A DNA stretch of 64,000 nucleotides, from positions 62,001-126,000 of the forward strand of contig JALHRJ010000002.1 of the NCBI GenBank assembly GCA_022841475.1. Direction: 5' to 3'. This DNA comes from Cyclobacteriaceae bacterium (GTDB lineage: Bacteria; Bacteroidota; Bacteroidia; Cytophagales; Cyclobacteriaceae). Positions 1-64,000 of the stretch are shown one piece after another (positions within the stretch are counted from its first letter, which is position 1; every line of letters starts with the position of its first letter). The notes beneath the pieces are model-generated. The model ran no database searches, had not been told where the DNA came from, and saw only the letters and a program-made list of their open reading frames with translations. Both the position numbers and the translations under genes were made by a program.

Positions 1-371
1 CGAGCTTCGAAAAAAGTCCATCCTTTTGAAACGGTGAAATTCAGACCTAGCGCCAATGTTGCGAAATCGTTGTCGTCTGTGTCAGTTGTTAACCGAACAA
101 CGCCGGGTGTCTGAGCATTGATTGCTGCGGTTGCACCAGTTGATAAGTTTGTCTGCCAAGTAGCATTGACTGTATCGCCTAGAAAGTCGTCAAACCATGC
201 TAAGTATTCCGGGTTGTTCAACATCAAGCTCCAACGCAAACCTTCCCAATTGTGAATTGACGGGCGTCCTGCCTTTGCGCCAATTACAATTGCGCTGCGA
301 TCAACATCGCTACTCCCGGCTTGCGGGAATGAAATGTTGGTGTTAGCTTGTTCGTAATCTCTTATAGCCAT
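1..371 (-). CDS. Partial virion-type protein (N-terminal 123 residues)
   Basis: Open from an ATG at 371 to the window edge, so the C-terminus is missing. The protein begins MAIRDYEQANTNISFPQAGS and continues with a Gly/Thr/Asn-rich, probably beta-structured sequence containing TPGVVRLTTDTDDNDFATL. That style is common in phage head-decoration and tail proteins. It lies downstream of the capsid gene in the same direction, which supports a structural role. No family is recognised. Confidence 0.7.
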   Translation of the reverse strand, partial: MAIRDYEQANTNISFPQAGSSDVDRSAIVIGAKAGRPSIHNWEGLRWSLMLNNPEYLAWFDDFLGDTVNATWQTNLSTGATAAINAQTPGVVRLTTDTDDNDFATLALGLNFTVSKGWTFFEA

Positions 372-438
372 ATATATTACCATTCTTCTAATATATTACC
401 AGTTTTTATCCCCGAAGGGAAGTTACTTTTTGTATTAT

Positions 439-462
439 AGAAGCAGTTTCAAGTCTGCTTCT
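439..462 (-). other. 8-bp hairpin in the gap between virion genes
   Basis: AGAAGCAG and CTGCTTCT form a perfect stem around an eight-base loop. There is no clean U-tract on either side, so it is either a weak terminator or an RNA-stability hairpin following the structured element at 476-638. Confidence 0.4.
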
Positions 463-475
463 ATTTACAAAGTGT

Positions 476-638
476 CTACGGTTAATTCAGTGACATTCTG
501 CATAGCCTTAAAGACCAGCAGCTTCTACAGCACGTTTGTGCTTGCCTTTACTTTGCAGTATTAGCAGAGGCACTGCGTTATGCTGTACGGACGTGTCCCA
601 TCCAATTCAGTGACCGCTATTAGCGATATTAACCGTAG
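476..638 (-). ncRNA. Structured element bounded by an 11-bp inverted repeat; possible orphan omega-RNA or small mobile element
   Basis: CTACGGTTAAT (476-486) and ATTAACCGTAG (628-638) are perfect inverted repeats. Just inside them AATTCAGTGAC occurs twice as a direct repeat (484-494 and 604-614). The minus strand between folds into further stems, including TACAGCA/TGCTGTA and GGAC/GTCC. The outer repeat contains the stop codon of the upstream gene, so the element abuts that gene exactly. The 3' part of the minus strand (CTGCTGGTCTTTAAGGC then GAATGTCA) reminds me of right ends of IS200/IS605-type tnpB elements, but no tnpB is present and I cannot verify this. Confidence 0.4.
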
Positions 639-1087
639 ACTAACACAGCTTCGTTATATGAACTGTGCTGATCGAAATCCCCAGGATAACGCAAACGATG
701 ATTAATCAAAGTCACGCTGTAAGGAGTTGTTCCTGCTGCACCAACGGTTACTTCGGCGCGAACAAACTTGAAACCGTTTTTGTCATCAAGCGCACCCGGC
801 GCAATTTCGATAGTCTTAATTACTTCATCGGTTGACGAGGTAATTTGTGTGATTGCTGCGCCAGTAATTGCCTTGCGACCAGTTCCGCTTGAATCAGATG
901 CCTGATAGAGTGCCACATCAACAGTTTCAGTTGTAGCACCACAAGTTAACATGAATACAGAGCGATCACTGCTTCCGCCATCGGCAAAAGGAGAAACCCA
1001 AGCTGTATTTAAGTCGCCATTGCTGGCTGACGGAGCAATTAGTAATCTGACGTAATGTGATTCGCTGAAAGTGTGTACATTTGCCAT
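629..1087 (-). CDS. Probable capsid decoration or small head protein
   Basis: 152 residues, starting MANVHTFSESHYVRLLIAPS, with a GAAGG ribosome site before the ATG. The sequence is beta-rich and small-residue-rich, without membrane segments or catalytic motifs. It lies immediately downstream of the capsid fusion gene, where tailed phages often place a decoration or cement protein. The stop codon falls inside the inverted repeat of the next element. Assignment is by position and composition only. Confidence 0.6.
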   Translation of the reverse strand: MANVHTFSESHYVRLLIAPSASNGDLNTAWVSPFADGGSSDRSVFMLTCGATTETVDVALYQASDSSGTGRKAITGAAITQITSSTDEVIKTIEIAPGALDDKNGFKFVRAEVTVGAAGTTPYSVTLINHRLRYPGDFDQHSSYNEAVLVYG

Positions 1088-1172
1088 TTTTGTTTACCTT
1101 CTTTACTTATATATACAATCAACAATTTTGGCAGCGCCGTTTGAAAATAACGGCGCTGCTTACTTTGTTGTA

Positions 1173-3986
1173 TTAGCTCGCGCTAACTTTCAAAACCTTG
1201 ATTGCGGCAGGCTGAATGACCTGTCCACCAAGACGAGCGCGGCCCAAGAACAAGACCTGATCTTTTTCTGCGTATTTTGCATCATCGAAACGACGAATGC
1301 TGAAATCGACACGTTTACCAATCAAGTAACCCTTGCTCAAGTCACCCAAAATGATCGGATATTGATTTGTTTCAACGCTGTCAGCATATTCATTGTAAAC
1401 AATCGGACGACCCAACAATCTGTCAGGAACGCCAACTGCCTGCAAGCTCTCATCGCGCTGATCGATCAAGTAGTTACCTTCGCCATCTTTCAATGTAGCG
1501 ATCTGCAAACCAGTGTCAGAGTTCATGTACCACTTTGCACGAGCGCGGTATCCACGCGGTAAATGGAACAGCATTTCTTTCAAAACATCAGCAGTCACGA
1601 TACCATTCGGTGAACCAGTGGGGACATAACCACCAACAGTTGTCACACCCGCTGAACGGCTACCAATGACACGGTTGTTGGTCACGATACCTTCTAACTT
1701 AGCCTGACCATCGCCACCCCAAATCAACTCGTCGTAAGCAACCGCAACGGCCTCGCTGAATGCTTCGTTGATTTCATCCTCAAGTGAGAAAGTCACATCT
1801 TCAAGGGCGCTATTACCAGCAGTCAAGCTGATAAGCATGACGTGAATCGGCACATCGGTCTGAGCGTACTGATCTTCGATTGTGCGTGACTCGGTATCAT
1901 CAGTGATAACCTCATCAGGCCAACGAACCTTAGCAGCGTGGGCGCGACGTGCATCGGTTGTCACAAGTGTCGGCTGAACGATACGATCACTGGTTGTCGT
2001 TCTCATCTTGCATTCAGCAGCCATGACGGTTTGAGTCATGATGTTCTTGTTCAATTCATTAACCCAATCGGGCGGAACAGCGAAACCAACGCTTGCATCC
2101 GACCCACCAAAATAAGCCTTAGCGCTTAATGACTTAACGCGACCATCTGAACCTAGTCCAAATGAACCGCCACCCCAAGCAACCTGTCCACGTCCGCGTA
2201 GAACTTGCTTTTCAGAGTCATTCATTAATCCTAAGCCAACCTGTAAGTAACTCTTAAAGGCATTTTCATAAGCGCCCGGCTGATCGCCAGCATCGCGAGT
2301 GACGCGAACGTTGCCAAAACTACGCTGGCCCGCCGCTTCCATATTTTCAGCCTTCATAGCGCGATTGCGCCAGTAATTACCATCGGCTGATTTACGAGAA
2401 TAACGTCTTGTTGGAAATTCTTCAGTCATAAGTGCTTCCTCTGATTGTACTGCTAATTCATCCTCTGTCATATAGGCTTCGTCACCTGCAACCGGGAGGG
2501 CTTCCTCGCCAAAGTTGCGACGGGCGCGACGACCAGCATTGTAACCCTTGCGAACATAACGCTTGGCTTCTTCTAACTCTGCCTGTGCCGCGATTTCTTC
2601 AACATCAGTTAAAACAGCAGTTTCGTCTAATAATGTATCTTGCTTCATAACGCTTCTGCGACCATTGCGATAGCTGGCAGCAGCGACTTCTTCCATCATG
2701 GCAGCAACTTCGTCTTCGCTGTAAACCTCGTCACCTGCAACCGGGAGAGCTTCCTCACCAAAGTTGCGACGGGCGCGGCTCAAGGAACGGCGATAGCGCT
2801 TGGCAGGCTGTAACAATTCCTCATCCGACTCAACCGCTAACGGGTCAGTTGTTACACCCAACTCGTTCTTCATACGACGCATAAGTTTCTTGCCACTGCG
2901 ACGAACGGCACGGGCCGCTTGTATCGGAGCAACTTCACCAGTTTGTGAGGCTAATTCTTCAGCCATAATCGGGGCCATTTCTTCAGCCATTTCCTCAGCC
3001 ATCTGAACAGCCATCTCATCAGCCATCTCAGCAGCGATTTCTTCCATCTCGGCTGCAACAGCTTGTTCTAATTCGCTGGCAACTGCACCGTCAATGACAG
3101 GCAATTCCGAACGATACGCACTTCTGCGCGGAGTATAACGCTTTGTTCTTCTCATAGTTCTTATTCCTTCTTGTGTTAATTCTTCCTCTAATGCTTCTAA
3201 CGCAGCCATTTCTGCTTCGTATTCCATTTCATCGGCAGCTACGTTAACAATTTCGTTCTGTACTTCTGCATCCATTTGGGCAGCAATCTGATTAATTTCA
3301 TCTGAATCTGCTTTCAGACCAAAAGCATCAGCAAATGCCCTAGTTAGACGCTGTGACGATGTTTTCGGCATAATCAATCCTGATTTTCTTCTGCTGTAAT
3401 TTGATTTAAGCGCATCACTTTTCGTTTCATTATCTACCCTAGCATCTAGCTCTCTTAGATAATTCTGAATTGTTTTATCGCTGCTTAAAATTGCTTTGAA
3501 GGCTCGTACTGAAGTTTTACTTGGTTGTGCCGGAGTTGGGGTTATACTACCTTCGATCAAGGGCCAACAAGCGATTTCACCGTTGTCGGCAATTTGAACT
3601 AAGTGGTCAACTGATCCTGAACTCCAACCAAATTCTTTGGTTTTCACCATATCATAAACAGCACGAGCGTATTGATCGCGCAAATCAAGTTGCGCTTGTA
3701 CCCATAATCCTAATTCATCCGGCTCAACTGATTTTATTGTTCCAACTTTGCGAAGTCCGGTTTGGTTATCTAAACCATGATGATATAAAACCGGGCGTTC
3801 TTTAAACCAATCGAGGCAAAATTCAGTTCTTGGGCTAAAGTGTTCACCTTGTAAGTCAGTATCTTGTTCGTTCCCCCAAGACACTAAATATCCTTCAACC
3901 CACCCTGTATCTGCTTTTGCTGCTTTTACAGCAGCACCGGGTCTGTGAATAAGGTTAGCTGTTAAATTGTTGCTTTTTACTTTCAT
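1173..3986 (-). CDS. Prohead protease - scaffold - HK97-fold major capsid protein fusion
   Basis: 937 residues. Residues about 25-165 are an HK97-type prohead serine protease (EGYLVSWGNEQDTDLQGE, His69/70 in VLYHHG, Ser122-124 in GWSSGS). Residues about 170-555 form a charged, Met/Glu/Arg-rich delta or scaffold region containing the repeated segment RRNFGEEALPVAGDE (407-420 and 490-503). Residues about 565-937 are the HK97 major capsid domain (VGFAVPPDWVNELN, IEDQYAQTDVPIHVM, WGGDGQAKLEGI). In related phages protease, scaffold and capsid are usually two or three genes; here one polypeptide carries all three, so release of the mature capsid protein must rely on self-cleavage. Two late-type promoter elements lie upstream (4024-4078). 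Confidence 0.9.
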   Translation of the reverse strand: MKVKSNNLTANLIHRPGAAVKAAKADTGWVEGYLVSWGNEQDTDLQGEHFSPRTEFCLDWFKERPVLYHHGLDNQTGLRKVGTIKSVEPDELGLWVQAQLDLRDQYARAVYDMVKTKEFGWSSGSVDHLVQIADNGEIACWPLIEGSITPTPAQPSKTSVRAFKAILSSDKTIQNYLRELDARVDNETKSDALKSNYSRRKSGLIMPKTSSQRLTRAFADAFGLKADSDEINQIAAQMDAEVQNEIVNVAADEMEYEAEMAALEALEEELTQEGIRTMRRTKRYTPRRSAYRSELPVIDGAVASELEQAVAAEMEEIAAEMADEMAVQMAEEMAEEMAPIMAEELASQTGEVAPIQAARAVRRSGKKLMRRMKNELGVTTDPLAVESDEELLQPAKRYRRSLSRARRNFGEEALPVAGDEVYSEDEVAAMMEEVAAASYRNGRRSVMKQDTLLDETAVLTDVEEIAAQAELEEAKRYVRKGYNAGRRARRNFGEEALPVAGDEAYMTEDELAVQSEEALMTEEFPTRRYSRKSADGNYWRNRAMKAENMEAAGQRSFGNVRVTRDAGDQPGAYENAFKSYLQVGLGLMNDSEKQVLRGRGQVAWGGGSFGLGSDGRVKSLSAKAYFGGSDASVGFAVPPDWVNELNKNIMTQTVMAAECKMRTTTSDRIVQPTLVTTDARRAHAAKVRWPDEVITDDTESRTIEDQYAQTDVPIHVMLISLTAGNSALEDVTFSLEDEINEAFSEAVAVAYDELIWGGDGQAKLEGIVTNNRVIGSRSAGVTTVGGYVPTGSPNGIVTADVLKEMLFHLPRGYRARAKWYMNSDTGLQIATLKDGEGNYLIDQRDESLQAVGVPDRLLGRPIVYNEYADSVETNQYPIILGDLSKGYLIGKRVDFSIRRFDDAKYAEKDQVLFLGRARLGGQVIQPAAIKVLKVSAS
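2479..2777 (-). repeat. 50-bp direct repeat inside the scaffold region (2479-2528 and 2728-2777)
   Basis: The two copies differ at two positions and encode the same segment RRNFGEEALPVAGDE. They are 249 bp apart, which would permit in-frame deletion or expansion of the scaffold by recombination. Confidence 0.85.
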
Positions 3987-4023
3987 TGATTGCTACCTGT
4001 TCACGAATAGATTAACAAAAATT

Positions 4024-4033
4024 ATTATAACAC
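4024..4033 (-). promoter_or_regulatory. Late-type promoter element GTGTTATAAT
   Basis: Reads AGTGTTATAATA on the minus strand, an extended -10 (TGnTATAAT) with no good -35. It lies about 40 bp before the capsid fusion start, and the same ten-base word recurs before other late units. Confidence 0.6.
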
Positions 4034-4068
4034 TATTTTTACATACTTTTATTGATTGCATTAATTTA

Positions 4069-4078
4069 ATTCTAACAC
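4069..4078 (-). promoter_or_regulatory. Second late-type element GTGTTAGAAT
   Basis: Second copy of the GTGTTA-N-AAT word upstream of the capsid gene, 45 bp from the first. Tandem copies would suit a very highly expressed gene. Confidence 0.5.
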
Positions 4079-4115
4079 TGATTTTTGCAGTTATTTTGAC
4101 TAAAAACGTTTGATT

Positions 4116-4679
4116 TCAAATCATTTGACCAGTTTTTATCCAATTTGATATTTTTTGACGTGCATCTTTCTTTGCTTCCTTGACTGCATCTTGAATAATT
4201 TCGTAAGCAGAAGGCCATCCTGTTATCGTATGAAATCTTTGTTTTGGCTTAAGATATAATTCGCGGCTTGCGCCCCGTCGCATTCCAATATCACCGTAAA
4301 CAAATTTTGAGTGAGGCGATCTGTTTTCGATCTTCATTTCAATTTTGTTGTTACGAGTCGTTACGCGATATTTCCACTTCCTTGCTGTATCACCACTTCT
4401 TTGATATGGCTTTCCTTTAAGCACAAACCCCATTACATACTTTCGCTGTTTTTCCGAAGTCCATTCAAGGGGATAATCATCGGGATAATTACGGCGCGGT
4501 GGAATATCTTGTAACTTTTTTAACATCGGTTTCATAAATTTGTCACGAATGCGCTGTGCCAGTTGTTTTGTTTTATTTGCATCCAAACTGTAAGTGTTAC
4601 GCATTTTTTTTATTTCATTGATAGCGCTTTCGACATCTTTTTCGGTTCTTAATTTAACAATGACACTTCGGGTTTTCAC
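4116..4679 (-). CDS. HK97 gp10-like tail-completion / head-tail connector protein
   Basis: 187 residues, basic. The middle (PPRRNYPDDYPLEWTSEKQR, then MGFVLKGKPYQRSGDTARKW) follows the pattern of HK97-gp10-like proteins: a conserved patch with a target-size beta domain and helical ends. These proteins join the head connector to the tail. It sits between capsid and MuF-like genes, the usual connector position. Confidence 0.65.
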   Translation of the reverse strand: MKTRSVIVKLRTEKDVESAINEIKKMRNTYSLDANKTKQLAQRIRDKFMKPMLKKLQDIPPRRNYPDDYPLEWTSEKQRKYVMGFVLKGKPYQRSGDTARKWKYRVTTRNNKIEMKIENRSPHSKFVYGDIGMRRGASRELYLKPKQRFHTITGWPSAYEIIQDAVKEAKKDARQKISNWIKTGQMI

Positions 4680-4698
4680 GATTTGAAACCAATATTAG

Positions 4699-5814
4699 TT
4701 AAGTTTCGAGTTTTTTGATTTCATTTGTATAACAACGACGCGGCGCATCAACTCCGTCAATTCTGACTTCGTAAACAGCACGTCCATTTCCGCCTTCTTT
4801 TGACATACCGATAACTTTGCCAACTCTGTTTCCAACTTTTACCATCTGTCCTAACTTATAGCGATAACTAGGAACTGCCGCTAACTTTGCTTTTTCACGT
4901 CTATCGAATTTCTTAATGTTCGGTTCGGGTTCAGCATATGTTTCGGCAATTTTTCCCCAATGGTATTTTGTATTGTTAAACACTAATTTTGCATCTTCAC
5001 GCTGAACAACCTTCGCATCAAAACTTCTAACATCATCATAGAATTGGCGACCTGCAATCTCTTGCAAATCATTAACAGTTGTTTCAATTGATACTAAATC
5101 TTCTGGTAACATACCAGGCATAGTTTTAACTTTTTCACAAGCTGCCTTGAACACATCAATATAATATTTTATATCGCTAATAGCCCTGTTCGGTGTAGCA
5201 ATATTCATTGCTTGTACGGCGTTATTAGCAGCGTTAGAAATGTGATAGCTTAGTATTCCTAATTCATTCATTTTTCTCATTCCTTTTGTAGATAATTCAT
5301 TTATCTTTGCCATGAAATCTATTATTTTTGCTTTAGCCTTGCTAAAAGCCGGTTTCTCCCCTATAACAAACTCGCAAAAAGTAACGCGGTGCGAATCGAG
5401 GTTTTCGATTTCGTTTTCTTTTTCCCATTCTGCTGTTATTTTTATTAATTCGTTATAAAAATCATTGTATAATGTATCTATTTCTTTCATTAATGCGAGA
5501 AATTCGTCTTTAACAAGTTCGTTATTTTCTAATATGGCTAAAACTTCGCCAGCATTTTCAACAAAACCATAAATATCATTACTCTCAAAGTAATTTTGTA
5601 TATTACTTTCTGTAACCGAATAGTCTTCTGGCATACACCCTTCTACAAATTCGACTCCACCGGGGTATTGAACGTGTTCTCCATCATCGTATCCAAAATC
5701 GACCTGTATGTTACATTCTTGTCGATATATGTACTCGGCTTTTTTAAGTATAATGTCAAAATAGAAGTCAATTTTTTTTACAACTTCTTCTAAATATTGA
5801 TTAATTGTGTTCAA
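4699..5814 (-). CDS. Unknown virion-type protein with C-terminal SH3/KOW-like barrel
   Basis: 371 residues. Residues 1-300 are predicted helical and acidic, with no recognised domain. The last ~55 residues (LGQMVKVGNRVGKVIGMS to the C-terminus) look like a small SH3/KOW-type barrel. The start overlaps the stop of the upstream MuF-like gene by 4 nt, so the two are translationally coupled. Probably a head or neck component by context. Confidence 0.6.
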   Translation of the reverse strand: MNTINQYLEEVVKKIDFYFDIILKKAEYIYRQECNIQVDFGYDDGEHVQYPGGVEFVEGCMPEDYSVTESNIQNYFESNDIYGFVENAGEVLAILENNELVKDEFLALMKEIDTLYNDFYNELIKITAEWEKENEIENLDSHRVTFCEFVIGEKPAFSKAKAKIIDFMAKINELSTKGMRKMNELGILSYHISNAANNAVQAMNIATPNRAISDIKYYIDVFKAACEKVKTMPGMLPEDLVSIETTVNDLQEIAGRQFYDDVRSFDAKVVQREDAKLVFNNTKYHWGKIAETYAEPEPNIKKFDRREKAKLAAVPSYRYKLGQMVKVGNRVGKVIGMSKEGGNGRAVYEVRIDGVDAPRRCYTNEIKKLET

Positions 5815-6581
5815 ACTACTAACTCCCCTAAATTAACTTCGGTTGTCACTACATTTTTTCTTATTTCAAGCGGATAACATTCCTGTGCGCGTTTTATGCA
5901 AGTTTCACAGTGTTCTATGTCGCCGCTATCTTCAAGTTCCCAGAACACATCGTAGTTACCACGATTTGCTTTTATTGTTTTCCATCGCCACTCACACTTG
6001 CAATTATTACGACAAAGCGTTCCAGATTTTGGATAGAATGGGAGTTCCGGTCTTCCCATTGCTTTATTTAACCCTTGCTCAACCACTTCAACTGAACTTG
6101 GTGCATATTTTGTTAAACGACTGACAATGTAATCAGCATCAAGTTCTTCAATCGGGGTTTCATCTAGTTTTTGCTTGAATTTTTCTAGATAACCTTCTTG
6201 TTCAATTAGTTTATCATCAATTATATCAAGTATACTGGTGTCTAATTTACCGATATAACCCATAGATGCGGCTGCACCATTTAAATACAAATCGGTTAAC
6301 GCTTCCTCGACTTGGAAAAACCAGTCGTCGGTTGTATAAGAGCTATCTATTAATTTATCTGTTGCTTCTTTGGCTCTTAGTTTGTAATCATCCACTAATT
6401 TATCTACTATTTGTCGTGCCTTACCTGTTCCAATATTTCTGCGGCGTTTTCCTTCTGATGTATCAACAATATATTGACTAGCTAAATCACTAAAATATTG
6501 TTCTAACTCGTCGTTGATTTCTTCAGCCTTAACCGAAATTGCATGTAAGTTTTTGTTTACGAGATTACATAATTGACACAT
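5811..6581 (-). CDS. MuF-like minor head protein
   Basis: 256 residues. The helical N-terminal part carries DEGKRRR-like charged patches. The C-terminal part has the Cys-rich arrangement seen at the end of phage Mu gpF-like head morphogenesis domains: ELPFYPKSGTLCRNNCKCEW followed by DSGDIEHCETCIKRA. Such proteins are minor capsid components near the portal. The gene is directly downstream of the portal gene, the classical order portal-MuF. Confidence 0.7.
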   Translation of the reverse strand: MCQLCNLVNKNLHAISVKAEEINDELEQYFSDLASQYIVDTSEGKRRRNIGTGKARQIVDKLVDDYKLRAKEATDKLIDSSYTTDDWFFQVEEALTDLYLNGAAASMGYIGKLDTSILDIIDDKLIEQEGYLEKFKQKLDETPIEELDADYIVSRLTKYAPSSVEVVEQGLNKAMGRPELPFYPKSGTLCRNNCKCEWRWKTIKANRGNYDVFWELEDSGDIEHCETCIKRAQECYPLEIRKNVVTTEVNLGELVV

Positions 6582-6583
6582 GT

Positions 6584-9500
6584 CTATTCCTCACCTTCAT
6601 CTTCAGCATCTTCGTAACCTTCATCAATGTCGGTAAAGTCAAGATACTTTTTCGCATCGAACTTTTTATGCCAATTTTCTATTTTTGTTTTATCAAGCCT
6701 CTTAAAGCGTTTATTCTCAGGCGTCATTTCTTTTGCAACTTTGAAAACTTGACGAACTGCCTCATTGTCTAGTGGATTGATGACTTCTAATGCCGCTTTA
6801 ACTGTTCGTGTTATATCCCGATCAATCAACCGAGTTTCGAACTTAAGCCCTTTCTTAATACCACTTCGAATAGTGGCTTTTTCCCACGCACTCCACTCAT
6901 CTGTTATAGTTTTTTGTGCTGCTTTCTTGAGGGTTAACATGGGTACATCTTGTTCGATTGCAGCGTCAGCATCAAAGTAACCATTATCAATAGCGGAATT
7001 GAAATTTCTAATCGTTTCTTCATCCCAATTCTTGATATTTACAACATAACTCCTTAGATGTATAGGTAACTCATCCGCTTCTAATAAACCGTTTTGATAT
7101 TGGCGTAATTTTTCTTTTGTGTTGTTTCGCATCATGTTATTAAGGTAAGTATAATCTTCGAGTTTTTCCATTCGACTGCGATAATCAACATTATCGGCTA
7201 TTAAGTCATTGCGGAAAACAAAGTTTGAAAAGTATTTGTAACCATCGCGTCCGAAATTTAACATTGTCGGTTTCACAACCGATTCAAATTTGAATGTAAT
7301 TTCAGGGTTTGTATCATTAACTTTTACATAAGCAAGCGTGATATGCGGATTGTACATATCTAACGTTGTAAACTCACTTAGTTTTATTCCATAAGTATTG
7401 AATGCCTGAACTATCTTTTGTTGTAATTGTATTAACCAGTCTGATTTTTCTATTTCAGCATAAACTGGAATAATTCCGTTATTGTTTGCAAAAGTTTTAA
7501 TACCAGTAACATTTAAACTCTGTGCCAACCCATAATTGTCCGGGAGTATATTAATAACACTTTGTGCTAAACCACTATCAACATCTGGTGCATAAACTAC
7601 CGTGATATGGAATGTACTTGGGTCTTGGAATTCTATTTCATAATTTCCATATAACTGCTTAATTTTCTTTTGGGCATCGCGCAACTGTTCGTTATCTGGA
7701 ATAATTAATGAAACATATAATTCATTGGTAGATTCATCGCTTTGAGATTTGTGTAAACGGAAGCTGTAATCAATTTCGTTATTGATAGATTGAATGTTTT
7801 CTATAGCAGCTTCTACGTCAAGTTCTTTGCTTTGTGCGCTGGCATAGCGATTTGTTGTATTTTGCGTTAGTAACGGAGTCAAATTATGTTCTTCGTCTTC
7901 TTTTGCATTAAATGGTTCATTCAACCATTCTGTAATAACGCTAACAACTTCTTCTTTTTCTTCCATATCATCAAATTGATCATTTGCTACTGTTTCAACA
8001 ATTTTGTCAATATCGCTGTCGAATTTCGTTAAGTCTTCAAGTAACTTTTTTTCAATTTCATCTATAGTATCACTGTTCACAATATCATCGCGTGTATTAA
8101 CAAGGAAATCGGCATGATTCTGCACATCATTTGTTTCTTCTTGTTCAACTCGTTGTACTTCAACATCGATTTTGTCTTTAATTTCTTCTTTGTCAACTGA
8201 CACAACTGATTTATTGTCGTTTGTTGTGGTTATTGTATCGTTATCTATTTTTGGAATAATTGCATCAGCAATACCAGATGAAATGTCAATCCATGTATTA
8301 GTATCATCAATATCAGGAACTTCATCGATTAAATTACGACGATTAACAAATGAACGCATTGGTTCTTCTTCTGGTTCAGCCGTAAGTTCTTCAGCCAATT
8401 TTTCTGCTAATGCTTCATTGATAATATCCGTTTGTTGTTGATACCCATCAGGTGCTTCTTCTGGCAAAACGAATCCCAATGATTCAAGAACTTGCGACTT
8501 TTTCAACAAGTTCTTGTCCCATAAATCGACAGGGATTTCGTATTTTTGTTTGATTTTTCCTTCTATTTCATCTTTGAAACCAGTCGTAATCGTTACTGGC
8601 TTCGGTAATCCAAGTAAATCAACTGTGTCTTCTTTTGTTAACAGGTTCTTTTCCCAATATTCCATGATGCTATCGCGCAAACTGGATTGATTTTCAAGAT
8701 AAGTTTCAATTTGACCTTGAAAACCATCAACTGCTTTTTCAGGTAATTTTAATCCTAGTTTATTCATGGCTTCTGATTTTTCAATCAAATTAGCATCCCA
8801 AAGCTCAAGGATATTACTTCTTCGATTACTAATTTCATCGGCATAACCATCAGGACTATCGGACGGAAGCGCAATTCCCATATCTAACAATTGAATGGTC
8901 TGGCTTCGTGTCAACAAATTATCTGACCATAAACCCGTAATAAACTCACCATAATCCGCACCGCGCTCAAGTTCTGATTTATACCCATCGTCTGCCCAAT
9001 CAGGGACACTAAAACCAAGCCTTTCCAAGACTTGTTTTCGGGTTAACAAATCATCTCCCCATAAACCGCGAATTAAATCAGATGCAGATTCGATGTCATT
9101 TTTATATCCGTCTAATTCACCATCTGGGATTTTTTGACCAAAAAGTTCTAAAACCTGACTTCTTTTAGCCAGATTTGCATCCCATAAACCAAACGCATAA
9201 TCTTGAAGCGTTTGATGTGGGATATTAGCAGTTTGTAATATTTTACCAATTGGCATTGTTGATTCATTGTAAGTGTACCAATCATCAAATGCTTCAACTG
9301 GTTTCATTTTTAAGCGAGTGAGTGTATCATTATAGCTTTGTAGCCCACCCGTGAATATGCTCATCTCGGTGTCAGCTTTTTCGGCGCGGTCAGCATCTAA
9401 CTCGCGAATATCGGACAGGTCTAAAACAAGACGCATGTCACTCGGCAAACCCAAATCACGATTAAATGCAGCTAAGAACTTTTCTGCTAACGGAATAACA

Positions 9501-10591
9501 GTGTCATTCCAAGCCCGCATGACTAAAGCCTCATGACGTTCTTGGCTACCACCACTTGGAGTTACCACCAATTCGCGATCTAATCCAACTGCCGCTGATA
9601 TTCCTTCCAATGCCGTTTCGTTTAATTCGGGTGCAGCGACCTGATCGGCAGGAATACCGACTTGTTCAACCTTAACGCTTCTATCGAAAAATATGCTGCG
9701 TAGTGAACTGCCTATACCTTGCCAATATTCTTCAAATTGTCGCTTATATTTCTTTAGATCGGAATCAGTCATCATGGCTGGATCGTCTTCCATCGATACC
9801 ATGATGAAAGGCATAGCGCCTCGCGTAAAGTATTCACTCATCCATTGTGCAATTGCAGCATTTGCTACTGCTTCATGAATAGCAGTAGCGACAATACTTT
9901 TGCCACGATTGGGATTCATTGGATTCCAATCGGTAACATAGACAAATTCGCGTCGGTCTAAATAATTTTTGTCTGGCAGAACATTGTCGGTGGTTTGGTA
10001 TTGATTAACATACATACCACGAATGCCACCGGATGTACCATCCTCATCTATGTCCCAATATGGTTTGTCAAGTACATACAATCCAGCCAAAGCGCCATCT
10101 TTATAATCAAATATTTCGTTTCCGGTTTTTGATTGCAAGATAGCGCGACGTGTCTTAACTTTATAAACAGAAGCCGCACCAAATATAGCATAATTAAGCC
10201 ACATATGACTTAATACTTGCCCGCCCTCTTTGGCGAATATTTCATTAATTTTAATGCTGTCTGGTGTTCTTACGTAGTTATTGTCGCGCTTAACTTCAGC
10301 TACAATTTTAACGCGACTAATAAGGTTGGCAACACGACGCAAAGCGCTAAACATATAAACGCTTGTAAGATAAGCGCCTAAAAGTTGCGATTCATTATAA
10401 TATCCGTCAATCCCGCTATTACTCCCTGCGTTAATAAAGTCCATTGCTGAACTGCTATAAAAATCAGACGATTTCATAGCGGATTTAGGGTCAATGAAAC
10501 TAAGGCTTCCGCCTCGTTTCTTGAGCGCAGACCCAAAATTGCCTTTTTTATTATTGTTGGGATTAATACCTTTAAGAAAATTTAAGACCAC
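6584..10591 (-). CDS. Giant portal protein with tandem repeats and a 2H phosphoesterase domain
   Basis: 1335 residues, about three times a usual portal. Residues ~40-440 are an HK97-family portal (AYLTSVYMFSALRRVANLIS, WNPMNPNRGKSIVATAIHEA). Residues ~465-720 hold six copies of a 41-49 residue repeat of the form LWxxNLLxRxQVLexLGlxxP, ending DGY. Residues ~725-955 are acidic and low-complexity. Residues ~955-1130 have the two signature motifs of 2H phosphoesterases, HITVVY (995-1000) and HITLAY (1083-1088), about 85 residues apart as in the 2'-5' RNA ligase / cyclic phosphodiesterase superfamily. The last 200 residues are helical. Known 2H enzymes cleave 2'-5' or cyclic oligonucleotides; the role here is inferred, not shown. 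Confidence 0.85.
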   Translation of the reverse strand: MVLNFLKGINPNNNKKGNFGSALKKRGGSLSFIDPKSAMKSSDFYSSSAMDFINAGSNSGIDGYYNESQLLGAYLTSVYMFSALRRVANLISRVKIVAEVKRDNNYVRTPDSIKINEIFAKEGGQVLSHMWLNYAIFGAASVYKVKTRRAILQSKTGNEIFDYKDGALAGLYVLDKPYWDIDEDGTSGGIRGMYVNQYQTTDNVLPDKNYLDRREFVYVTDWNPMNPNRGKSIVATAIHEAVANAAIAQWMSEYFTRGAMPFIMVSMEDDPAMMTDSDLKKYKRQFEEYWQGIGSSLRSIFFDRSVKVEQVGIPADQVAAPELNETALEGISAAVGLDRELVVTPSGGSQERHEALVMRAWNDTVIPLAEKFLAAFNRDLGLPSDMRLVLDLSDIRELDADRAEKADTEMSIFTGGLQSYNDTLTRLKMKPVEAFDDWYTYNESTMPIGKILQTANIPHQTLQDYAFGLWDANLAKRSQVLELFGQKIPDGELDGYKNDIESASDLIRGLWGDDLLTRKQVLERLGFSVPDWADDGYKSELERGADYGEFITGLWSDNLLTRSQTIQLLDMGIALPSDSPDGYADEISNRRSNILELWDANLIEKSEAMNKLGLKLPEKAVDGFQGQIETYLENQSSLRDSIMEYWEKNLLTKEDTVDLLGLPKPVTITTGFKDEIEGKIKQKYEIPVDLWDKNLLKKSQVLESLGFVLPEEAPDGYQQQTDIINEALAEKLAEELTAEPEEEPMRSFVNRRNLIDEVPDIDDTNTWIDISSGIADAIIPKIDNDTITTTNDNKSVVSVDKEEIKDKIDVEVQRVEQEETNDVQNHADFLVNTRDDIVNSDTIDEIEKKLLEDLTKFDSDIDKIVETVANDQFDDMEEKEEVVSVITEWLNEPFNAKEDEEHNLTPLLTQNTTNRYASAQSKELDVEAAIENIQSINNEIDYSFRLHKSQSDESTNELYVSLIIPDNEQLRDAQKKIKQLYGNYEIEFQDPSTFHITVVYAPDVDSGLAQSVINILPDNYGLAQSLNVTGIKTFANNNGIIPVYAEIEKSDWLIQLQQKIVQAFNTYGIKLSEFTTLDMYNPHITLAYVKVNDTNPEITFKFESVVKPTMLNFGRDGYKYFSNFVFRNDLIADNVDYRSRMEKLEDYTYLNNMMRNNTKEKLRQYQNGLLEADELPIHLRSYVVNIKNWDEETIRNFNSAIDNGYFDADAAIEQDVPMLTLKKAAQKTITDEWSAWEKATIRSGIKKGLKFETRLIDRDITRTVKAALEVINPLDNEAVRQVFKVAKEMTPENKRFKRLDKTKIENWHKKFDAKKYLDFTDIDEGYEDAEDEGEE

Positions 10592-10624
10592 AATTGCGGT
10601 TGAACCGCTTCGCCCCTTTCGACT

Positions 10625-12547
10625 TTATATGCCGGGTGCAGGCATATCATGTGTAACAGATGGAAGCAACAGTGCATCCTCAAGTTGCTTTGCTGCATGT
10701 GTCAGCCGATCATATGCATCCGTTTGAGACTTTATCATAACCATTTTGATTTGGTTGTCGGCGTTCTTCGTACCCTTTTGTTTGAGTACATTGATTGCTT
10801 TATAACCTTCAAATAGTACCTGGCGTGCCGCCCCAATAGAACTCAAAGCGGTTTGTATGGCGCGATAATATTTACGCTTTGGGCCTGTTGTTATAGCAAC
10901 AAAAGCTGGCTTTTCTAATGTTGCTAACAGTGTGTCACGCAAGGGCGACAAAACCTCTTTGTTTGAAAGCGGATTTAATGTTACATCAGCATGGGTATCA
11001 ACTGCTTGTTTCATAATTTTGTAAAGTTCTTTAGTTGAAGTTACAATCTCGTTGAGTTCTATGTCACTTGCAGTTACAACTGACTCTTTGATCGATTTAT
11101 TTGAAGAGTTACCCTTAATCTTAAATGCCTTACTTGATCTAGGCTCAAGATCATCAACATGACTCACACTTGTTCCCCATGCAACGCCGCGCTTATCGAT
11201 TAGTTTTAATGAAAATACCTTGTTTCCATTATATACACTTGAACTTTCAATATAGGCATAGCTTCTTAATGCTTTGCTATAAACAAGATCGCCTGGCACA
11301 AAATCCTTGCTAAAGTAACGAATAGCAGCATTGTCATCAGGTTCGGTTTCAGCGTTAATGTTTACTTCTTCTTCGGTTTCAATCATCAACTCACTATCAG
11401 GGGTTAACGTAGACTGATTTGCTAAAACGTTTCCGCGTGTTTCTTTTGGTGTTCCATCAACATACTCCATTTGGGCGCGTACAGCCGTATGATACGCACT
11501 TAATGTCTGTGATTGCCAGGCATCGCAAACATAATTTGGTCTAGCCTCAAAATCAAAAGCTGAACAGTGGCCCGTATTGGGATTGTCACCCGGAACAAAG
11601 AAACGGCAGTTTCCACAAATGCGCGGACTGGCATCGATTGCAACTCGGTAATTTGTAATGTTAGTCGGAACACCATCATTTTTTGTTTCTGGCGTTGTTA
11701 CTTCTTGTAATAAACGTAAGTTATTTTTAGTTCTCGATTTCATGCTTATTTCCTTAAGGTTTTCCAGTGTTAATAATCCCTTGTGCCACAATTCTTTGAC
11801 ATGGGACGGAACTTCTGATAGAATCGCCTTAACATTTTCTTCCGAAACTGTGTGAAAAGCTGTCTTGAGTTCGTTACTTGTTTTTGCTATTTCACCGATT
11901 AAATTTTCTCTTTGTTTTAACAATGTATATATATTGTCTTCAGATAAAACCTTTTTGTCGGCGTTAACAAAAAGGTCACATGTTTCAAAGCAATTTTCCA
12001 ATACTTGTAAATATAATTGCCAATCTGATGCTTCACTAAAATCATTACTATCGTAAGTAGACATTTTGTTCAATGTCTCATAAAGATTTGGCATTAATAT
12101 ACTAATGTCGCAATTGTTCCGCTGTTCAATTCCCTGTATGTTACTGGTAATTGCTGAAAAATAATTTGTTAATAAAGTGTTGCGATTATTGACTGAAAGC
12201 CAATAAGCAGCTTTTTCCCTAATTTCACTTAAAATACTTTGTAAATAATTAGCGATTTCAGAGCAAGCGTTGTTTAAGTTACTGACGTTATTGTTATATT
12301 CGTTGATTTGTGAGTTAACTTGATTATACAAGTCCTTTATTTCAAAAGCACGTCTTACAATCGTGTGTTCAGCTAAATCAGCCGGGATTGCAGCTAATGT
12401 TTCCTGAAAATTCTTAACAGTTTCAGCTACAATTTGATTATGTTCTTCGAGTACAACATCGGGATTAGCAGGTGCAGGATTGTAATCCGAAGGAATACCA
12501 AATCCACCCGAAACATCACCGACTTTTTTATTTTTTGTTCTGAACAT
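10625..12547 (-). CDS. Unknown virion-type protein with central four-Cys motif
   Basis: 640 residues. Residues 30-300 are helical and coiled. Around residues 310-345 is a Cys cluster, CGNCRFFVPGDNPNTGHC followed by ...VCDAW, of the CxxCxFF-GxC-CDxW type that occurs in phage head-associated proteins and could bind metal. A beta-like segment (DFVPGDLVYSKALRSYAYIE) and a helical C-terminus follow. The gene is upstream of the portal in the packaging/head block and its start overlaps the upstream gene by 20 nt. Confidence 0.65.
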   Translation of the reverse strand: MFRTKNKKVGDVSGGFGIPSDYNPAPANPDVVLEEHNQIVAETVKNFQETLAAIPADLAEHTIVRRAFEIKDLYNQVNSQINEYNNNVSNLNNACSEIANYLQSILSEIREKAAYWLSVNNRNTLLTNYFSAITSNIQGIEQRNNCDISILMPNLYETLNKMSTYDSNDFSEASDWQLYLQVLENCFETCDLFVNADKKVLSEDNIYTLLKQRENLIGEIAKTSNELKTAFHTVSEENVKAILSEVPSHVKELWHKGLLTLENLKEISMKSRTKNNLRLLQEVTTPETKNDGVPTNITNYRVAIDASPRICGNCRFFVPGDNPNTGHCSAFDFEARPNYVCDAWQSQTLSAYHTAVRAQMEYVDGTPKETRGNVLANQSTLTPDSELMIETEEEVNINAETEPDDNAAIRYFSKDFVPGDLVYSKALRSYAYIESSSVYNGNKVFSLKLIDKRGVAWGTSVSHVDDLEPRSSKAFKIKGNSSNKSIKESVVTASDIELNEIVTSTKELYKIMKQAVDTHADVTLNPLSNKEVLSPLRDTLLATLEKPAFVAITTGPKRKYYRAIQTALSSIGAARQVLFEGYKAINVLKQKGTKNADNQIKMVMIKSQTDAYDRLTHAAKQLEDALLLPSVTHDMPAPGI

Positions 12548-12800
12548 TTATGACTGCTTTCGCTAAAATTATTCTCGCTTGTTCTTTTGTTAATCCGTCC
12601 GGGACTTCAATATATTCTGTGTCGATATTGTTTACACTGATTAAATCGACTTCATTCTGCGGTATCGTAATAACCCGGTTATCAATTTTTACTGCTTGTA
12701 CAACCGGGCCATTTTTAGTCAGCAATACGCCTTTGATGACATATTGCTGACCGCTTTTTCCGCGTATTATGTCGTAAGTTTTTAACGGGATGAAAGGCAT
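12528..12800 (-). CDS. Small unknown protein
   Basis: 90 residues. The first ~60 residues are beta-rich (TYDIIRGKSGQQYVIKGVLL), suggesting a small barrel, and the end is helical. It is wedged between two larger head-region genes and overlaps the downstream one by 20 nt, so it is part of the same late operon. Function not recognised. Confidence 0.55.
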   Translation of the reverse strand: MPFIPLKTYDIIRGKSGQQYVIKGVLLTKNGPVVQAVKIDNRVITIPQNEVDLISVNNIDTEYIEVPDGLTKEQARIILAKAVINVQNKK

Positions 12801-12818
12801 TATGTCACCCCTCAGTTT

Positions 12819-13850
12819 TTATTGCAAATGCAAATGTGTTTTTAGTGCGTCAATATTGGATAAAGCAATATTAAACGGCGCTTCAATTGCCTCAACTCGC
12901 CAGCCATTTTGACGTATGGATTTAACGCTGGTATCATTAGATACACTAGCAGCTAACTGTAAGTTACTTATGATATTTTTAATTAATCGACTTGATTTCG
13001 GGTCGTAGTGTTGGTCAATCACACTTTTAACACGATTGGCAACCTTGACTACTTTTGGTAAAAATTCATTTGGTGTATTAAAATGATAACCTGTTACAAC
13101 ATTGAGTAAGTTATTTAATTCAGCTTGTACAGACTTTGCTGAAATTGAGTCTAACTCTGGACGTTGATTTTGTGTGTTTGCAGCATTGTTAATCATTGCA
13201 GCCGCTTCAACAACATATTTATCAGCTTTGTCAACTAAGGACTGTGCAATCTTTGGTTTGCTTTGCCCTTCGTAAGCCAAACTGTCTTGTAAACTTTTTG
13301 CTGCCGCTGTTAACATTTTGACAACCGGATGACCGGGTGTATAAGCACCAGCAAGCTGCTCAATGTCTTCGATGACAAAACTAAGATTTTTTCTGGTCTT
13401 AATACCACTAACCTGTAATGCTTTTATTTTGCGCGAAATACTATAAATATCAATCATGTTGTTCGGCTCGTTGTGATAACGTGCTACAAAGTCACCGTAT
13501 AAACCTTTAACCGTTTTTGTCTGAGTCGCAGTAGTTAGTTCTGGGACTTCTAATTCTTCTTTCACGCTATTAAACAACACCATTGCCCTTTTAATGAAAC
13601 TTAGAACAGCTTCGCGGTCATCGCGATTTTCATAAGCCTCTTCTAAAGCCAAAACAGCCTCTTGAAACGAAGGTGTTAATGATTCTTGATTAATCGTCAA
13701 TAGGTCAGCATCACTTTTCCAAGATTTAACACTGTCAGCCATCTCGCTTAAGGCAGGATAACCATTCCGTGTCCACTTGATATAATGCTGTTTGATTTGC
13801 TTTTGTAATTGATGGAATTTGTATCCGAATTGTTCATTGGTAAACGCCAT
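12819..13850 (-). CDS. Unknown helical protein of the head region
   Basis: 343 residues, almost entirely predicted helical, without membrane segments or catalytic motifs. Begins MAFTNEQFGYKFHQLQKQIK. It is the first gene after the GTGTTAAAAT element at 13899-13908 and heads the unit that includes portal and capsid. Possibly an internal or scaffold protein; nothing in the sequence decides this. Confidence 0.6.
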   Translation of the reverse strand: MAFTNEQFGYKFHQLQKQIKQHYIKWTRNGYPALSEMADSVKSWKSDADLLTINQESLTPSFQEAVLALEEAYENRDDREAVLSFIKRAMVLFNSVKEELEVPELTTATQTKTVKGLYGDFVARYHNEPNNMIDIYSISRKIKALQVSGIKTRKNLSFVIEDIEQLAGAYTPGHPVVKMLTAAAKSLQDSLAYEGQSKPKIAQSLVDKADKYVVEAAAMINNAANTQNQRPELDSISAKSVQAELNNLLNVVTGYHFNTPNEFLPKVVKVANRVKSVIDQHYDPKSSRLIKNIISNLQLAASVSNDTSVKSIRQNGWRVEAIEAPFNIALSNIDALKTHLHLQ

Positions 13851-13898
13851 AGTAATTTTCCTTTTTAATTCTCACGACAAAATATTCTAAGTGCTATA

Positions 13899-13908
13899 AT
13901 TTTAACAC
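13899..13908 (-). promoter_or_regulatory. Late-type promoter element GTGTTAAAAT
   Basis: Lies in the 133-bp gap between terL and the head genes, followed on the minus strand by an AAAGGA ribosome site before 13850. Same word as at 4024, 4069, 24663 and 36878. The rest of this gap shows nothing else. Confidence 0.6.
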
Positions 13909-13983
13909 AGATTCTTTACTGTTAACTACCACTCGAAATCTATTCTTATATTGTAGCATATTTTATAGACAATTGATTTAGTT

Positions 13984-16872
<2,889 letters not shown>

Positions 16873-16939
16873 AGATACAGTAAACTCCTTGTGTTGTACT
16901 CTATGCCCTATTGTATCAGAATTTGGTTAGATTTGTTAA

Positions 16940-17311
16940 TTAGTATTCTGTGGTGAAATCTCTGAATTGAATATAATCATCAAGCGCCTCTGTAGATGTA
17001 TCGTTTAATGTATCCATCCACGCTTGTGTTTTGCTCAATAGATTTTCATAAGTTGTTAATTCATTATCTTCTACGATTGAAACAATATTTTCGTAGTTTT
17101 TTGCGATTTTTTCAGTTATTGCTACTAAATCTCTTGTTAATTTGACAGCATTAGCGGCATTGTTAACCATGAGTTGCCATTCGTTATTAATATCTTCGTT
17201 ATCGAAACCTTTTGTGTAACTACGGCTCGAACCACGATTATAACGTGAAGAAGCATTCACATTCCGTAACGCCCGTTGTACAACTTTCTTTGCAATTCTA
17301 TTTGTGTTCAT
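16940..17311 (-). CDS. Small basic-N-terminus helical protein 1
   Basis: 123 residues. The first ~35 are strongly basic (MNTNRIAKKVVQRALRNVNA), the rest acidic and helical. AAGGA precedes the ATG. First member downstream of a run of similarly built genes located just upstream of terL (17-22 kb). Function unknown; the pattern suggests a DNA- or scaffold-binding leader on a helical body, as in internal head proteins. Confidence 0.65.
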   Translation of the reverse strand: MNTNRIAKKVVQRALRNVNASSRYNRGSSRSYTKGFDNEDINNEWQLMVNNAANAVKLTRDLVAITEKIAKNYENIVSIVEDNELTTYENLLSKTQAWMDTLNDTSTEALDDYIQFRDFTTEY

Positions 17312-17318
17312 TTTTTCT

Positions 17319-17798
17319 TTATCCTTGTCCTGAAATAATAGCTAATTGAACTAACCACTTGTCAAATTCTAGAATGAAATCTTGTGTCATGTTAACAAAT
17401 TTGTCGTAATTTTCTACTTTAACGGCTATGTCGTCAATTGTCGATTGCAATTCTGCGAATTCACTTGAATTTGATGCACTTAACCACTCGGAATAATCTG
17501 TTCTTATCTTAATAAGTTTATTGAGCGCGCCAATTAATACTTTCATATTTGCAATAGCAGTTCCCAACAACTCGTCATCAATAGCGTTTTGTAAATTAGC
17601 TGCCAAGTTATATTTATGTTCAATAATAGTGTGATTATCCCTTGTTTGTTCTATTATTGTATATATCTCGGCTACCATTTGATCGATAATGTCATTGAGA
17701 TTGAAATCATCTTTATATGCACCATAACTTTTCGTTGGATTGTGTTTGAAGTTTTTATAATTTGTATATTTTGTGCGCCTATTAGTATTATTTTCCAC
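17319..17798 (-). CDS. Small basic-N-terminus helical protein 2
   Basis: 159 residues from a GTG at 17798, which has AGAGG seven bases upstream and starts right after the previous gene stops. The longer ATG form at 17825 would overlap that gene by 26 nt. The N-terminus is basic (MENNTNRRTKYTNYKNF), followed by a ~110-residue helical body. Same layout as its neighbours; no known family. Confidence 0.6.
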   Translation of the reverse strand: MENNTNRRTKYTNYKNFKHNPTKSYGAYKDDFNLNDIIDQMVAEIYTIIEQTRDNHTIIEHKYNLAANLQNAIDDELLGTAIANMKVLIGALNKLIKIRTDYSEWLSASNSSEFAELQSTIDDIAVKVENYDKFVNMTQDFILEFDKWLVQLAIISGQG

Positions 17799-17799
17799 T

Positions 17800-18186
17800 T
17801 TATATCCTCTTGAGGTGGTTTTCAAGTTTCATCTGAACTTCTTTAATACTATCGATATAGTTACCCACCCATTCTTGCGAAGCACCCATTGCAAAACGGT
17901 TAAATTCTGCTTGAAATTCACGACTATCGTATATAGCTGGCGGGATTGAATCAATATAGTTATCTATATCCTTCAAAACTGCATCGACCTCGTAAAACTC
18001 GCGAGTTATATTTTTAAGCGCTTCAAGTTTAGTTTCTGAAATTTCTTTCCAAGCGTCATATTTTTTCTCTAATTCGTTTGCATAATCAATGAAGTCTTCC
18101 TTTATTGATAATTGACGCTTGATTCGTAAACCACGCTGACGATTAAGTGTTGTAGTATCGTTTGAATTCGAACGTTTCTGTTTCAT
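17800..18186 (-). CDS. Small basic-N-terminus helical protein 3
   Basis: 128 residues. N-terminus MKQKRSNSNDTTTLNRQRGL then IKRQL is basic, followed by two or three acidic helices. Eleven bases separate it from the upstream gene. Member of the same local family; function unknown. Confidence 0.6.
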   Translation of the reverse strand: MKQKRSNSNDTTTLNRQRGLRIKRQLSIKEDFIDYANELEKKYDAWKEISETKLEALKNITREFYEVDAVLKDIDNYIDSIPPAIYDSREFQAEFNRFAMGASQEWVGNYIDSIKEVQMKLENHLKRI

Positions 18187-18196
18187 TTTTTTTACC

Positions 18197-18646
18197 TTAT
18201 GTTAAATTTTCGTGATATCGTGATAATTGTTCGATTTTGTACGTTACTAAATTAAGTGCGTTTTGTGCATCTTGTGCTGCTTTTACCATTTCTTCGCATT
18301 TTTTTATCAGATCGATTAAATAAGCATCGACTTCGCGTATCCATTGCCATGTTTTGCTGTTAGTAACATCTGGGTCATTTATGTAAGGAGCTATTATTTG
18401 CCCGTCAATTCTTTTTCGCGCAATTCGATAAGAATCTAATATACCCAATATACTTGAAGTATATGTATCATTATATTCTTTCAATGTCGTATTCATATCG
18501 CCTAATGCTCGGTCAACTTGCACCCCGGCAAACCCAAGAAAACCGCGTACTTTATTCTCTAATTCACTTTCAATTGAATCGGATTTAAATGCACCATTAC
18601 TTCTTTTAACAGGTTGTACAAATTTACGATAATTTATTTTAGCCAT
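18197..18646 (-). CDS. Small basic-N-terminus helical protein 4
   Basis: 149 residues. Basic start MAKINYRKFVQPVKRSNGAF, then a long helical region ending VTYKIEQLSRYHENLT. No membrane or enzyme motif. Same orientation and spacing as the other members. Confidence 0.6.
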   Translation of the reverse strand: MAKINYRKFVQPVKRSNGAFKSDSIESELENKVRGFLGFAGVQVDRALGDMNTTLKEYNDTYTSSILGILDSYRIARKRIDGQIIAPYINDPDVTNSKTWQWIREVDAYLIDLIKKCEEMVKAAQDAQNALNLVTYKIEQLSRYHENLT

Positions 18647-18656
18647 AATTTATATT

Positions 18657-18983
18657 CTATCCATTCAAATTTTGATCTTGATAACGGGCATAAGCAACCC
18701 AAATTTCTTGCAATATATCAGTAGTGTTAATATATTCAAGGTAATCTCTTGTATTATCTATGAACACATCAATCTCGTCACGCATATAAACAGGATAATT
18801 ACCACTTTCAACAGAAGTTTCAATATAAGAAATCAGCTTTTCGACTGATTCTTTGAAATTATCAAAGTTAATATTAGCTTCACCAGCAGACGAAATAGTT
18901 TCACTGAGTTCTTTCATTAGCGTCCTAAAGTCTTTAGTTCTAATGCGTTTCTGCTTATTTATGTTGATCGTTGATCGTATCAT
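18657..18983 (-). CDS. Small basic-N-terminus helical protein 5
   Basis: 108 residues. Basic leader MIRSTININKQKRIRTKDFR, then an acidic helical body. The ribosome site is weak. Shares the layout of the neighbouring genes; function unknown. Confidence 0.6.
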   Translation of the reverse strand: MIRSTININKQKRIRTKDFRTLMKELSETISSAGEANINFDNFKESVEKLISYIETSVESGNYPVYMRDEIDVFIDNTRDYLEYINTTDILQEIWVAYARYQDQNLNG

Positions 18984-19003
18984 TTTTTATATTTATGACC
19001 CCA

Positions 19004-19426
19004 CTATTGATCAACACCGATAGCCATAACATAATCAGCCACCAAGTTTTCTGGAACAGATAGTCCTTCAAGCGCCGCGATTGATTTTTCGAGTACCGTT
19101 ATATAACCGCGTGTTTGTCTAATTGCTTCTTGAACAGCTTTCTGGTATTCCTGAGTTAAATTTTGACCATCCGTAATATTAATACGGACGTTAGCGGCAT
19201 ATCCGCCGCTTGAATGACCCTTACCATTAGGGTCATATGAGACATTGTTGTATATTTTCATTTCTTGATACTTTGGGTCTATCCATGTATCAATTGTATA
19301 TTGACCATTTCCCGCAGAACCGGATTCATTAGCCATAAATGTACCAGCTTTATATTCAAATTCTGTCTTTGTAGCAGAGCCACGAACAGCTTTTTTAACT
19401 GCGTTTCTAATTATATTTTTATTCAT
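19004..19426 (-). CDS. Small basic-N-terminus protein 6
   Basis: 140 residues. Basic leader MNKNIIRNAVKKAVRGSATK is very close to that of the protein encoded at 21307-21624 (RKQKLIKNAVRSAVK). The middle is Gly/Asn-rich and probably beta, the last 50 residues helical. The start overlaps the next upstream gene by 4 nt. Confidence 0.65.
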   Translation of the reverse strand: MNKNIIRNAVKKAVRGSATKTEFEYKAGTFMANESGSAGNGQYTIDTWIDPKYQEMKIYNNVSYDPNGKGHSSGGYAANVRINITDGQNLTQEYQKAVQEAIRQTRGYITVLEKSIAALEGLSVPENLVADYVMAIGVDQ

Positions 19427-20007
19427 GATTGTTTTTCTTTCCCCATGTACATTAACGTCTTTCTAGATAAAATTTTATTATAAGAAGCTGCTGCTAATTC
19501 AAATCCAGCAACCATTTCTTCTAAATCAACACCCTGCGCCGCTAACAAGTCTTTTTTCATGTTTTCAAGGTATGCAACCAATTGATCGAAAAGTTTTTGA
19601 GTCTTCTCAGATTTTTCTGGACGAAGAATATTAATGACTTTCAACAAATCGTTAACATAAAATTCATTCAACCCATCGCTAAAGTCTTCAGATAACGTTG
19701 GCGCATCGTTGTTGATCTCTTCAACAAACGAAATCAAAAGTGTGTCAAGTATACCATGTGACTGCCCCATGTAAAGTGCGGCTAATTTTATATCTTCTAT
19801 CCATTTATTGATCTTGCTGACAATTAAACCCATCTCGGCATCTAGTCGTTCTTCATACTCGCGTTTTTCGCGCAGCTTTGGGCCGAAGTAAGGTAAGTGT
19901 TCCATGAACCAACGCGGAATACTAACCTTTTCAGCCGCAGTGCCTGTATAAGACTTGATAACATCGTGTCTTGATTGTTTATAAGTCGTAATTTTTTGGT
20001 AAGCCAT
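19423..20007 (-). CDS. Small helical protein 7 with C-terminal SRKTLMYMGK tail
   Basis: 194 residues, the largest of the run. N-terminus MAYQKITTYKQSRHDVIKSY, helical body. It ends ILSRKTLMYMGKEKQS; the word RKTL-YMGK recurs at the N-terminus of the plus-strand gene at 58517. Preceded by the lysin gene. Function unknown. Confidence 0.6.
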   Translation of the reverse strand: MAYQKITTYKQSRHDVIKSYTGTAAEKVSIPRWFMEHLPYFGPKLREKREYEERLDAEMGLIVSKINKWIEDIKLAALYMGQSHGILDTLLISFVEEINNDAPTLSEDFSDGLNEFYVNDLLKVINILRPEKSEKTQKLFDQLVAYLENMKKDLLAAQGVDLEEMVAGFELAAASYNKILSRKTLMYMGKEKQS

Positions 20008-20036
20008 TGTTTGTTTCCAATAACATTTATTTATAA

Positions 20037-21278
20037 CTAAATTTTAACATAAGTTACGCGCCCATTTTGAAGGCTTATCCAACCATTAGATGGAAGATTA
20101 CAGCCCTCAATCTTAATCCATGTATTGCCAGTGGCATCCTTTTTGGTTTCAAGTACTTTTGCACTGGACTGTGTATTCAAACACCCAATGATAGCAAATT
20201 GAGAACCTGGGTTAGAACGAATATTCACCCATTTTGCTGGTGTAGTAATTCGGTATAAAGTATCTGGATTTGGTTGTTCGGTTGGCGGTTTAGGGTCAAC
20301 TGGCGGTTTAGGGTCAACTGGTGGCTTAGGTATAGTCCCATATGGAACTGGTTCAAGCGCGCCCGAATTTGCAAGGTTAATTAGATGGGTGTTAAAGCCA
20401 TCGTCATTATCGATTCTAAATCGCGCCCAACGATTTCCAATGCTATCTCCATAAGAATAGATCAAAGCATCAACACTATCGGGTCTGTAAGATTTTCGCC
20501 ATGCATTATAGATAGCTTGTGCATAAGTTACTCCATTATAGGGCTGACGATTAGCATCTAAGTTTCTACTATCGCGCCAACCCGCATCAGCATCAATCCA
20601 CCCGTTAGCGTCCATAAATGCTGTGCCAAATTCCCCAATGACTGTGATTGGTTTGCGAATGCCCAATTCCTCGCAACGCTTGTGACCTAACTTATAACGC
20701 TCTAACAATCCACCGCTACGCTCTAAAGTTCCTTCAAAGTATTCATTTGGACTCCAAATATGCAAATCCCCCCATTTTGCTAAGGTTCTCCACATACTAT
20801 CTAACTGTTTGTAATGGTTAAAGCGATCATTTGGATAGCCCTGCGGGTTTCCAGTTGCAAATCTTCCTACCGCAACGCTCCAATTATTTCTACCACATAT
20901 GTCCATAACCGCTGCTTGCCAGTCGCCGTAAATATTCATTTCGTCGCGAACCGATTCATTATCGGTTAGGACAGTCAATCCAGATGGTTGTCCATTTGGA
21001 AGCACAAACCACTGGCGATTGTCATCAACCCATTTTTGCGGGTTATTGGCATACTCGGACTTGGCGTGATTGCCGTCATCCGGCCAGTTTCTAAATATTA
21101 CTCTTAGAAATGGAAAACGCTTTTTACATTCAACCGAAAATGCAAAAGCCTCATTCTTTCGCGCCCCACCCATTACATTAATCCAACGGGGCTTTAATGC
21201 TGCGATGCGGTTAAACAATAACGTTTCGCCGCCGTATAATTCTTCGTATAGTATATGAAAACTTATTCCACTTGTCAT
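20037..21278 (-). CDS. Glycosidase (TIM-barrel) with C-terminal SH3 domain, probable lysin
   Basis: 413 residues. Residues ~5-300 resemble clan GH-A glycosidase barrels: Glu179 in HIWSPNEYFEG and Glu215 in TVIGEFGTA are placed as acid/base and nucleophile. A Pro-rich linker with three near-identical PKPPVD units (about 305-335) joins a bacterial SH3 domain (RITTPAKWVNIRSNPGSQFA to the end) of the kind that binds cell wall. No signal peptide or holin is visible. Likely digests host wall polysaccharide at entry or release. Its place inside the small-protein run suggests a virion-associated enzyme. Confidence 0.7.
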   Translation of the reverse strand: MTSGISFHILYEELYGGETLLFNRIAALKPRWINVMGGARKNEAFAFSVECKKRFPFLRVIFRNWPDDGNHAKSEYANNPQKWVDDNRQWFVLPNGQPSGLTVLTDNESVRDEMNIYGDWQAAVMDICGRNNWSVAVGRFATGNPQGYPNDRFNHYKQLDSMWRTLAKWGDLHIWSPNEYFEGTLERSGGLLERYKLGHKRCEELGIRKPITVIGEFGTAFMDANGWIDADAGWRDSRNLDANRQPYNGVTYAQAIYNAWRKSYRPDSVDALIYSYGDSIGNRWARFRIDNDDGFNTHLINLANSGALEPVPYGTIPKPPVDPKPPVDPKPPTEQPNPDTLYRITTPAKWVNIRSNPGSQFAIIGCLNTQSSAKVLETKKDATGNTWIKIEGCNLPSNGWISLQNGRVTYVKI

Positions 21279-21306
21279 AAAAACATTAACTCCCCGTTAA
21301 ATTCGT

Positions 21307-21624
21307 CTAATATGGTCTGTAATCTTCTGTGTAACTAAAACCAGTTCCTTCTAATGTTTGCCTTATTTCTTCAGCAAGTTCCATAAATTCATCTTCCAAA
21401 TCCTGAAGTTTTTGTTCAATGCTTTGCGATTTTGTGATAACAGAACGAGAAACAGGAAAACCGTCCGTTTCAAATATTCTAATGAAATTAGAATATCGCG
21501 TTTGGTAATCTTCGATTAACATACTGATTATTGTTGAAGCATTCTTCAAAAAACCAGGATTCAAGTGGTTATTAATTTTAACTGCACTGCGAACAGCATT
21601 TTTAATCAATTTTTGCTTTCTCAT
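21307..21624 (-). CDS. Small basic-N-terminus helical protein 8
   Basis: 105 residues. Leader MRKQKLIKNAVRSAVKINNH is basic and amphipathic and matches that of the 19004 protein; the body is helical and acidic. Lies between lysin and terminase small-subunit genes. Confidence 0.65.
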   Translation of the reverse strand: MRKQKLIKNAVRSAVKINNHLNPGFLKNASTIISMLIEDYQTRYSNFIRIFETDGFPVSRSVITKSQSIEQKLQDLEDEFMELAEEIRQTLEGTGFSYTEDYRPY

Positions 21625-21627
21625 AAT

Positions 21628-21951
21628 TTACTCCGGTAAATAATCATAACCTAATTCGCCACGATCTTCGGCTCTTTTGAAATCAATCTTTAGGACATCT
21701 AATACGTCATAAACTTCTGATAATAAGTTACTCACCTTTGCCATTTGTTCGCGAATTTTTGGAACATCGGTGTTGCTATCTTGTAATTGACGAAAAAAGA
21801 AGTTATAATTGCGATCAAACAATGAAGATTGTTCATAAATACTTTTTTGCAAATCTTCTATATAATTGTATGTCATGTAATTGGTGGATTTTAATGACCT
21901 TTTTAGACTATTTACTCCCATGTAGCGTTTTGTTTTACTCGTCATTTTCAT
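21628..21951 (-). CDS. Small basic-N-terminus helical protein 9
   Basis: 107 residues. Leader MKMTSKTKRYMGVNSLKRSL is basic and shares a KTxxYMG-like word with the proteins at 19423 and 58517. Acidic helical body. Overlaps the upstream gene by 4 nt. Confidence 0.65.
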   Translation of the reverse strand: MKMTSKTKRYMGVNSLKRSLKSTNYMTYNYIEDLQKSIYEQSSLFDRNYNFFFRQLQDSNTDVPKIREQMAKVSNLLSEVYDVLDVLKIDFKRAEDRGELGYDYLPE

Positions 21952-22766
21952 TTTGTTTTTCCTTTGATAATCATACTGCTAGTGTTGGTATTTAGATAGT
22001 AATTAATTTCTTGTGATATAGCACTGAGGATTTTGGGGTCTGAAACATGTTTGCGTATTGTAGCAACAACAAAAGACAGCATCGTCATGGCTTGCTCGGC
22101 TGTCATCATTTGTTTTAATTCGGTTAGGCGTTTTCTTTCGGTTTCCACAAGTTTTCTGCGATTGGCAACGGCGCGAAATATTTCATCCCAAGCCAAATAA
22201 TCATCAAAACCGCGATTGATTAACTTCCCCATTTCGCTTAGGTTTTCAGCAAAAGCAGCTTGATTGTTGGTTTGCGCTGCTAGTCGTAAAGCAGCATAAC
22301 TTTTCTTAACGGCTTTCCAGATTGCGCCACTTTCGCCTGTATCAACACGGGTGATAAGGTCGCCAATTCTAGCTTCAATTAGCGCTATATCATCGCGGAG
22401 TTCGAGTAGTTTTTCGTCATTAACCGCCTTCATGTAACGTTCACTTAAACGCGACGGCAAATCTCTTGTATACTTACCGTCTTTAAAGCGTCCGTGTGCT
22501 GCGCCTTTTAAGGATAACCCACCATGAATACGACAACGGTTAGCACCACGTACAGGACTCCCCATACAATATGTTCCGTTACGCCGACGAGCGCCACAAA
22601 CTTGTTTGTCACCAACAAAAAACAAACTCCGCGCCCCATCTTTTTCGACTCGTATACCAGCTTCTTCGTAAGTCATTGTTACTGGAATACGCGGCTTTTT
22701 AACATAAGGAGTCGCGTTTATTTCTTGTTTTTCTATAACTTTTAAAGCAAATTCTTCTGAACTCAT
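21948..22766 (-). CDS. terS: Terminase small-subunit candidate (HGG zinc-type motif)
   Basis: 272 residues. Residues ~57-85 hold CGARRRNGTYCMGSPVRGAN followed by RCRIHGG, a Cys/His motif frequent in phage small terminase and related packaging proteins. The rest is helical and could oligomerise and bind DNA. The gene is in the packaging block with terL. The start overlaps the Hint-like gene by 4 nt. TerS identity is inferred from motif plus position. Confidence 0.6.
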   Translation of the reverse strand: MSSEEFALKVIEKQEINATPYVKKPRIPVTMTYEEAGIRVEKDGARSLFFVGDKQVCGARRRNGTYCMGSPVRGANRCRIHGGLSLKGAAHGRFKDGKYTRDLPSRLSERYMKAVNDEKLLELRDDIALIEARIGDLITRVDTGESGAIWKAVKKSYAALRLAAQTNNQAAFAENLSEMGKLINRGFDDYLAWDEIFRAVANRRKLVETERKRLTELKQMMTAEQAMTMLSFVVATIRKHVSDPKILSAISQEINYYLNTNTSSMIIKGKTK

Positions 22767-23203
22767 GATCGATTACACAAAAACTGATTTGCAAAATAAC
22801 TTGTATATGGTTCACATATTAAATCGTATAACAAAAACCCATCGTTATTATAATCGTAAGCAATAGATTTAAGCCCTGCTGTTCGATGTATTATACTTTG
22901 GTTATGAAAACAACTGATATTACCACGCATCGGTATTGCTTCTATTGTCTCAAATATATTATTACTATACCACATTTTATCAGGTGAGCATGATATATAA
23001 ACGATGTCGTTCATCATTTGCATACTAAAATGAATGATGGTCTTTATATCTTTTGTTATAGCAATAGATTTAATTTGTGTTTGAACTAGACACAAATTAA
23101 TTTCATCATAAGATAAAACAAAGTCGCCTTCTCTTAAATCGGTTATAAGCGAAAAATTAAAATCAGGTAAAGCAATATAAGTTGTACCAGTCAACCCGGA
23201 CAC
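22763..23203 (-). CDS. Free-standing degenerate Hint (hedgehog/intein-like) domain protein
   Basis: 146 residues from a GTG start. GLTGTTYIALPDF, then LREGDFVLSYDE, matches the N-terminal block of Hint domains (normally CxTGDTxI...GDxVlsyd), and YDLICEPYTSYFANQFLCN matches the C-terminal block (normally YdLxvex-h-YfanGfLvHN). The catalytic Cys is Gly and the penultimate His is Cys, so splicing is unlikely. No endonuclease is inserted. It is the whole gene, placed between the ParB-methylase gene and terS. Could be a domesticated intein remnant. Confidence 0.65.
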   Translation of the reverse strand: MSGLTGTTYIALPDFNFSLITDLREGDFVLSYDEINLCLVQTQIKSIAITKDIKTIIHFSMQMMNDIVYISCSPDKMWYSNNIFETIEAIPMRGNISCFHNQSIIHRTAGLKSIAYDYNNDGFLLYDLICEPYTSYFANQFLCNRS

Positions 23204-23213
23204 AATCTATTTC

Positions 23214-24620
23214 CTATTCTGCCAACATTGGTTCTAATCCAGCATTCGTCATGCGTTCCAGTATGACTGCAACGTAACCGGGATCAATTTCAATAGCGCG
23301 GCACAGTCTTCCTAATTGTTCAGATGCCGCCATTGTTGTTCCGCTGCCACCGAAACAATCATAAACAATTTCACCTGTTAATGTTGAGTTTTCAATTGCT
23401 CTTGCAACTAATGCAACTGGTTTCATAGTGGGATGCTCTTCTGATTTCATCGGCCTGTCAATTTCCCAAACTGTATTTTGTTGTCTGCCGCCATGATAGC
23501 GATGTCCTGCGTTTGGAATCCAACCATAAAAAATTGGTTCATTTTTCCAATGATAGTCAACACCCATTGGAGAAAATGTCGGGGAGTTCTTTACCCATTG
23601 AATTGTTTGACGCCAAATTCCACGTTCTTTTAAGACTTGCCCAAAGACAATGTGTAACGGGCCAGCAGGGGATGCTACATAAAAAGCTGCGCCGGGTTTA
23701 CTGTGTGCGATAGCATTATCAAAAGCCTTACACAACATATCATAAAGACCATCTTCGTCTAATGTATCGTTTGTTAAGTTTTTCTCAATACGATTGTGCT
23801 TTGCAATTTTATTCAAGAATTTATTTTTGTCACCAATAGCTACACCATATGGTGGATCAGTCCAGATCAATTCAATAAGATCATCTTTCATAACACGTTT
23901 GACATCATCTGGGTTAGTGCTATCGCCACAAAGAATGCGATGTTCGCCATTAGTTGTTGGAATAATCCACATTTGTCCATATTCAGTGTTCCACTGTTGT
24001 CTTAATTCTTCAGCACGACTAATTGGGGGTTCGTCTTCTTCAACATCGGTTCGTTCATTAACAGATTTAGAAGTATCTTCATCATCCATATTATCAATCA
24101 AGTCACTTAGATTCATGTCCCCAAACGATATGGGCATAACTTCATCTTCAATTCCTTGCAAGACAGAAATGTATCTTTCTTTATCCCACATCTTAGACAT
24201 ATCATCAATTGTAAATTCACCACCAGCCATTGTTAAGTTGTTGTGATCAATAGCATAGCGTGTTGCGGCTGCTTGGCTTTTGGCATCAATACCAAATAAC
24301 ACAGGCATACACCAATAATCGTCTTCACGATGCTTCAATATACCGCGTGGAAGTTTTTTGTTCAACTTCTGCATCTTAATTAAGGCTTCGGCGCGACCAT
24401 TGCCTTCAACTAATCCGCCCAATTTATTGTCCCATGCCGGAGGGTCACGGAATCCATTTTGTTCAATCGATTGAATAATAGCTCCTATGTCATGCTTTTT
24501 TGCATTATCTTGCCACAGCAATACTTCGTGAACCGGAATGTAATATAGTAACAAAGCCTCTCCATCTAAAGCATTGTCGTCGTTCTGATACTTTGTAAAC
24601 TGTTCGTAATTTTGTGTCAT
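23214..24620 (-). CDS. ParB-like nuclease domain fused to DNA methyltransferase
   Basis: 468 residues. Residues ~20-100 are a ParB/sulfiredoxin-like domain (YYIPVHEVLLWQDNAKKHD, VEGNGRAEALIKM). The C-terminal half is an amino-group DNA methyltransferase with the catalytic TDPPYG motif before the SAM-binding FGGSGTT motif, the order of beta-class N6-adenine or N4-cytosine enzymes. This fusion is common in phages near terminase genes and presumably modifies phage DNA. It is the first gene after the GTGTTAAAAT element at 24663. Confidence 0.85.
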   Translation of the reverse strand: MTQNYEQFTKYQNDDNALDGEALLLYYIPVHEVLLWQDNAKKHDIGAIIQSIEQNGFRDPPAWDNKLGGLVEGNGRAEALIKMQKLNKKLPRGILKHREDDYWCMPVLFGIDAKSQAAATRYAIDHNNLTMAGGEFTIDDMSKMWDKERYISVLQGIEDEVMPISFGDMNLSDLIDNMDDEDTSKSVNERTDVEEDEPPISRAEELRQQWNTEYGQMWIIPTTNGEHRILCGDSTNPDDVKRVMKDDLIELIWTDPPYGVAIGDKNKFLNKIAKHNRIEKNLTNDTLDEDGLYDMLCKAFDNAIAHSKPGAAFYVASPAGPLHIVFGQVLKERGIWRQTIQWVKNSPTFSPMGVDYHWKNEPIFYGWIPNAGHRYHGGRQQNTVWEIDRPMKSEEHPTMKPVALVARAIENSTLTGEIVYDCFGGSGTTMAASEQLGRLCRAIEIDPGYVAVILERMTNAGLEPMLAE

Positions 24621-24662
24621 AATCTGTCAAGCTCCATAGTAAAAAATATAACAATTCTTACT

Positions 24663-24672
24663 ATTTTAACAC
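24663..24672 (-). promoter_or_regulatory. Late-type promoter element GTGTTAAAAT
   Basis: Sits directly after a terminator and about 45 bp before the ParB-methylase gene, so it is well placed to start the packaging operon that runs down to terL. Confidence 0.6.
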
Positions 24673-24706
24673 AAAAAAAAGAATGGGTATGCTTAGATAC
24701 CCATTC
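24673..24706 (-). terminator. Rho-independent terminator
   Basis: On the minus strand GAATGGGTAT-CTAAGC-ATACCCATTC is a perfect 10-bp stem followed by eight T. It ends the transcript of the gene at 24733-25302. Confidence 0.92.
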
Positions 24707-24732
24707 AAGATCAGACTATTAACTTATTTGTA

Positions 24733-25302
24733 TTATATGAAACGAGCGCCAGAACCCAATGGGCCGGGCCCACCACTGCTTTCAACTAAATAGCAACCAT
24801 GCAAACTCACAGCGTAATTAGTGTTACTTTCGTAAGAATGAATAGCGCGATTAAGTTCGGGTGTGCCACTACCAATCAAGAAAAAGCTCATGGCATTACC
24901 TTCTGCCCAATCAGAACGAGCAGAAATTTCATGTAAAATTGCTTTTATGTCTGGCAATTCGTACATTGTATTTGCTGCCCATGTCGGTAAACCCGAAACA
25001 GTGATGCGAGTATTTGTTTGTGAACGAGTGCCGGGGTGACTGGTTGAAGTGAAAGCCGGGCTGTTTGAGTGGTTGTGACCAACAATATCGAATTGCGCTG
25101 CAACGCTGGTGTTATCTTTTGACCACACACGCAAATGAGCATATTCTAATGTGACGCCTCGTGGTAATCTAACGCTAGGAAAACGCACTCCAACTAAATT
25201 CATGCCCGCTGGTAACATACCAAGCAAAAGGCTTGTTCCAGTAGCACTAAAAGTACCGTTTTGAACTGTAACATCATCTGCGCCGCTTGTAATTAATGCC
25301 AT
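24733..25302 (-). CDS. Probable virion surface protein
   Basis: 189 residues from the ATG at 25302, which has GAAGGAA eight bases upstream; the longer form to 25341 lacks a site. Begins MALITSGADDVTVQNGTFSA, beta-rich, with Ser/Thr/Asn-rich stretches typical of phage fibres or decoration proteins. Single-gene transcript ended by a strong terminator, implying high expression. No family recognised. Confidence 0.6.
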   Translation of the reverse strand: MALITSGADDVTVQNGTFSATGTSLLLGMLPAGMNLVGVRFPSVRLPRGVTLEYAHLRVWSKDNTSVAAQFDIVGHNHSNSPAFTSTSHPGTRSQTNTRITVSGLPTWAANTMYELPDIKAILHEISARSDWAEGNAMSFFLIGSGTPELNRAIHSYESNTNYAVSLHGCYLVESSGGPGPLGSGARFI

Positions 25303-25420
25303 ATTCTTTTCCTTCATCTTGTATAAAAACACTATATTCAATATAACATAGGAAAAATAGTCCTTTTTGTTATACTAAATGAAATATTTGCGATATTTGG
25401 GAAATATGGACATAAAAACG

Positions 25421-25566
25421 GTGTTACAATGATTTTAACAAGGTTTTCTGAACTCGCGAGTGCTGGCTTTTTGGCGGATGTGTGTCTGATGGTGTCAATG
25501 AAAAGAGAATCTTGTTAAAACGAACAACCAGTAGTGCTGCTCCTTCACTACTGGTTGTTTATTTTT
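25421..25566 (+). ncRNA. Plus-strand small RNA with own promoter element and terminator
   Basis: GTGTTACAAT (25421-25430) matches the late-type promoter word on the plus strand. About 7 bases later TTTTAACAAG (25433-25442) is perfectly complementary to CTTGTTAAAA (25511-25520), closing a ~70-nt structured region. A 14-bp terminator stem with U-tract follows at once. No ORF is present and both flanking genes run on the minus strand. Confidence 0.6.
25523..25566 (+). terminator. 14-bp terminator hairpin, usable from both strands
   Basis: AACAACCAGTAGTG / CACTACTGGTTGTT, nine-base loop, followed on the plus strand by TATTTTT and on the minus strand by CGTTTT. It can end the plus-strand RNA and also the minus-strand gene at 25575. 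Confidence 0.9.
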
Positions 25567-25574
25567 GCGACATT

Positions 25575-25976
25575 TCATTCAGGGGTATAGTCGTAACATG
25601 ACAGATTAGCTGTTGCCGGGGAAGAAAACATATCGTTGCGTTCGGTTTGATCGTAATATTTTAAGTGGGCTATACAGTAAATATCTTCTTTTACAACGCG
25701 ATTTATTTCTATGATTACTGCTATTAAGTAATAGTAAAAACTTTGTGGCAGAAATAAAATATCTGAAAAATAAATAGCAAACTTACCTGCCACAAAGTTT
25801 TCGATAACGATTTGTTTTATATCGTTTTCAGCCAAGCGCTCTTTTACTGAATCGACCATTTGTTGCAACAAGTTATCCTGTACGTCAGGTGTAAGGTTAC
25901 TAAGATAATGCCACATCGCTGATGAAGTAGCAATATCATGATCAAAACGTAAATGCACAACGCTGTTAGTTATCAT
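25575..25976 (-). CDS. Unknown protein
   Basis: 133 residues, mixed helix/strand, with a hydrophobic stretch near residues 75-95 (LPQSFYYYLIAVIIEINRVV) too polar for a clear membrane helix. Four bases from the upstream gene, and followed by a strong bidirectional terminator. No family recognised. Confidence 0.6.
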   Translation of the reverse strand: MITNSVVHLRFDHDIATSSAMWHYLSNLTPDVQDNLLQQMVDSVKERLAENDIKQIVIENFVAGKFAIYFSDILFLPQSFYYYLIAVIIEINRVVKEDIYCIAHLKYYDQTERNDMFSSPATANLSCYDYTPE

Positions 25977-25980
25977 CGCA

Positions 25981-26322
25981 TTACCCTGAATGACGATAGG
26001 GATGTGCCGCGTTATAATTCAAAACCTGTGTTGTGTGGCTTGTTCCACTTGAAAGTGTAAAAGGGATACGTTTGCGCCGAATATGTTCATCCTCGTAAGG
26101 GGTTACTTTACCACGCCACTGTTTTGTCTCGCCGCTGCAAAAACAATAATGAGCTACATCACGCCTGATTACACTGTTGTCGATACTCCCAACAAAAAAA
26201 TCGTAATGAATATCAGGAAGGTTTTCACTTGGCGCAGTAATGGTAACATGAACCATTTCCCCGTTGCCAGTCTTATAATTTGTGTGTGTTTCTACAACGC
26301 TGTTTCTGTGTTGAATAATCAT
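25981..26322 (-). CDS. Unknown protein
   Basis: 113 residues, beta-rich (GEMVHVTITAPSENLPDIHY), with two Cys in YCFCSG. Two-gene unit with 25575-25976. Function not recognised. Confidence 0.55.
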   Translation of the reverse strand: MIIQHRNSVVETHTNYKTGNGEMVHVTITAPSENLPDIHYDFFVGSIDNSVIRRDVAHYCFCSGETKQWRGKVTPYEDEHIRRKRIPFTLSSGTSHTTQVLNYNAAHPYRHSG

Positions 26323-26361
26323 GATTTATTTCTCTTTTTTGAATATTATACAAATGTTAAT

Positions 26362-26388
26362 AAAAAAGGGGACTGTGGTGTCCCCTTT
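26362..26388 (-). terminator. Rho-independent terminator after the DUF932 gene
   Basis: On the minus strand AAAGGGGAC-ACCACA-GTCCCCTTT followed by a T run, 12 bp after the stop of the gene at 26400. Confidence 0.9.
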
Positions 26389-26399
26389 GTCTTGTAGCG

Positions 26400-27650
26400 T
26401 TAGGCTAGTTCGCTTTCAGTTTCGCTTACCAGATTGTCTTCGCGAATTTCCCATGTTGGGTCAACAATCGGCATGATGGCGTTAAAGCTGTTGATAATGT
26501 TACGTCGGCTGATACCTGCAACCAGTTCTTTGACACGGGTCTGTGGGTTGCGCTGCTGCTTGTGAGTTTCCATAAAGGTGAATACTTGGAAAGCACCAAA
26601 TGCTGTGCCGCGCATGTTTTCGGTAATTCCCGTATACTCGTTGTACTCATCGCTGGTAAACAACTCAACCGCTGTTTCGCGCAGCGCTTGTTGACGGGTT
26701 TGGCGCACCAAATAGTTGTCATAGCGCTTGTTGTAATCATTGACACCGATCAGTCTTTCGTCTGGTTCGTTACAGTCTTTATAGACTTTTTCGGCTACCA
26801 TTTCCATCTCACTGATTGTCAATGGTTTTTCAAGCATCATCAGTGCGGTTTCCTGCGCCAAAGTCCGCGCATCCAGCGCATTAACGTATACACCTTCAAG
26901 TGCCTGTGCGAAACGGTCAGTTGCGCCCAAGTAGTGTTCAAACCGCAACATTCGCGCTGCTTGGTTAATCGCCATCATAACCGTGTTTTGACACACTGCG
27001 ATAACGCTGCTGCTCAGAACATATCCCTTCTCAGGGGTAATATAAACTGTCAAATATTCACTTACATCGGTTTGAAGGGCGCTAACCACATCGCTGTCCC
27101 AACTGGGCATTGGGAAGCTCATGAAAAGGCCGTTCTTGCCGTTCTTTCCCAAGAAACCCATACTCTCCACTGGAAGGGGTGTGTTACCATCGCGCACGTA
27201 CTTGTCAACCAACTCGACCACCTTGCTAGGCGGAATCAACTCGAACTGATTGCTGCGCGTATAACGACTATCAGTTACATCGGGGTTCAGTTCTTTCCAA
27301 TTTTCGCGTGACATGATTCCCGTTTGAATCGTACCAAACGAAATCAAATCGTCATTTGACCAGTTGTGACGTACAATCATGGCTGAGTCAGAAGGCGCTG
27401 CTTTATTATCGTCAACGAAGTAAAACAGCGGTTTCAAGTAGGTGTCCATTCGGCAATTGGGGTCAATAAAACGATGACCTTCTGTAACGGAAACTTGCTG
27501 GTCAGCGAAAACTGCGCCAGCATTGTGCCACGCGGGTTTGCGCGAGAACATCATGGTATCGGCAACCACAATCTTGTATTGTTTGCCATCAAAACCTGTA
27601 ACCTCGCGAACCATCCCTTTATCTTGTGCAACCGTCAAATTAGCGACCAT
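26400..27650 (-). CDS. DUF932 phage/plasmid-like protein
   Basis: 416 residues from the ATG at 27650, eight bases after AAGGAG; the ATG nine bases earlier abuts the site. The sequence KPAWHNAGAVFADQQVSVTE near the start, the Gly/Ile-rich middle and overall length match the DUF932 family of plasmid and phage proteins, whose biochemical role is not established. Transcribed alone from the promoter at 27685-27712 and ended by the terminator at 26362. GC content is visibly higher than in neighbouring genes. Confidence 0.8.
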   Translation of the reverse strand: MVANLTVAQDKGMVREVTGFDGKQYKIVVADTMMFSRKPAWHNAGAVFADQQVSVTEGHRFIDPNCRMDTYLKPLFYFVDDNKAAPSDSAMIVRHNWSNDDLISFGTIQTGIMSRENWKELNPDVTDSRYTRSNQFELIPPSKVVELVDKYVRDGNTPLPVESMGFLGKNGKNGLFMSFPMPSWDSDVVSALQTDVSEYLTVYITPEKGYVLSSSVIAVCQNTVMMAINQAARMLRFEHYLGATDRFAQALEGVYVNALDARTLAQETALMMLEKPLTISEMEMVAEKVYKDCNEPDERLIGVNDYNKRYDNYLVRQTRQQALRETAVELFTSDEYNEYTGITENMRGTAFGAFQVFTFMETHKQQRNPQTRVKELVAGISRRNIINSFNAIMPIVDPTWEIREDNLVSETESELA

Positions 27651-27684
27651 TTTTTGCATCTCCTTGTGTTAAAACTATACCGTC

Positions 27685-27712
27685 ATTATAGCGCGATTTG
27701 TCCAATAGTCAA
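27685..27712 (-). promoter_or_regulatory. Sigma-70-type promoter TTGACT-N16-TATAAT
   Basis: Upstream of the DUF932 gene; exact 16-base spacer as in the other right-half promoters. Confidence 0.85.
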
Positions 27713-28219
27713 GCGTTTTGATTTATCAAAAATCAATGATAGAAAATCAAATATAGGTTTTTCGCTAAACCACTCGCCTTGTTTCCGACAATAAGCAAAA
27801 TAAATATGAAGGTATTTTTCAAGTTTGGCGTGTTCATCGCTTATGATAATAGCGACAATTTCAAATTCAATGTTATAGTTTTCTGATTCTAAGGAAGCGA
27901 CCCGTTTCTTCAAGTTGCTTGTGTGTCCTATTTTCACTAAAGATGGATAAGCAAAATGTCTGCCGAAATAAACACAATTTTTGAAATCAAAATGCTCAGG
28001 TTCTTTAATGACTTTTGCTTTTTCAAGCAGTTGAAATAAAATCGCGCCAGCAATAATTTGCCTGTAATTTACATCTGGATAGTTGGTAAAAAATTCAATT
28101 TGCAAATCGATCTGTTTTCTTAGTTCTTTCAACTTATCAAGTCTCGACTCAATTTGATTGTTTTGATTCAAGACAATAAGATTAGAATCGTGTTCTTCTA
28201 AAACGTACAATTGCTTCAC
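27686..28219 (-). CDS. GIY-YIG/T5orf172-like protein
   Basis: 177 residues. Residues ~1-80 are a coiled N-terminus. Residues ~88-165 match the T5orf172/MUG113 branch of the GIY-YIG fold: CVYFGRHFAYPSLVKIGHTS, KKRVASLESEN, HAKLEKYLHIYFAYCRKQGE with W-F at the end. These are small nuclease-like domains frequent in phages. Possible homing-type or DNA-processing enzyme; catalytic status untested. Confidence 0.7.
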   Translation of the reverse strand: MKQLYVLEEHDSNLIVLNQNNQIESRLDKLKELRKQIDLQIEFFTNYPDVNYRQIIAGAILFQLLEKAKVIKEPEHFDFKNCVYFGRHFAYPSLVKIGHTSNLKKRVASLESENYNIEFEIVAIIISDEHAKLEKYLHIYFAYCRKQGEWFSEKPIFDFLSLIFDKSKRLTIGQIAL

Positions 28220-28272
28220 CCTTTCTTGTGGTTTGAAGCAATTGTATCAGACTATATATTTTTTGAACAGAG

Positions 28273-28521
28273 CTAACTGGCTTTATTAACCTCGAATTGA
28301 TTAATGTTTCCGAAGAAATCAATGGTAAAAGACATCAATGCGCTTTTTGCTGGTTTGTCGCAAATCACATCGAGTCTTTGAATTGAATTATAAGTGACAA
28401 ATGGCTTGATGTGATTTGCGTAATAAGACAAAAAATCGTTATAACTAACGTCACTTTTAAATATCAATCGAAGCGTTCTGAGTTTATTGTCAATTGTGAT
28501 AAAAGACGGTTGATAAGGCAC
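28273..28521 (-). CDS. Unknown small protein
   Basis: 82 residues, alternating strand and helix, no Cys pair motif or membrane segment. Two bases upstream of the next gene in the operon. Function not recognised. Confidence 0.5.
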   Translation of the reverse strand: MPYQPSFITIDNKLRTLRLIFKSDVSYNDFLSYYANHIKPFVTYNSIQRLDVICDKPAKSALMSFTIDFFGNINQFEVNKAS

Positions 28522-28523
28522 AG

Positions 28524-29033
28524 TTAAAACTCCTTAAATAATCGTGCAACATAACAAGTTGATTTGTTATAATCAAAAAAATCTGGGTAATCATCTACAC
28601 TTGTATTATAACTATCGTACAAATGTTCGTCTTGAAAGCAAATAAAATCTTCGATTTTATCAAATGAAATATAATAACAGTCTTTGTCTAAAACATAACG
28701 TATAAATGTAACACCATTGTCACGTTCAACTGTTTTATGAAAAAAAGTACCATCACCGCGCCAGTTTTCTGGTTCTTCTACTGGAAGCTGCTTTTTCTCA
28801 AATTCAATCATTGGGATACCGTCTGTATCAAGCACATAATGTCCGTTTTTGTCAGTTACAGCTTTGCGTTTTGTTGTATAAGTATAATCAACATAATCGA
28901 CCTCTTTAATATAAGCTGGTCTATTAACACACTTGTGATCAATACCTTTTTCAATTAATAAGTCGATACGGGCGATTTTATCGACATAAGAATCGCCATC
29001 GAACTGATTATAAGTTAACAAAAACTCTGTCAT
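28524..29033 (-). CDS. Unknown acidic protein
   Basis: 169 residues from the ATG at 29033, which follows AAGGAG by eight bases; a longer frame to 29099 overlaps the upstream gene. Rich in Asp and Tyr (VDYVDYTYTTKRKAV, DDYPDFFDYNKSTCY). No family recognised. Part of the operon downstream of ligA. Confidence 0.6.
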   Translation of the reverse strand: MTEFLLTYNQFDGDSYVDKIARIDLLIEKGIDHKCVNRPAYIKEVDYVDYTYTTKRKAVTDKNGHYVLDTDGIPMIEFEKKQLPVEEPENWRGDGTFFHKTVERDNGVTFIRYVLDKDCYYISFDKIEDFICFQDEHLYDSYNTSVDDYPDFFDYNKSTCYVARLFKEF

Positions 29034-29044
29034 ATTTTTTCTCC

Positions 29045-32663
<3,619 letters not shown>

Positions 32664-32870
32664 AATGAAAGTTACCTTTCTCTCCATCCGTAGATGGGCA
32701 ACTAATCCCTTCGCCACAGGCATTCATAGAATTCATACAGACTAGGGAAGCATCCGTATTGTATGGTGGACTGCCACGTCAAGAATGCTTGTTTAGAGTT
32801 CTTTTTGCTAAAACTAGCAATTTGACTCTGTAGGCTAGTCAATGCTATTCGTTGTCCTCTAATGGTTGGC
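32664..32870 (-). ncRNA. HEARO-type omega-RNA upstream of isrB
   Basis: The minus strand between the upstream gene and the isrB start has no ORF but carries GTGGCAGTCCACC, GGATGCTTCCCTAG and ATGCCTGTGGCGAAGGGA, segments I associate with HEARO RNA, the RNA of IscB/IsrB elements. In such systems the guide is at the 5' end, here near 32850-32890, partly inside the upstream gene. Exact ends need mapping. Confidence 0.65.
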
Positions 32871-33203
32871 TTCCATCGAGGGACAAACTCTTTTTATGGA
32901 GTCATTGACTGACTTCTGAAACCAGTTGAAAAAAATATTGTAGCTTGTATTGTTGTCGCCTTCAATTTGATTTACAGTAACTTCAATTGGTGTTTTTAAA
33001 GCAATTTTTTCTTTTGAATGAACCTGTGAAATAATGTTTTTCTCGTCGGTATCTGACATATAAGCAAAATCAGACAACCGCATTGTTTCTGAATAAAAAA
33101 ATACATCGCAAACGAAATCGTTGTTACTATATAAACGAACTCCAATTTGTTCTGTTACTTCAATTGTTTCATAATGCGTGATAGTTTTGTTAACTTTTTT
33201 CAA
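32859..33203 (-). CDS. Unknown protein, possibly altered at its C-terminus by the IsrB element
   Basis: 114 residues, beta-rich at the start (KKVNKTITHYETIEVTEQIG). The last residues (RVCPSMEANH) run into the estimated edge of the IsrB element, so the original C-terminus may have been replaced. Function not recognised. Confidence 0.5.
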   Translation of the reverse strand: MKKVNKTITHYETIEVTEQIGVRLYSNNDFVCDVFFYSETMRLSDFAYMSDTDEKNIISQVHSKEKIALKTPIEVTVNQIEGDNNTSYNIFFNWFQKSVNDSIKRVCPSMEANH

Positions 33204-33227
33204 GTTTGACTCCTTTTTAAACAGAAT

Positions 33228-33300
33228 CGCCCTCAGAGGGACTCGAACCCCCGCCCCAGAGTTTAGAAAACTCTTGCTCTATCCACTGAGCTATGAGAGC
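33228..33300 (-). tRNA. tRNA-Arg(UCU)
   Basis: Complete cloverleaf: acceptor GCTCTCA/TGAGGGC, anticodon loop TTTCTAA. Transcribed after tRNA-Ala from the promoter at 33388. Confidence 0.95.
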
Positions 33301-33305
33301 AAAAA

Positions 33306-33378
33306 TGGACACTAACAGAATTGAACTGTTTCCTACGCTTTGCAAAAGCGTCGTGCCACCCAACAACACCTAGCGCCC
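33306..33378 (-). tRNA. tRNA-Ala(UGC)
   Basis: Acceptor GGGCGCT/AGTGTCC with two G-U pairs, anticodon loop TTTGCAA, T-arm AACAG-TTCAATT-CTGTT. The D-arm is atypical (GTTGTTGGGTGG). Confidence 0.85.
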
Positions 33379-33387
33379 GTATTTATT

Positions 33388-33416
33388 ATTATATCGATTT
33401 TAAGAAAAAAAATCAA
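33388..33416 (-). promoter_or_regulatory. Promoter TTGATT-N17-TATAAT for the Ala/Arg tRNAs
   Basis: Lies ten bases before tRNA-Ala; its -35 overlaps the stop codon of the upstream gene. Confidence 0.75.
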
Positions 33417-33676
33417 TAGCCAGAATTGGCAAACTTCACTTGGCAGCGATAAATCGGAGTTGAGCCATTGCAACCGATATAAGTAGAATAGCTGCTATCA
33501 GCTTTATTCGCTAATTTTACATTATAGTATCCGAATATATTCTTAGACAATTTTTTAATAGGCTTAATTTTCCCTGAAATTTTCATACCATATTTTATAG
33601 TTTCGGGTGAATAAAATATTTCGCCATATAATTTTTCTAGGCTTCCAACGTACTCCCATACATTTTCCTCGAACAT
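33413..33676 (-). CDS. Unknown small protein
   Basis: 87 residues, mixed, with several Lys/Gly turns (MKISGKIKPIKKLSKNIFGY). Follows the fibre gene by 19 bp. Function not recognised. Confidence 0.55.
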   Translation of the reverse strand: MFEENVWEYVGSLEKLYGEIFYSPETIKYGMKISGKIKPIKKLSKNIFGYYNVKLANKADSSYSTYIGCNGSTPIYRCQVKFANSGY

Positions 33677-33695
33677 AAAGTTAACTACTCCTTAA

Positions 33696-35879
33696 TTAAC
33701 TGCGTGTTTGAAAAACTTGAAGCTGTAAATAACCGCTGTTATCTTTTTGTGTAACGGGCAAATCAATATCATTGACTGCAAATTGAATAATGGCGCTTTC
33801 ACTCGGTGTAAATGTATAATCTGTGCCAACCGCAAACCAAGCACCATTTCCAATTTTTGCAACTAAAGCTCCAACATTATTGCCGGGTGATATAAGTACA
33901 ACACCCCCACCGGGGTCAGCCGCATAACCAGTAACGCCACAAGTGTTAACTACATCTGGTTTCCAACTTCCACTGGCAAACATACGGTATTGTAGCCCCT
34001 CGTACACACGAAAGTAACGCGAACTGGCTGTATTTGGACTGGCCTGTGCATGTATCTTCAATGCAAATGCTTCTGGCTGTATTCCTTGTGATCGAATTGT
34101 AACATTTAATGTACCTGTGTTCCCAGATGTCCCACCGTACACATCGTTCATAGCAAAATATAATCTTCCGCTACTCTCGGCATAGAAAGTTCTTTCGCGA
34201 CCAATACCAAACCAAGAACCATTCCCTATTTTTGCAATCAATTTACCGATATTGTGACTCGGTAACAACAGTGCTATACCAATATCTTCTGTCGCGCCAT
34301 CGCCATTAGAAAATGAGCCGGGGTTCTGATCGTCATAAGCCCACGTTCCACCTGACTTGATATGATACCATCCACCAGATACGATGTCAATACCGCTGTC
34401 AAAAAGTTCAACTGGTGTAACAACTAAGTTATTTTTAATTGTAGCCCACTTGTAATCATTATAACCAATGCCTGATAAAGCAACGCTAGTAATTGTTCCA
34501 CTTGGTGAAACTAACACTCCTTCTTGGTTAATTATTTCTAATCTGATGTTACTTCCATTAAACAAACCACTTGCAGGAAAGTTATAGTTATGAGTTTTTG
34601 GATTTCTTGTGCTTGCGTTAGATATACGATCTAAAACCGTGTGTGGCGCACCCGGAGGGATAAGAACCCCTGTCAGATTTTCAACCCCACCACCGCCTGT
34701 ATAATTAAACGATATATTTTTCAATCCACTATTTGAAGCCAGAACTTTTTCGATATAAATACCAGTAACGGGTGTTCCGTTTAATGAACCCTGCCCACTT
34801 ACAAATCCAGCACCGTCAGTATATTGCCCCGCGCTACTTCCGCGCATAACAATGAAATCATTTTCATAATCAGTAAAATCGAAATTTTTTGTCCATGTTT
34901 CAAATGGATTATAACCTTCACCAACAATAGTTGCATTGATTAGCTTCACTAAACCACCTTGAACTAAAGATGATGATGGGTTTATAACAATTGAAGAGAA
35001 TAAGCCTTCGCCAGCCCAATTGTAATTTGTATTACTAGAACCAATAGAATTAACAGCGTTTACAGCATCAAATGTAACACCATAATTTCCTGAATTACCA
35101 CTATAATCAATGGTTGAAGCAAATGAGTATATATGTGTTTTTCGCGGGAAGTTATAACCAATATACACTGACTGTCCACCACTAGCATCTGTACCTTGCC
35201 ACCCAACACCATTAACCCACGTTCCGTATGTGCCGGGAATGATATTGTAAAAATCATGACTACTGGTTAAGAAATTAAGATTTTTTGTCCACGCTGTAAA
35301 AGGATTATCACCTATTCCTGTTACCGTAACACTTCTCAGCAAAGAAGAACCAGCGTGTGGTGCATTATCTCCGTGTGAATCTATAAAAACCTGAATAAAA
35401 GTTGCCTTTTTAAACCCATTCCAACTTAAAGTTAAATTTGTACCTTGATTAAGACTACTAACATCATAAACGCCATCTGGTGCAGCGCGATTGACACAAA
35501 TTTGTGCGCCAAGATTGTAACCGTTTTGTATACCACGAGTCAAATCGTAATCAATTGTTACGTTTGTAATAATTGATTCAGAAAACATTCGATTTAAACA
35601 CAAAGTCCGGCTTTTGTATCCGCTGCCCGTTGTTAAATCTTCATGCTGCCAGCCAACGCCATTAACATAACTCCCCATTGGTTCAAATGGGGAAAAGTTG
35701 AAAAATACCGGGGTGAAATTTTGTTGAGATACAGTAAAATTAAATGTATGCGTCCAAGTATTTAGTTGTAACATGGACGCTGCATTGGTAGCACGTTTCG
35801 TTAAAAATGTTCGTCCACTACCAAAAGAACGATGTGATAGTGAGCTATACAATCCTTTTGATTTAGCAAATTGTCTCAC
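33696..35879 (-). CDS. Tail-fibre/adhesin with beta-sandwich repeats and two LecA-like domains
   Basis: 727 residues. Three successive ~130-residue beta units share VNGVGWQ / WTKNLNF / SxSLxxSxxVxGxG patterns (about 40-480). The C-terminal 250 residues hold two copies of a fold like the bacterial galactophilic lectin LecA/PA-IL: SGGWYHIKSGGTWAYDDQ..., IGKLIAKIGNGSWFGIG, LYFAMNDVYGGTSGNTGTL and a second set ending AVNDIDLPVTQKDNSGYLQL. The ND...N-G residues correspond to the calcium/sugar site. A receptor-binding role on host glycans is inferred. Overlaps the upstream gene by 4 nt. Confidence 0.75.
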   Translation of the reverse strand: MRQFAKSKGLYSSLSHRSFGSGRTFLTKRATNAASMLQLNTWTHTFNFTVSQQNFTPVFFNFSPFEPMGSYVNGVGWQHEDLTTGSGYKSRTLCLNRMFSESIITNVTIDYDLTRGIQNGYNLGAQICVNRAAPDGVYDVSSLNQGTNLTLSWNGFKKATFIQVFIDSHGDNAPHAGSSLLRSVTVTGIGDNPFTAWTKNLNFLTSSHDFYNIIPGTYGTWVNGVGWQGTDASGGQSVYIGYNFPRKTHIYSFASTIDYSGNSGNYGVTFDAVNAVNSIGSSNTNYNWAGEGLFSSIVINPSSSLVQGGLVKLINATIVGEGYNPFETWTKNFDFTDYENDFIVMRGSSAGQYTDGAGFVSGQGSLNGTPVTGIYIEKVLASNSGLKNISFNYTGGGGVENLTGVLIPPGAPHTVLDRISNASTRNPKTHNYNFPASGLFNGSNIRLEIINQEGVLVSPSGTITSVALSGIGYNDYKWATIKNNLVVTPVELFDSGIDIVSGGWYHIKSGGTWAYDDQNPGSFSNGDGATEDIGIALLLPSHNIGKLIAKIGNGSWFGIGRERTFYAESSGRLYFAMNDVYGGTSGNTGTLNVTIRSQGIQPEAFALKIHAQASPNTASSRYFRVYEGLQYRMFASGSWKPDVVNTCGVTGYAADPGGGVVLISPGNNVGALVAKIGNGAWFAVGTDYTFTPSESAIIQFAVNDIDLPVTQKDNSGYLQLQVFQTRS

Positions 35880-36202
35880 GGCTTAGAACCTTGACGCGAA
35901 AGAATGATGTTAAGGGTAGCTGTACCGCTTTGGGCAATAATTCGAAAATTTTCTAAGTTAGTCCAGCCCCACACATCAAATGTATCATTAGCCACCTGGG
36001 GAATCCCTATGGCTGTTGTTGGTGTTAATATATCAAGAAAGCCCCATCTGATACTAGCACTTTCAACACTGATAAAAGCATTATCTGCTGCCCTCACTTC
36101 TTCTGCGGTAAAACCAAACTCGACTAAAGATTTGGCTGTTGTGGTAACAGTTCCATTTTCACCTGCAAAAGCAATTGCTACTTGTAAATTACCAGTTTTC
36201 AT
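35876..36202 (-). CDS. Small virion-type protein
   Basis: 108 residues, beta-rich, compact, no Cys (VAIAFAGENGTVTTTAKSLV). Sandwiched between a ClpP-like protease and the fibre gene in one operon. Likely structural; unassigned. Confidence 0.55.
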   Translation of the reverse strand: MKTGNLQVAIAFAGENGTVTTTAKSLVEFGFTAEEVRAADNAFISVESASIRWGFLDILTPTTAIGIPQVANDTFDVWGWTNLENFRIIAQSGTATLNIILSRQGSKP

Positions 36203-36208
36203 AATTTT

Positions 36209-36844
36209 TTAAATCCCTTTATAAATTTCGTCAACAAATCCTTTTTTCTCGCACTCATCGGCATCCAGCCATGTATCGCGTTTTAACATATCACGTACTT
36301 CTTCTATTTTAATAGAAGAATATCCAACATAAAAACTAGATAGACGCTCCATAGCTTTATTCTGAAGATTGATTTCGTCTTCAAATTCTTCGTGTGTTCC
36401 CCATTTCATGCCAGATAATTGATGGACAAGCATAAAGCTATTAGGTAAAATGTAACGTTTTGTGCATGACATGGATATAAGAGTAGCTGCACTGGCGCAC
36501 AACCCCTCTACAATGGAATAAATGGGTGACTTGATCATTTTAATCTGGTCGCTGGCACAAAAACCAGAAAACAAATCCCCGCCTTCTGAATTAATATGCA
36601 ACCAAATTGGAATAGAAAAATCAAGTCCACGAGTAATCTTTTGTTCTCGAAGAACCGCATCGAGGTTTCTTATTGCGCGAATAAGCGCCAATACTCGGTC
36701 ACTATCCACATCTGCGTAAAAATAGACATGATTATCCATTGTTTCAACTGTAAGGCGGGGTGAACTACTTGATGATGTTTCTTCCTCGGCAATAAAATAC
36801 ATTTGTTGATTCAAACGGGGATTTCTGTGTTTTCTATACAACAT
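36209..36844 (-). CDS. ClpP-like serine protease
   Basis: 211 residues of ClpP/crotonase fold: IWLHINSEGGDLFSGF, nucleophile Ser in VEGLCASAATLIS, catalytic His in MLVHQLSG, Asp-containing helix later (RDTWLDADECEKKGFVDEIY). Phage ClpP-like proteins usually act in head or tail maturation. Here it heads an operon with the fibre genes behind a late-type promoter element, and the capsid protease is separate, so its target is unclear. Confidence 0.85.
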   Translation of the reverse strand: MLYRKHRNPRLNQQMYFIAEEETSSSSSPRLTVETMDNHVYFYADVDSDRVLALIRAIRNLDAVLREQKITRGLDFSIPIWLHINSEGGDLFSGFCASDQIKMIKSPIYSIVEGLCASAATLISMSCTKRYILPNSFMLVHQLSGMKWGTHEEFEDEINLQNKAMERLSSFYVGYSSIKIEEVRDMLKRDTWLDADECEKKGFVDEIYKGI

Positions 36845-36877
36845 TCTTGCGCCTTTCTTGTTATTGTGTCTACAAGT

Positions 36878-36887
36878 ATTCTAACAC
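36878..36887 (-). promoter_or_regulatory. Late-type promoter element GTGTTAGAAT
   Basis: Upstream of the ClpP-fibre operon; same word as before the capsid gene. Confidence 0.6.
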
Positions 36888-36916
36888 AAGAATGTTGATT
36901 TTTGAATAGGGGAAAA

Positions 36917-37378
36917 TTAATGGCGAAGATATAGCGGTGGCGCGGGCTTAAATTCGGTCTTGTATGCAGTTACCACAAACATCTCGCCATCACTTGCTTC
37001 TTGGCTTGAAGCGCGTTCAAAAACAAATCCGGTTTTCGCGTCGGTAGCAATTCGAAACATTCCAGTTTCATCAGCATACACATAGGCGCGAAAACTGAAA
37101 CGAATGATTTGCATATAGTCGTCAAGCGAAACATGCATTACATCTTGAAGGCTATGAAAAGTCAACTTGATTCCTTTTTCTGCAAAGCGCTCGACTAAAT
37201 ACTTATTGCCTTCAAATTTTGCCACTTCGCGAATCATAACTTGTGAAGTGTTCGGGGCGCAATTAGCATGAACCCAACGATTAGCTGCGCCAACACGTAT
37301 TTCGTCGCCCACAAAAATACGGTTTCCGCAACAAGCACAATTGCTTGAATATCGTGCCTTAACGGGGTGATTCATCAC
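36917..37378 (-). CDS. Protein with N-terminal zinc-ribbon-like motif
   Basis: 153 residues. CACCGNRIFVGDEIRVGAAN, then WVHANC, forms a Cys2-His-Cys pattern typical of small zinc-binding domains in phage DNA-interacting proteins. The C-terminal 110 residues are unassigned. Own promoter at 37405. Confidence 0.65.
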   Translation of the reverse strand: MMNHPVKARYSSNCACCGNRIFVGDEIRVGAANRWVHANCAPNTSQVMIREVAKFEGNKYLVERFAEKGIKLTFHSLQDVMHVSLDDYMQIIRFSFRAYVYADETGMFRIATDAKTGFVFERASSQEASDGEMFVVTAYKTEFKPAPPLYLRH

Positions 37379-37404
37379 AAAAACTCCTAATTAGTTATAC
37401 TGTG

Positions 37405-37432
37405 ATGATAGCGCACATTCGTCAAAAGTCAA
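37405..37432 (-). promoter_or_regulatory. Promoter TTGACT-N16-TATCAT
   Basis: Drives the zinc-motif gene; 16-base spacer. Confidence 0.75.
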
Positions 37433-37437
37433 GAATT

Positions 37438-37713
37438 TCAATCGAAGAAAACGAAATCACCATCAATGTTATTTTTAGTTGTATGCCAAACATCAAATTC
37501 AAAACAATCAAACCATTTTTTTCGGCTAAGACTATCAATTTTTTCTTTTGGGATTTCTAACCAAACTAATTGTTCATCTGGCATAACTTTGCTAAATACA
37601 ACAATGCCATCTCCGTTTTCGACATACTTTTCGACTTCGAGTACATAATGAGGGGAAATTTTATTTTCTCTATCAAACATCTGTGCTAAAAATTGATTAT
37701 CAAAATTCGTCAC
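37438..37713 (-). CDS. Unknown small protein
   Basis: 91 residues, acidic, alpha/beta (VVFSKVMPDEQLVWLEIPKE). Its start overlaps the end of the small secreted-type gene by 14 nt, indicating coupling. Function not recognised. Confidence 0.55.
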   Translation of the reverse strand: MTNFDNQFLAQMFDRENKISPHYVLEVEKYVENGDGIVVFSKVMPDEQLVWLEIPKEKIDSLSRKKWFDCFEFDVWHTTKNNIDGDFVFFD

Positions 37714-37879
37714 GGATAAATCCTTCCTCGGACAAACAATTCCGAAAGTTATCTAAGTTAAACAAATTGCTAAAAAGACAATTCTTCAAAAATTCAATCG
37801 ATTGTGAAGGTTCAATATCAACTGAAATTAACAGAAAAAGGAATAGAAAAACTAAAAACTTAGGCAAAAATTTCTCCAT
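37700..37879 (-). CDS. 59-residue protein with signal-peptide-like N-terminus
   Basis: Starts at ATG 37879, overlapping the upstream gene by 20 nt and the downstream gene by 14 nt, so it fills what otherwise looks like a 146-bp gap. The N-terminus KFLPKFLVFLFLFLLISV is a basic start plus a hydrophobic core, fitting a signal peptide or membrane anchor. The remaining ~38 residues are acidic with two Cys. No family recognised; an exported or membrane phage protein is inferred. Confidence 0.65.
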   Translation of the reverse strand: MEKFLPKFLVFLFLFLLISVDIEPSQSIEFLKNCLFSNLFNLDNFRNCLSEEGFIRDEF

Positions 37880-38267
37880 AATTATTGTGCAACTCCCTCA
37901 AAAAATCATCGATAATTTCTAGTTCATCAATACTAGCAATTCTATCCTTCAGCAATATTAAGTATTCATTAATTTTACTGAATTCATTCATTAAGCCGAA
38001 TTGATTTGTATTATTAATCATGAAATATTTTAACGCACTTGCGGATGTTTCTAGTTCTTGTGTAATTTTAGTTTGATTCGGCTTAATATATGGGCAGTTA
38101 TTCCCATATTTTTCAATCAAATATTTTATGCATTGCAATGCTTGTTGTATATTATCGTCCAAGTTTTCAAGTACGTCTTCAACACAATGTGCCTCAAGAC
38201 CATACATGTTGTGATGAAGCCACAATTTCCACGCTATCAACTGCTGTCTTATTGCTATCTTAGACAT
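37860..38267 (-). CDS. Unknown helical protein
   Basis: 135 residues, nearly all helical (HCVEDVLENLDDNIQQALQC). First gene of a three-gene overlapping operon behind the promoter at 38294. Function not recognised. Confidence 0.6.
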   Translation of the reverse strand: MSKIAIRQQLIAWKLWLHHNMYGLEAHCVEDVLENLDDNIQQALQCIKYLIEKYGNNCPYIKPNQTKITQELETSASALKYFMINNTNQFGLMNEFSKINEYLILLKDRIASIDELEIIDDFLRELHNNYGEIFA

Positions 38268-38293
38268 AAATTACTTCCCCATAGTTTTTTTTA

Positions 38294-38321
38294 ATGATAG
38301 CAAAAAAAAATACCACGTCAA
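38294..38321 (-). promoter_or_regulatory. Promoter TTGACG-N16-TATCAT
   Basis: Twenty-odd bases before 38267; 16-base spacer. Confidence 0.7.
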
Positions 38322-38809
38322 GAGTAAGGTTTTGCGATTTCTGTCCAGAAATATACAAGATAGACGTAAGTGTTGTAATTAGGTGAATTCATACGGCGAT
38401 GAATCGTAGCAGTTGTGTTTAAATTATTACTTTTCCAGTTAACGTAAGTGACTTGTTTCCCTGAAGCTAATTTGTCAAATTCACCATACCAATTGACAAG
38501 TGTGCCTAATTGAAGCGTATTGTAAATCGGATAAATATAAATTGATACAATTACATTGTTGCGCGTAAAAATTCTTATGTAATAGATGTTATCGTCGTAA
38601 CGATAACAAGTGACAAAAACTGAACCATAAACTGCGCTTTCAACACAATCACGACTCAGTTCAACTTCATAAATATTTTCACCAATGTAATTTCTAAGTT
38701 GGTCAAGGTGGTTATAAGGTATTGTGGTTTTTATTGAAGAAAAGACAAGTGTCAAAATAAAAAGTATTATTGCAAAAAAAATTACTGTATTAAAATAAAA
38801 TTTAGTCAA
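38318..38809 (-). CDS. Membrane-anchored protein
   Basis: 163 residues with one N-terminal hydrophobic segment (TVIFFAIILFILTLVF, residues ~9-24) after a short basic start, then a soluble ~135-residue domain with an acidic, Tyr-rich, strand-forming sequence. Orientation and function unknown; candidates are superinfection exclusion or lysis-related roles by topology only. Confidence 0.6.
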   Translation of the reverse strand: MTKFYFNTVIFFAIILFILTLVFSSIKTTIPYNHLDQLRNYIGENIYEVELSRDCVESAVYGSVFVTCYRYDDNIYYIRIFTRNNVIVSIYIYPIYNTLQLGTLVNWYGEFDKLASGKQVTYVNWKSNNLNTTATIHRRMNSPNYNTYVYLVYFWTEIAKPYS

Positions 38810-38832
38810 TTTTTAACCTATATCTTTTTTGT

Positions 38833-38863
38833 CAAAATAAAGAGGGCGAAATCACATCGCCCT
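38833..38863 (-). terminator. Terminator of the 38.8-39.1 kb RNA
   Basis: Minus strand AGGGCGA-TGTGATT-TCGCCCT followed by CTTTATTTT. Confidence 0.85.
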
Positions 38864-39095
38864 TACTAGTGGACGTGAAGGCATCGCAGCCTTGTCTACA
38901 CCAACAGTTACCACCTTTAAGGTATAGTGCTTTGTCAACCCACCACTTGCGCTTTCGAGTTCAGCCTTGCGGCACACTAACTGTTATGTATCGAAAACTT
39001 GACACGCCCGTGTTTTTAAATAAGCCGCACTTTATTGAGTCTTGTACGGCTTATTTAGGCAAATCATTTGATTTGCCAGCGCTACGTTCAGTAAT
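38840..39095 (-). ncRNA. Independent structured RNA of about 250 nt
   Basis: No ORF over this 298-bp gap. Promoter at 39099 and terminator at 38833 define a unit. Stems include GGCAAATCA/TGATTTGCC (near 39060), AAATAAGCCG..CGGCTTATTT, ACACG/CGTGT, long-range AACAGTTA/TAACTGTT and GCCTTCAC/GTAAGGGC. The 3' half (GTGTAGACAAGGCTGCGATG) recalls tnpB right ends and the element at 476-638, without being a clear match. Family unknown. Confidence 0.65.
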
Positions 39096-39098
39096 TAG

Positions 39099-39127
39099 AT
39101 AATAACATCAACTGCGTTTTTTGTCAA
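39099..39127 (-). promoter_or_regulatory. Promoter TTGACA-N17-TATTAT for the structured RNA
   Basis: Overlaps the last codons of the ASCH gene; no gene follows, only the structured RNA. Confidence 0.7.
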
Positions 39128-39551
39128 GCAATTGATTTAGTTTTTGCTTATATTCAAGCGAAATTGGGTAATTCCACAAACCGAGTTGACCACGCATTGG
39201 AATTGGTTTTTCAAACACGTCAATTACTGTTAGTCCAATAGCATAATGCCTTTCGGAAAAATAACCCAATAATTTTTCTTCGGAATCAGCAGATACGCTT
39301 AACGATGGTTCACAAAAATTAATGTGCGCTATTGCCAAAGCTGCACCCAATGGTAATTGTTTAATTTCTATATCATATGTTTTCAGTAAAACACTTTGCT
39401 CGATGGATAACTTATCTATAGTTTTTCCGGCGTGGATGACAACAAAACCGCGATAAGGAGTTTGCCACGTTCTGGTTTCGTGTTTTTTTATTCCAGCAAC
39501 AATTAACGAGGCCCAGGGTTGACGTATTGTTATAGCCTTGATGAATTCCAA
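39108..39551 (-). CDS. ASCH domain protein
   Basis: 147 residues. AITIRQPWASLIVAGIKKHE, then TRTWQTPYRGFVVIHAGK, and a late QLGLWNY are classical ASCH features (RNA-binding, PUA-related fold; some are N4-acetylcytidine amidohydrolases). Phages often carry ASCH proteins near RNA-modifying genes; here it is two genes from rtcB. Confidence 0.85.
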   Translation of the reverse strand: MEFIKAITIRQPWASLIVAGIKKHETRTWQTPYRGFVVIHAGKTIDKLSIEQSVLLKTYDIEIKQLPLGAALAIAHINFCEPSLSVSADSEEKLLGYFSERHYAIGLTVIDVFEKPIPMRGQLGLWNYPISLEYKQKLNQLLDKKRS

Positions 39552-40049
39552 TTAAAACAATTCCGGCTGGTAAAAACCACGCAGTTTGTCGATTTCCTTA
39601 TCAATATCACGCTTGTGTTTTTCAAGACGTTTTTTGTTATCAATATATTTCTGATGCAAGTTACTCATATTTCTATCAATAGCTTCTTTTTCATCAACCA
39701 GTATTTTAATAAGGAGTTCGTCTGTTAAAAGTTCTCTTATTTTACTTTCAAGTGTTGGAATAATTCCGTTAACATAACCGGTTATCAAATTGATTCGTGT
39801 TGATAAAGGTTTGTTATCGTTGTTAGTAAAAGCGCTATGGTTATCAAGTAACTTTAATTTCTTAGTTTTAACATCATAAACAAACACACCCTGAACAACA
39901 ATAGTGTCATGTTCACCATCTTCCCATTGATGCGCTTTGAAGTTGATTTGAAATGGGGGTTTTGAATCGAAGAAATATGTGATTCCAAAATTAACAGAGT
40001 TTTCAATACCCTTGTAAACTACGGGAGTATCGTTAAAGATTTCTATCAT
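39552..40049 (-). CDS. Unknown protein with C-terminal coiled coil
   Basis: 165 residues. The first half is beta-rich (FKAHQWEDGEHDTIVVQGVF) and resembles the 42200 gene product (QCNDWMDG..., FQYQYG). The last 45 residues form a charged coiled coil (KYIDNKKRLEKHKRDIDKEI). Function unknown. Confidence 0.6.
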   Translation of the reverse strand: MIEIFNDTPVVYKGIENSVNFGITYFFDSKPPFQINFKAHQWEDGEHDTIVVQGVFVYDVKTKKLKLLDNHSAFTNNDNKPLSTRINLITGYVNGIIPTLESKIRELLTDELLIKILVDEKEAIDRNMSNLHQKYIDNKKRLEKHKRDIDKEIDKLRGFYQPELF

Positions 40050-40100
40050 GGGTTTGTCCTTTGTAGGCAGTTGTATTTTTTGCTACAACTGCCTTGATAC

Positions 40101-41519
40101 TTAGAATTTAAAGCGCGGTTCTGCCATACGGACGATATATGGAGTAAACGCGCCAACAACTGAAACTGCATCCGATTGATATTTCATAACATCAGAAATT
40201 CGCTTGTAAGCACGAGGGTCTTCGTCTTTGTCCCCACCAATTAAACTTACCCCGTATTCTTTGGCAACATATTCTTTTGTTTCACCCTTCAATTGTTTCA
40301 GGGCTGTCCCTCTCGACATGACTCGTCCTGCACCATGAGAAGCACTAAACAAAGTTTGCTCGTTTCCCTTCCCAACAACAATTTGTGACTGATCGCCCAT
40401 TGTAGCCGGAATGATTCCCCACTCATTGTAATTGGCTGGGGTTGCGCCTTTACGATGAATATAAACTCCATCAAGTTCTGGATAATCAGTGCTGTTAAAC
40501 ATCCAGCAAAAATTATGGCGCGAATAAACACTACGCAAAACATCGGTATCAAAATCAACACGATTAGCAATTTCAGTCATCAAAACATAGTGCAAGTGTT
40601 CATGCGAATTTTGAGCAAACTTACCAGCCCAATTCATCAAAACAAAATAATCATTTGCCCAACCATCGGCATTAAAGAACAGTGGCGCATTATCGTTATA
40701 GCCTTTTGGCATTGGATACAGTTCATTAGCTTTATCTAAAAAGAAATCAGCTATCTTAGCGCCAATCCCGCGAGAACCAAAATGACTCATAATTGCAAAA
40801 TTAGTTTCATTTCCAATTTGTGCAATTCCCAAATCAACAAAGTGATTCCCATCGCCAGATGTACCGAAGTGATTACGTGCTGTTGCCTTAAGAGTAGTAA
40901 GTAGTTTTTTACTGATTGGGTTAACCAATTGTTCATCGAGTTGGCGATAAACTTCATCACTACAAACCTCGTTGTACAAATCATATTCCCAAACCGGGTT
41001 AGGGTTCATCTCCAACCCGAAGTAAGAATATTTCTGTAAAACAAATGAAAGCGCAGGAAGATTATTAGTAATCCAATCGCTATCAACCGGATTGTTTGTG
41101 ATTGTTAACCGAACGCTACAGGCGATGTCACTCCCGACAACGCCCGGAAGGATACAATCCCTAGTGGCAACAACTCCACCAACTGGAACATGCCCATCTT
41201 TAACACGATGTCCGTCGGGCATAATTCCGGCCCAAACAACATAAGGCAAACGACAAATTGCATTGATGTCGTCAATTGCATTTGAATCAATAATCGACTC
41301 GCCAATAACAACAGGGTGGATAGGGTTATCCAGTAATTGGATTGAGCGACTTTCAGTTTCATTCTGCTCATAATAAAGCCGCAAAATCATACTTTCAATT
41401 TCAACAACATTTGAACCAATGTCAATGGCATAAAAAACGCGCCCTTTGTTGGCGTTATTTAATTCCATTTCATTCATGCGCAAAGCTATTTCTTTGCGAT
41501 TGATGCGATTGTAATTCAC
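40101..41519 (-). CDS. rtcB: RtcB-type RNA ligase
   Basis: 472 residues. Metal-site motif GVVGSDIACSVRL (D131, C134), GDGNHFVDLG, GSRGIGAKIADFF, and the guanylylated His in FSASHGAGRVMSRG are all present. RtcB joins 2',3'-cyclic phosphate or 3'-phosphate RNA ends to 5'-OH ends, using GTP and Mn2+. Overlaps the upstream gene by 4 nt. With the Rnl-type ligase at 55563 and the tRNA genes, it fits repair of tRNA cut by host anticodon nucleases. Confidence 0.95.
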   Translation of the reverse strand: MNYNRINRKEIALRMNEMELNNANKGRVFYAIDIGSNVVEIESMILRLYYEQNETESRSIQLLDNPIHPVVIGESIIDSNAIDDINAICRLPYVVWAGIMPDGHRVKDGHVPVGGVVATRDCILPGVVGSDIACSVRLTITNNPVDSDWITNNLPALSFVLQKYSYFGLEMNPNPVWEYDLYNEVCSDEVYRQLDEQLVNPISKKLLTTLKATARNHFGTSGDGNHFVDLGIAQIGNETNFAIMSHFGSRGIGAKIADFFLDKANELYPMPKGYNDNAPLFFNADGWANDYFVLMNWAGKFAQNSHEHLHYVLMTEIANRVDFDTDVLRSVYSRHNFCWMFNSTDYPELDGVYIHRKGATPANYNEWGIIPATMGDQSQIVVGKGNEQTLFSASHGAGRVMSRGTALKQLKGETKEYVAKEYGVSLIGGDKDEDPRAYKRISDVMKYQSDAVSVVGAFTPYIVRMAEPRFKF

Positions 41520-41848
41520 GATTTTTCCTTCAATTCTTTTATAGTTTCTTTCCAGCTATCGATTAAAGACTTCCAGCGCCTTCCGGCAAACTCTTTTTTG
41601 ATGGTGATCGCAAACGGTTTTTCTTCGTCACTACCCAAAGGTTTCTTAGTCGTGATTTTTACCATGTGATAAAGCACAGGTACATAATCACGTTCGCCAA
41701 CTAATGAGCCACTAACTGAAACTGTTTTACCACTTTCGCGCCATATTTCGTAATCGCCATCGCGAAATATGCAATATCGCGCCGCTTCCCAATACGGATT
41801 GGTATATGTATCTCCGTCGCGATTAAAGAAAGTTCCGTTTGTGTTCAC
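41516..41848 (-). CDS. Unknown protein upstream of rtcB
   Basis: 110 residues, Tyr/Trp-rich N-terminus (YTNPYWEAARYCIFRDGDYE) and a basic C-terminal helix. Coupled to rtcB by a 4-nt overlap. Function not recognised. Confidence 0.55.
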   Translation of the reverse strand: MNTNGTFFNRDGDTYTNPYWEAARYCIFRDGDYEIWRESGKTVSVSGSLVGERDYVPVLYHMVKITTKKPLGSDEEKPFAITIKKEFAGRRWKSLIDSWKETIKELKEKS

Positions 41849-41873
41849 GATTTTTCCTTTTGATTATGAATTG

Positions 41874-41901
41874 ATTGTACCTCGAAATGAGAAAAAGTCA
41901 A
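41874..41901 (-). promoter_or_regulatory. Promoter TTGACT-N16-TACAAT
   Basis: Drives the 41516-rtcB-39552-39108 operon. Confidence 0.75.
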
Positions 41902-42215
41902 TCTTTTTGATTTTTAAGTAACTGTTCGATTTTAATACGTATATCTTGAATTACAACCGAAGATAAATATTTCAAATATTTTTGATAAGCAGTTGGAATT
42001 TCAATATCTTCAACTAGAACAATATTAATAATCCAGCAATGAAACCTGAGTTGTGCTACATTCCAAACCGATTGTCCTTGTTGTAAATACAAATAAGTTA
42101 ATTGATATATATCTTCTTCGTTCAATACTGGTATAGCATAATCACTTACACGATTTGGATTATCCAAGTGACTTTGAACCGCTTGAACAAACAATTTAAT
42201 CAATAAACTTTCCAA
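41898..42215 (-). CDS. Unknown helical protein
   Basis: 105 residues, helical; overlaps the upstream gene by 16 nt. Function not recognised. Confidence 0.5.
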   Translation of the reverse strand: MESLLIKLFVQAVQSHLDNPNRVSDYAIPVLNEEDIYQLTYLYLQQGQSVWNVAQLRFHCWIINIVLVEDIEIPTAYQKYLKYLSSVVIQDIRIKIEQLLKNQKD

Positions 42216-42547
42216 GATAACCTCTCGACTTTAATTGAGCGAACATAACTTAATATCGTTTCATATATAAAATCAAAACGCGCTTGGTCAATTTTTGATT
42301 CGTAAATGCCAGCTATTTGCAAATCGTCATTAGAAATAAGAGTGCCATATTGATACTGAAAAGTACCAGTTATGATTAGATTGTTATTATTTTCGACACC
42401 ATCCATCCAATCATTACATTGAAACTGAATGGATGCGCTGTTTCCATCTGGTTCAATATCTAACTCAAACGTGCCGCCAAATTGATAACACATAGAGCCA
42501 GTATAACGAAAGCCATACTTAAAAAACTCTCTTTGCATAGTTACCAC
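42200..42547 (-). CDS. Unknown beta-rich protein (paralogue of 39552)
   Basis: 115 residues, beta-rich (YTGSMCYQFGGTFELDIEPD, NDWMDG). Shares the strand-DWxDG-strand layout with the N-terminal half of the 39552 product. Function unknown. Confidence 0.5.
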   Translation of the reverse strand: MVTMQREFFKYGFRYTGSMCYQFGGTFELDIEPDGNSASIQFQCNDWMDGVENNNNLIITGTFQYQYGTLISNDDLQIAGIYESKIDQARFDFIYETILSYVRSIKVERLSWKVY

Positions 42548-42993
42548 TTTCCGTATAAAAGATATTCATATGCGCGACGATATTTTGCCATCCTACTCAT
42601 ATCGTCTGGTGTCATTTTAATACCAGCTAACTCAAAACGAGTATAATCCATATTATCCTCTAAGTCACGCATTTTGACTTCGCGTGTCATTTCGTCTTTG
42701 GCGACACGGACAATATAATTTTCGTATTTTTCATCTTTTTGGCGCGTTAAAATAACCAATCGAGAAACAACATCTTCTGAAAAACCAATTTTCTTAAGAT
42801 TTTCGGCTATTATTTCTGTATCTTCTAGCAAATCATGCATAACTGCTAGTGTTTTTGTACCAATCGTTTTGCAGTTATGCATGACACGCAATAAATGTAG
42901 GATATAAGGTTGACCAACTTTATCGGTTTTGTCGCGAAAGAGTAGCGCAGCAAGCGCTACTCCGTGAGCTAACATTCTTGTTTCTTCTAGCAT
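42541..42993 (-). CDS. SpoT/MESH1-like HD hydrolase
   Basis: 150 residues. HD-domain metal residues are in the order of (p)ppGpp hydrolases: LAHGVALAALLFR, QPYILHLLRVM, VMHDLLEDT and VKMRDLEDNMD. Length equals a stand-alone small alarmone hydrolase; no synthetase domain. Predicted to break down (p)ppGpp or a related nucleotide, relieving the stringent response. Overlaps its downstream neighbour by 7 nt. Confidence 0.8.
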   Translation of the reverse strand: MLEETRMLAHGVALAALLFRDKTDKVGQPYILHLLRVMHNCKTIGTKTLAVMHDLLEDTEIIAENLKKIGFSEDVVSRLVILTRQKDEKYENYIVRVAKDEMTREVKMRDLEDNMDYTRFELAGIKMTPDDMSRMAKYRRAYEYLLYGKW

Positions 42994-43268
42994 TATTCCT
43001 CGCTTAAAAAAGTTTCAATGTAGAACTGAAGCGTTTCGTTAAATTCTTCTTCGTTAACATTGTTGATGTATCCATTCGGCAAAGACGCCATATTCATATA
43101 AACGAAGATGTTACTGAAAATGTCGTTATCAAACTGAACCGCAACGACCAAATCAACCTCGACAAACCCCGAACCAGTTTGAGCTTTTTCACGGACATCA
43201 ACGAAATCGAAATCGCTATAATCAAACCAATTCCATTCACCGTTGCTGTACGAGTAAATCAGGTTCAC
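42993..43268 (-). CDS. Unknown small protein
   Basis: 91 residues, acidic, beta-rich (SGFVEVDLVVAVQFDNDIFS). First gene behind the promoter at 43302, overlapping the HD gene by 1 nt. Function not recognised. Confidence 0.55.
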   Translation of the reverse strand: MNLIYSYSNGEWNWFDYSDFDFVDVREKAQTGSGFVEVDLVVAVQFDNDIFSNIFVYMNMASLPNGYINNVNEEEFNETLQFYIETFLSEE

Positions 43269-43301
43269 GATAGCATCCTTTGCACAATTGAATATACAAT
43301 C

Positions 43302-43329
43302 ATTATAGCTTAATTCGTTACATTGTCAA
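43302..43329 (-). promoter_or_regulatory. Promoter TTGACA-N16-TATAAT
   Basis: Perfect consensus; heads the 42993-41898 operon. Confidence 0.88.
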
Positions 43330-43333
43330 GGAT

Positions 43334-44782
43334 TTAACTTCCGTCACCTATCCACTTTTTGTTATGGGCTGCAACTCGATTAAAATTTTCAAGTGCTAAC
43401 GAATCTAAAAAAGTGATGTGTATAGTATTTTTCATGAAGAACCGTACTTCAAAAAAATCACTTCGAATTTTTTCTAAATATAGACTGGGATTCTTTCTAT
43501 TATCATTCAAAAATAAAGTTCTGTGCTTAACAACATCTTCGAGTTTTGTTATATCTTCATAATTAATACCTGTTAAATAACACATCACTTTATCTAAATC
43601 ACGATAAAACTCTTGCGCTCTTGAATTAAGTGTCCATAGTTTAGGCTTCTTCATATATTCGACACCGTTAGGAATGATGATTTTATCGGGAACTTTATAA
43701 AATTTATTTGTTACCCATCCCTCGCTGTGTATTTTATTTTTGGCATGGTAGCTAGTACACTTGTCAAATATATCCACAATCGAATTAATTAAGATTTCAT
43801 CTAAGTTGAAATAAAACTGCTCAAGAACATTCATGATATTCTTAACATTGAATGCCATAGTCGAATGATTTTCTTGAAACTCGAAGAATGTTTTCTGAAA
43901 GCTACTGGTAGTTTTTCGCCCCAATTGTGTTTTTTCAAATACGTATTTCCAAAAATCGCGCTTTAAATCATCAACGAGTTTATTTAATGTGTCGGATGAA
44001 CGAGTGACATCATCTAATTCACCTTCTCCCAAGCGAACAACATCCTTTACTAAGTATTGATACTTCTTGGTTAATTTATGACGCTCCGCTAAAACTTTTG
44101 TGGCTGCATTAAATTGTGCAACAATAGCTGAAATAACATCGTTAGTCGCTAAAAAATTTCCATCAAAGTTAGTTTCAAGTTCATCGTATTCCGGTTCATA
44201 CATCAAATTCTCAAAATAATCCTTTGATGGCATTTCTTTGTGAAGCCAAACAATAGCAACTTCAACATCGGTTGGTCTTTCAGAATTATGAAATACGGGG
44301 CCAACAATTTCATAGCGCCCATAACTTTCGATAAGATTCATCAATACCGTTCTATTTGCCGAATAAGGATTTAATATAGTCTGTGCATTAAGCAAACAAA
44401 CTATATCGCCCTTGTAAAGAACTTCCCATGCCTTTAAGAGATGGTCAGTGCCATTTGAAAACGGCGGATTCATTATAATTAGATCGAATAAATAACCCTC
44501 GTTATAAGTCAAAAAATCAGAATCTATAATCTTAACACCCAATCCGCCAAGAATATATCGCAGATCAGTTTCTAATTCGATACAATAAATATTAGTTTTA
44601 TGTACACGATATTTCTCGATTAAATGCTTAACAATGTCGCCCTTACCCGCACTTGGTTCGAGTATCTTTCGATATGGCAAGTATCGTGATCGAATGTAAT
44701 CTGCTGTTTCCTTATCGTACAACGGGTCAAGCATTCGATCAATTACTTCTGGCGGGGTTGGATAAAAATCCTCGTTAAACAT
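43334..44782 (-). CDS. N6-adenine-type DNA methyltransferase
   Basis: 482 residues. YPTPPEVIDRMLDPL, SAM-binding KILEPSAGKGDIVKHL, catalytic IIMNPPFSNGTDHLLKAW. The C-terminal ~250 residues are helical and unassigned. Order I then IV suits gamma-class N6-adenine enzymes. Similar phage enzymes modify their own DNA. Four bp from the IMPDH gene. Confidence 0.85.
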   Translation of the reverse strand: MFNEDFYPTPPEVIDRMLDPLYDKETADYIRSRYLPYRKILEPSAGKGDIVKHLIEKYRVHKTNIYCIELETDLRYILGGLGVKIIDSDFLTYNEGYLFDLIIMNPPFSNGTDHLLKAWEVLYKGDIVCLLNAQTILNPYSANRTVLMNLIESYGRYEIVGPVFHNSERPTDVEVAIVWLHKEMPSKDYFENLMYEPEYDELETNFDGNFLATNDVISAIVAQFNAATKVLAERHKLTKKYQYLVKDVVRLGEGELDDVTRSSDTLNKLVDDLKRDFWKYVFEKTQLGRKTTSSFQKTFFEFQENHSTMAFNVKNIMNVLEQFYFNLDEILINSIVDIFDKCTSYHAKNKIHSEGWVTNKFYKVPDKIIIPNGVEYMKKPKLWTLNSRAQEFYRDLDKVMCYLTGINYEDITKLEDVVKHRTLFLNDNRKNPSLYLEKIRSDFFEVRFFMKNTIHITFLDSLALENFNRVAAHNKKWIGDGS

Positions 44783-44785
44783 AAC

Positions 44786-46249
44786 TTACTCTCCCAATGG
44801 GCGTTTTTGTTCTGGGTTATAGGTATGAGACACAATAAACTGCGCGTTATTATGGAATTCTGGTATAGATCGAGAATTAGTATAACTCATTGCAGAAAGT
44901 AAGCCGCCACGTAAATAATAAATAACATCAACAGCATTTCCCTTATAAGGAGTTAAAACATTGCGCCCTTCAGGTGCATATTCTCTCATGTTAGTTGTAG
45001 TTTCACCTAATTCTTGACGCTTTGCAGTCGCTAATTTAGAAGCCATTCCTCGAACTCGTTTGTGCATTGTTTTGTTTACAATCTCAATTTCGCCAGGGCT
45101 TTCTTTCGTTCCGGCTAACATAGAACCAACCATCACTGCATTTGCACCAGCACCAATGGCTTTTGCAAAGTCGGCAGGCTTACGTACACCACCATCAGCG
45201 ATTAGATAACAGGGTGTTTGTTGTTTATATATATACTCAGCCATATTTAAAATAGCTGTTATTTGAGGCACACCAACACCAGCAACATCCCGTGTTTCAC
45301 AAACAAATCCAGCAGAAATCCCACCTTTAATTCCATCTGCACCCGAATCAATCAGATATTTCACACCTTCAACCGTAGCAACATTTCCAGCTATAATTGG
45401 TGTCGTAACATTATTTATAACCTTTAATTCATATAACATTTCAGCGGTATAATCCAATCCGCCGTGAGCAATATCAAGTACCAATACATCCACCTGTGCG
45501 TCAATTAAGGCAAGTGCGCGTTCGACTTCTTTCTTTTGAACACCAATAGCTGCACCAACCATTAAGCGTCCATATTTGTCTAACGCCGCATCGGGGTATC
45601 GTTCATAATATTCATAATCTTTTAATGTATAAACCCCTCTTAACTTACCGTCTTTTCGAACAAGCGGAAGTTTTTGTATTCTATTTGTACGCATGATATG
45701 GATTGCCATAGCGCTTGTCACATCTTCTGTGGCTAATATCATATCATCCCGATGAGTCATAACGCTTGAAACTAAATTATTTTTGCCTTCATCAGCTTCT
45801 ATGTCTCGCGTAGTAATTATTCCAGAAAAATCACCATTGTACAAATCGTTATCGTAAACAATTATGTAACCACGTTTGCGACGGTTTAATAATTCTTTGG
45901 CGTCGTTAATTGAAGCATTTCTCGAAATAACTGGGGGGTGTTCTTCGATTAATCGCATCCGTTCTTTAACAAGTGAAACCTCGTGCGCTTGTTGCTTAAT
46001 TGGCATAAAGCGATGAATAACACCTAACCCGCCACGAAAAGCCATCTCCATTGCCATTTCGTGTTCGGTAACAGTGTCCATGTTTGCTGACAGAATCGGT
46101 AATTTAATCTTTGGCATACCATTTGCAATATAGGTTGAAGTATCAATTTCTCTGTTATAACGAGAACGAATAGATGACAAGCGAGGCAGTATTAATACAT
46201 CGTCAAAAGCATAACCAACTCCAACGATTTTACTTTCGTAAGGGTTCAA
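44786..46249 (-). CDS. guaB: IMP dehydrogenase
   Basis: 487 residues, full bacterial length. TYIANGMPKIKLPILSANMD start, two CBS domains in the middle (~95-210), NAD/IMP loop GADGIKGGISAGFVCETR with the catalytic Cys (usual form GIGPGSICTTR), DGGVRKPADFAKAIGAGAN, and the flap. Converts IMP to XMP, the committed step to GTP. The active-site loop deviates from the usual consensus but the Cys and flanking residues are kept. Rare in phages. Confidence 0.93.
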   Translation of the reverse strand: MNPYESKIVGVGYAFDDVLILPRLSSIRSRYNREIDTSTYIANGMPKIKLPILSANMDTVTEHEMAMEMAFRGGLGVIHRFMPIKQQAHEVSLVKERMRLIEEHPPVISRNASINDAKELLNRRKRGYIIVYDNDLYNGDFSGIITTRDIEADEGKNNLVSSVMTHRDDMILATEDVTSAMAIHIMRTNRIQKLPLVRKDGKLRGVYTLKDYEYYERYPDAALDKYGRLMVGAAIGVQKKEVERALALIDAQVDVLVLDIAHGGLDYTAEMLYELKVINNVTTPIIAGNVATVEGVKYLIDSGADGIKGGISAGFVCETRDVAGVGVPQITAILNMAEYIYKQQTPCYLIADGGVRKPADFAKAIGAGANAVMVGSMLAGTKESPGEIEIVNKTMHKRVRGMASKLATAKRQELGETTTNMREYAPEGRNVLTPYKGNAVDVIYYLRGGLLSAMSYTNSRSIPEFHNNAQFIVSHTYNPEQKRPLGE

Positions 46250-46343
46250 TTTACTATTCCTTTTTAATTAAATTCTAATATTCATCGCGCTCGGCGTTTT
46301 TAGCGCAAATCAAAGCACCAAGAAGTGTTAGTTGCGTCACCCT

Positions 46344-46604
46344 CTAGTATCCATCCCTGTTTTCTGCCGGAATTTGAGCATTGGCAACAAGTTTGTATTT
46401 TCCAAGCGCCCTAAGTGTATTTGTATTGATATGGTGGGGCGGGGTTTGCAAAAAAGTGCAAGCAAAATTATCGCGCTTAAACAATTTCATTAAGGCTATT
46501 TTCATGGGAAATGTTAACTTATGAAATAAATCATAATTAACATCGTCATAATATTTGTTGTCGATGTGATCAAAAAGATAAAGGGGTCTTTCTCGATTTT
46601 TCAA
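46344..46604 (-). CDS. Unknown small protein
   Basis: 86 residues, no motif; overlaps the upstream gene by 4 nt. Function not recognised. Confidence 0.45.
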   Translation of the reverse strand: MKNRERPLYLFDHIDNKYYDDVNYDLFHKLTFPMKIALMKLFKRDNFACTFLQTPPHHINTNTLRALGKYKLVANAQIPAENRDGY

Positions 46605-46807
46605 TATACATGCTCCAAAAGAATTAACAAATAAGTGTTTCCAAGTTCATTTGAATACAAAATGTTTCCGTTGTTATAGCGAGAAACATCAATTCTTGCC
46701 CCACCTATATTTTCCAGAACATAATGGATTGCATCGGATAACTCCAAAATTTCAAAATACAAATTGTTTGAAACGTGCTTAATTAAGTATTTCTGGTTCA
46801 TGTGCAA
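46601..46807 (-). CDS. Unknown small protein
   Basis: 68 residues, strand/helix mix (LIKHVSNNLYFEILELSDAI). Overlaps the upstream paralogue gene by up to 29 nt. Function not recognised. Confidence 0.45.
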   Translation of the reverse strand: MHMNQKYLIKHVSNNLYFEILELSDAIHYVLENIGGARIDVSRYNNGNILYSNELGNTYLLILLEHVY

Positions 46808-46979
46808 TCAACACCCAAATTTCCCAACGTTCCTCGAAGTTGCTATCGGGATTATCTTTAATCCACTCACCTATTTGCAACAAATAGGTTCTTATCTGTT
46901 GGTCATTGTGTTTATTAGTATTGAACTTTTCAGCTTGACGCTCACAACCCTCAGCGTCAAGCGTGAATACTCTATTCAT
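46779..46979 (-). CDS. Small protein, paralogue of its upstream neighbour
   Basis: 66 residues from the ATG at 46979, which overlaps the neighbour's end by 8 nt. Pattern FTLDAEGCERQAEKFN...IGEWIKDNPDSNFEERWEIW matches the 46972 product position by position. Product of a local tandem duplication; function unknown. Confidence 0.6.
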   Translation of the reverse strand: MNRVFTLDAEGCERQAEKFNTNKHNDQQIRTYLLQIGEWIKDNPDSNFEERWEIWVLIAHEPEILN

Positions 46980-47187
46980 CGTGTGATTCCCAACTGGGCG
47001 TATTAACGATTTTTGAAAAAGCGTTCCAACGTTCATCGTATGTGGACAATGAATTTTTATCAATCCATCGTGCCATTGCTAACCAGTTTCTTCTGATTAG
47101 TCTGTCTGCATCATTATCAAGAACGAAAAAATCAGCTTTTTCGCGACATTCAGCAGCAGACAAAATAAATTGTGGTTTATTTGTCAT
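46972..47187 (-). CDS. Small protein, tandem paralogue
   Basis: 71 residues: FILSAAECREKADFFVLDND, ARWIDKNSLSTYDERWNAF. Shares FxL-A--C---A--F, WI--N-S---ERW with the next gene. First gene behind the weak promoter at 47222. Confidence 0.6.
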   Translation of the reverse strand: MTNKPQFILSAAECREKADFFVLDNDADRLIRRNWLAMARWIDKNSLSTYDERWNAFSKIVNTPSWESHDE

Positions 47188-47221
47188 TTATTAATTTTCC
47201 TTTTTTAACGATAACAAGATT

Positions 47222-47250
47222 ATGATAACGCAATCAAAAGAAAAATACAA
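47222..47250 (-). promoter_or_regulatory. Weak promoter TTGTAT-N17-TATCAT
   Basis: Upstream of the paralogue pair. Confidence 0.45.
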
Positions 47251-47257
47251 TGGTATG

Positions 47258-47506
47258 TTACCAAAAATCATTGTTAAAAACGTGAATTACTCTTTTTTCC
47301 TTGTTGAAAATTGGGAAACAACTCCATTTTTCACAAATTATCTCAATAAACTTTTCGAATGATTCACATTCAACTTTCAGATTCAACAAGCGAAGTTGAC
47401 TTGATGCTTCCTTGACCGACAAATCAACACTCCAATTTGTTCCTTGAGTTGCAATAGTCAGTGCTTCAATCAGTTTAACATTTGTTAAATTAATTTTACG
47501 GAGCAA
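47258..47506 (-). CDS. Unknown small protein
   Basis: 82 residues, helix-strand mix (LRKINLTNVKLIEALTIATQ), reminiscent of a secretin/STN-like half fold but too short to assign. Overlaps the upstream gene by 11 nt. Confidence 0.5.
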   Translation of the reverse strand: MLRKINLTNVKLIEALTIATQGTNWSVDLSVKEASSQLRLLNLKVECESFEKFIEIICEKWSCFPIFNKEKRVIHVFNNDFW

Positions 47507-47774
47507 TTCCTGTCTCCCAATCGTACATTTGTTCAGTGCTTCCCGTTGGATTTTCGTAACTATGAATGACAGTTTGGTAACTATCGCCCAAAAGATTTCT
47601 AAGCGCTTGGTCTAGTGTATACATTTTGTGGTGTGCGCCATCGAATGTTCCGTATTCAAAAATCGTAATAATAGTTTCTCGAATACGATTAACCAATTCT
47701 TCTCGGCTCAATGAACTAAAATCAACGGTTGCACTGTCGTTATCATCAAAATAAATTGTTACAGTATCACTCAT
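47496..47774 (-). CDS. Unknown small acidic protein
   Basis: 92 residues, acidic (TIYFDDNDSATVDFSSLSRE). Overlaps the upstream gene by 4 nt. Function not recognised. Confidence 0.5.
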   Translation of the reverse strand: MSDTVTIYFDDNDSATVDFSSLSREELVNRIRETIITIFEYGTFDGAHHKMYTLDQALRNLLGDSYQTVIHSYENPTGSTEQMYDWETGIAP

Positions 47775-48202
47775 TTTCCTTCTCCCTTTACCGCGTTATA
47801 AATAAATTTACCCAATTCAATCATGGCCTTACGAGATACACCAACTAAAGGCTTGTTGCCACCGCGCCGAAAGCCAAACGCGTCTTCAGCAAACAAAAAT
47901 ACCATCCTACTCTTACGTAATTCAAAACAAGTTAAGCGGTGAAAAAAATCTTTTCTAACAACATAATATATTAAGCGAGATGTATGTCTGTCAACTATGG
48001 TTTCGCTATCTACATCGTAATCGCTAGGCATTTGCAATATAGCTGCGTTCTTTTGGTCGTCAACTGAGCGATAAGTTAGTGTGTATTGCTTTTGAGATAG
48101 TTTTCCAAGCCTAGATAACCTCTCATTATTTTTCACGACTCTAGCTTTTGCTTCTTCTTCATGTTCAAGAGTTAACGTTATGTTTGGTGTGATTTCACTC
48201 AT
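47771..48202 (-). CDS. Unknown protein
   Basis: 143 residues, alpha/beta with a basic C-terminus (FRRGGNKPLVGVSRKAMIEL). Overlaps both neighbours. Function not recognised. Confidence 0.55.
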   Translation of the reverse strand: MSEITPNITLTLEHEEEAKARVVKNNERLSRLGKLSQKQYTLTYRSVDDQKNAAILQMPSDYDVDSETIVDRHTSRLIYYVVRKDFFHRLTCFELRKSRMVFLFAEDAFGFRRGGNKPLVGVSRKAMIELGKFIYNAVKGEGK

Positions 48203-48635
48203 GGGAAAATTCTTTCAGATTATCGCAATTGACCAAACTAAGTATTTTTTGCGCTTGCAATGCATCGTAGCCCAAGTCAATTATAATATTTTCAGATTCG
48301 CTATTGATAGAAGGATAGACCTCAAGAGTATATCGAACATCAAGCGCATTGGGGTGAATATCTTGTCTAATATAACTCAAACAATCGTTATCTAAATTAA
48401 TTCCGTTTGTTTTTGTTAGTTGTGTCCATGTTCTGCGGATATGAATAGCAGCAACACGTTGTAACTCGTAATATACAGCATAAGCATCAGAAATTGCTCT
48501 TGAAACAAGCACCTTAGTGTGATTATTTTGAGGGAGAGTAATTAGTTTTTCAACAAGGTTTCTTGTATCATTTATGTTACTGTAAATTTCCTGAAGTATC
48601 TGTTCTTTGTCTTCTGTCATTTTTTTTACTTTCAT
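48195..48635 (-). CDS. Unknown helical protein
   Basis: 146 residues from the ATG at 48635 (or 141 from 48620); upstream in-frame codons lie inside the tRNA-Ser gene and are excluded. Helical (EQILQEIYSNINDTRNLVEK). Function not recognised. Confidence 0.55.
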   Translation of the reverse strand: MKVKKMTEDKEQILQEIYSNINDTRNLVEKLITLPQNNHTKVLVSRAISDAYAVYYELQRVAAIHIRRTWTQLTKTNGINLDNDCLSYIRQDIHPNALDVRYTLEVYPSINSESENIIIDLGYDALQAQKILSLVNCDNLKEFSHE

Positions 48636-48645
48636 TGTTTTTAAG

Positions 48646-48735
48646 CGGAAGCCGTGAGACTCGAACTCACACCGGACTCGTCGCCCGGACATCAGTTTTC
48701 AAGACTGTTACGTTGCCAAATTCCGTCAGACTTCC
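48646..48735 (-). tRNA. tRNA-Ser(UGA)
   Basis: Acceptor GGAAGTC/GGCTTCC, anticodon loop CTTGAAA, long variable arm of class II, T-arm GTGAG-TTCGAGT-CTCAC, discriminator G. Confidence 0.95.
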
Positions 48736-48806
48736 AATTGCACTGCCTTAATATCGATTTTGCCTGTCAAACAAGTTGACCCAATTCTTCTAATTCAACT
48801 AACATC

Positions 48807-49013
48807 TTATCTCGCTCCCTCTAACAAATGTCGAGCGATACGAATCGACATATAAGATGATAACAAGAAAAATACACAAAGCATAACCGTATTGAGTTCA
48901 ATTGTAGCATTGTTACCATCCCAACTGTTATTTGAAAAAACAGTATAATGAGCCACAAAAAACATAATCAAACTATAGATTGAAAAAAGCGCCGCAGCTA
49001 TGTAACGAAACAT
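48807..49013 (-). CDS. Small membrane protein
   Basis: 68 residues with two hydrophobic segments (FRYIAAALFSIYSLIMFFVA; TVMLCVFFLLSSYMSI). Own strong promoter at 49037. Two-helix topology could suit a holin or exclusion protein, but nothing else supports this. Confidence 0.6.
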   Translation of the reverse strand: MFRYIAAALFSIYSLIMFFVAHYTVFSNNSWDGNNATIELNTVMLCVFFLLSSYMSIRIARHLLEGAR

Positions 49014-49036
49014 TTATCTCTCCTTTATACAATTGA

Positions 49037-49064
49037 ATTATAGCTAAAAGCATTAAATAGTCAA
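49037..49064 (-). promoter_or_regulatory. Promoter TTGACT-N16-TATAAT
   Basis: Drives the small membrane protein and tRNA-Ser. Confidence 0.85.
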
Positions 49065-49852
49065 GCCTTTTGTTTTTGCAATGCGCTTTCTATTCTTCTT
49101 TCAGCTTCTATGCAATATTGTTCATTAACCTCGCTGCCAATATAATGTCTTTGATTTAATGCAGCGACTTTAGCTGTCGTTCCTGAACCCATAAACGGGT
49201 CATAAATTATATCGCAGGGGTTACTCCATGAAATCAACTGGTCATAAACCAATTGCTCTGGGAACGGTGCGTTATGCTTGGTCTTGTCGTTATTTCCAAC
49301 CCCATAAGTGAATATATTCGAATGAATTTTAGTAGAATTAACAACTGTAATTTCATCGCGCCTTCTGCCACTATAAGTTTCTTCATTTGCTTTTGATACA
49401 GCACGATTCTTTTTCGTACCAACTGATTTACAAGGTATCCTTATAGGGTTAAAAGTTTTTGGTTTTCCCTTGCTAAAAACAAACATATACTCAAATGATT
49501 GTTCATAGCGCCTATGAGACAATGGAACAGGATTACTTTTTTGGTAAATCATTGTATCGTACAGATTAAACCCAATTTGCTTAAAATACAATGCCTGTTT
49601 AAAACTCGTTCCACTTTCTGTTCCGTTTCGGGTTGAGTCTGCTACAACCCATATAATAACCCCACCTTGCTTCATAACGCGATAGAGTTCGTTCGCAATT
49701 GGCTCGAATTTGAAGACATAACCGCCGTATTTGCGTAAATCATCATAGGGAGGCGATGTTATCACCAAGTCGATATAATTCTCCGCCATTTTGCCCATTG
49801 TTACAAGACAATCTTCGGCATAAATTTTATCAAATAACAAGTTATCACTCAT
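49061..49852 (-). CDS. Beta-class DNA methyltransferase
   Basis: 263 residues. Catalytic LVITSPPYDDLRKYG near residue 33 precedes SAM-binding DPFMGSGTTAKVAA near 218, the beta-class order of N4-cytosine/N6-adenine enzymes. No endonuclease partner nearby. Overlaps the upstream gene by 8 nt. Confidence 0.9.
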   Translation of the reverse strand: MSDNLLFDKIYAEDCLVTMGKMAENYIDLVITSPPYDDLRKYGGYVFKFEPIANELYRVMKQGGVIIWVVADSTRNGTESGTSFKQALYFKQIGFNLYDTMIYQKSNPVPLSHRRYEQSFEYMFVFSKGKPKTFNPIRIPCKSVGTKKNRAVSKANEETYSGRRRDEITVVNSTKIHSNIFTYGVGNNDKTKHNAPFPEQLVYDQLISWSNPCDIIYDPFMGSGTTAKVAALNQRHYIGSEVNEQYCIEAERRIESALQKQKA

Positions 49853-50081
49853 CGTAATAAGAACGCTCTATAATAAAATCGAGTTCATTGCTGTTGAACG
49901 GAAAATCAATAACAGTGCAACCAAGTTTATCGTACATAAAACAAACGCCATTCTCAGTTAGTTCAAATGTGATTCCATAGGTCGCAAAGTAAACCAAAAG
50001 ATTTAATTCGTCAAATTCATCATCCGGGCCTAATTCGATTTTGTAGTATCTACAAATATCTTGAATGTTATTAATCTGCAT
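49845..50081 (-). CDS. Unknown small acidic protein
   Basis: 78 residues, acidic (RYYKIELGPDDEFDELNLLV). Coupled to the methyltransferase by overlap. Function not recognised. Confidence 0.5.
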   Translation of the reverse strand: MQINNIQDICRYYKIELGPDDEFDELNLLVYFATYGITFELTENGVCFMYDKLGCTVIDFPFNSNELDFIIERSYYDE

Positions 50082-50415
50082 TTGATGTTAGTCCTGCTCG
50101 TTCTAAAATCATATTCATGACCTTGTTTAGAATATGTTCTTCATCAACCATTTTGCTAAGAAATGCTAGATTGTTTCCGCACAATGTATTGTTAAGAAAA
50201 TATCCGCTATAAAAAATATGTTCAACATATGGCAAAGTATGATCTGACTCAAATTTAGTTAAGATATATTCGATTTTAATATTAACATTTGCACGAGTTA
50301 ATTTTAGACTCGTTTTATATACAATAGCCTTATGTCCATTAAAAGTTTCAATTATATTTTCTTCTAATATCACAGTTACTTTTAACCTTTGTCTACAATT
50401 GAATTGTTGAACCAC
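50071..50415 (-). CDS. Unknown protein
   Basis: 114 residues, beta-rich then helical. Overlaps both neighbours. Function not recognised. Confidence 0.5.
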   Translation of the reverse strand: MVQQFNCRQRLKVTVILEENIIETFNGHKAIVYKTSLKLTRANVNIKIEYILTKFESDHTLPYVEHIFYSGYFLNNTLCGNNLAFLSKMVDEEHILNKVMNMILERAGLTSNAD

Positions 50416-50990
50416 AATTGAACTTCACGAAAATCGACACTGCTGTCATAACACAAGAAACGAACACGCGGGCATGGCAATCCTTTATCTTTACCATGTT
50501 CATCAAGAAATGCAATAACATTATAATTATTTTCATCCAGAAAAACCGAGAAGTCAAATCGCTCCATCGAATTGTTTTTATTTTTGTTCATCCCAATGAA
50601 TGCCTCATCGAGATTTGACGGAGTATTGTTTAACACTTCGCGACAATAATGAAACATGGAATGTGATTGCGTAATGTTATTATCGTTATCAATTTGTGTA
50701 ATAGCGTAATCTTTTTCGTGTTGACTACCAATCTCGCGTTTGTGAAAAACGAAATAAAAAACACTATCAAGTTGATTGAATTCTGGAATAGTTGTCGGCT
50801 CAGGCGGGATGTATTGCGGAATAACATGTGGCATAAACTGTTGTTCAACTGGAACAGGCGACAAATTTTCAAAACCCGGTGGAATCAGGTTAAAAGAATT
50901 TTCGATTGGCGCAGTAGACATTTTCTTTTTTGAAGCTGTATAAGCTGTGCCGCCAAACATATCGAGAATATCACCAATATTCTTAACCAT
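50382..50990 (-). CDS. Unknown protein with Pro-rich segment
   Basis: 202 residues. Residues ~30-70 are Pro/Gln-rich (PVPVEQQFMPHVIPQYIPPE); the rest is alpha/beta with acidic runs. Function not recognised. Confidence 0.55.
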   Translation of the reverse strand: MVKNIGDILDMFGGTAYTASKKKMSTAPIENSFNLIPPGFENLSPVPVEQQFMPHVIPQYIPPEPTTIPEFNQLDSVFYFVFHKREIGSQHEKDYAITQIDNDNNITQSHSMFHYCREVLNNTPSNLDEAFIGMNKNKNNSMERFDFSVFLDENNYNVIAFLDEHGKDKGLPCPRVRFLCYDSSVDFREVQLWFNNSIVDKG

Positions 50991-51018
50991 GAATTTATTC
51001 CTTAATTAAAAACTTTAG

Positions 51019-51089
51019 CTGCGGCGACTGGATTTGCACCAATATTCGCGGGTTCAAAGCCCGATGTCCTGCTATTGAACGACACCGCA
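51019..51089 (-). tRNA. tRNA-Gln(UUG)
   Basis: Acceptor TGCGGTG/CGCCGCA with the U1-A72 pair typical of tRNA-Gln, anticodon loop CTTTGAA, discriminator G. Confidence 0.93.
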
Positions 51090-51093
51090 TCAA

Positions 51094-51167
51094 TCGGGGT
51101 GAGAAGATTCGAACTTCCAACAAACAGTTTCTAAGACTGCTTCCTCTGCCAGTTGGGATACACCCCG
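51094..51167 (-). tRNA. tRNA-Leu(UAG) with short variable loop
   Basis: Acceptor CGGGGTG/CACCCCG, anticodon loop CTTAGAA, T-arm GGAAG-TTCGAAT-CTTCT, discriminator A. The variable loop is only five bases, unlike the long arm of normal bacterial tRNA-Leu. Confidence 0.88.
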
Positions 51168-51197
51168 TATCGTGAATTGCTATTTCAGATTCAATTC

Positions 51198-51434
51198 CTA
51201 AACTTTTTCAAAACACTGTCTATCGAAATTGAATCTGAAATGTTCCTGCCAGTTTCCATCGTAAAAACCAGTTGCATCACTTGAATATTCCCATTCCCAT
51301 AAACTTAACGGCTTGTTTTCCTTTTTACTTCTGCTTTCGAAGAACGAACCATTATCCATTTTGTACAGATATGTTCTATATATGAATCCATTACGAAACG
51401 CTTCTTTTTTCCAGTATTCAACTGCGCGATGCAT
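51198..51434 (-). CDS. Unknown small protein
   Basis: 78 residues from the ATG at 51434 (AGGAG eight bases upstream); an upstream in-frame start at 51476 lacks a site. Trp/Tyr-rich (MHRAVEYWKKEAFRNGFIYR). Function not recognised. Confidence 0.6.
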   Translation of the reverse strand: MHRAVEYWKKEAFRNGFIYRTYLYKMDNGSFFESRSKKENKPLSLWEWEYSSDATGFYDGNWQEHFRFNFDRQCFEKV

Positions 51435-51614
51435 ATTATTACTCCTGTTAAAACATTCGATTTCAAACGAAATCAATACACCGGAAAGAAACCAACATCT
51501 GTTAAAAGGTCGTATAATTCATTAAACAAATCTAACACAGCAAACCGCCCATCACTGTGATTTCTGTTATAAACAAAACGATATGTTAACCTCACTTTTT
51601 GTTATGGTCATTGC

Positions 51615-51642
51615 ATTATAACGCAAAACAGCACTTTGTCAA
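51615..51642 (-). promoter_or_regulatory. Promoter TTGACA-N16-TATAAT
   Basis: Perfect consensus, in the gap before 51434. The 180-bp leader holds nothing else I can identify. Serves the small gene and the Leu/Gln tRNAs. Confidence 0.85.
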
Positions 51643-51884
51643 GCCAATCTATGTTTAATTATTTCAACGACTTGACCACAAGTTAATGAAAAAATCTCAA
51701 CACCATTTTCATCGTAACAACCCCAAGCAAATTGCTCCGATGGAAGTTCGGCGCACATTGGCTTAATGGACATAATATAAGTAGCGAGACTGTACAGCAC
51801 ATCATACGGGTCAAAATTAACAACCTTGTCGGTTACAATCTTGTATTCCTGTGTGATTCTATTTTTCTTGATTTCCATGTTCAC
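51639..51884 (-). CDS. Unknown small protein
   Basis: 81 residues, alpha/beta (EYKIVTDKVVNFDPYDVLYS). Overlaps the upstream gene by 26 nt. Function not recognised. Confidence 0.5.
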   Translation of the reverse strand: MNMEIKKNRITQEYKIVTDKVVNFDPYDVLYSLATYIMSIKPMCAELPSEQFAWGCYDENGVEIFSLTCGQVVEIIKHRLA

Positions 51885-52158
51885 AAACTTTCACTAATTC
51901 ACTATATTCAACGGCAGTGCGACACTTATGTCCGTTGTTATCAGTATAATCAACGCAAACAAAATAAGGACACCAACCACGTTTATCGCGAGGTGCATAA
52001 ACTTTCGGCACTTTAATAGCGCCAACCATTCCAACTACATCACTGGTTAATGGTGTGAAAACCGGATTCATTCCATAACCAGAATAGTATGCCTGTTTTA
52101 TTATATCGGCTTTGACAGTAACTTTGTCACCAATGTTAAACTTATCGTACTTAGACAT
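51859..52158 (-). CDS. Small SH3-like barrel protein
   Basis: 99 residues from the ATG at 52158. KFNIGDKVTVKADIIKQAYY and later Val/Gly strands suggest an SH3-like or KOW-like barrel. Function unknown. Confidence 0.55.
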   Translation of the reverse strand: MSKYDKFNIGDKVTVKADIIKQAYYSGYGMNPVFTPLTSDVVGMVGAIKVPKVYAPRDKRGWCPYFVCVDYTDNNGHKCRTAVEYSELVKVCEHGNQEK

Positions 52159-52507
52159 TAACATCAATCTCCGTGACAGCATCATTATAATATTTTAACA
52201 AACGATAATCATTTGTTATTGCAATATATATTAAATTGTTTCTTTTGTTTGTAATCCAAATAACATGGTCGTGCGGTGCTGGCGGTTGTATTGTAGCCGG
52301 TTCAAAAACAACCGGAATATTAATTATCTTTGTTGGTATATATTTCTTGTTTTTATCAAAATTATCAATTACAATTTCACTTAACAAAGATATAATATTT
52401 TCAGGTACATGCCAGAACAATTTTTCATTGACACCAAAATATTCAGAAGCAACTGAATGTGCTTTGAAAATTAATTTTAATATTCTAGCTTCGTTTTTAT
52501 TTGGCAT
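52151..52507 (-). CDS. Unknown protein
   Basis: 118 residues from the ATG at 52507 (upstream TTG at 52528 is possible). Helical start MPNKNEARILKLIFKAHSVA, beta end. Overlaps the next gene by 8 nt. Confidence 0.5.
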   Translation of the reverse strand: MPNKNEARILKLIFKAHSVASEYFGVNEKLFWHVPENIISLLSEIVIDNFDKNKKYIPTKIINIPVVFEPATIQPPAPHDHVIWITNKRNNLIYIAITNDYRLLKYYNDAVTEIDVNV

Positions 52508-52509
52508 TC

Positions 52510-53082
52510 CTATAACTTCCCACCCCAATTGTGCATCATATCTTTAATCACAACTGCAATCTCATCGTTTGTTGTAGCTTTTTTGTAACCAATTTGATCG
52601 ATAAGCGCCAATGCCTTGTCGGTTAAACTATATTGACGTTCTTCATCGTCTTCTTTCCAGTCGATACCTTCAGAAGAAACCATATAGCCCATAAGAACTA
52701 ATGCCTCGGCATGAGCTACAAACATCCACTTGTGTTTGTAATTTACAACGGCCTTTTTGTCTAATAAGACATTAATGTTACTTACGTCATTAAAATCAAA
52801 CAAATCACATTCACACTCAAGGCTTTCTTGAAGATTATCCTTTTGGTGAGGACAGTTATCGAGTTTTAACTTGGCATAGAAAAGCAAAGTAGTTAGGTGA
52901 CTAATCCGAAACAAAGCATTCTGGATAGCTTTTTCCATCATGTCATCTAATAGTTTGGCATAACTATCCCAGAATTCGTGATAGGTTATGCCCGTTATAA
53001 AATCCGGCTCATATCCAAAATCGGCCACTTCTTGCATAACGATGTCTATATCAACAGGTAAATCAAAGTAATTTTGTCTCAT
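52510..53082 (-). CDS. Unknown helical protein
   Basis: 190 residues, helical, Asp/Leu-rich (NYFDLPVDIDIVMQEVADFG). Function not recognised. Confidence 0.6.
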   Translation of the reverse strand: MRQNYFDLPVDIDIVMQEVADFGYEPDFITGITYHEFWDSYAKLLDDMMEKAIQNALFRISHLTTLLFYAKLKLDNCPHQKDNLQESLECECDLFDFNDVSNINVLLDKKAVVNYKHKWMFVAHAEALVLMGYMVSSEGIDWKEDDEERQYSLTDKALALIDQIGYKKATTNDEIAVVIKDMMHNWGGKL

Positions 53083-53088
53083 TGTTAT

Positions 53089-53328
53089 TTAATCCAAATC
53101 GTCGTGAATTTTGTAACCCATTTCTTCGAGTCGCTTCATGATAGCAACCCGGATTTCAATCTCGGAAGTACCACGCCAATTACGCAGCACATCTTTTTTG
53201 ATGCGAGTTTTGTCCTCGTTGCGATATTCATTCGCGCTATCAATCGCAAAAGAACGACGCATGTTCTTTTTGTTTCTCGGTTTGCGCTGTTGATTTTTGT
53301 GCTTACCTGTTTTTTGTGGCTTTGCCAT
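53089..53328 (-). CDS. Small basic protein
   Basis: 79 residues. The first 30 are extremely basic (KPQKTGKHKNQQRKPRNKKN), then a helical C-terminus. Nucleic-acid binding is likely from charge alone. Confidence 0.6.
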   Translation of the reverse strand: MAKPQKTGKHKNQQRKPRNKKNMRRSFAIDSANEYRNEDKTRIKKDVLRNWRGTSEIEIRVAIMKRLEEMGYKIHDDLD

Positions 53329-53332
53329 AAAA

Positions 53333-53569
53333 TTATTCTCCGAACATCATAATGAACGTCTTGTTACCCAATGTATTTCTCAAATCAGGTTTTTGACAAC
53401 CTACTTCATAATAACCCGCCTTGACATTCATGGCAATGTTATCGTGGATATTCTGGTGAATATCTTCTGGCGCATAATACTGGGTCGTATAAACTGCTCG
53501 ATATAGTTTGCCATCCTTGTAACCAACATGAACGTCAATGCCATTTACCTTCACGAGTTTCGCCTTCAT
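53333..53569 (-). CDS. Unknown small protein
   Basis: 78 residues, beta-rich (KLVKVNGIDVHVGYKDGKLY). Follows tRNA-Thr. Function not recognised. Confidence 0.55.
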   Translation of the reverse strand: MKAKLVKVNGIDVHVGYKDGKLYRAVYTTQYYAPEDIHQNIHDNIAMNVKAGYYEVGCQKPDLRNTLGNKTFIMMFGE

Positions 53570-53602
53570 TTTTTTTGTTTTCCTAAAACAAAATAACTAA
53601 AA

Positions 53603-53675
53603 AGCCCAAAGTGAGACTTGAACTCACGACCTCTCGCTTACAAGGCGAATGCTCTACCAACTGAGCTATTTGGGC
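53603..53675 (-). tRNA. tRNA-Thr(UGU)
   Basis: Acceptor GCCCAAA/TTTGGGC, anticodon loop CTTGTAA, T-arm GTGAG-TTCAAGT-CTCAC, discriminator U. Confidence 0.96.
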
Positions 53676-53683
53676 ATAACAAC

Positions 53684-54082
53684 CTATGCGATTTCGTTCA
53701 ATGCTTCTTCTGCTTCATCCCACCATTCTTGTTCTTCACGCATACGAACGCGACTGCCTTTGTTTTGAACGTCAGGACGCGACCATCCATCGCGGGCAAC
53801 GAAGCATTCCTGTTGACCATTTCCCCTGCGGAAAGTTGACGCATTCTTGTACGGGCTGTAACGAAACAACCGAACACCACCGTCTTTACGAGGAAAAACA
53901 ATAGCGCCAGACTCATTGATTTCAAAACGGTTGTGAATAAAGAAATTGCGTCCGCGCCGAAAATCGCGACGTTTTTTATCGCGAGGATTATGACGAGATT
54001 CTTGGCGCTCAATGAATTCACGAAAAGCCTCGACATCGATTTCGGTATCAATATCGATAGTGGGTTCAATGTTTGCGCTCAT
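53684..54082 (-). CDS. Arg-rich protein
   Basis: 132 residues: acidic first 25, very Arg-rich middle (HNPRDKKRRDFRRGRNFF), mixed end. Own promoter at 54118, followed by tRNA-Thr. Probably binds nucleic acid. Confidence 0.6.
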   Translation of the reverse strand: MSANIEPTIDIDTEIDVEAFREFIERQESRHNPRDKKRRDFRRGRNFFIHNRFEINESGAIVFPRKDGGVRLFRYSPYKNASTFRRGNGQQECFVARDGWSRPDVQNKGSRVRMREEQEWWDEAEEALNEIA

Positions 54083-54117
54083 GATTTTTCCCTTTTGTAT
54101 TCCAACTTATAAAAACA

Positions 54118-54145
54118 ATTATAGCGCTAAAATCTTAAAAGTCAA
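54118..54145 (-). promoter_or_regulatory. Promoter TTGACT-N16-TATAAT
   Basis: Drives the Arg-rich gene and tRNA-Thr. Confidence 0.85.
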
Positions 54146-54150
54146 CTGTT

Positions 54151-54441
54151 TTAATTCAGAAACACTCGAATTAAATTTCTTATATATGCTTTTAACACTT
54201 GAAGGTTCATAAGGCTTTCGCGTTTGTGGTAAGCAACATCAAAATCAAAATGATTGACTCGCATGTAGTTTTCTACATCAAGTTCGAGTTTTGGGTCGTC
54301 GTTTAAAACATAAAAACTAACTTGTTCTTGGTTGTTATCAACAAACCGATAAGAAAAAATAGGTTTAGTTTGAGAAAAATAAAACAAAACTTTATCGAGG
54401 ACATCAATCGTGGTATAAAAAACAGGTTTTCGGTCAATCAC
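54151..54441 (-). CDS. Unknown small protein
   Basis: 96 residues, alpha/beta (IDVLDKVLFYFSQTKPIFSY). Follows tRNA-Met. Function not recognised. Confidence 0.55.
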   Translation of the reverse strand: MIDRKPVFYTTIDVLDKVLFYFSQTKPIFSYRFVDNNQEQVSFYVLNDDPKLELDVENYMRVNHFDFDVAYHKRESLMNLQVLKAYIRNLIRVFLN

Positions 54442-54475
54442 AATTTTACCTAATAGTTTTTGAAAACATAGATTG

Positions 54476-54547
54476 TGGACACACTTGGATTCGAACCAAG
54501 AACCGACCCGTTATGAGCAGGCTGCTCTGCCGTTGAGCTATGCGTCC
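54476..54547 (-). tRNA. tRNA-Met or -Ile2 (CAU), copy 1
   Basis: Acceptor GGACGCA/TGTGTCC, anticodon loop CTCATAA, discriminator A. Position 1 is paired, so it is not an initiator. Confidence 0.93.
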
Positions 54548-54554
54548 TTGCTTA

Positions 54555-54588
54555 TAAAACAAAAGTGTCGTCTGTTGTCAGGCGACAC
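54555..54588 (-). terminator. Terminator of the large structured RNA
   Basis: Minus strand GTGTCGCC-TGACAACA-GACGACAC followed by TTTTGTTTT. Confidence 0.85.
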
Positions 54589-54845
54589 TCCTATTAAAAA
54601 ATTTAGACAAATAATTAAATATCGGGGCCTTTTAATTATTGATAAATTATGGTAGATAACCGATATTTGTCAGTCTAAATTATCTCGCTTTGCAATGCTG
54701 CTGTGCATGGTGCGAGACAAACCCTTAACACTTTTGATTTGCGATAGTGCATTGCAACTGACGGGCTTTCGCCAACATTATCAACCTACGCGAGTCATAA
54801 ACCCATAAAAATAAAACTAAGTATCAAAAACAATATTTGCTAAAA

Positions 54846-54917
54846 CCAGAACAAGTTGCGAACCTGTGACTTGGAGAAATATTTTTGAAACGTTAACCCA
54901 AGTCGAATCAGTTCTGG
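54846..54917 (-). other. tRNA-like fold inside the large RNA
   Basis: CCAGAA/TTCTGG closes a unit with a 7-bp hairpin GACTTGG/CCAAGTC and a T-arm-like hairpin ACAGG-TTCGCAA-CTTGT. No proper D-arm or anticodon arm. Could be a decayed tRNA or a tRNA mimic. Confidence 0.4.
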
Positions 54918-54943
54918 ATGTATCTATTTTTAAGTTACAAATA

Positions 54944-54972
54944 AGTGTACCAAAAAATAAAAATTTTGTCAA
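54944..54972 (-). promoter_or_regulatory. Internal promoter TTGACA-N17-TACACT
   Basis: Lies in an A/T-rich stretch between two structured halves of the large RNA. Confidence 0.6.
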
Positions 54973-55315
54973 GTACCTATTTTTAATTTCGGCTAGGTTG
55001 ATACTGCGTTCTCGACCTAGCCTATACTCAGCATCGTCTTTAATCTGAGTTTTGGCGCTTTTAGCTATAACAAGGTAGCAGGGGCGATATTACTGCGCCT
55101 TACTATTCTCGTGCTTCCCTAGACGTTTTCACTAAGTTTCGGCGTCTTGTTAGAGCCGTTCTCTTAGCTAGTGCTCTTTGCGAAGCTACCTTGTGCCGTT
55201 TGTTTCCCCAGTTCCGCATCTTACCGTCCGGCTGACGTAGCGGGGTTATTCAGTGAAACTTGTGCAGCAAGCAACACTGAAAGGGTTACTGTTTCCTTAT
55301 GTGACTTACACACTC

Positions 55316-55343
55316 ATTATATAGTGTGTTTCTGATTTGTCAA
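55316..55343 (-). promoter_or_regulatory. Promoter TTGACA-N16-TATAAT for the large RNA
   Basis: Perfect hexamers just downstream of tRNA-Met copy 2; no coding gene follows for 800 bp. Confidence 0.88.
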
Positions 55344-55349
55344 GCATTT

Positions 55350-55422
55350 TGATCGCACTTGGATTCGAACCAAGAACCGACCCGTTATGAGCAGGCTGCT
55401 CTGCCAATTGAGCTACGCGATC
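55350..55422 (-). tRNA. tRNA-Met or -Ile2 (CAU), copy 2
   Basis: Acceptor GATCGCG/TGCGATC, same anticodon and T arms as copy 1 but different acceptor and D-loop. One of the two may be the lysidine-modified Ile tRNA. Confidence 0.93.
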
Positions 55423-55573
55423 AGTGATTTGCAAAAAACCAATAGAGACTATAACCAGCCATAAACAAAGCTACCGTTATATAAACAATCAACGTCGCCA
55501 TCGCAAAAAACGTTGTTGCTTTTTCGAAGCAATCGAGCTTTGTTATCTTATCGAAATAGTCTTTAAGTTTCAT
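55421..55573 (-). CDS. 50-residue membrane protein
   Basis: From the ATG at 55573 with GGAG upstream. One membrane segment, FFAMATLIVYITVALFMAGY, near the C-terminus and a charged N-terminus. Overlaps the RNA-ligase stop by 11 nt. Function unknown. Confidence 0.6.
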   Translation of the reverse strand: MKLKDYFDKITKLDCFEKATTFFAMATLIVYITVALFMAGYSLYWFFANH

Positions 55574-56216
55574 CAATGACTCCGTTTGGTTTTTCGTTGT
55601 ATATCTTTGACCAGTGTTTATCGGTCTGAACATGATTGGCGCGTACAAATTTGGCTACACAGACAGAAAAATCATCACAAGCAAAAGAGTCGGTAATCCG
55701 AACAACATAACCTTCTTGTTCGCCTTGTAAATAGCTTTTACCTGTGTAACATGCCTTAATTACATCTTCTTTGTAAGCACCACGATACAAAGTTGGAACA
55801 GTTTGTATGTCAAGCAATTTTGCGTAGATAACTGTATCATCCCAAGACAAACACTTATCATCTTCCCAAATGCTAAACAAACGAAACCAATCACCGACAA
55901 GTTCTTTAGCATTATAACGAATGCTGTGTTTAGCATAAAGATATTCGCCACACAAACGAATGTTGTTTGGAATGAGTCCTTGAACTCGTCTGGCCCACCA
56001 AGCCTTTAACCAATCGCGTGATACATGATAACGGTTGTTCATGCTACGCGCATGAAGTGTATCATTATACAGTGTGAAGTTTTCGCCATCCAGCTTTTCT
56101 GTGACGACCACTTCGCCAGCATATAACTTGTCCATTGTTTCAATCACCCGGTCATCAGCAGAAATGCCTTCAGAAAAAGGCAGGTGTGATGTTCGGGGAT
56201 ATTTCATTGTTTCCAT
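55563..56216 (-). CDS. Rnl-type RNA ligase
   Basis: 217 residues from the ATG at 56216 (AAGG eight bases upstream). Nucleotidyltransferase motif I EKLDGEN (Lys41), motif III-like CGEYLYAKHSI, motif IV EGYVVR, motif V VAKFVR. Seals 3'-OH/5'-phosphate RNA ends with ATP. Short, without the extra C-terminal domain of T4 Rnl2. Complements RtcB. Own promoter at 56251. Confidence 0.88.
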   Translation of the reverse strand: METMKYPRTSHLPFSEGISADDRVIETMDKLYAGEVVVTEKLDGENFTLYNDTLHARSMNNRYHVSRDWLKAWWARRVQGLIPNNIRLCGEYLYAKHSIRYNAKELVGDWFRLFSIWEDDKCLSWDDTVIYAKLLDIQTVPTLYRGAYKEDVIKACYTGKSYLQGEQEGYVVRITDSFACDDFSVCVAKFVRANHVQTDKHWSKIYNEKPNGVIDET

Positions 56217-56250
56217 CACGCCCACCTTTTCTTTCAGAGGATATAGTTGT

Positions 56251-56278
56251 ATTATACAGCTTGATGTGTATTTGTCAA
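56251..56278 (-). promoter_or_regulatory. Promoter TTGACA-N16-TATAAT
   Basis: Drives RNA ligase, the small membrane protein and tRNA-Met copy 2. Confidence 0.87.
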
Positions 56279-57006
56279 GGGATTTGTTTCAATCTCGTTT
56301 CTGCCATTTCGCAATAAAACTTAGACTTGTCGATGCCGATATAATTACGTCCTGACTTTTTTGTTACAACAGCCGTTGTGCCGCTTCCAACAAACGGGTC
56401 TAATATAACCTTAGCATCAGTTGATGAAATTATTCTATCTACCAATTCACTTGGGAATGGTGCAGGGTGAGAATTATTTTTTTCTTGATTAATGCGCCAA
56501 ACATCACCATGTCTATTTGCAGTAGGCTTCAATTTGAATTTTGATTTAGCAATCAGATAGATAACTTCATATGTTGGCAAAAAATAGCTATCGTTAAAAT
56601 TAATTCCGCCGCTACGCTGCCAAATAATAATTTGTCTCACGGGAAAACCCGAAACAATATCTTGTCGGTCTTGCAACAAACCTTTTTGAACACGCCATTT
56701 GTGGTTATAGAAAATAGCCCCATTATCAGGAATCAACCGCATCATTTCCGTTAAACATGAACGCTGCCATTTTACATATTCATCGTGCGGCATATTATCG
56801 TCGTGTTCATCGTACCCATCAATCAACTGTGCGTTTTTCCAGCGGCCCTTGGCGTGACTTTTCATCCCATTACCGGATGAATTTTTTAAGTTATATGGTG
56901 GCGATGTAACAATCAAATCAACCGATTCACTTGTCATTTGTCTCATAACATCAATACAATCGCCACATACAATTTGATTAAGAAACATATGTGGATAATA
57001 AGCCAT
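56275..57006 (-). CDS. Beta-class DNA methyltransferase
   Basis: 243 residues. VTSPPYNLKNSSGNG near residue 34 and DPFVGSGTTAVV near 203, plus DVWRINQEKNNSHPAPFP, the usual pattern of phage adenine/cytosine amino-methyltransferases. Overlaps the upstream gene. Confidence 0.9.
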   Translation of the reverse strand: MAYYPHMFLNQIVCGDCIDVMRQMTSESVDLIVTSPPYNLKNSSGNGMKSHAKGRWKNAQLIDGYDEHDDNMPHDEYVKWQRSCLTEMMRLIPDNGAIFYNHKWRVQKGLLQDRQDIVSGFPVRQIIIWQRSGGINFNDSYFLPTYEVIYLIAKSKFKLKPTANRHGDVWRINQEKNNSHPAPFPSELVDRIISSTDAKVILDPFVGSGTTAVVTKKSGRNYIGIDKSKFYCEMAETRLKQIP

Positions 57007-57601
57007 CGAAATCTACTCCTTTTAGTTTTGCAACATGTTTTAAGTAACGAATAATGCCTTCTTGGTAATAATGAAATCTTGTATTCAATTCCATTAGTTG
57101 TTTCAAGGTTTTTAACTGTGCATCGGTTGGCGGGTTATCGTATGGTACAACGCCATGCATCAATAGTATCCAACCCGCTTTAATTAATCCCTCTTGGTCA
57201 TGGTTGACCTTTGCTGTCAAATCGGGTTCAATTTTAAATTGATAAATTAAATCTTTCGCCAGTCTTGTATGTCCTAACCATTCGCAGCGATATATATCAC
57301 CATTTGGAGCAAGGTATCCATCAACATCATGCACTAAAGCGCGGCTTAAATCGAATGGCAACAATGGACATATCATTCGATAATCATTATTAATTTGTTC
57401 TATGCGTTCCTCGTCCATATCATGAACGATGCCATAGTCTTTTATGATGATAAGACCCTTTGGTGGATAAGAGAAGTGTGAATAACCACCGAACCAGTGA
57501 AACTCGTCAGCTTCTTCTAAAGTCCCTAACGCCCAATGCGGCGTATCATCACCATAAATCCCTTGTTGGTTATACTGAATCGCCAACCAGTGCTTCAACA
57601 T
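56978..57601 (-). CDS. Unknown protein
   Basis: 207 residues from the ATG at 57601. His/Trp-rich (PHWALGTLEEADEFHWFGGY), alpha/beta, several Asp-Pro turns. Overlaps both neighbours by about 30 nt. Function not recognised. Confidence 0.55.
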   Translation of the reverse strand: MLKHWLAIQYNQQGIYGDDTPHWALGTLEEADEFHWFGGYSHFSYPPKGLIIIKDYGIVHDMDEERIEQINNDYRMICPLLPFDLSRALVHDVDGYLAPNGDIYRCEWLGHTRLAKDLIYQFKIEPDLTAKVNHDQEGLIKAGWILLMHGVVPYDNPPTDAQLKTLKQLMELNTRFHYYQEGIIRYLKHVAKLKGVDFDGLLSTYVS

Positions 57602-58052
57602 GATTTTGCTCCAAAACAATATTATCGGGCAATTGATTAAGAAGAATATTCCACATTTTCACAAAATCTTCTGCAACAATCGTTTCAATATCAATTGTGA
57701 TGTCGTTGACAACAGTTTCTCCTGATTGAAATGTCATGGGTGAAGTATAGGTTTTGCCATCGTATTCAAAGACAAATTTACACAAAAAATACCATTCAAC
57801 GCTATCACCTTCTGACATTTCGCTTTTGTAATTAAATGTCTGTGGCTTAATTAGTAAATTAATATTTTCTTGAATAGGAATGATTGCTAAATGTTTATCA
57901 ACATCAATAGTAGCTTTTTCCATAAGATGTTGCAAACCAATCATCTTGAGAAAAAATGATGCACGATAAGAGATACTGTTTTTAATCTTCGTGTTGCTTC
58001 GTTCAATCACTCGAAAAACAGGCTTCATAAAATCAGGATTACGATTAAGCAT
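57570..58052 (-). CDS. Unknown protein, full-length paralogue of the adjacent remnant
   Basis: 160 residues from the ATG at 58052, spaced nine bases from GAGG. The C-terminal half, EWYFLCKFVFEYDGKTYTSP ... VAEDFVKMWNILLNQLPDNI, matches the truncated copy upstream. Function unknown. Confidence 0.6.
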   Translation of the reverse strand: MLNRNPDFMKPVFRVIERSNTKIKNSISYRASFFLKMIGLQHLMEKATIDVDKHLAIIPIQENINLLIKPQTFNYKSEMSEGDSVEWYFLCKFVFEYDGKTYTSPMTFQSGETVVNDITIDIETIVAEDFVKMWNILLNQLPDNIVLEQNHVEALVGDSV

Positions 58053-58269
58053 TTTTGACATCCTCGTCCGGTATTGTATTAGCAACAATTAAATCATTAA
58101 GGTCAAGCCACATTTGAACAAATTTCTCTGCGATATAAATGCCATCGGGCAAAATCCGATGATCTCTCACAATTGACACACCAGAAGAAAAAGAATCTTT
58201 AACCTCTACATTTACCACGTCTTTAGTATAAAATAATTCGGTGTGGTATTCCCAATTTGACTCCTGGCA
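58045..58269 (-). pseudogene. Truncated paralogue lacking its 5' half
   Basis: Open frame with no usable start: ESNWEYHTELFYTKDVVNVE ... GIYIAEKFVQMWLDLNDLIV, ending at TAA 58045. It aligns along its length with the C-terminal half of the next gene (W...F, SG..V..D..I, IAE-FV-MW--L). Upstream of codon 1 the sequence changes to the structured RNA at 58270. Looks like a gene whose front was replaced. Confidence 0.7.
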
Positions 58270-58407
58270 TCAGCGCGGGATATATCGCTGATCAACTGGT
58301 TAGCAAAATTTCCGATTCACTCAACGATTTCAGCGTATTCTGCTATCCCTAACAGATCGTTTTAGCTACATCGAGCGAACCACTAATATCTCCAAAAGTG
58401 ACCCACG
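58270..58407 (-). ncRNA. Structured RNA transcribed toward the truncated paralogue
   Basis: Strong promoter at 58414 starts a ~140-nt ORF-free leader with stems such as CTGTTAGGGATAGCAG, AACGAT..ATCGTT and ATCAGCG..CGCTGAT. The family is not recognised. It could be a ncRNA or a long leader. Confidence 0.5.
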
Positions 58408-58413
58408 ATTGTC

Positions 58414-58442
58414 ATTATAGAGTAACAAGGCTTAAATGTCAA
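58414..58442 (-). promoter_or_regulatory. Promoter TTGACA-N17-TATAAT
   Basis: Perfect hexamers; faces the structured RNA and lies back-to-back with the promoter of the plus-strand gene. Confidence 0.85.
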
Positions 58443-58469
58443 GCGTTTAGCTACATCATTTTTTTGAGT

Positions 58470-58475
58470 TATAAT
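58470..58475 (+). promoter_or_regulatory. -10 element TATAAT of the plus-strand gene
   Basis: TGAGTTATAAT, 42 bp before the ATG, with only a weak -35 (TTAGCT, 17-base spacer). The word TTTAGCTACATC at 58446 recurs at 58361. Confidence 0.6.
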
Positions 58476-58516
58476 TATTTCAATGAACGTATTTTAAACA
58501 GCAAACGAGGAAAACA

Positions 58517-58867
58517 ATGTTAACCAGAAAAACTTTGCAATACATGGGAAAAACCCGCCGCGCCAAAGGCCAATCAGTCAGCGAAAATGTTTTTGAAGCA
58601 CTGAATGAATTTGGTTCTGTCATAATAAAAGACCAAGCGCGTTTTGAAAAAGCTGTCAATGGAGTGATTGATCAGTTAGAGTTTCCAACTGACAAAGACA
58701 CAAAAGATTTTCTTGACAATATAATTAGGGCATCGAAAGCATTCTCGAATGGAATCGATGCAGGTAACTTTATTCTTGAAGACTATGGCGCAAAACCAAT
58801 TGATGTAAGAGAAGAAATTTATGGCGCATTAAGTGGCGTTATATACAATTACTTTTACGGACGCTAG
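58517..58867 (+). CDS. Lone plus-strand small basic-N-terminus protein
   Basis: 116 residues, the only convincing plus-strand coding gene. ACGAGG precedes the ATG. N-terminus MLTRKTLQYMGKTRRAKGQS is basic and shares RKTL-YMGK with the C-terminal tail of the 19423 product; the rest is acidic and helical. It has the same build as the nine small proteins at 16.9-22 kb but its own promoter and opposite direction. Function unknown. Confidence 0.75.
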   Translation: MLTRKTLQYMGKTRRAKGQSVSENVFEALNEFGSVIIKDQARFEKAVNGVIDQLEFPTDKDTKDFLDNIIRASKAFSNGIDAGNFILEDYGAKPIDVREEIYGALSGVIYNYFYGR

Positions 58868-58874
58868 TCATTCA

Positions 58875-59666
58875 CTATAAAGTGAATGCGAATACTGCCG
58901 AAGGTGAATCGGAGTGATTAATCTTAATTCGTTTCACCTCAAACTCATAAAGAGTATGATGTTGTGACATTTCTTTTTTAGTTAGCTGAATATTTCTAGG
59001 AATACTTATATTATAAACAGGAATAGGTGCTAAAAATATAATTGAATTTGTATCATCTAAGACAGTTAACCCACTTGTAGTATCCTGTTTAAATTCAAAA
59101 ATGTCTGCATTCCAGTAAAAAATATCTCGATTAAACAATTGGTTATATTGAATTGAGTTCGTATCCACAACATATTTACCACTAGCGTCTTTCAATCGGC
59201 AAATATCAGTGTAGCAACTTTTACTCACATGCCAAACGTAATCACGCCCAACTTTATAGTAAATATTATCAATATACTGACGGTTATTAACAACATTTTT
59301 GAACGACGTGTCATCGAACAATAATGTCTTGCTTTCCATTCTTGTTGATGAAGCTGCCTCAAATAGTTTCTTCTGAATTGTATAAAGAATTAATTTTTTG
59401 ATTTCATACGATATGTTTTTGATAATAACATCGATGTCAAATTCATTTATCGAAAGAAGCATTCTAACATAAAATGAATCCATCTGGCGGTCAAATGAGT
59501 TCGGAGAATAAGTGTTTAATGTAGAAAGTTCAAAATAAGATTCATTTTTCAATTCAGCAACAATAGCATCAGAAAAAACTTCATCAATATTTATTTCTGA
59601 TGCTACAGGTGACTTATAAATATCGCGAACCAAGATAACATCGCGTTCAACCAATGAAAAATCCAC
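58875..59666 (-). CDS. Unknown protein
   Basis: 263 residues, alpha/beta, Asp/Ile-rich (NEFDIDVIIKNISYEIKKLI), no enzyme motif seen. Converges with the plus-strand gene. Function not recognised. Confidence 0.6.
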   Translation of the reverse strand: MDFSLVERDVILVRDIYKSPVASEINIDEVFSDAIVAELKNESYFELSTLNTYSPNSFDRQMDSFYVRMLLSINEFDIDVIIKNISYEIKKLILYTIQKKLFEAASSTRMESKTLLFDDTSFKNVVNNRQYIDNIYYKVGRDYVWHVSKSCYTDICRLKDASGKYVVDTNSIQYNQLFNRDIFYWNADIFEFKQDTTSGLTVLDDTNSIIFLAPIPVYNISIPRNIQLTKKEMSQHHTLYEFEVKRIKINHSDSPSAVFAFTL

Positions 59667-59682
59667 GATTTATTTTCCTTAA

Positions 59683-59985
59683 CTAATCTTCTATGGGGAT
59701 GAGTTGCATGGGAGTATCCCATTTGATATAACGCTGCACAGCCTGTATGCTATTTCCCTTAACTCGCACTGATGCCATGCGAACCGTTTGATGTGTATTA
59801 CTAGCATGTGCTTCTTGATAAATGGCGTTTCCTTTGACAATCTTCGCGTGGTATTTACCAACCCACCACCAATCACCACACAATTGCCAAGCCGTATAAG
59901 TTTTTGAAGCATCGTACTCTTGCATCACTTTGATAGTTCCTGTTTGGGCTAAATCTAATTTTTGTTTAGCAAAAGCCGGAGACAT
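59683..59985 (-). CDS. Unknown protein with hairpin-controlled start
   Basis: 100 residues from the ATG at 59985. Trp-rich (YTAWQLCGDWWWVGKYHAKI). The ribosome site and start lie in a hairpin (59975-59998). Function not recognised. Confidence 0.65.
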   Translation of the reverse strand: MSPAFAKQKLDLAQTGTIKVMQEYDASKTYTAWQLCGDWWWVGKYHAKIVKGNAIYQEAHASNTHQTVRMASVRVKGNSIQAVQRYIKWDTPMQLIPIED

Positions 59986-59998
59986 AATAAACTCCGGC
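59975..59998 (-). promoter_or_regulatory. Hairpin sequestering ribosome-binding site
   Basis: GCCGGAG pairs perfectly with CTCCGGC seven bp apart by a ten-base loop that contains the ATG. GGAG is the ribosome site, six bases from the start, so the closed hairpin should block translation. Confidence 0.7.
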
Positions 59999-60036
59999 CC
60001 TTGACTAAACATGTGGTCTTTATCGCAGATACCACA

Positions 60037-60260
60037 GATTAATAGCTAAAACAAGATTACCAGTATTCGCAATACTGCTTATATTCACTATCAACCACGC
60101 TGATAGCCCCATCCACGCTATCAGTCTGCATCAGCAACCCCGATGCAGCCCGCCTGAGTCGCCCACCTCGTTGCTCAGGCTTTACCAATCCACAGTTCAG
60201 CTTTGCGAAATTGCTAACTGTACTCTCGCCGCCAACAATCTGTTGCAAACAGATTATCTA
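60037..60260 (-). ncRNA. Array of six consecutive hairpins downstream of two tRNAs
   Basis: Perfect or near-perfect stems follow one another: AATCTGTT/AACAGATT (60237-60255), CAGTT-AGC (60193-60220), GCCTGAG/CTCAGGC (60152-60180), CTGCATC/GATGCAG (60126-60148), CTGATAGC/GCTATCAG (60100-60124), CAGTATT/AATACTG (60061-60077). A 63-codon frame across it has no family or ribosome site and is probably chance. Transcribed from the tRNA promoter at 60451. Unknown RNA. Confidence 0.65.
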
Positions 60261-60274
60261 AGAGCGCCCAGTAG

Positions 60275-60347
60275 TGGCCCCTGCTGGATTTGAACCAGCA
60301 CTGTGCTGATTTTGAGTCAGCTTCCTCTGCCGTTGGGATAAGAGGCC
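60275..60347 (-). tRNA. tRNA-Leu(CAA) with short variable loop
   Basis: Acceptor GGCCTCT/AGGGGCC, anticodon loop CTCAAAA, T-arm GCTGG-TTCAAAT-CCAGC, discriminator A, five-base variable loop. Confidence 0.88.
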
Positions 60348-60351
60348 GAAG

Positions 60352-60425
60352 TAGCGATGGTGGGAGTCGAACCCACACTACACTGATTTTAAGTCAGTTT
60401 CCTCTGCCAGTTGGGATACATCGCC
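60352..60425 (-). tRNA. tRNA-Leu(UAA) with short variable loop
   Basis: Acceptor GGCGATG/CATCGCT, anticodon loop CTTAAAA, T-arm GTGGG-TTCGACT-CCCAC, discriminator A, five-base variable loop. Confidence 0.88.
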
Positions 60426-60434
60426 GTGTTAATT

Positions 60435-60674
60435 TCAACTTACAGCTTTGATTATAGTCAACCCATCGTTCAAGTCAAGAGTGAAAATATTGTGCGACAC
60501 TTTTTTGCATACATAGTGCATCATAAGTTGTTTAATCATTTCGTTTTTGCCAAACACAACACGACAAAATTTTTCACTTGAACCCACCGCAGTAAAAGTA
60601 ACTCGGTTGTCGCTGATGTGGACAAACAAACTATGCGACACGATTTTAATTCCTTGTTGCAAATTGTATAACAT
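60435..60674 (-). CDS. Unknown small protein
   Basis: 79 residues, beta-rich (GIKIVSHSLFVHISDNRVTF). Lies between tRNA groups; the promoter for the Leu tRNAs overlaps its 3' end. Function not recognised. Confidence 0.55.
   Translation of the reverse strand: MLYNLQQGIKIVSHSLFVHISDNRVTFTAVGSSEKFCRVVFGKNEMIKQLMMHYVCKKVSHNIFTLDLNDGLTIIKAVS
60451..60478 (-). promoter_or_regulatory. Promoter TTGACT-N16-TATAAT
   Basis: Drives the two Leu tRNAs and the hairpin array. Confidence 0.85.
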
Positions 60675-60676
60675 TA

Positions 60677-60749
60677 CTGTCTCGGAGGGACTTGCACCCC
60701 CGACTTTCCGCTTCGTAGGCGGACGTTCTATCTTCTGAACTACGAGACA
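60677..60749 (-). tRNA. tRNA-Arg(ACG)
   Basis: Acceptor TGTCTCG/CGAGACA, anticodon loop CTACGAA, discriminator G; T-loop is TGCAAGT instead of TTCAAGT. Confidence 0.92.
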
Positions 60750-60753
60750 AAAG

Positions 60754-60826
60754 CTGCCTTATCTGGGTTCGAACCAGAAACATACAAGTTAACAGCTTGT
60801 CGCTCTGCCAATTGAGCTATAAGGCA
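60754..60826 (-). tRNA. tRNA-Asn(GUU)
   Basis: Acceptor TGCCTTA/TAAGGCA, anticodon loop CTGTTAA, discriminator G. Confidence 0.95.
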
Positions 60827-60830
60827 ATAT

Positions 60831-60909
60831 TGGGCGCGGTTGGATTCGAACCAACAATGCCGAAGCACCCGGTTTACAGCCGGGGGAGCAGCCGTTGCTC
60901 AACACGCCC
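60831..60909 (-). tRNA. tRNA-Tyr(GUA)
   Basis: Acceptor GGGCGTG/CGCGCCC, anticodon loop CTGTAAA, variable arm TGC-TTCG-GCA as in bacterial tRNA-Tyr, discriminator A. Confidence 0.95.
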
Positions 60910-60915
60910 TTCTAT

Positions 60916-61116
60916 CTATTTCCAATCCAGTGATTCTCGCGCTGCTTTGGGTTCTTTTCCCCAAGTGCGGCTATCGTAGTGACCAAGAAGACCTGCAACG
61001 AACCATTGGTTTTTCATCTGAAAATTGATTGCAGCATAAGTCTTGGCTGCCCGACGCTTACGCATCGCACGTTTAGCACCGCGACGATGCTCACCCTTGT
61101 AAATCTCTCGACGCAT
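60916..61116 (-). CDS. Small very basic protein
   Basis: 66 residues, Arg/Lys-rich first half (MRREIYKGEHRRGAKRAMRK), Trp-containing end. Precedes the Tyr/Asn/Arg tRNA cluster on the same transcript. Nucleic-acid binding is likely. Confidence 0.55.
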   Translation of the reverse strand: MRREIYKGEHRRGAKRAMRKRRAAKTYAAINFQMKNQWFVAGLLGHYDSRTWGKEPKAARESLDWK

Positions 61117-61127
61117 AATGACCTACT

Positions 61128-61322
61128 TTACAAACCAGCAATGGTACAATACATCGCCATTGCAATGTCGAAGTTGTGGATGTGATACTCGGTATCCGAA
61201 ATCTTCACGCTGTTCCTGTCGTTCAACAGCGACAAAACCTTGTGCGCTGCATTTGGAATTGTATCACACATCTCGCTGCTCGAAAATGTTACCGAGTTGT
61301 TCTTGTTGATTTGCACGTTCAT
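61128..61322 (-). CDS. Unknown small protein
   Basis: 64 residues from the ATG at 61322 (AAGGA upstream); the earlier ATG at 61361 lies within the promoter's start region and has no site. Function not recognised. Confidence 0.55.
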   Translation of the reverse strand: MNVQINKNNSVTFSSSEMCDTIPNAAHKVLSLLNDRNSVKISDTEYHIHNFDIAMAMYCTIAGL

Positions 61323-61365
61323 TGTTAGTTCCTTAGCACCTTTATTGTATTTACTCGACATTTTT

Positions 61366-61393
61366 ATTATAGCGTATTCCGCTATTTTGTCAA
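61366..61393 (-). promoter_or_regulatory. Promoter TTGACA-N16-TATAAT
   Basis: Starts the unit 61128, 60916 and the Tyr/Asn/Arg tRNAs. Confidence 0.87.
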
Positions 61394-61430
61394 GTGATTT
61401 GCATTTTTTGCTTCAAACGAAAAGAAGCTA

Positions 61431-61502
61431 TGCCCCCGGCAGAAGTTGAATCTGCAACCATCCGGTTAAAAGCCGGTTGCTCTACCGTTGAGCTACGAAG
61501 GC
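61431..61502 (-). tRNA. tRNA-Lys(UUU)
   Basis: Acceptor GCCTTCG/CGGGGGC, anticodon loop CTTTTAA, T-arm GCAGA-TTCAACT-TCTGC, discriminator A. Confidence 0.94.
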
Positions 61503-61512
61503 GTTTTTATTA

Positions 61513-61731
61513 TTACTCAGTTACAACTGTATATGCAACAGTTGTCACACCGTACTTGTCGCGAATGACAGCAATGGTCTTGTCCAATTCTTCGATAGCG
61601 GTTTCCATCGCGTCGGCCTTGCCATTTGACCAATCATTGTCCAGATATTTGTTGGCATAGTTATCGAACAAATACGCATAAGTTGCGCGTAAATTCATCA
61701 ACTCGCCCAACACACCATTCTCGTCCATCAT
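61513..61731 (-). CDS. Unknown small helical protein
   Basis: 72 residues, helical, acidic (LGELMNLRATYAYLFDNYAN). Own promoter at 61765, cotranscribed with tRNA-Lys. Confidence 0.6.
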   Translation of the reverse strand: MMDENGVLGELMNLRATYAYLFDNYANKYLDNDWSNGKADAMETAIEELDKTIAVIRDKYGVTTVAYTVVTE

Positions 61732-61764
61732 AACCCCGCTTGTTTTCTATTCAACTATAGTGAC

Positions 61765-61792
61765 ATTATAGCTTGATTTGTCTGATAGTCAA
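61765..61792 (-). promoter_or_regulatory. Promoter TTGACT-N16-TATAAT
   Basis: Drives 61513 and tRNA-Lys. Confidence 0.85.
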
Positions 61793-61801
61793 GTGTTTTA
61801 G

Positions 61802-62038
61802 TTAACCCTGATTTTCTTGAAGCATCTGAACATAAATAGCTTTACCAGTTTGGGTGAGCGCGACGTATTCACCAATATACAACATCCCTTTTCTAAAAAG
61901 AGTTCGCTGTATGTTATAGGTGTTATTGCGATTGGTTAAATACCAATCCACATGTCCAATGTCACCAATCATGCGGATAGCTTCTTTTTCTTCGTCTGTT
62001 AGCGTTATGGTTACTTGATAGTTATTAAACATGGTCAA
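61802..62038 (-). CDS. Small winged-helix-like protein
   Basis: 78 residues. YQVTITLTDEEKEAIRMIGD start, helix-turn-strand end (YIGEYVALTQTGKAIYVQML) resembles a small winged helix. Overlaps the upstream gene by 14 nt. Possible regulator; weak. Confidence 0.5.
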   Translation of the reverse strand: MTMFNNYQVTITLTDEEKEAIRMIGDIGHVDWYLTNRNNTYNIQRTLFRKGMLYIGEYVALTQTGKAIYVQMLQENQG

Positions 62039-62210
62039 TCGACATCCCTAATATAGCAATCAAAAGCATTTTGACATAACGTTCGGTGGCTTTATAATGT
62101 CTTGTGACCCACATGTTTCCACGATTGCGTTCAATGCAAATGTATCCAGTTAGCAAATTATAATTTGCATCAACAACCACAAATTTATCATAAGAATAAA
62201 GTTCATCCAT
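62025..62210 (-). CDS. Unknown small protein
   Basis: 61 residues, strand-rich (YDKFVVVDANYNLLTGYICI). Overlaps both neighbours. Function not recognised. Confidence 0.5.
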   Translation of the reverse strand: MDELYSYDKFVVVDANYNLLTGYICIERNRGNMWVTRHYKATERYVKMLLIAILGMSIDHV

Positions 62211-62418
62211 TCAAATCTTCCTTCACTACATGAAACAATTCGTACTTACCGTTGTGAAAAGACAGATTCATTTTGTGGCGCAAGTCTTCAAACAACACCG
62301 TTTTCTCGTTTAACAACTCGCGGAATTGTTCCATCGTCATATTGTCAGGCAACAGCGGATAACTATTTATAAGCACCTGTATTTCATTAATTCGTTTAAG
62401 AGAAGCAAAGTCACTCAT
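62203..62418 (-). CDS. Unknown small helical protein
   Basis: 71 residues, helical (LKRINEIQVLINSYPLLPDN). Overlaps the next gene by 8 nt. Function not recognised. Confidence 0.5.
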   Translation of the reverse strand: MSDFASLKRINEIQVLINSYPLLPDNMTMEQFRELLNEKTVLFEDLRHKMNLSFHNGKYELFHVVKEDLNG

Positions 62419-62456
62419 ATTAATGCGCTCCTGTTGTTAATAGTTTTTAACATTGG

Positions 62457-63056
62457 TTATAACAAGTATCCGTAATCGGACAAGTCAATTAATTCAGCGA
62501 ATTCGTAGGTTGTGGTTATTCCGTTAACGGGTTTTAAGCGCATCACCATTGGGAACTTTTGCATTCGATTATACAAAAGCGCTGTGCATAGTGCTGCTGC
62601 TATTGAAAGCGATGGCAGGATAACAATCCATTCTTCTAAACTCCATTGAAATCGATCAAAATCAAGCGAGTCAATTATTGACTCCATTTGCGGGCCGAAA
62701 GGTTTGTCGAAGTCCAATTGAACAGCGACATCAATAACATATGTGACTTTACCGATTTCGTGTTGAATGAATTCCAATTGCTCATTACTCAATGGATGTG
62801 AAAAATTGATAATGCGAAATTCAGCTAAATGCTGTTGTTTTGCTTCTTGTTCTTTAAACAATTCATTGAAAACTTCTTGCAACTTCCACTCAAGGTACTC
62901 TTCGAAATTTTGAAAAACATGTTCCACTGTGTATCCATAACGCGGGAATGAGAGTTCCTTTTTCTCGTGGCGCAAAATAAGTGTTTCCTCGAACAAATCA
63001 AAACGCCACGCATAAGGCGCACTTAGTTTTGTTAATTGATTTCTGTCAAAGCTCAT
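62457..63056 (-). CDS. Unknown protein
   Basis: 199 residues, alpha/beta with a hydrophobic helix near residues 150-165 (WIVILPSLSIAAALCTALLY) that may be membrane-associated. Function not recognised. Confidence 0.6.
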   Translation of the reverse strand: MSFDRNQLTKLSAPYAWRFDLFEETLILRHEKKELSFPRYGYTVEHVFQNFEEYLEWKLQEVFNELFKEQEAKQQHLAEFRIINFSHPLSNEQLEFIQHEIGKVTYVIDVAVQLDFDKPFGPQMESIIDSLDFDRFQWSLEEWIVILPSLSIAAALCTALLYNRMQKFPMVMRLKPVNGITTTYEFAELIDLSDYGYLL

Positions 63057-63059
63057 ATC

Positions 63060-63707
63060 TTACTCCTTATTTGAATTAAGTGAAGACAGCGCATTCAAAC
63101 CATTATCAGTTATCGACATCGTGTTGTCGATATAGTTAACCCGGTATGAACTGCGGGTGATAAAACGATTGCGTTCCAAAGCGTAAATCATGTCGTGAAA
63201 ATTGATATTGCGTTCGCGACAAAAATGAATCATCGTTTCAAAGTTCACGTTGTCGTAATCAACTAGCTGCTGCAAAAATTCAACGTGCTGTTCGTTTAGT
63301 TGCGTTATTGGCTCAACTAATTCGACAAACCAACTGAAGGTATAACTTTCAACATTGGCATAATGATAGCCACCACGCACGTCATAATATCCACCTGTTC
63401 CTTTTTGCAATTTTTCTGAGCGTCGTTGTTCAATGATTTTTAATTCAGGAATAAGACTGAGCTTTGATTTGATTTCAGATTCAACATCAGAAGCCTCGCG
63501 AAACAAGCCGGATGTTTTGACGCGGATAACGAAACCGCGTTCATGCTCGTTCCATGAACGCGATTTTTCCAGATACTCCACCCGCACGTCCTTAATACGA
63601 CGCAAATCATAATAAGAATCAACGGGCGAATCGTCAGCAACAATACTTTCACGAAAAAGAATAGATTGAATTTGCTGGCGGATATTTTTGATTTTTGACT
63701 TGTCCAT
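63060..63707 (-). CDS. Unknown protein
   Basis: 215 residues: basic helical start, then alternating strands; the C-terminal 60 residues are possibly winged-helix-like (FHDMIYALERNRFITRSSYR). First gene behind the promoter at 63732. Confidence 0.6.
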   Translation of the reverse strand: MDKSKIKNIRQQIQSILFRESIVADDSPVDSYYDLRRIKDVRVEYLEKSRSWNEHERGFVIRVKTSGLFREASDVESEIKSKLSLIPELKIIEQRRSEKLQKGTGGYYDVRGGYHYANVESYTFSWFVELVEPITQLNEQHVEFLQQLVDYDNVNFETMIHFCRERNINFHDMIYALERNRFITRSSYRVNYIDNTMSITDNGLNALSSLNSNKE

Positions 63708-63731
63708 AATTCATCTCCTGTATATACGTTG

Positions 63732-63759
63732 ATTATACAGGAGAACATGCCAATGTCAA
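63732..63759 (-). promoter_or_regulatory. Promoter TTGACA-N16-TATAAT
   Basis: Perfect consensus; starts the operon 63060 to 61802. Confidence 0.88.
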
Positions 63760-63767
63760 GTTATTAG

Positions 63768-64000
63768 CTACAGTTTTTCGGGCAAGTTATATTCAGTTTC
63801 AGCGTCAGACAAGATATACGCAATCAAATCAGTTCCAGCGTCAAAAACTATTTCAAGCAAATTCAGTTTCAACAATAACTGAAACTCAGTCTTGATAGCA
63901 CTGTATTCCGGCATATCTGCTGTGTATCTTTCAACATCATCTGTGTGGTTATAATAAATATTCTTTGAAAACGCAATCGAGTCAAATTTGACATCAAACC
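63768..64000 (-). CDS. Partial unknown protein (C-terminal part)
   Basis: Open from the window edge to TAG at 63768; about 76 residues visible (FDVKFDSIAFSKNIYYNHTD ... YNLPEKL). Helical, acidic. Start lies outside the window. Confidence 0.6.
   Translation of the reverse strand, partial: FDVKFDSIAFSKNIYYNHTDDVERYTADMPEYSAIKTEFQLLLKLNLLEIVFDAGTDLIAYILSDAETEYNLPEKL

Follow-up and report, generated by a model that had tools for sequence, protein, structure and literature searches.

A large non-coding RNA gene that runs from promoter to terminator is well supported by the sequence of a phage tRNA island on the minus strand of the window, i.e., of the whole 64-kb stretch of DNA analysed (bases 62001-126000 of a 196,280-bp contig). 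The RNA is probably real, and it appears as an orphan among large phage RNAs, being neither a demonstrated GOLLD or ROOL RNA nor yet a demonstrated class of its own. The explanation that we favour, with a probability of roughly 0.45, is that one structured phage RNA of ~750 nt has its dedicated gene here, and that this RNA would work like GOLLD or ROOL without being related to them. At the sequence level it is supported by a host-type promoter, a terminator, the lack of an ORF of more than 60 amino acids, an excess of long stems and the location in a phage tRNA island.

The locus and its phage genome

The initial annotation placed the RNA between two tRNA genes. Both are tRNA-Met(CAT) genes and both are encoded, like the RNA itself, on the minus strand. 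The following features delimit the locus.

54558-55309, minus: predicted non-coding RNA of ~750 nt, based on promoter and terminator, ORF absence and stems
55349-55423, minus: tRNA-Met(CAT), upstream neighbour of the RNA
54475-54547, minus: tRNA-Met(CAT), downstream neighbour of the RNA
55316-55343, minus: sigma70-type promoter TTGACA-16-TATAAT, 12/12 match, predicted start near 55309
54557-54593, minus: intrinsic terminator, a stem-loop followed by TTTTGTTTT, based on fold energies
54944-54972, minus: internal promoter-like site TTGACA-17-TACACT, 10/12 match

The stretch between the tRNA genes comprises 801 nt; the promoter begins 5 nt past the upstream tRNA-Met and the terminator stops 9 nt short of the downstream one. 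The flanking genes are 88% identical, with the main differences in acceptor stem and D-loop, and no other two of the 15 tRNAs that ARAGORN identified on the contig are as similar. One of them may be a duplicate that arose on arrival of the RNA gene.

The consensus promoter, the terminator and the lack of an ORF, all claimed initially, are confirmed. Promoter-class sites (TTGAC[ACT]-15..18-TATAAT) occur 24 times on the 196-kb contig, 20 on the minus and 4 on the plus strand (two of the 24 are one site, counted in both overlapping contig ends), versus a mean of 0.6 and a maximum of 3 in 20 dinucleotide shuffles of the contig, so that the promoter of the RNA belongs to a statistically supported set. 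The terminator stem-loop (54593-54561) folds alone at -14.7 kcal/mol and ends at ~54557; with flanks (54596-54556) the value is -18.3 kcal/mol, the T-run then being partly paired. This terminator is absent from the list of the terminator scan, whose loop-length limit it probably exceeds. The internal promoter-like site might divide the ~750-nt unit and counts against reading it as a single RNA. It is weak evidence, however, because sites of 10/12 grade are common on both strands: eight occur in 50000-62000, five of them on the plus strand, against the genes.

No ORF of more than 60 amino acids is found between the tRNAs on either strand (ATG, GTG or TTG starts), and two short minus-strand ORFs, of 42 (overlapping a tRNA) and 51 amino acids, score low by codon use (6.5 and 6.1; limit 8). 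A rough gene call yields 258 genes and a coding fraction of 90.3% for the contig. Among its gaps, the one that holds the RNA is, tRNAs included, the longest with 1,121 nt, followed by gaps of 903, 805, 798 and 724 nt. Its length is not unique, since other gaps measure 805 and 798 nt as compared with its 801 nt without the tRNAs, and the existence of other ORF-free gaps of similar length on the same contig counts against a dedicated RNA.

The phage genome seems to be near closed at ~196.1 kb, because the contig ends (C2:1-195 and 196086-196280) repeat 195 bp with two mismatches. Pfam domains on the contig include portal, capsid, RtcB, RNA ligase, NAD-dependent DNA ligase and IMPDH, and in the gene call the RNA_ligase gene is the next one upstream of the RNA locus. 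The terminase was recognised via matches to annotated phage terminases. Its best match has ~40% identity among phages and in IMG/VR alike, 62 genomes of the genus and 390 of the order contain no further match, and on this terminase comparison no close relative of the phage was found. Elsewhere in the window, a portal protein of 1,335 amino acids (6584-10591, minus) carries a LigT/2'-5' RNA ligase-like domain in its C-terminal part, and a terminase-like protein (13984-16872, minus) has a long aspartate run and a LAGLIDADG/Hom_end insert that is probably an intein. An RRXRR-domain protein (Pfam PF14239; 363 amino acids; 31632-32723, minus) we take to be perhaps IsrB/IscB-like. A called gene for 114 amino acids (32859-33203) upstream of it leaves little non-coding DNA, and no HEARO match is listed in 32500-33260 (E<=1).

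Predicted fold and comparison with chance

With nucleotide p of the RNA corresponding to position 55316-p of the window, the predicted anatomy consists of the following elements.

55054-55298 (nt 18-262), minus: GC-richer 5' domain with hairpins at nt 36-66 and 71-110 and a branched domain
54813-55053 (nt 263-503), minus: AU-rich middle domain, from the predicted fold
54779-55003 (nt 313-322 with 528-537), minus: alternative 10-bp long-range helix TATCAACCTA/TAGGTTGATA
54683-54757, minus: candidate H-type pseudoknot, TTGCAATGC/GCATTGCAA plus TCTCGC/GCGAGA
54600-54681 (nt 635-643/708-716 and 648-656/691-699), minus: predicted long 3' hairpin

The branched part of the 5' domain is closed by the stem ACAAGGTAGC/GCTACCTTGT (nt 122-131/237-246; 55194-55185 with 55079-55070), and forcing these 10 bp costs 0.8 kcal/mol. 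Folded alone, the 5' domain reaches -68.3 kcal/mol; its mean helix probabilities are 0.57-0.99. The middle domain is predicted to comprise a long helix (263-288/473-503), a hairpin (294-304/315-325) and a three-way junction (399-470), and an AU-rich composition break (GC 0.32) covers nt 301-420. The helix TATCAACCTA/TAGGTTGATA excludes the hairpin 294-325 and, when forced, lies 4.3 kcal/mol above the minimum. It might act as a switch or as a contact between molecules, or be due to chance. The two candidate pseudoknot helices (nt 559-567/618-626 and nt 599-604/628-633), each forced alone, cost 0.9 and 0.3 kcal/mol, respectively, and we infer that both would form jointly. In the modelled fold, a 6-bp helix (29-34/591-596) may close the molecule. 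Two other candidates were dropped: a tRNA-like nature of the three-way junction at nt 399-470, where the tRNA models listed no match, and an antiterminator pairing of nt 580-588 with 748-756, which is 6.3 kcal/mol worse.

The several perfect long-range stems noted initially, ACAAGGTAGC/GCTACCTTGT among them, are present and in excess, as the RNA contains seven perfect Watson-Crick stems of at least 9 bp, versus a mean of 1.28 and a maximum of 4 in 60 shuffles. The genome background is 1.82 such stems per 761-nt segment, and ~1.3% of 1,030 segments, some of which overlap the RNA itself, reach seven. Less distinctive is the presence of at least two stems of at least 10 bp with at least three GC, which is true of the RNA and also of 5.9% of the genome segments.

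The fold-energy z of the RNA is -4.15 with 20 shuffles and -3.50 with 100, but 4 of 36 random contig segments score lower, and a composition regression over the 1,030 segments gives the RNA a z of -1.80. None of the 25 most stable segments listed covers the RNA. Its fold energy does not stand out within this genome and was dropped as proof of a structured RNA. The opposite (plus) strand folds equally well (z -4.66), and the strand is therefore assigned via promoter and terminator instead of folding. By the same measure, the ROOL RNA of L. salivarius plasmid pMP118 scores only -1.8 (60 shuffles), so that a modest z is no argument against an ornate RNA and fold energy neither proves nor disproves one.

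Known RNA families and the search for relatives

GOLLD forms a 14-mer cage with kissing loops and has a conserved 3' domain in its model, and ROOL forms a homo-octamer cage. The present RNA resembles GOLLD as a large phage or prophage RNA of similar length, often located by tRNA genes, with a multi-domain fold that is predicted in our case. ROOL is likewise large, phage-linked, non-coding and often near tRNA islands. Found in a phage genome and near tRNA genes, it shares the setting of both families, for which tRNA islands are reported in PMC12286853; there, GOLLD env-38 (833 nt) lies downstream of a Met-tRNA and GOLLD linkers at times contain tRNAs.

The suggestion that the RNA is a divergent GOLLD or ROOL member, for which an Rfam/Infernal search with both models had been proposed, did not hold up. 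A cmscan of 54400-55450 (1,051 bases, E<=10) lists neither GOLLD (RF02032) nor ROOL (RF03087). At gathering level, only the two flanking tRNAs and no other Rfam family are matched in this region, and the rest of the contig has no Rfam match at that level. Six further matches (E<=10) are far below; sub-threshold matches over the 3' end of the RNA are to STnc340 (26.3 bits; gathering 80) and GibS (22 bits; 115). The ROOL model has no match in the own genome, and the ROOL search works, because it finds the pMP118 ROOL at 130.4 bits. The GOLLD model reaches at best 13.9 bits in the own genome, on another contig (cut-off 150); five of 14 control genomes were also matched below the cut-off, and with no match proper among 36 records and 14 control genomes, the GOLLD negative stands without a positive control. 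A very remote GOLLD kinship is thus unlikely, which falls short of exclusion. A further difference from GOLLD is that no tRNA model match is listed within the RNA, whereas GOLLD linkers sometimes hold tRNAs. Although size, tRNA neighbours, phage origin and the position of env-38 downstream of a Met-tRNA would suit a very divergent member of either family, the outcome of these searches makes such membership highly improbable.

PMC7567579 describes an orf-less RNA of ~800 nt as the most abundant transcript of phage ICP1, so that strong phage expression of such an RNA is feasible. This transcript is similar in being a large non-coding phage transcript of GOLLD/ROOL-like size, but ICP1 has no tRNAs and no ICP1 match occurs among the best 30 of 41 phage records. 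In the accessible parts of the literature on large phage RNAs (including PMC12286853, PMC7567579, PMC6582537 and PMC5643018), no description of the present RNA was found.

Blastn searches with the RNA gave no phage record (E<=10) covering more than 6% of the query among the 30 listed of 41, and no plasmid record covering more than 7% among the 10 listed of 23. With the tRNAs included, 104 records were matched, and among the 40 listed, the rows with named features are tRNA matches. Although 52 of 58 relative genomes were matched at E<=1, the non-self matches listed are shorter than 100 nt, with a best E of 0.002. IMG/VR was scanned by exact motifs or via coding neighbours. Neither a gapped stem pattern nor a tRNA-Met 42-mer had a match, and three 16-mers occurred in 15, 14 and 10 contigs; all 39 of these matches fall within stop-free frames (231-2,136 nt, one strand) and show no wider similarity to the RNA. 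The RNA ligase led to 36 loci (best 49% identity) and the terminase to relatives in three of six cases, and RtcB to none among six stretches. Fourteen RNA-ligase loci from genome contigs contained no noteworthy RNA match.

Two covariance models, R1 and R2, were built from this single sequence. R1 detected only itself in 395 class genomes and on the window plus seven of eight other contig stretches, and itself plus two 26-nt pieces at 15.3 bits in 45 records; R2 detected only itself and its own antisense in 50 sources. Using the RNA, nhmmer recovered 10 of 10 test copies at 60% identity with 4% indels, and 4 of 10 at 50%. Phage and plasmid collections, IMG/VR scans and model searches brought up no convincing homologue and hence no covariation, which counts against the favoured explanation; a new class, which needs relatives with covariation, is unproven.

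Possible functions and competing explanations

Should the locus be dedicated to a single structured RNA, host RNA polymerase would transcribe the ~750-nt RNA strongly, and the transcript would adopt a fold with a compact 5' domain, followed by the AU-rich middle and a 3' domain that contains the pseudoknot. It would function at the RNA level, most likely in a stable structural or scaffolding role, in a GOLLD/ROOL-like manner and possibly by self-assembly, which is the least supported step. That it is the founding member of a new giant phage RNA class, i.e., an RNA-only multimer unrelated to GOLLD and ROOL in sequence and fold, is conceivable but doubtful; if true, RNA assemblies would have evolved in phages on at least three separate occasions. 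How frequently large natural RNAs form nanocages is left open by the 2025 cryo-EM study (PMC12286853), and the present RNA, which is similar to GOLLD and ROOL in size and setting but showed no sequence link to them in our searches, offers a direct test of this question. It also suggests that family-based searches may miss orphan giant RNAs.

The locus might instead produce two RNAs, a long one starting at 55309 and one of ~380 nt starting near 54938, which would share the terminator at 54557, or else a long precursor might be cleaved. In either case, the outcome would not be one ornate RNA of 750 nt. Such an arrangement would agree with the internal site at 54972-54944, with the composition break in the middle domain and with the gap C2:129814-130611, which by eye also has two promoter-like sites in tandem. 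However, 10/12 sites are equally frequent on the gene-poor strand, the predicted helices 263-288/473-503 and 29-34/591-596 span the internal site, and the terminator scan lists no terminator-like site between, so we regard two RNAs as unlikely. Distinctly unlikely is a mere spacer or decayed remnant of a tRNA duplication, in which promoter and stems would be coincidental: the near-identical flanking tRNAs, the ordinary fold energy, the lack of detected conservation and further ORF-free gaps of 500-900 nt on the contig are in line with it, but the stem excess argues against it, as does a perfect promoter that faces the same way as a terminator ~750 nt away, and some of the other gaps themselves resemble RNA loci.

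The neighbourhood of 15 tRNAs on the contig, RtcB and an RNA_ligase gene next upstream would also suit an RNA that serves the tRNA and RNA-repair module as a decoy or regulator, being made in bulk and having no defined three-dimensional assembly; it could, for instance, be an antisense RNA, or a sponge that binds a host nuclease or a defence RNA-binding protein. A sponge, however, has no need of elaborate long-range stems. Exact 14-nt matches of the RNA to the rest of the contig (either orientation) number 6, versus a mean of 3.0 and a maximum of 10 in 20 shuffles, so that nothing points to a dedicated antisense target within the phage; the host was covered by a whole-RNA search only. On balance, such a role is improbable.

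Some other ORF-free gaps of the contig lie outside the window. In C2:164630-165434 (L070:18630-19434), several tRNA-like 5' and 3' halves are present, and the inserts between them have common motifs by eye. When introns are allowed, ARAGORN identifies one tRNA-Ile(GAT), at C2:164740-164887, that carries a 56-nt insert. As the phage also encodes RtcB (40101-41519 of the window), splicing of phage tRNAs is conceivable. The ORF-free gaps C2:129814-130611 (798 nt) and 131122-131734 (613 nt), which correspond to L069:3814-4611 and 5122-5734, carry TTGACA/TATACT promoter-like sites by eye and have one sub-threshold Rfam match at E<=3. In fold stability, the minus-strand segments C2:129961-130720 and 130341-131100 take the first and third places among the 1,030, and the two gaps are possibly further non-coding RNAs.
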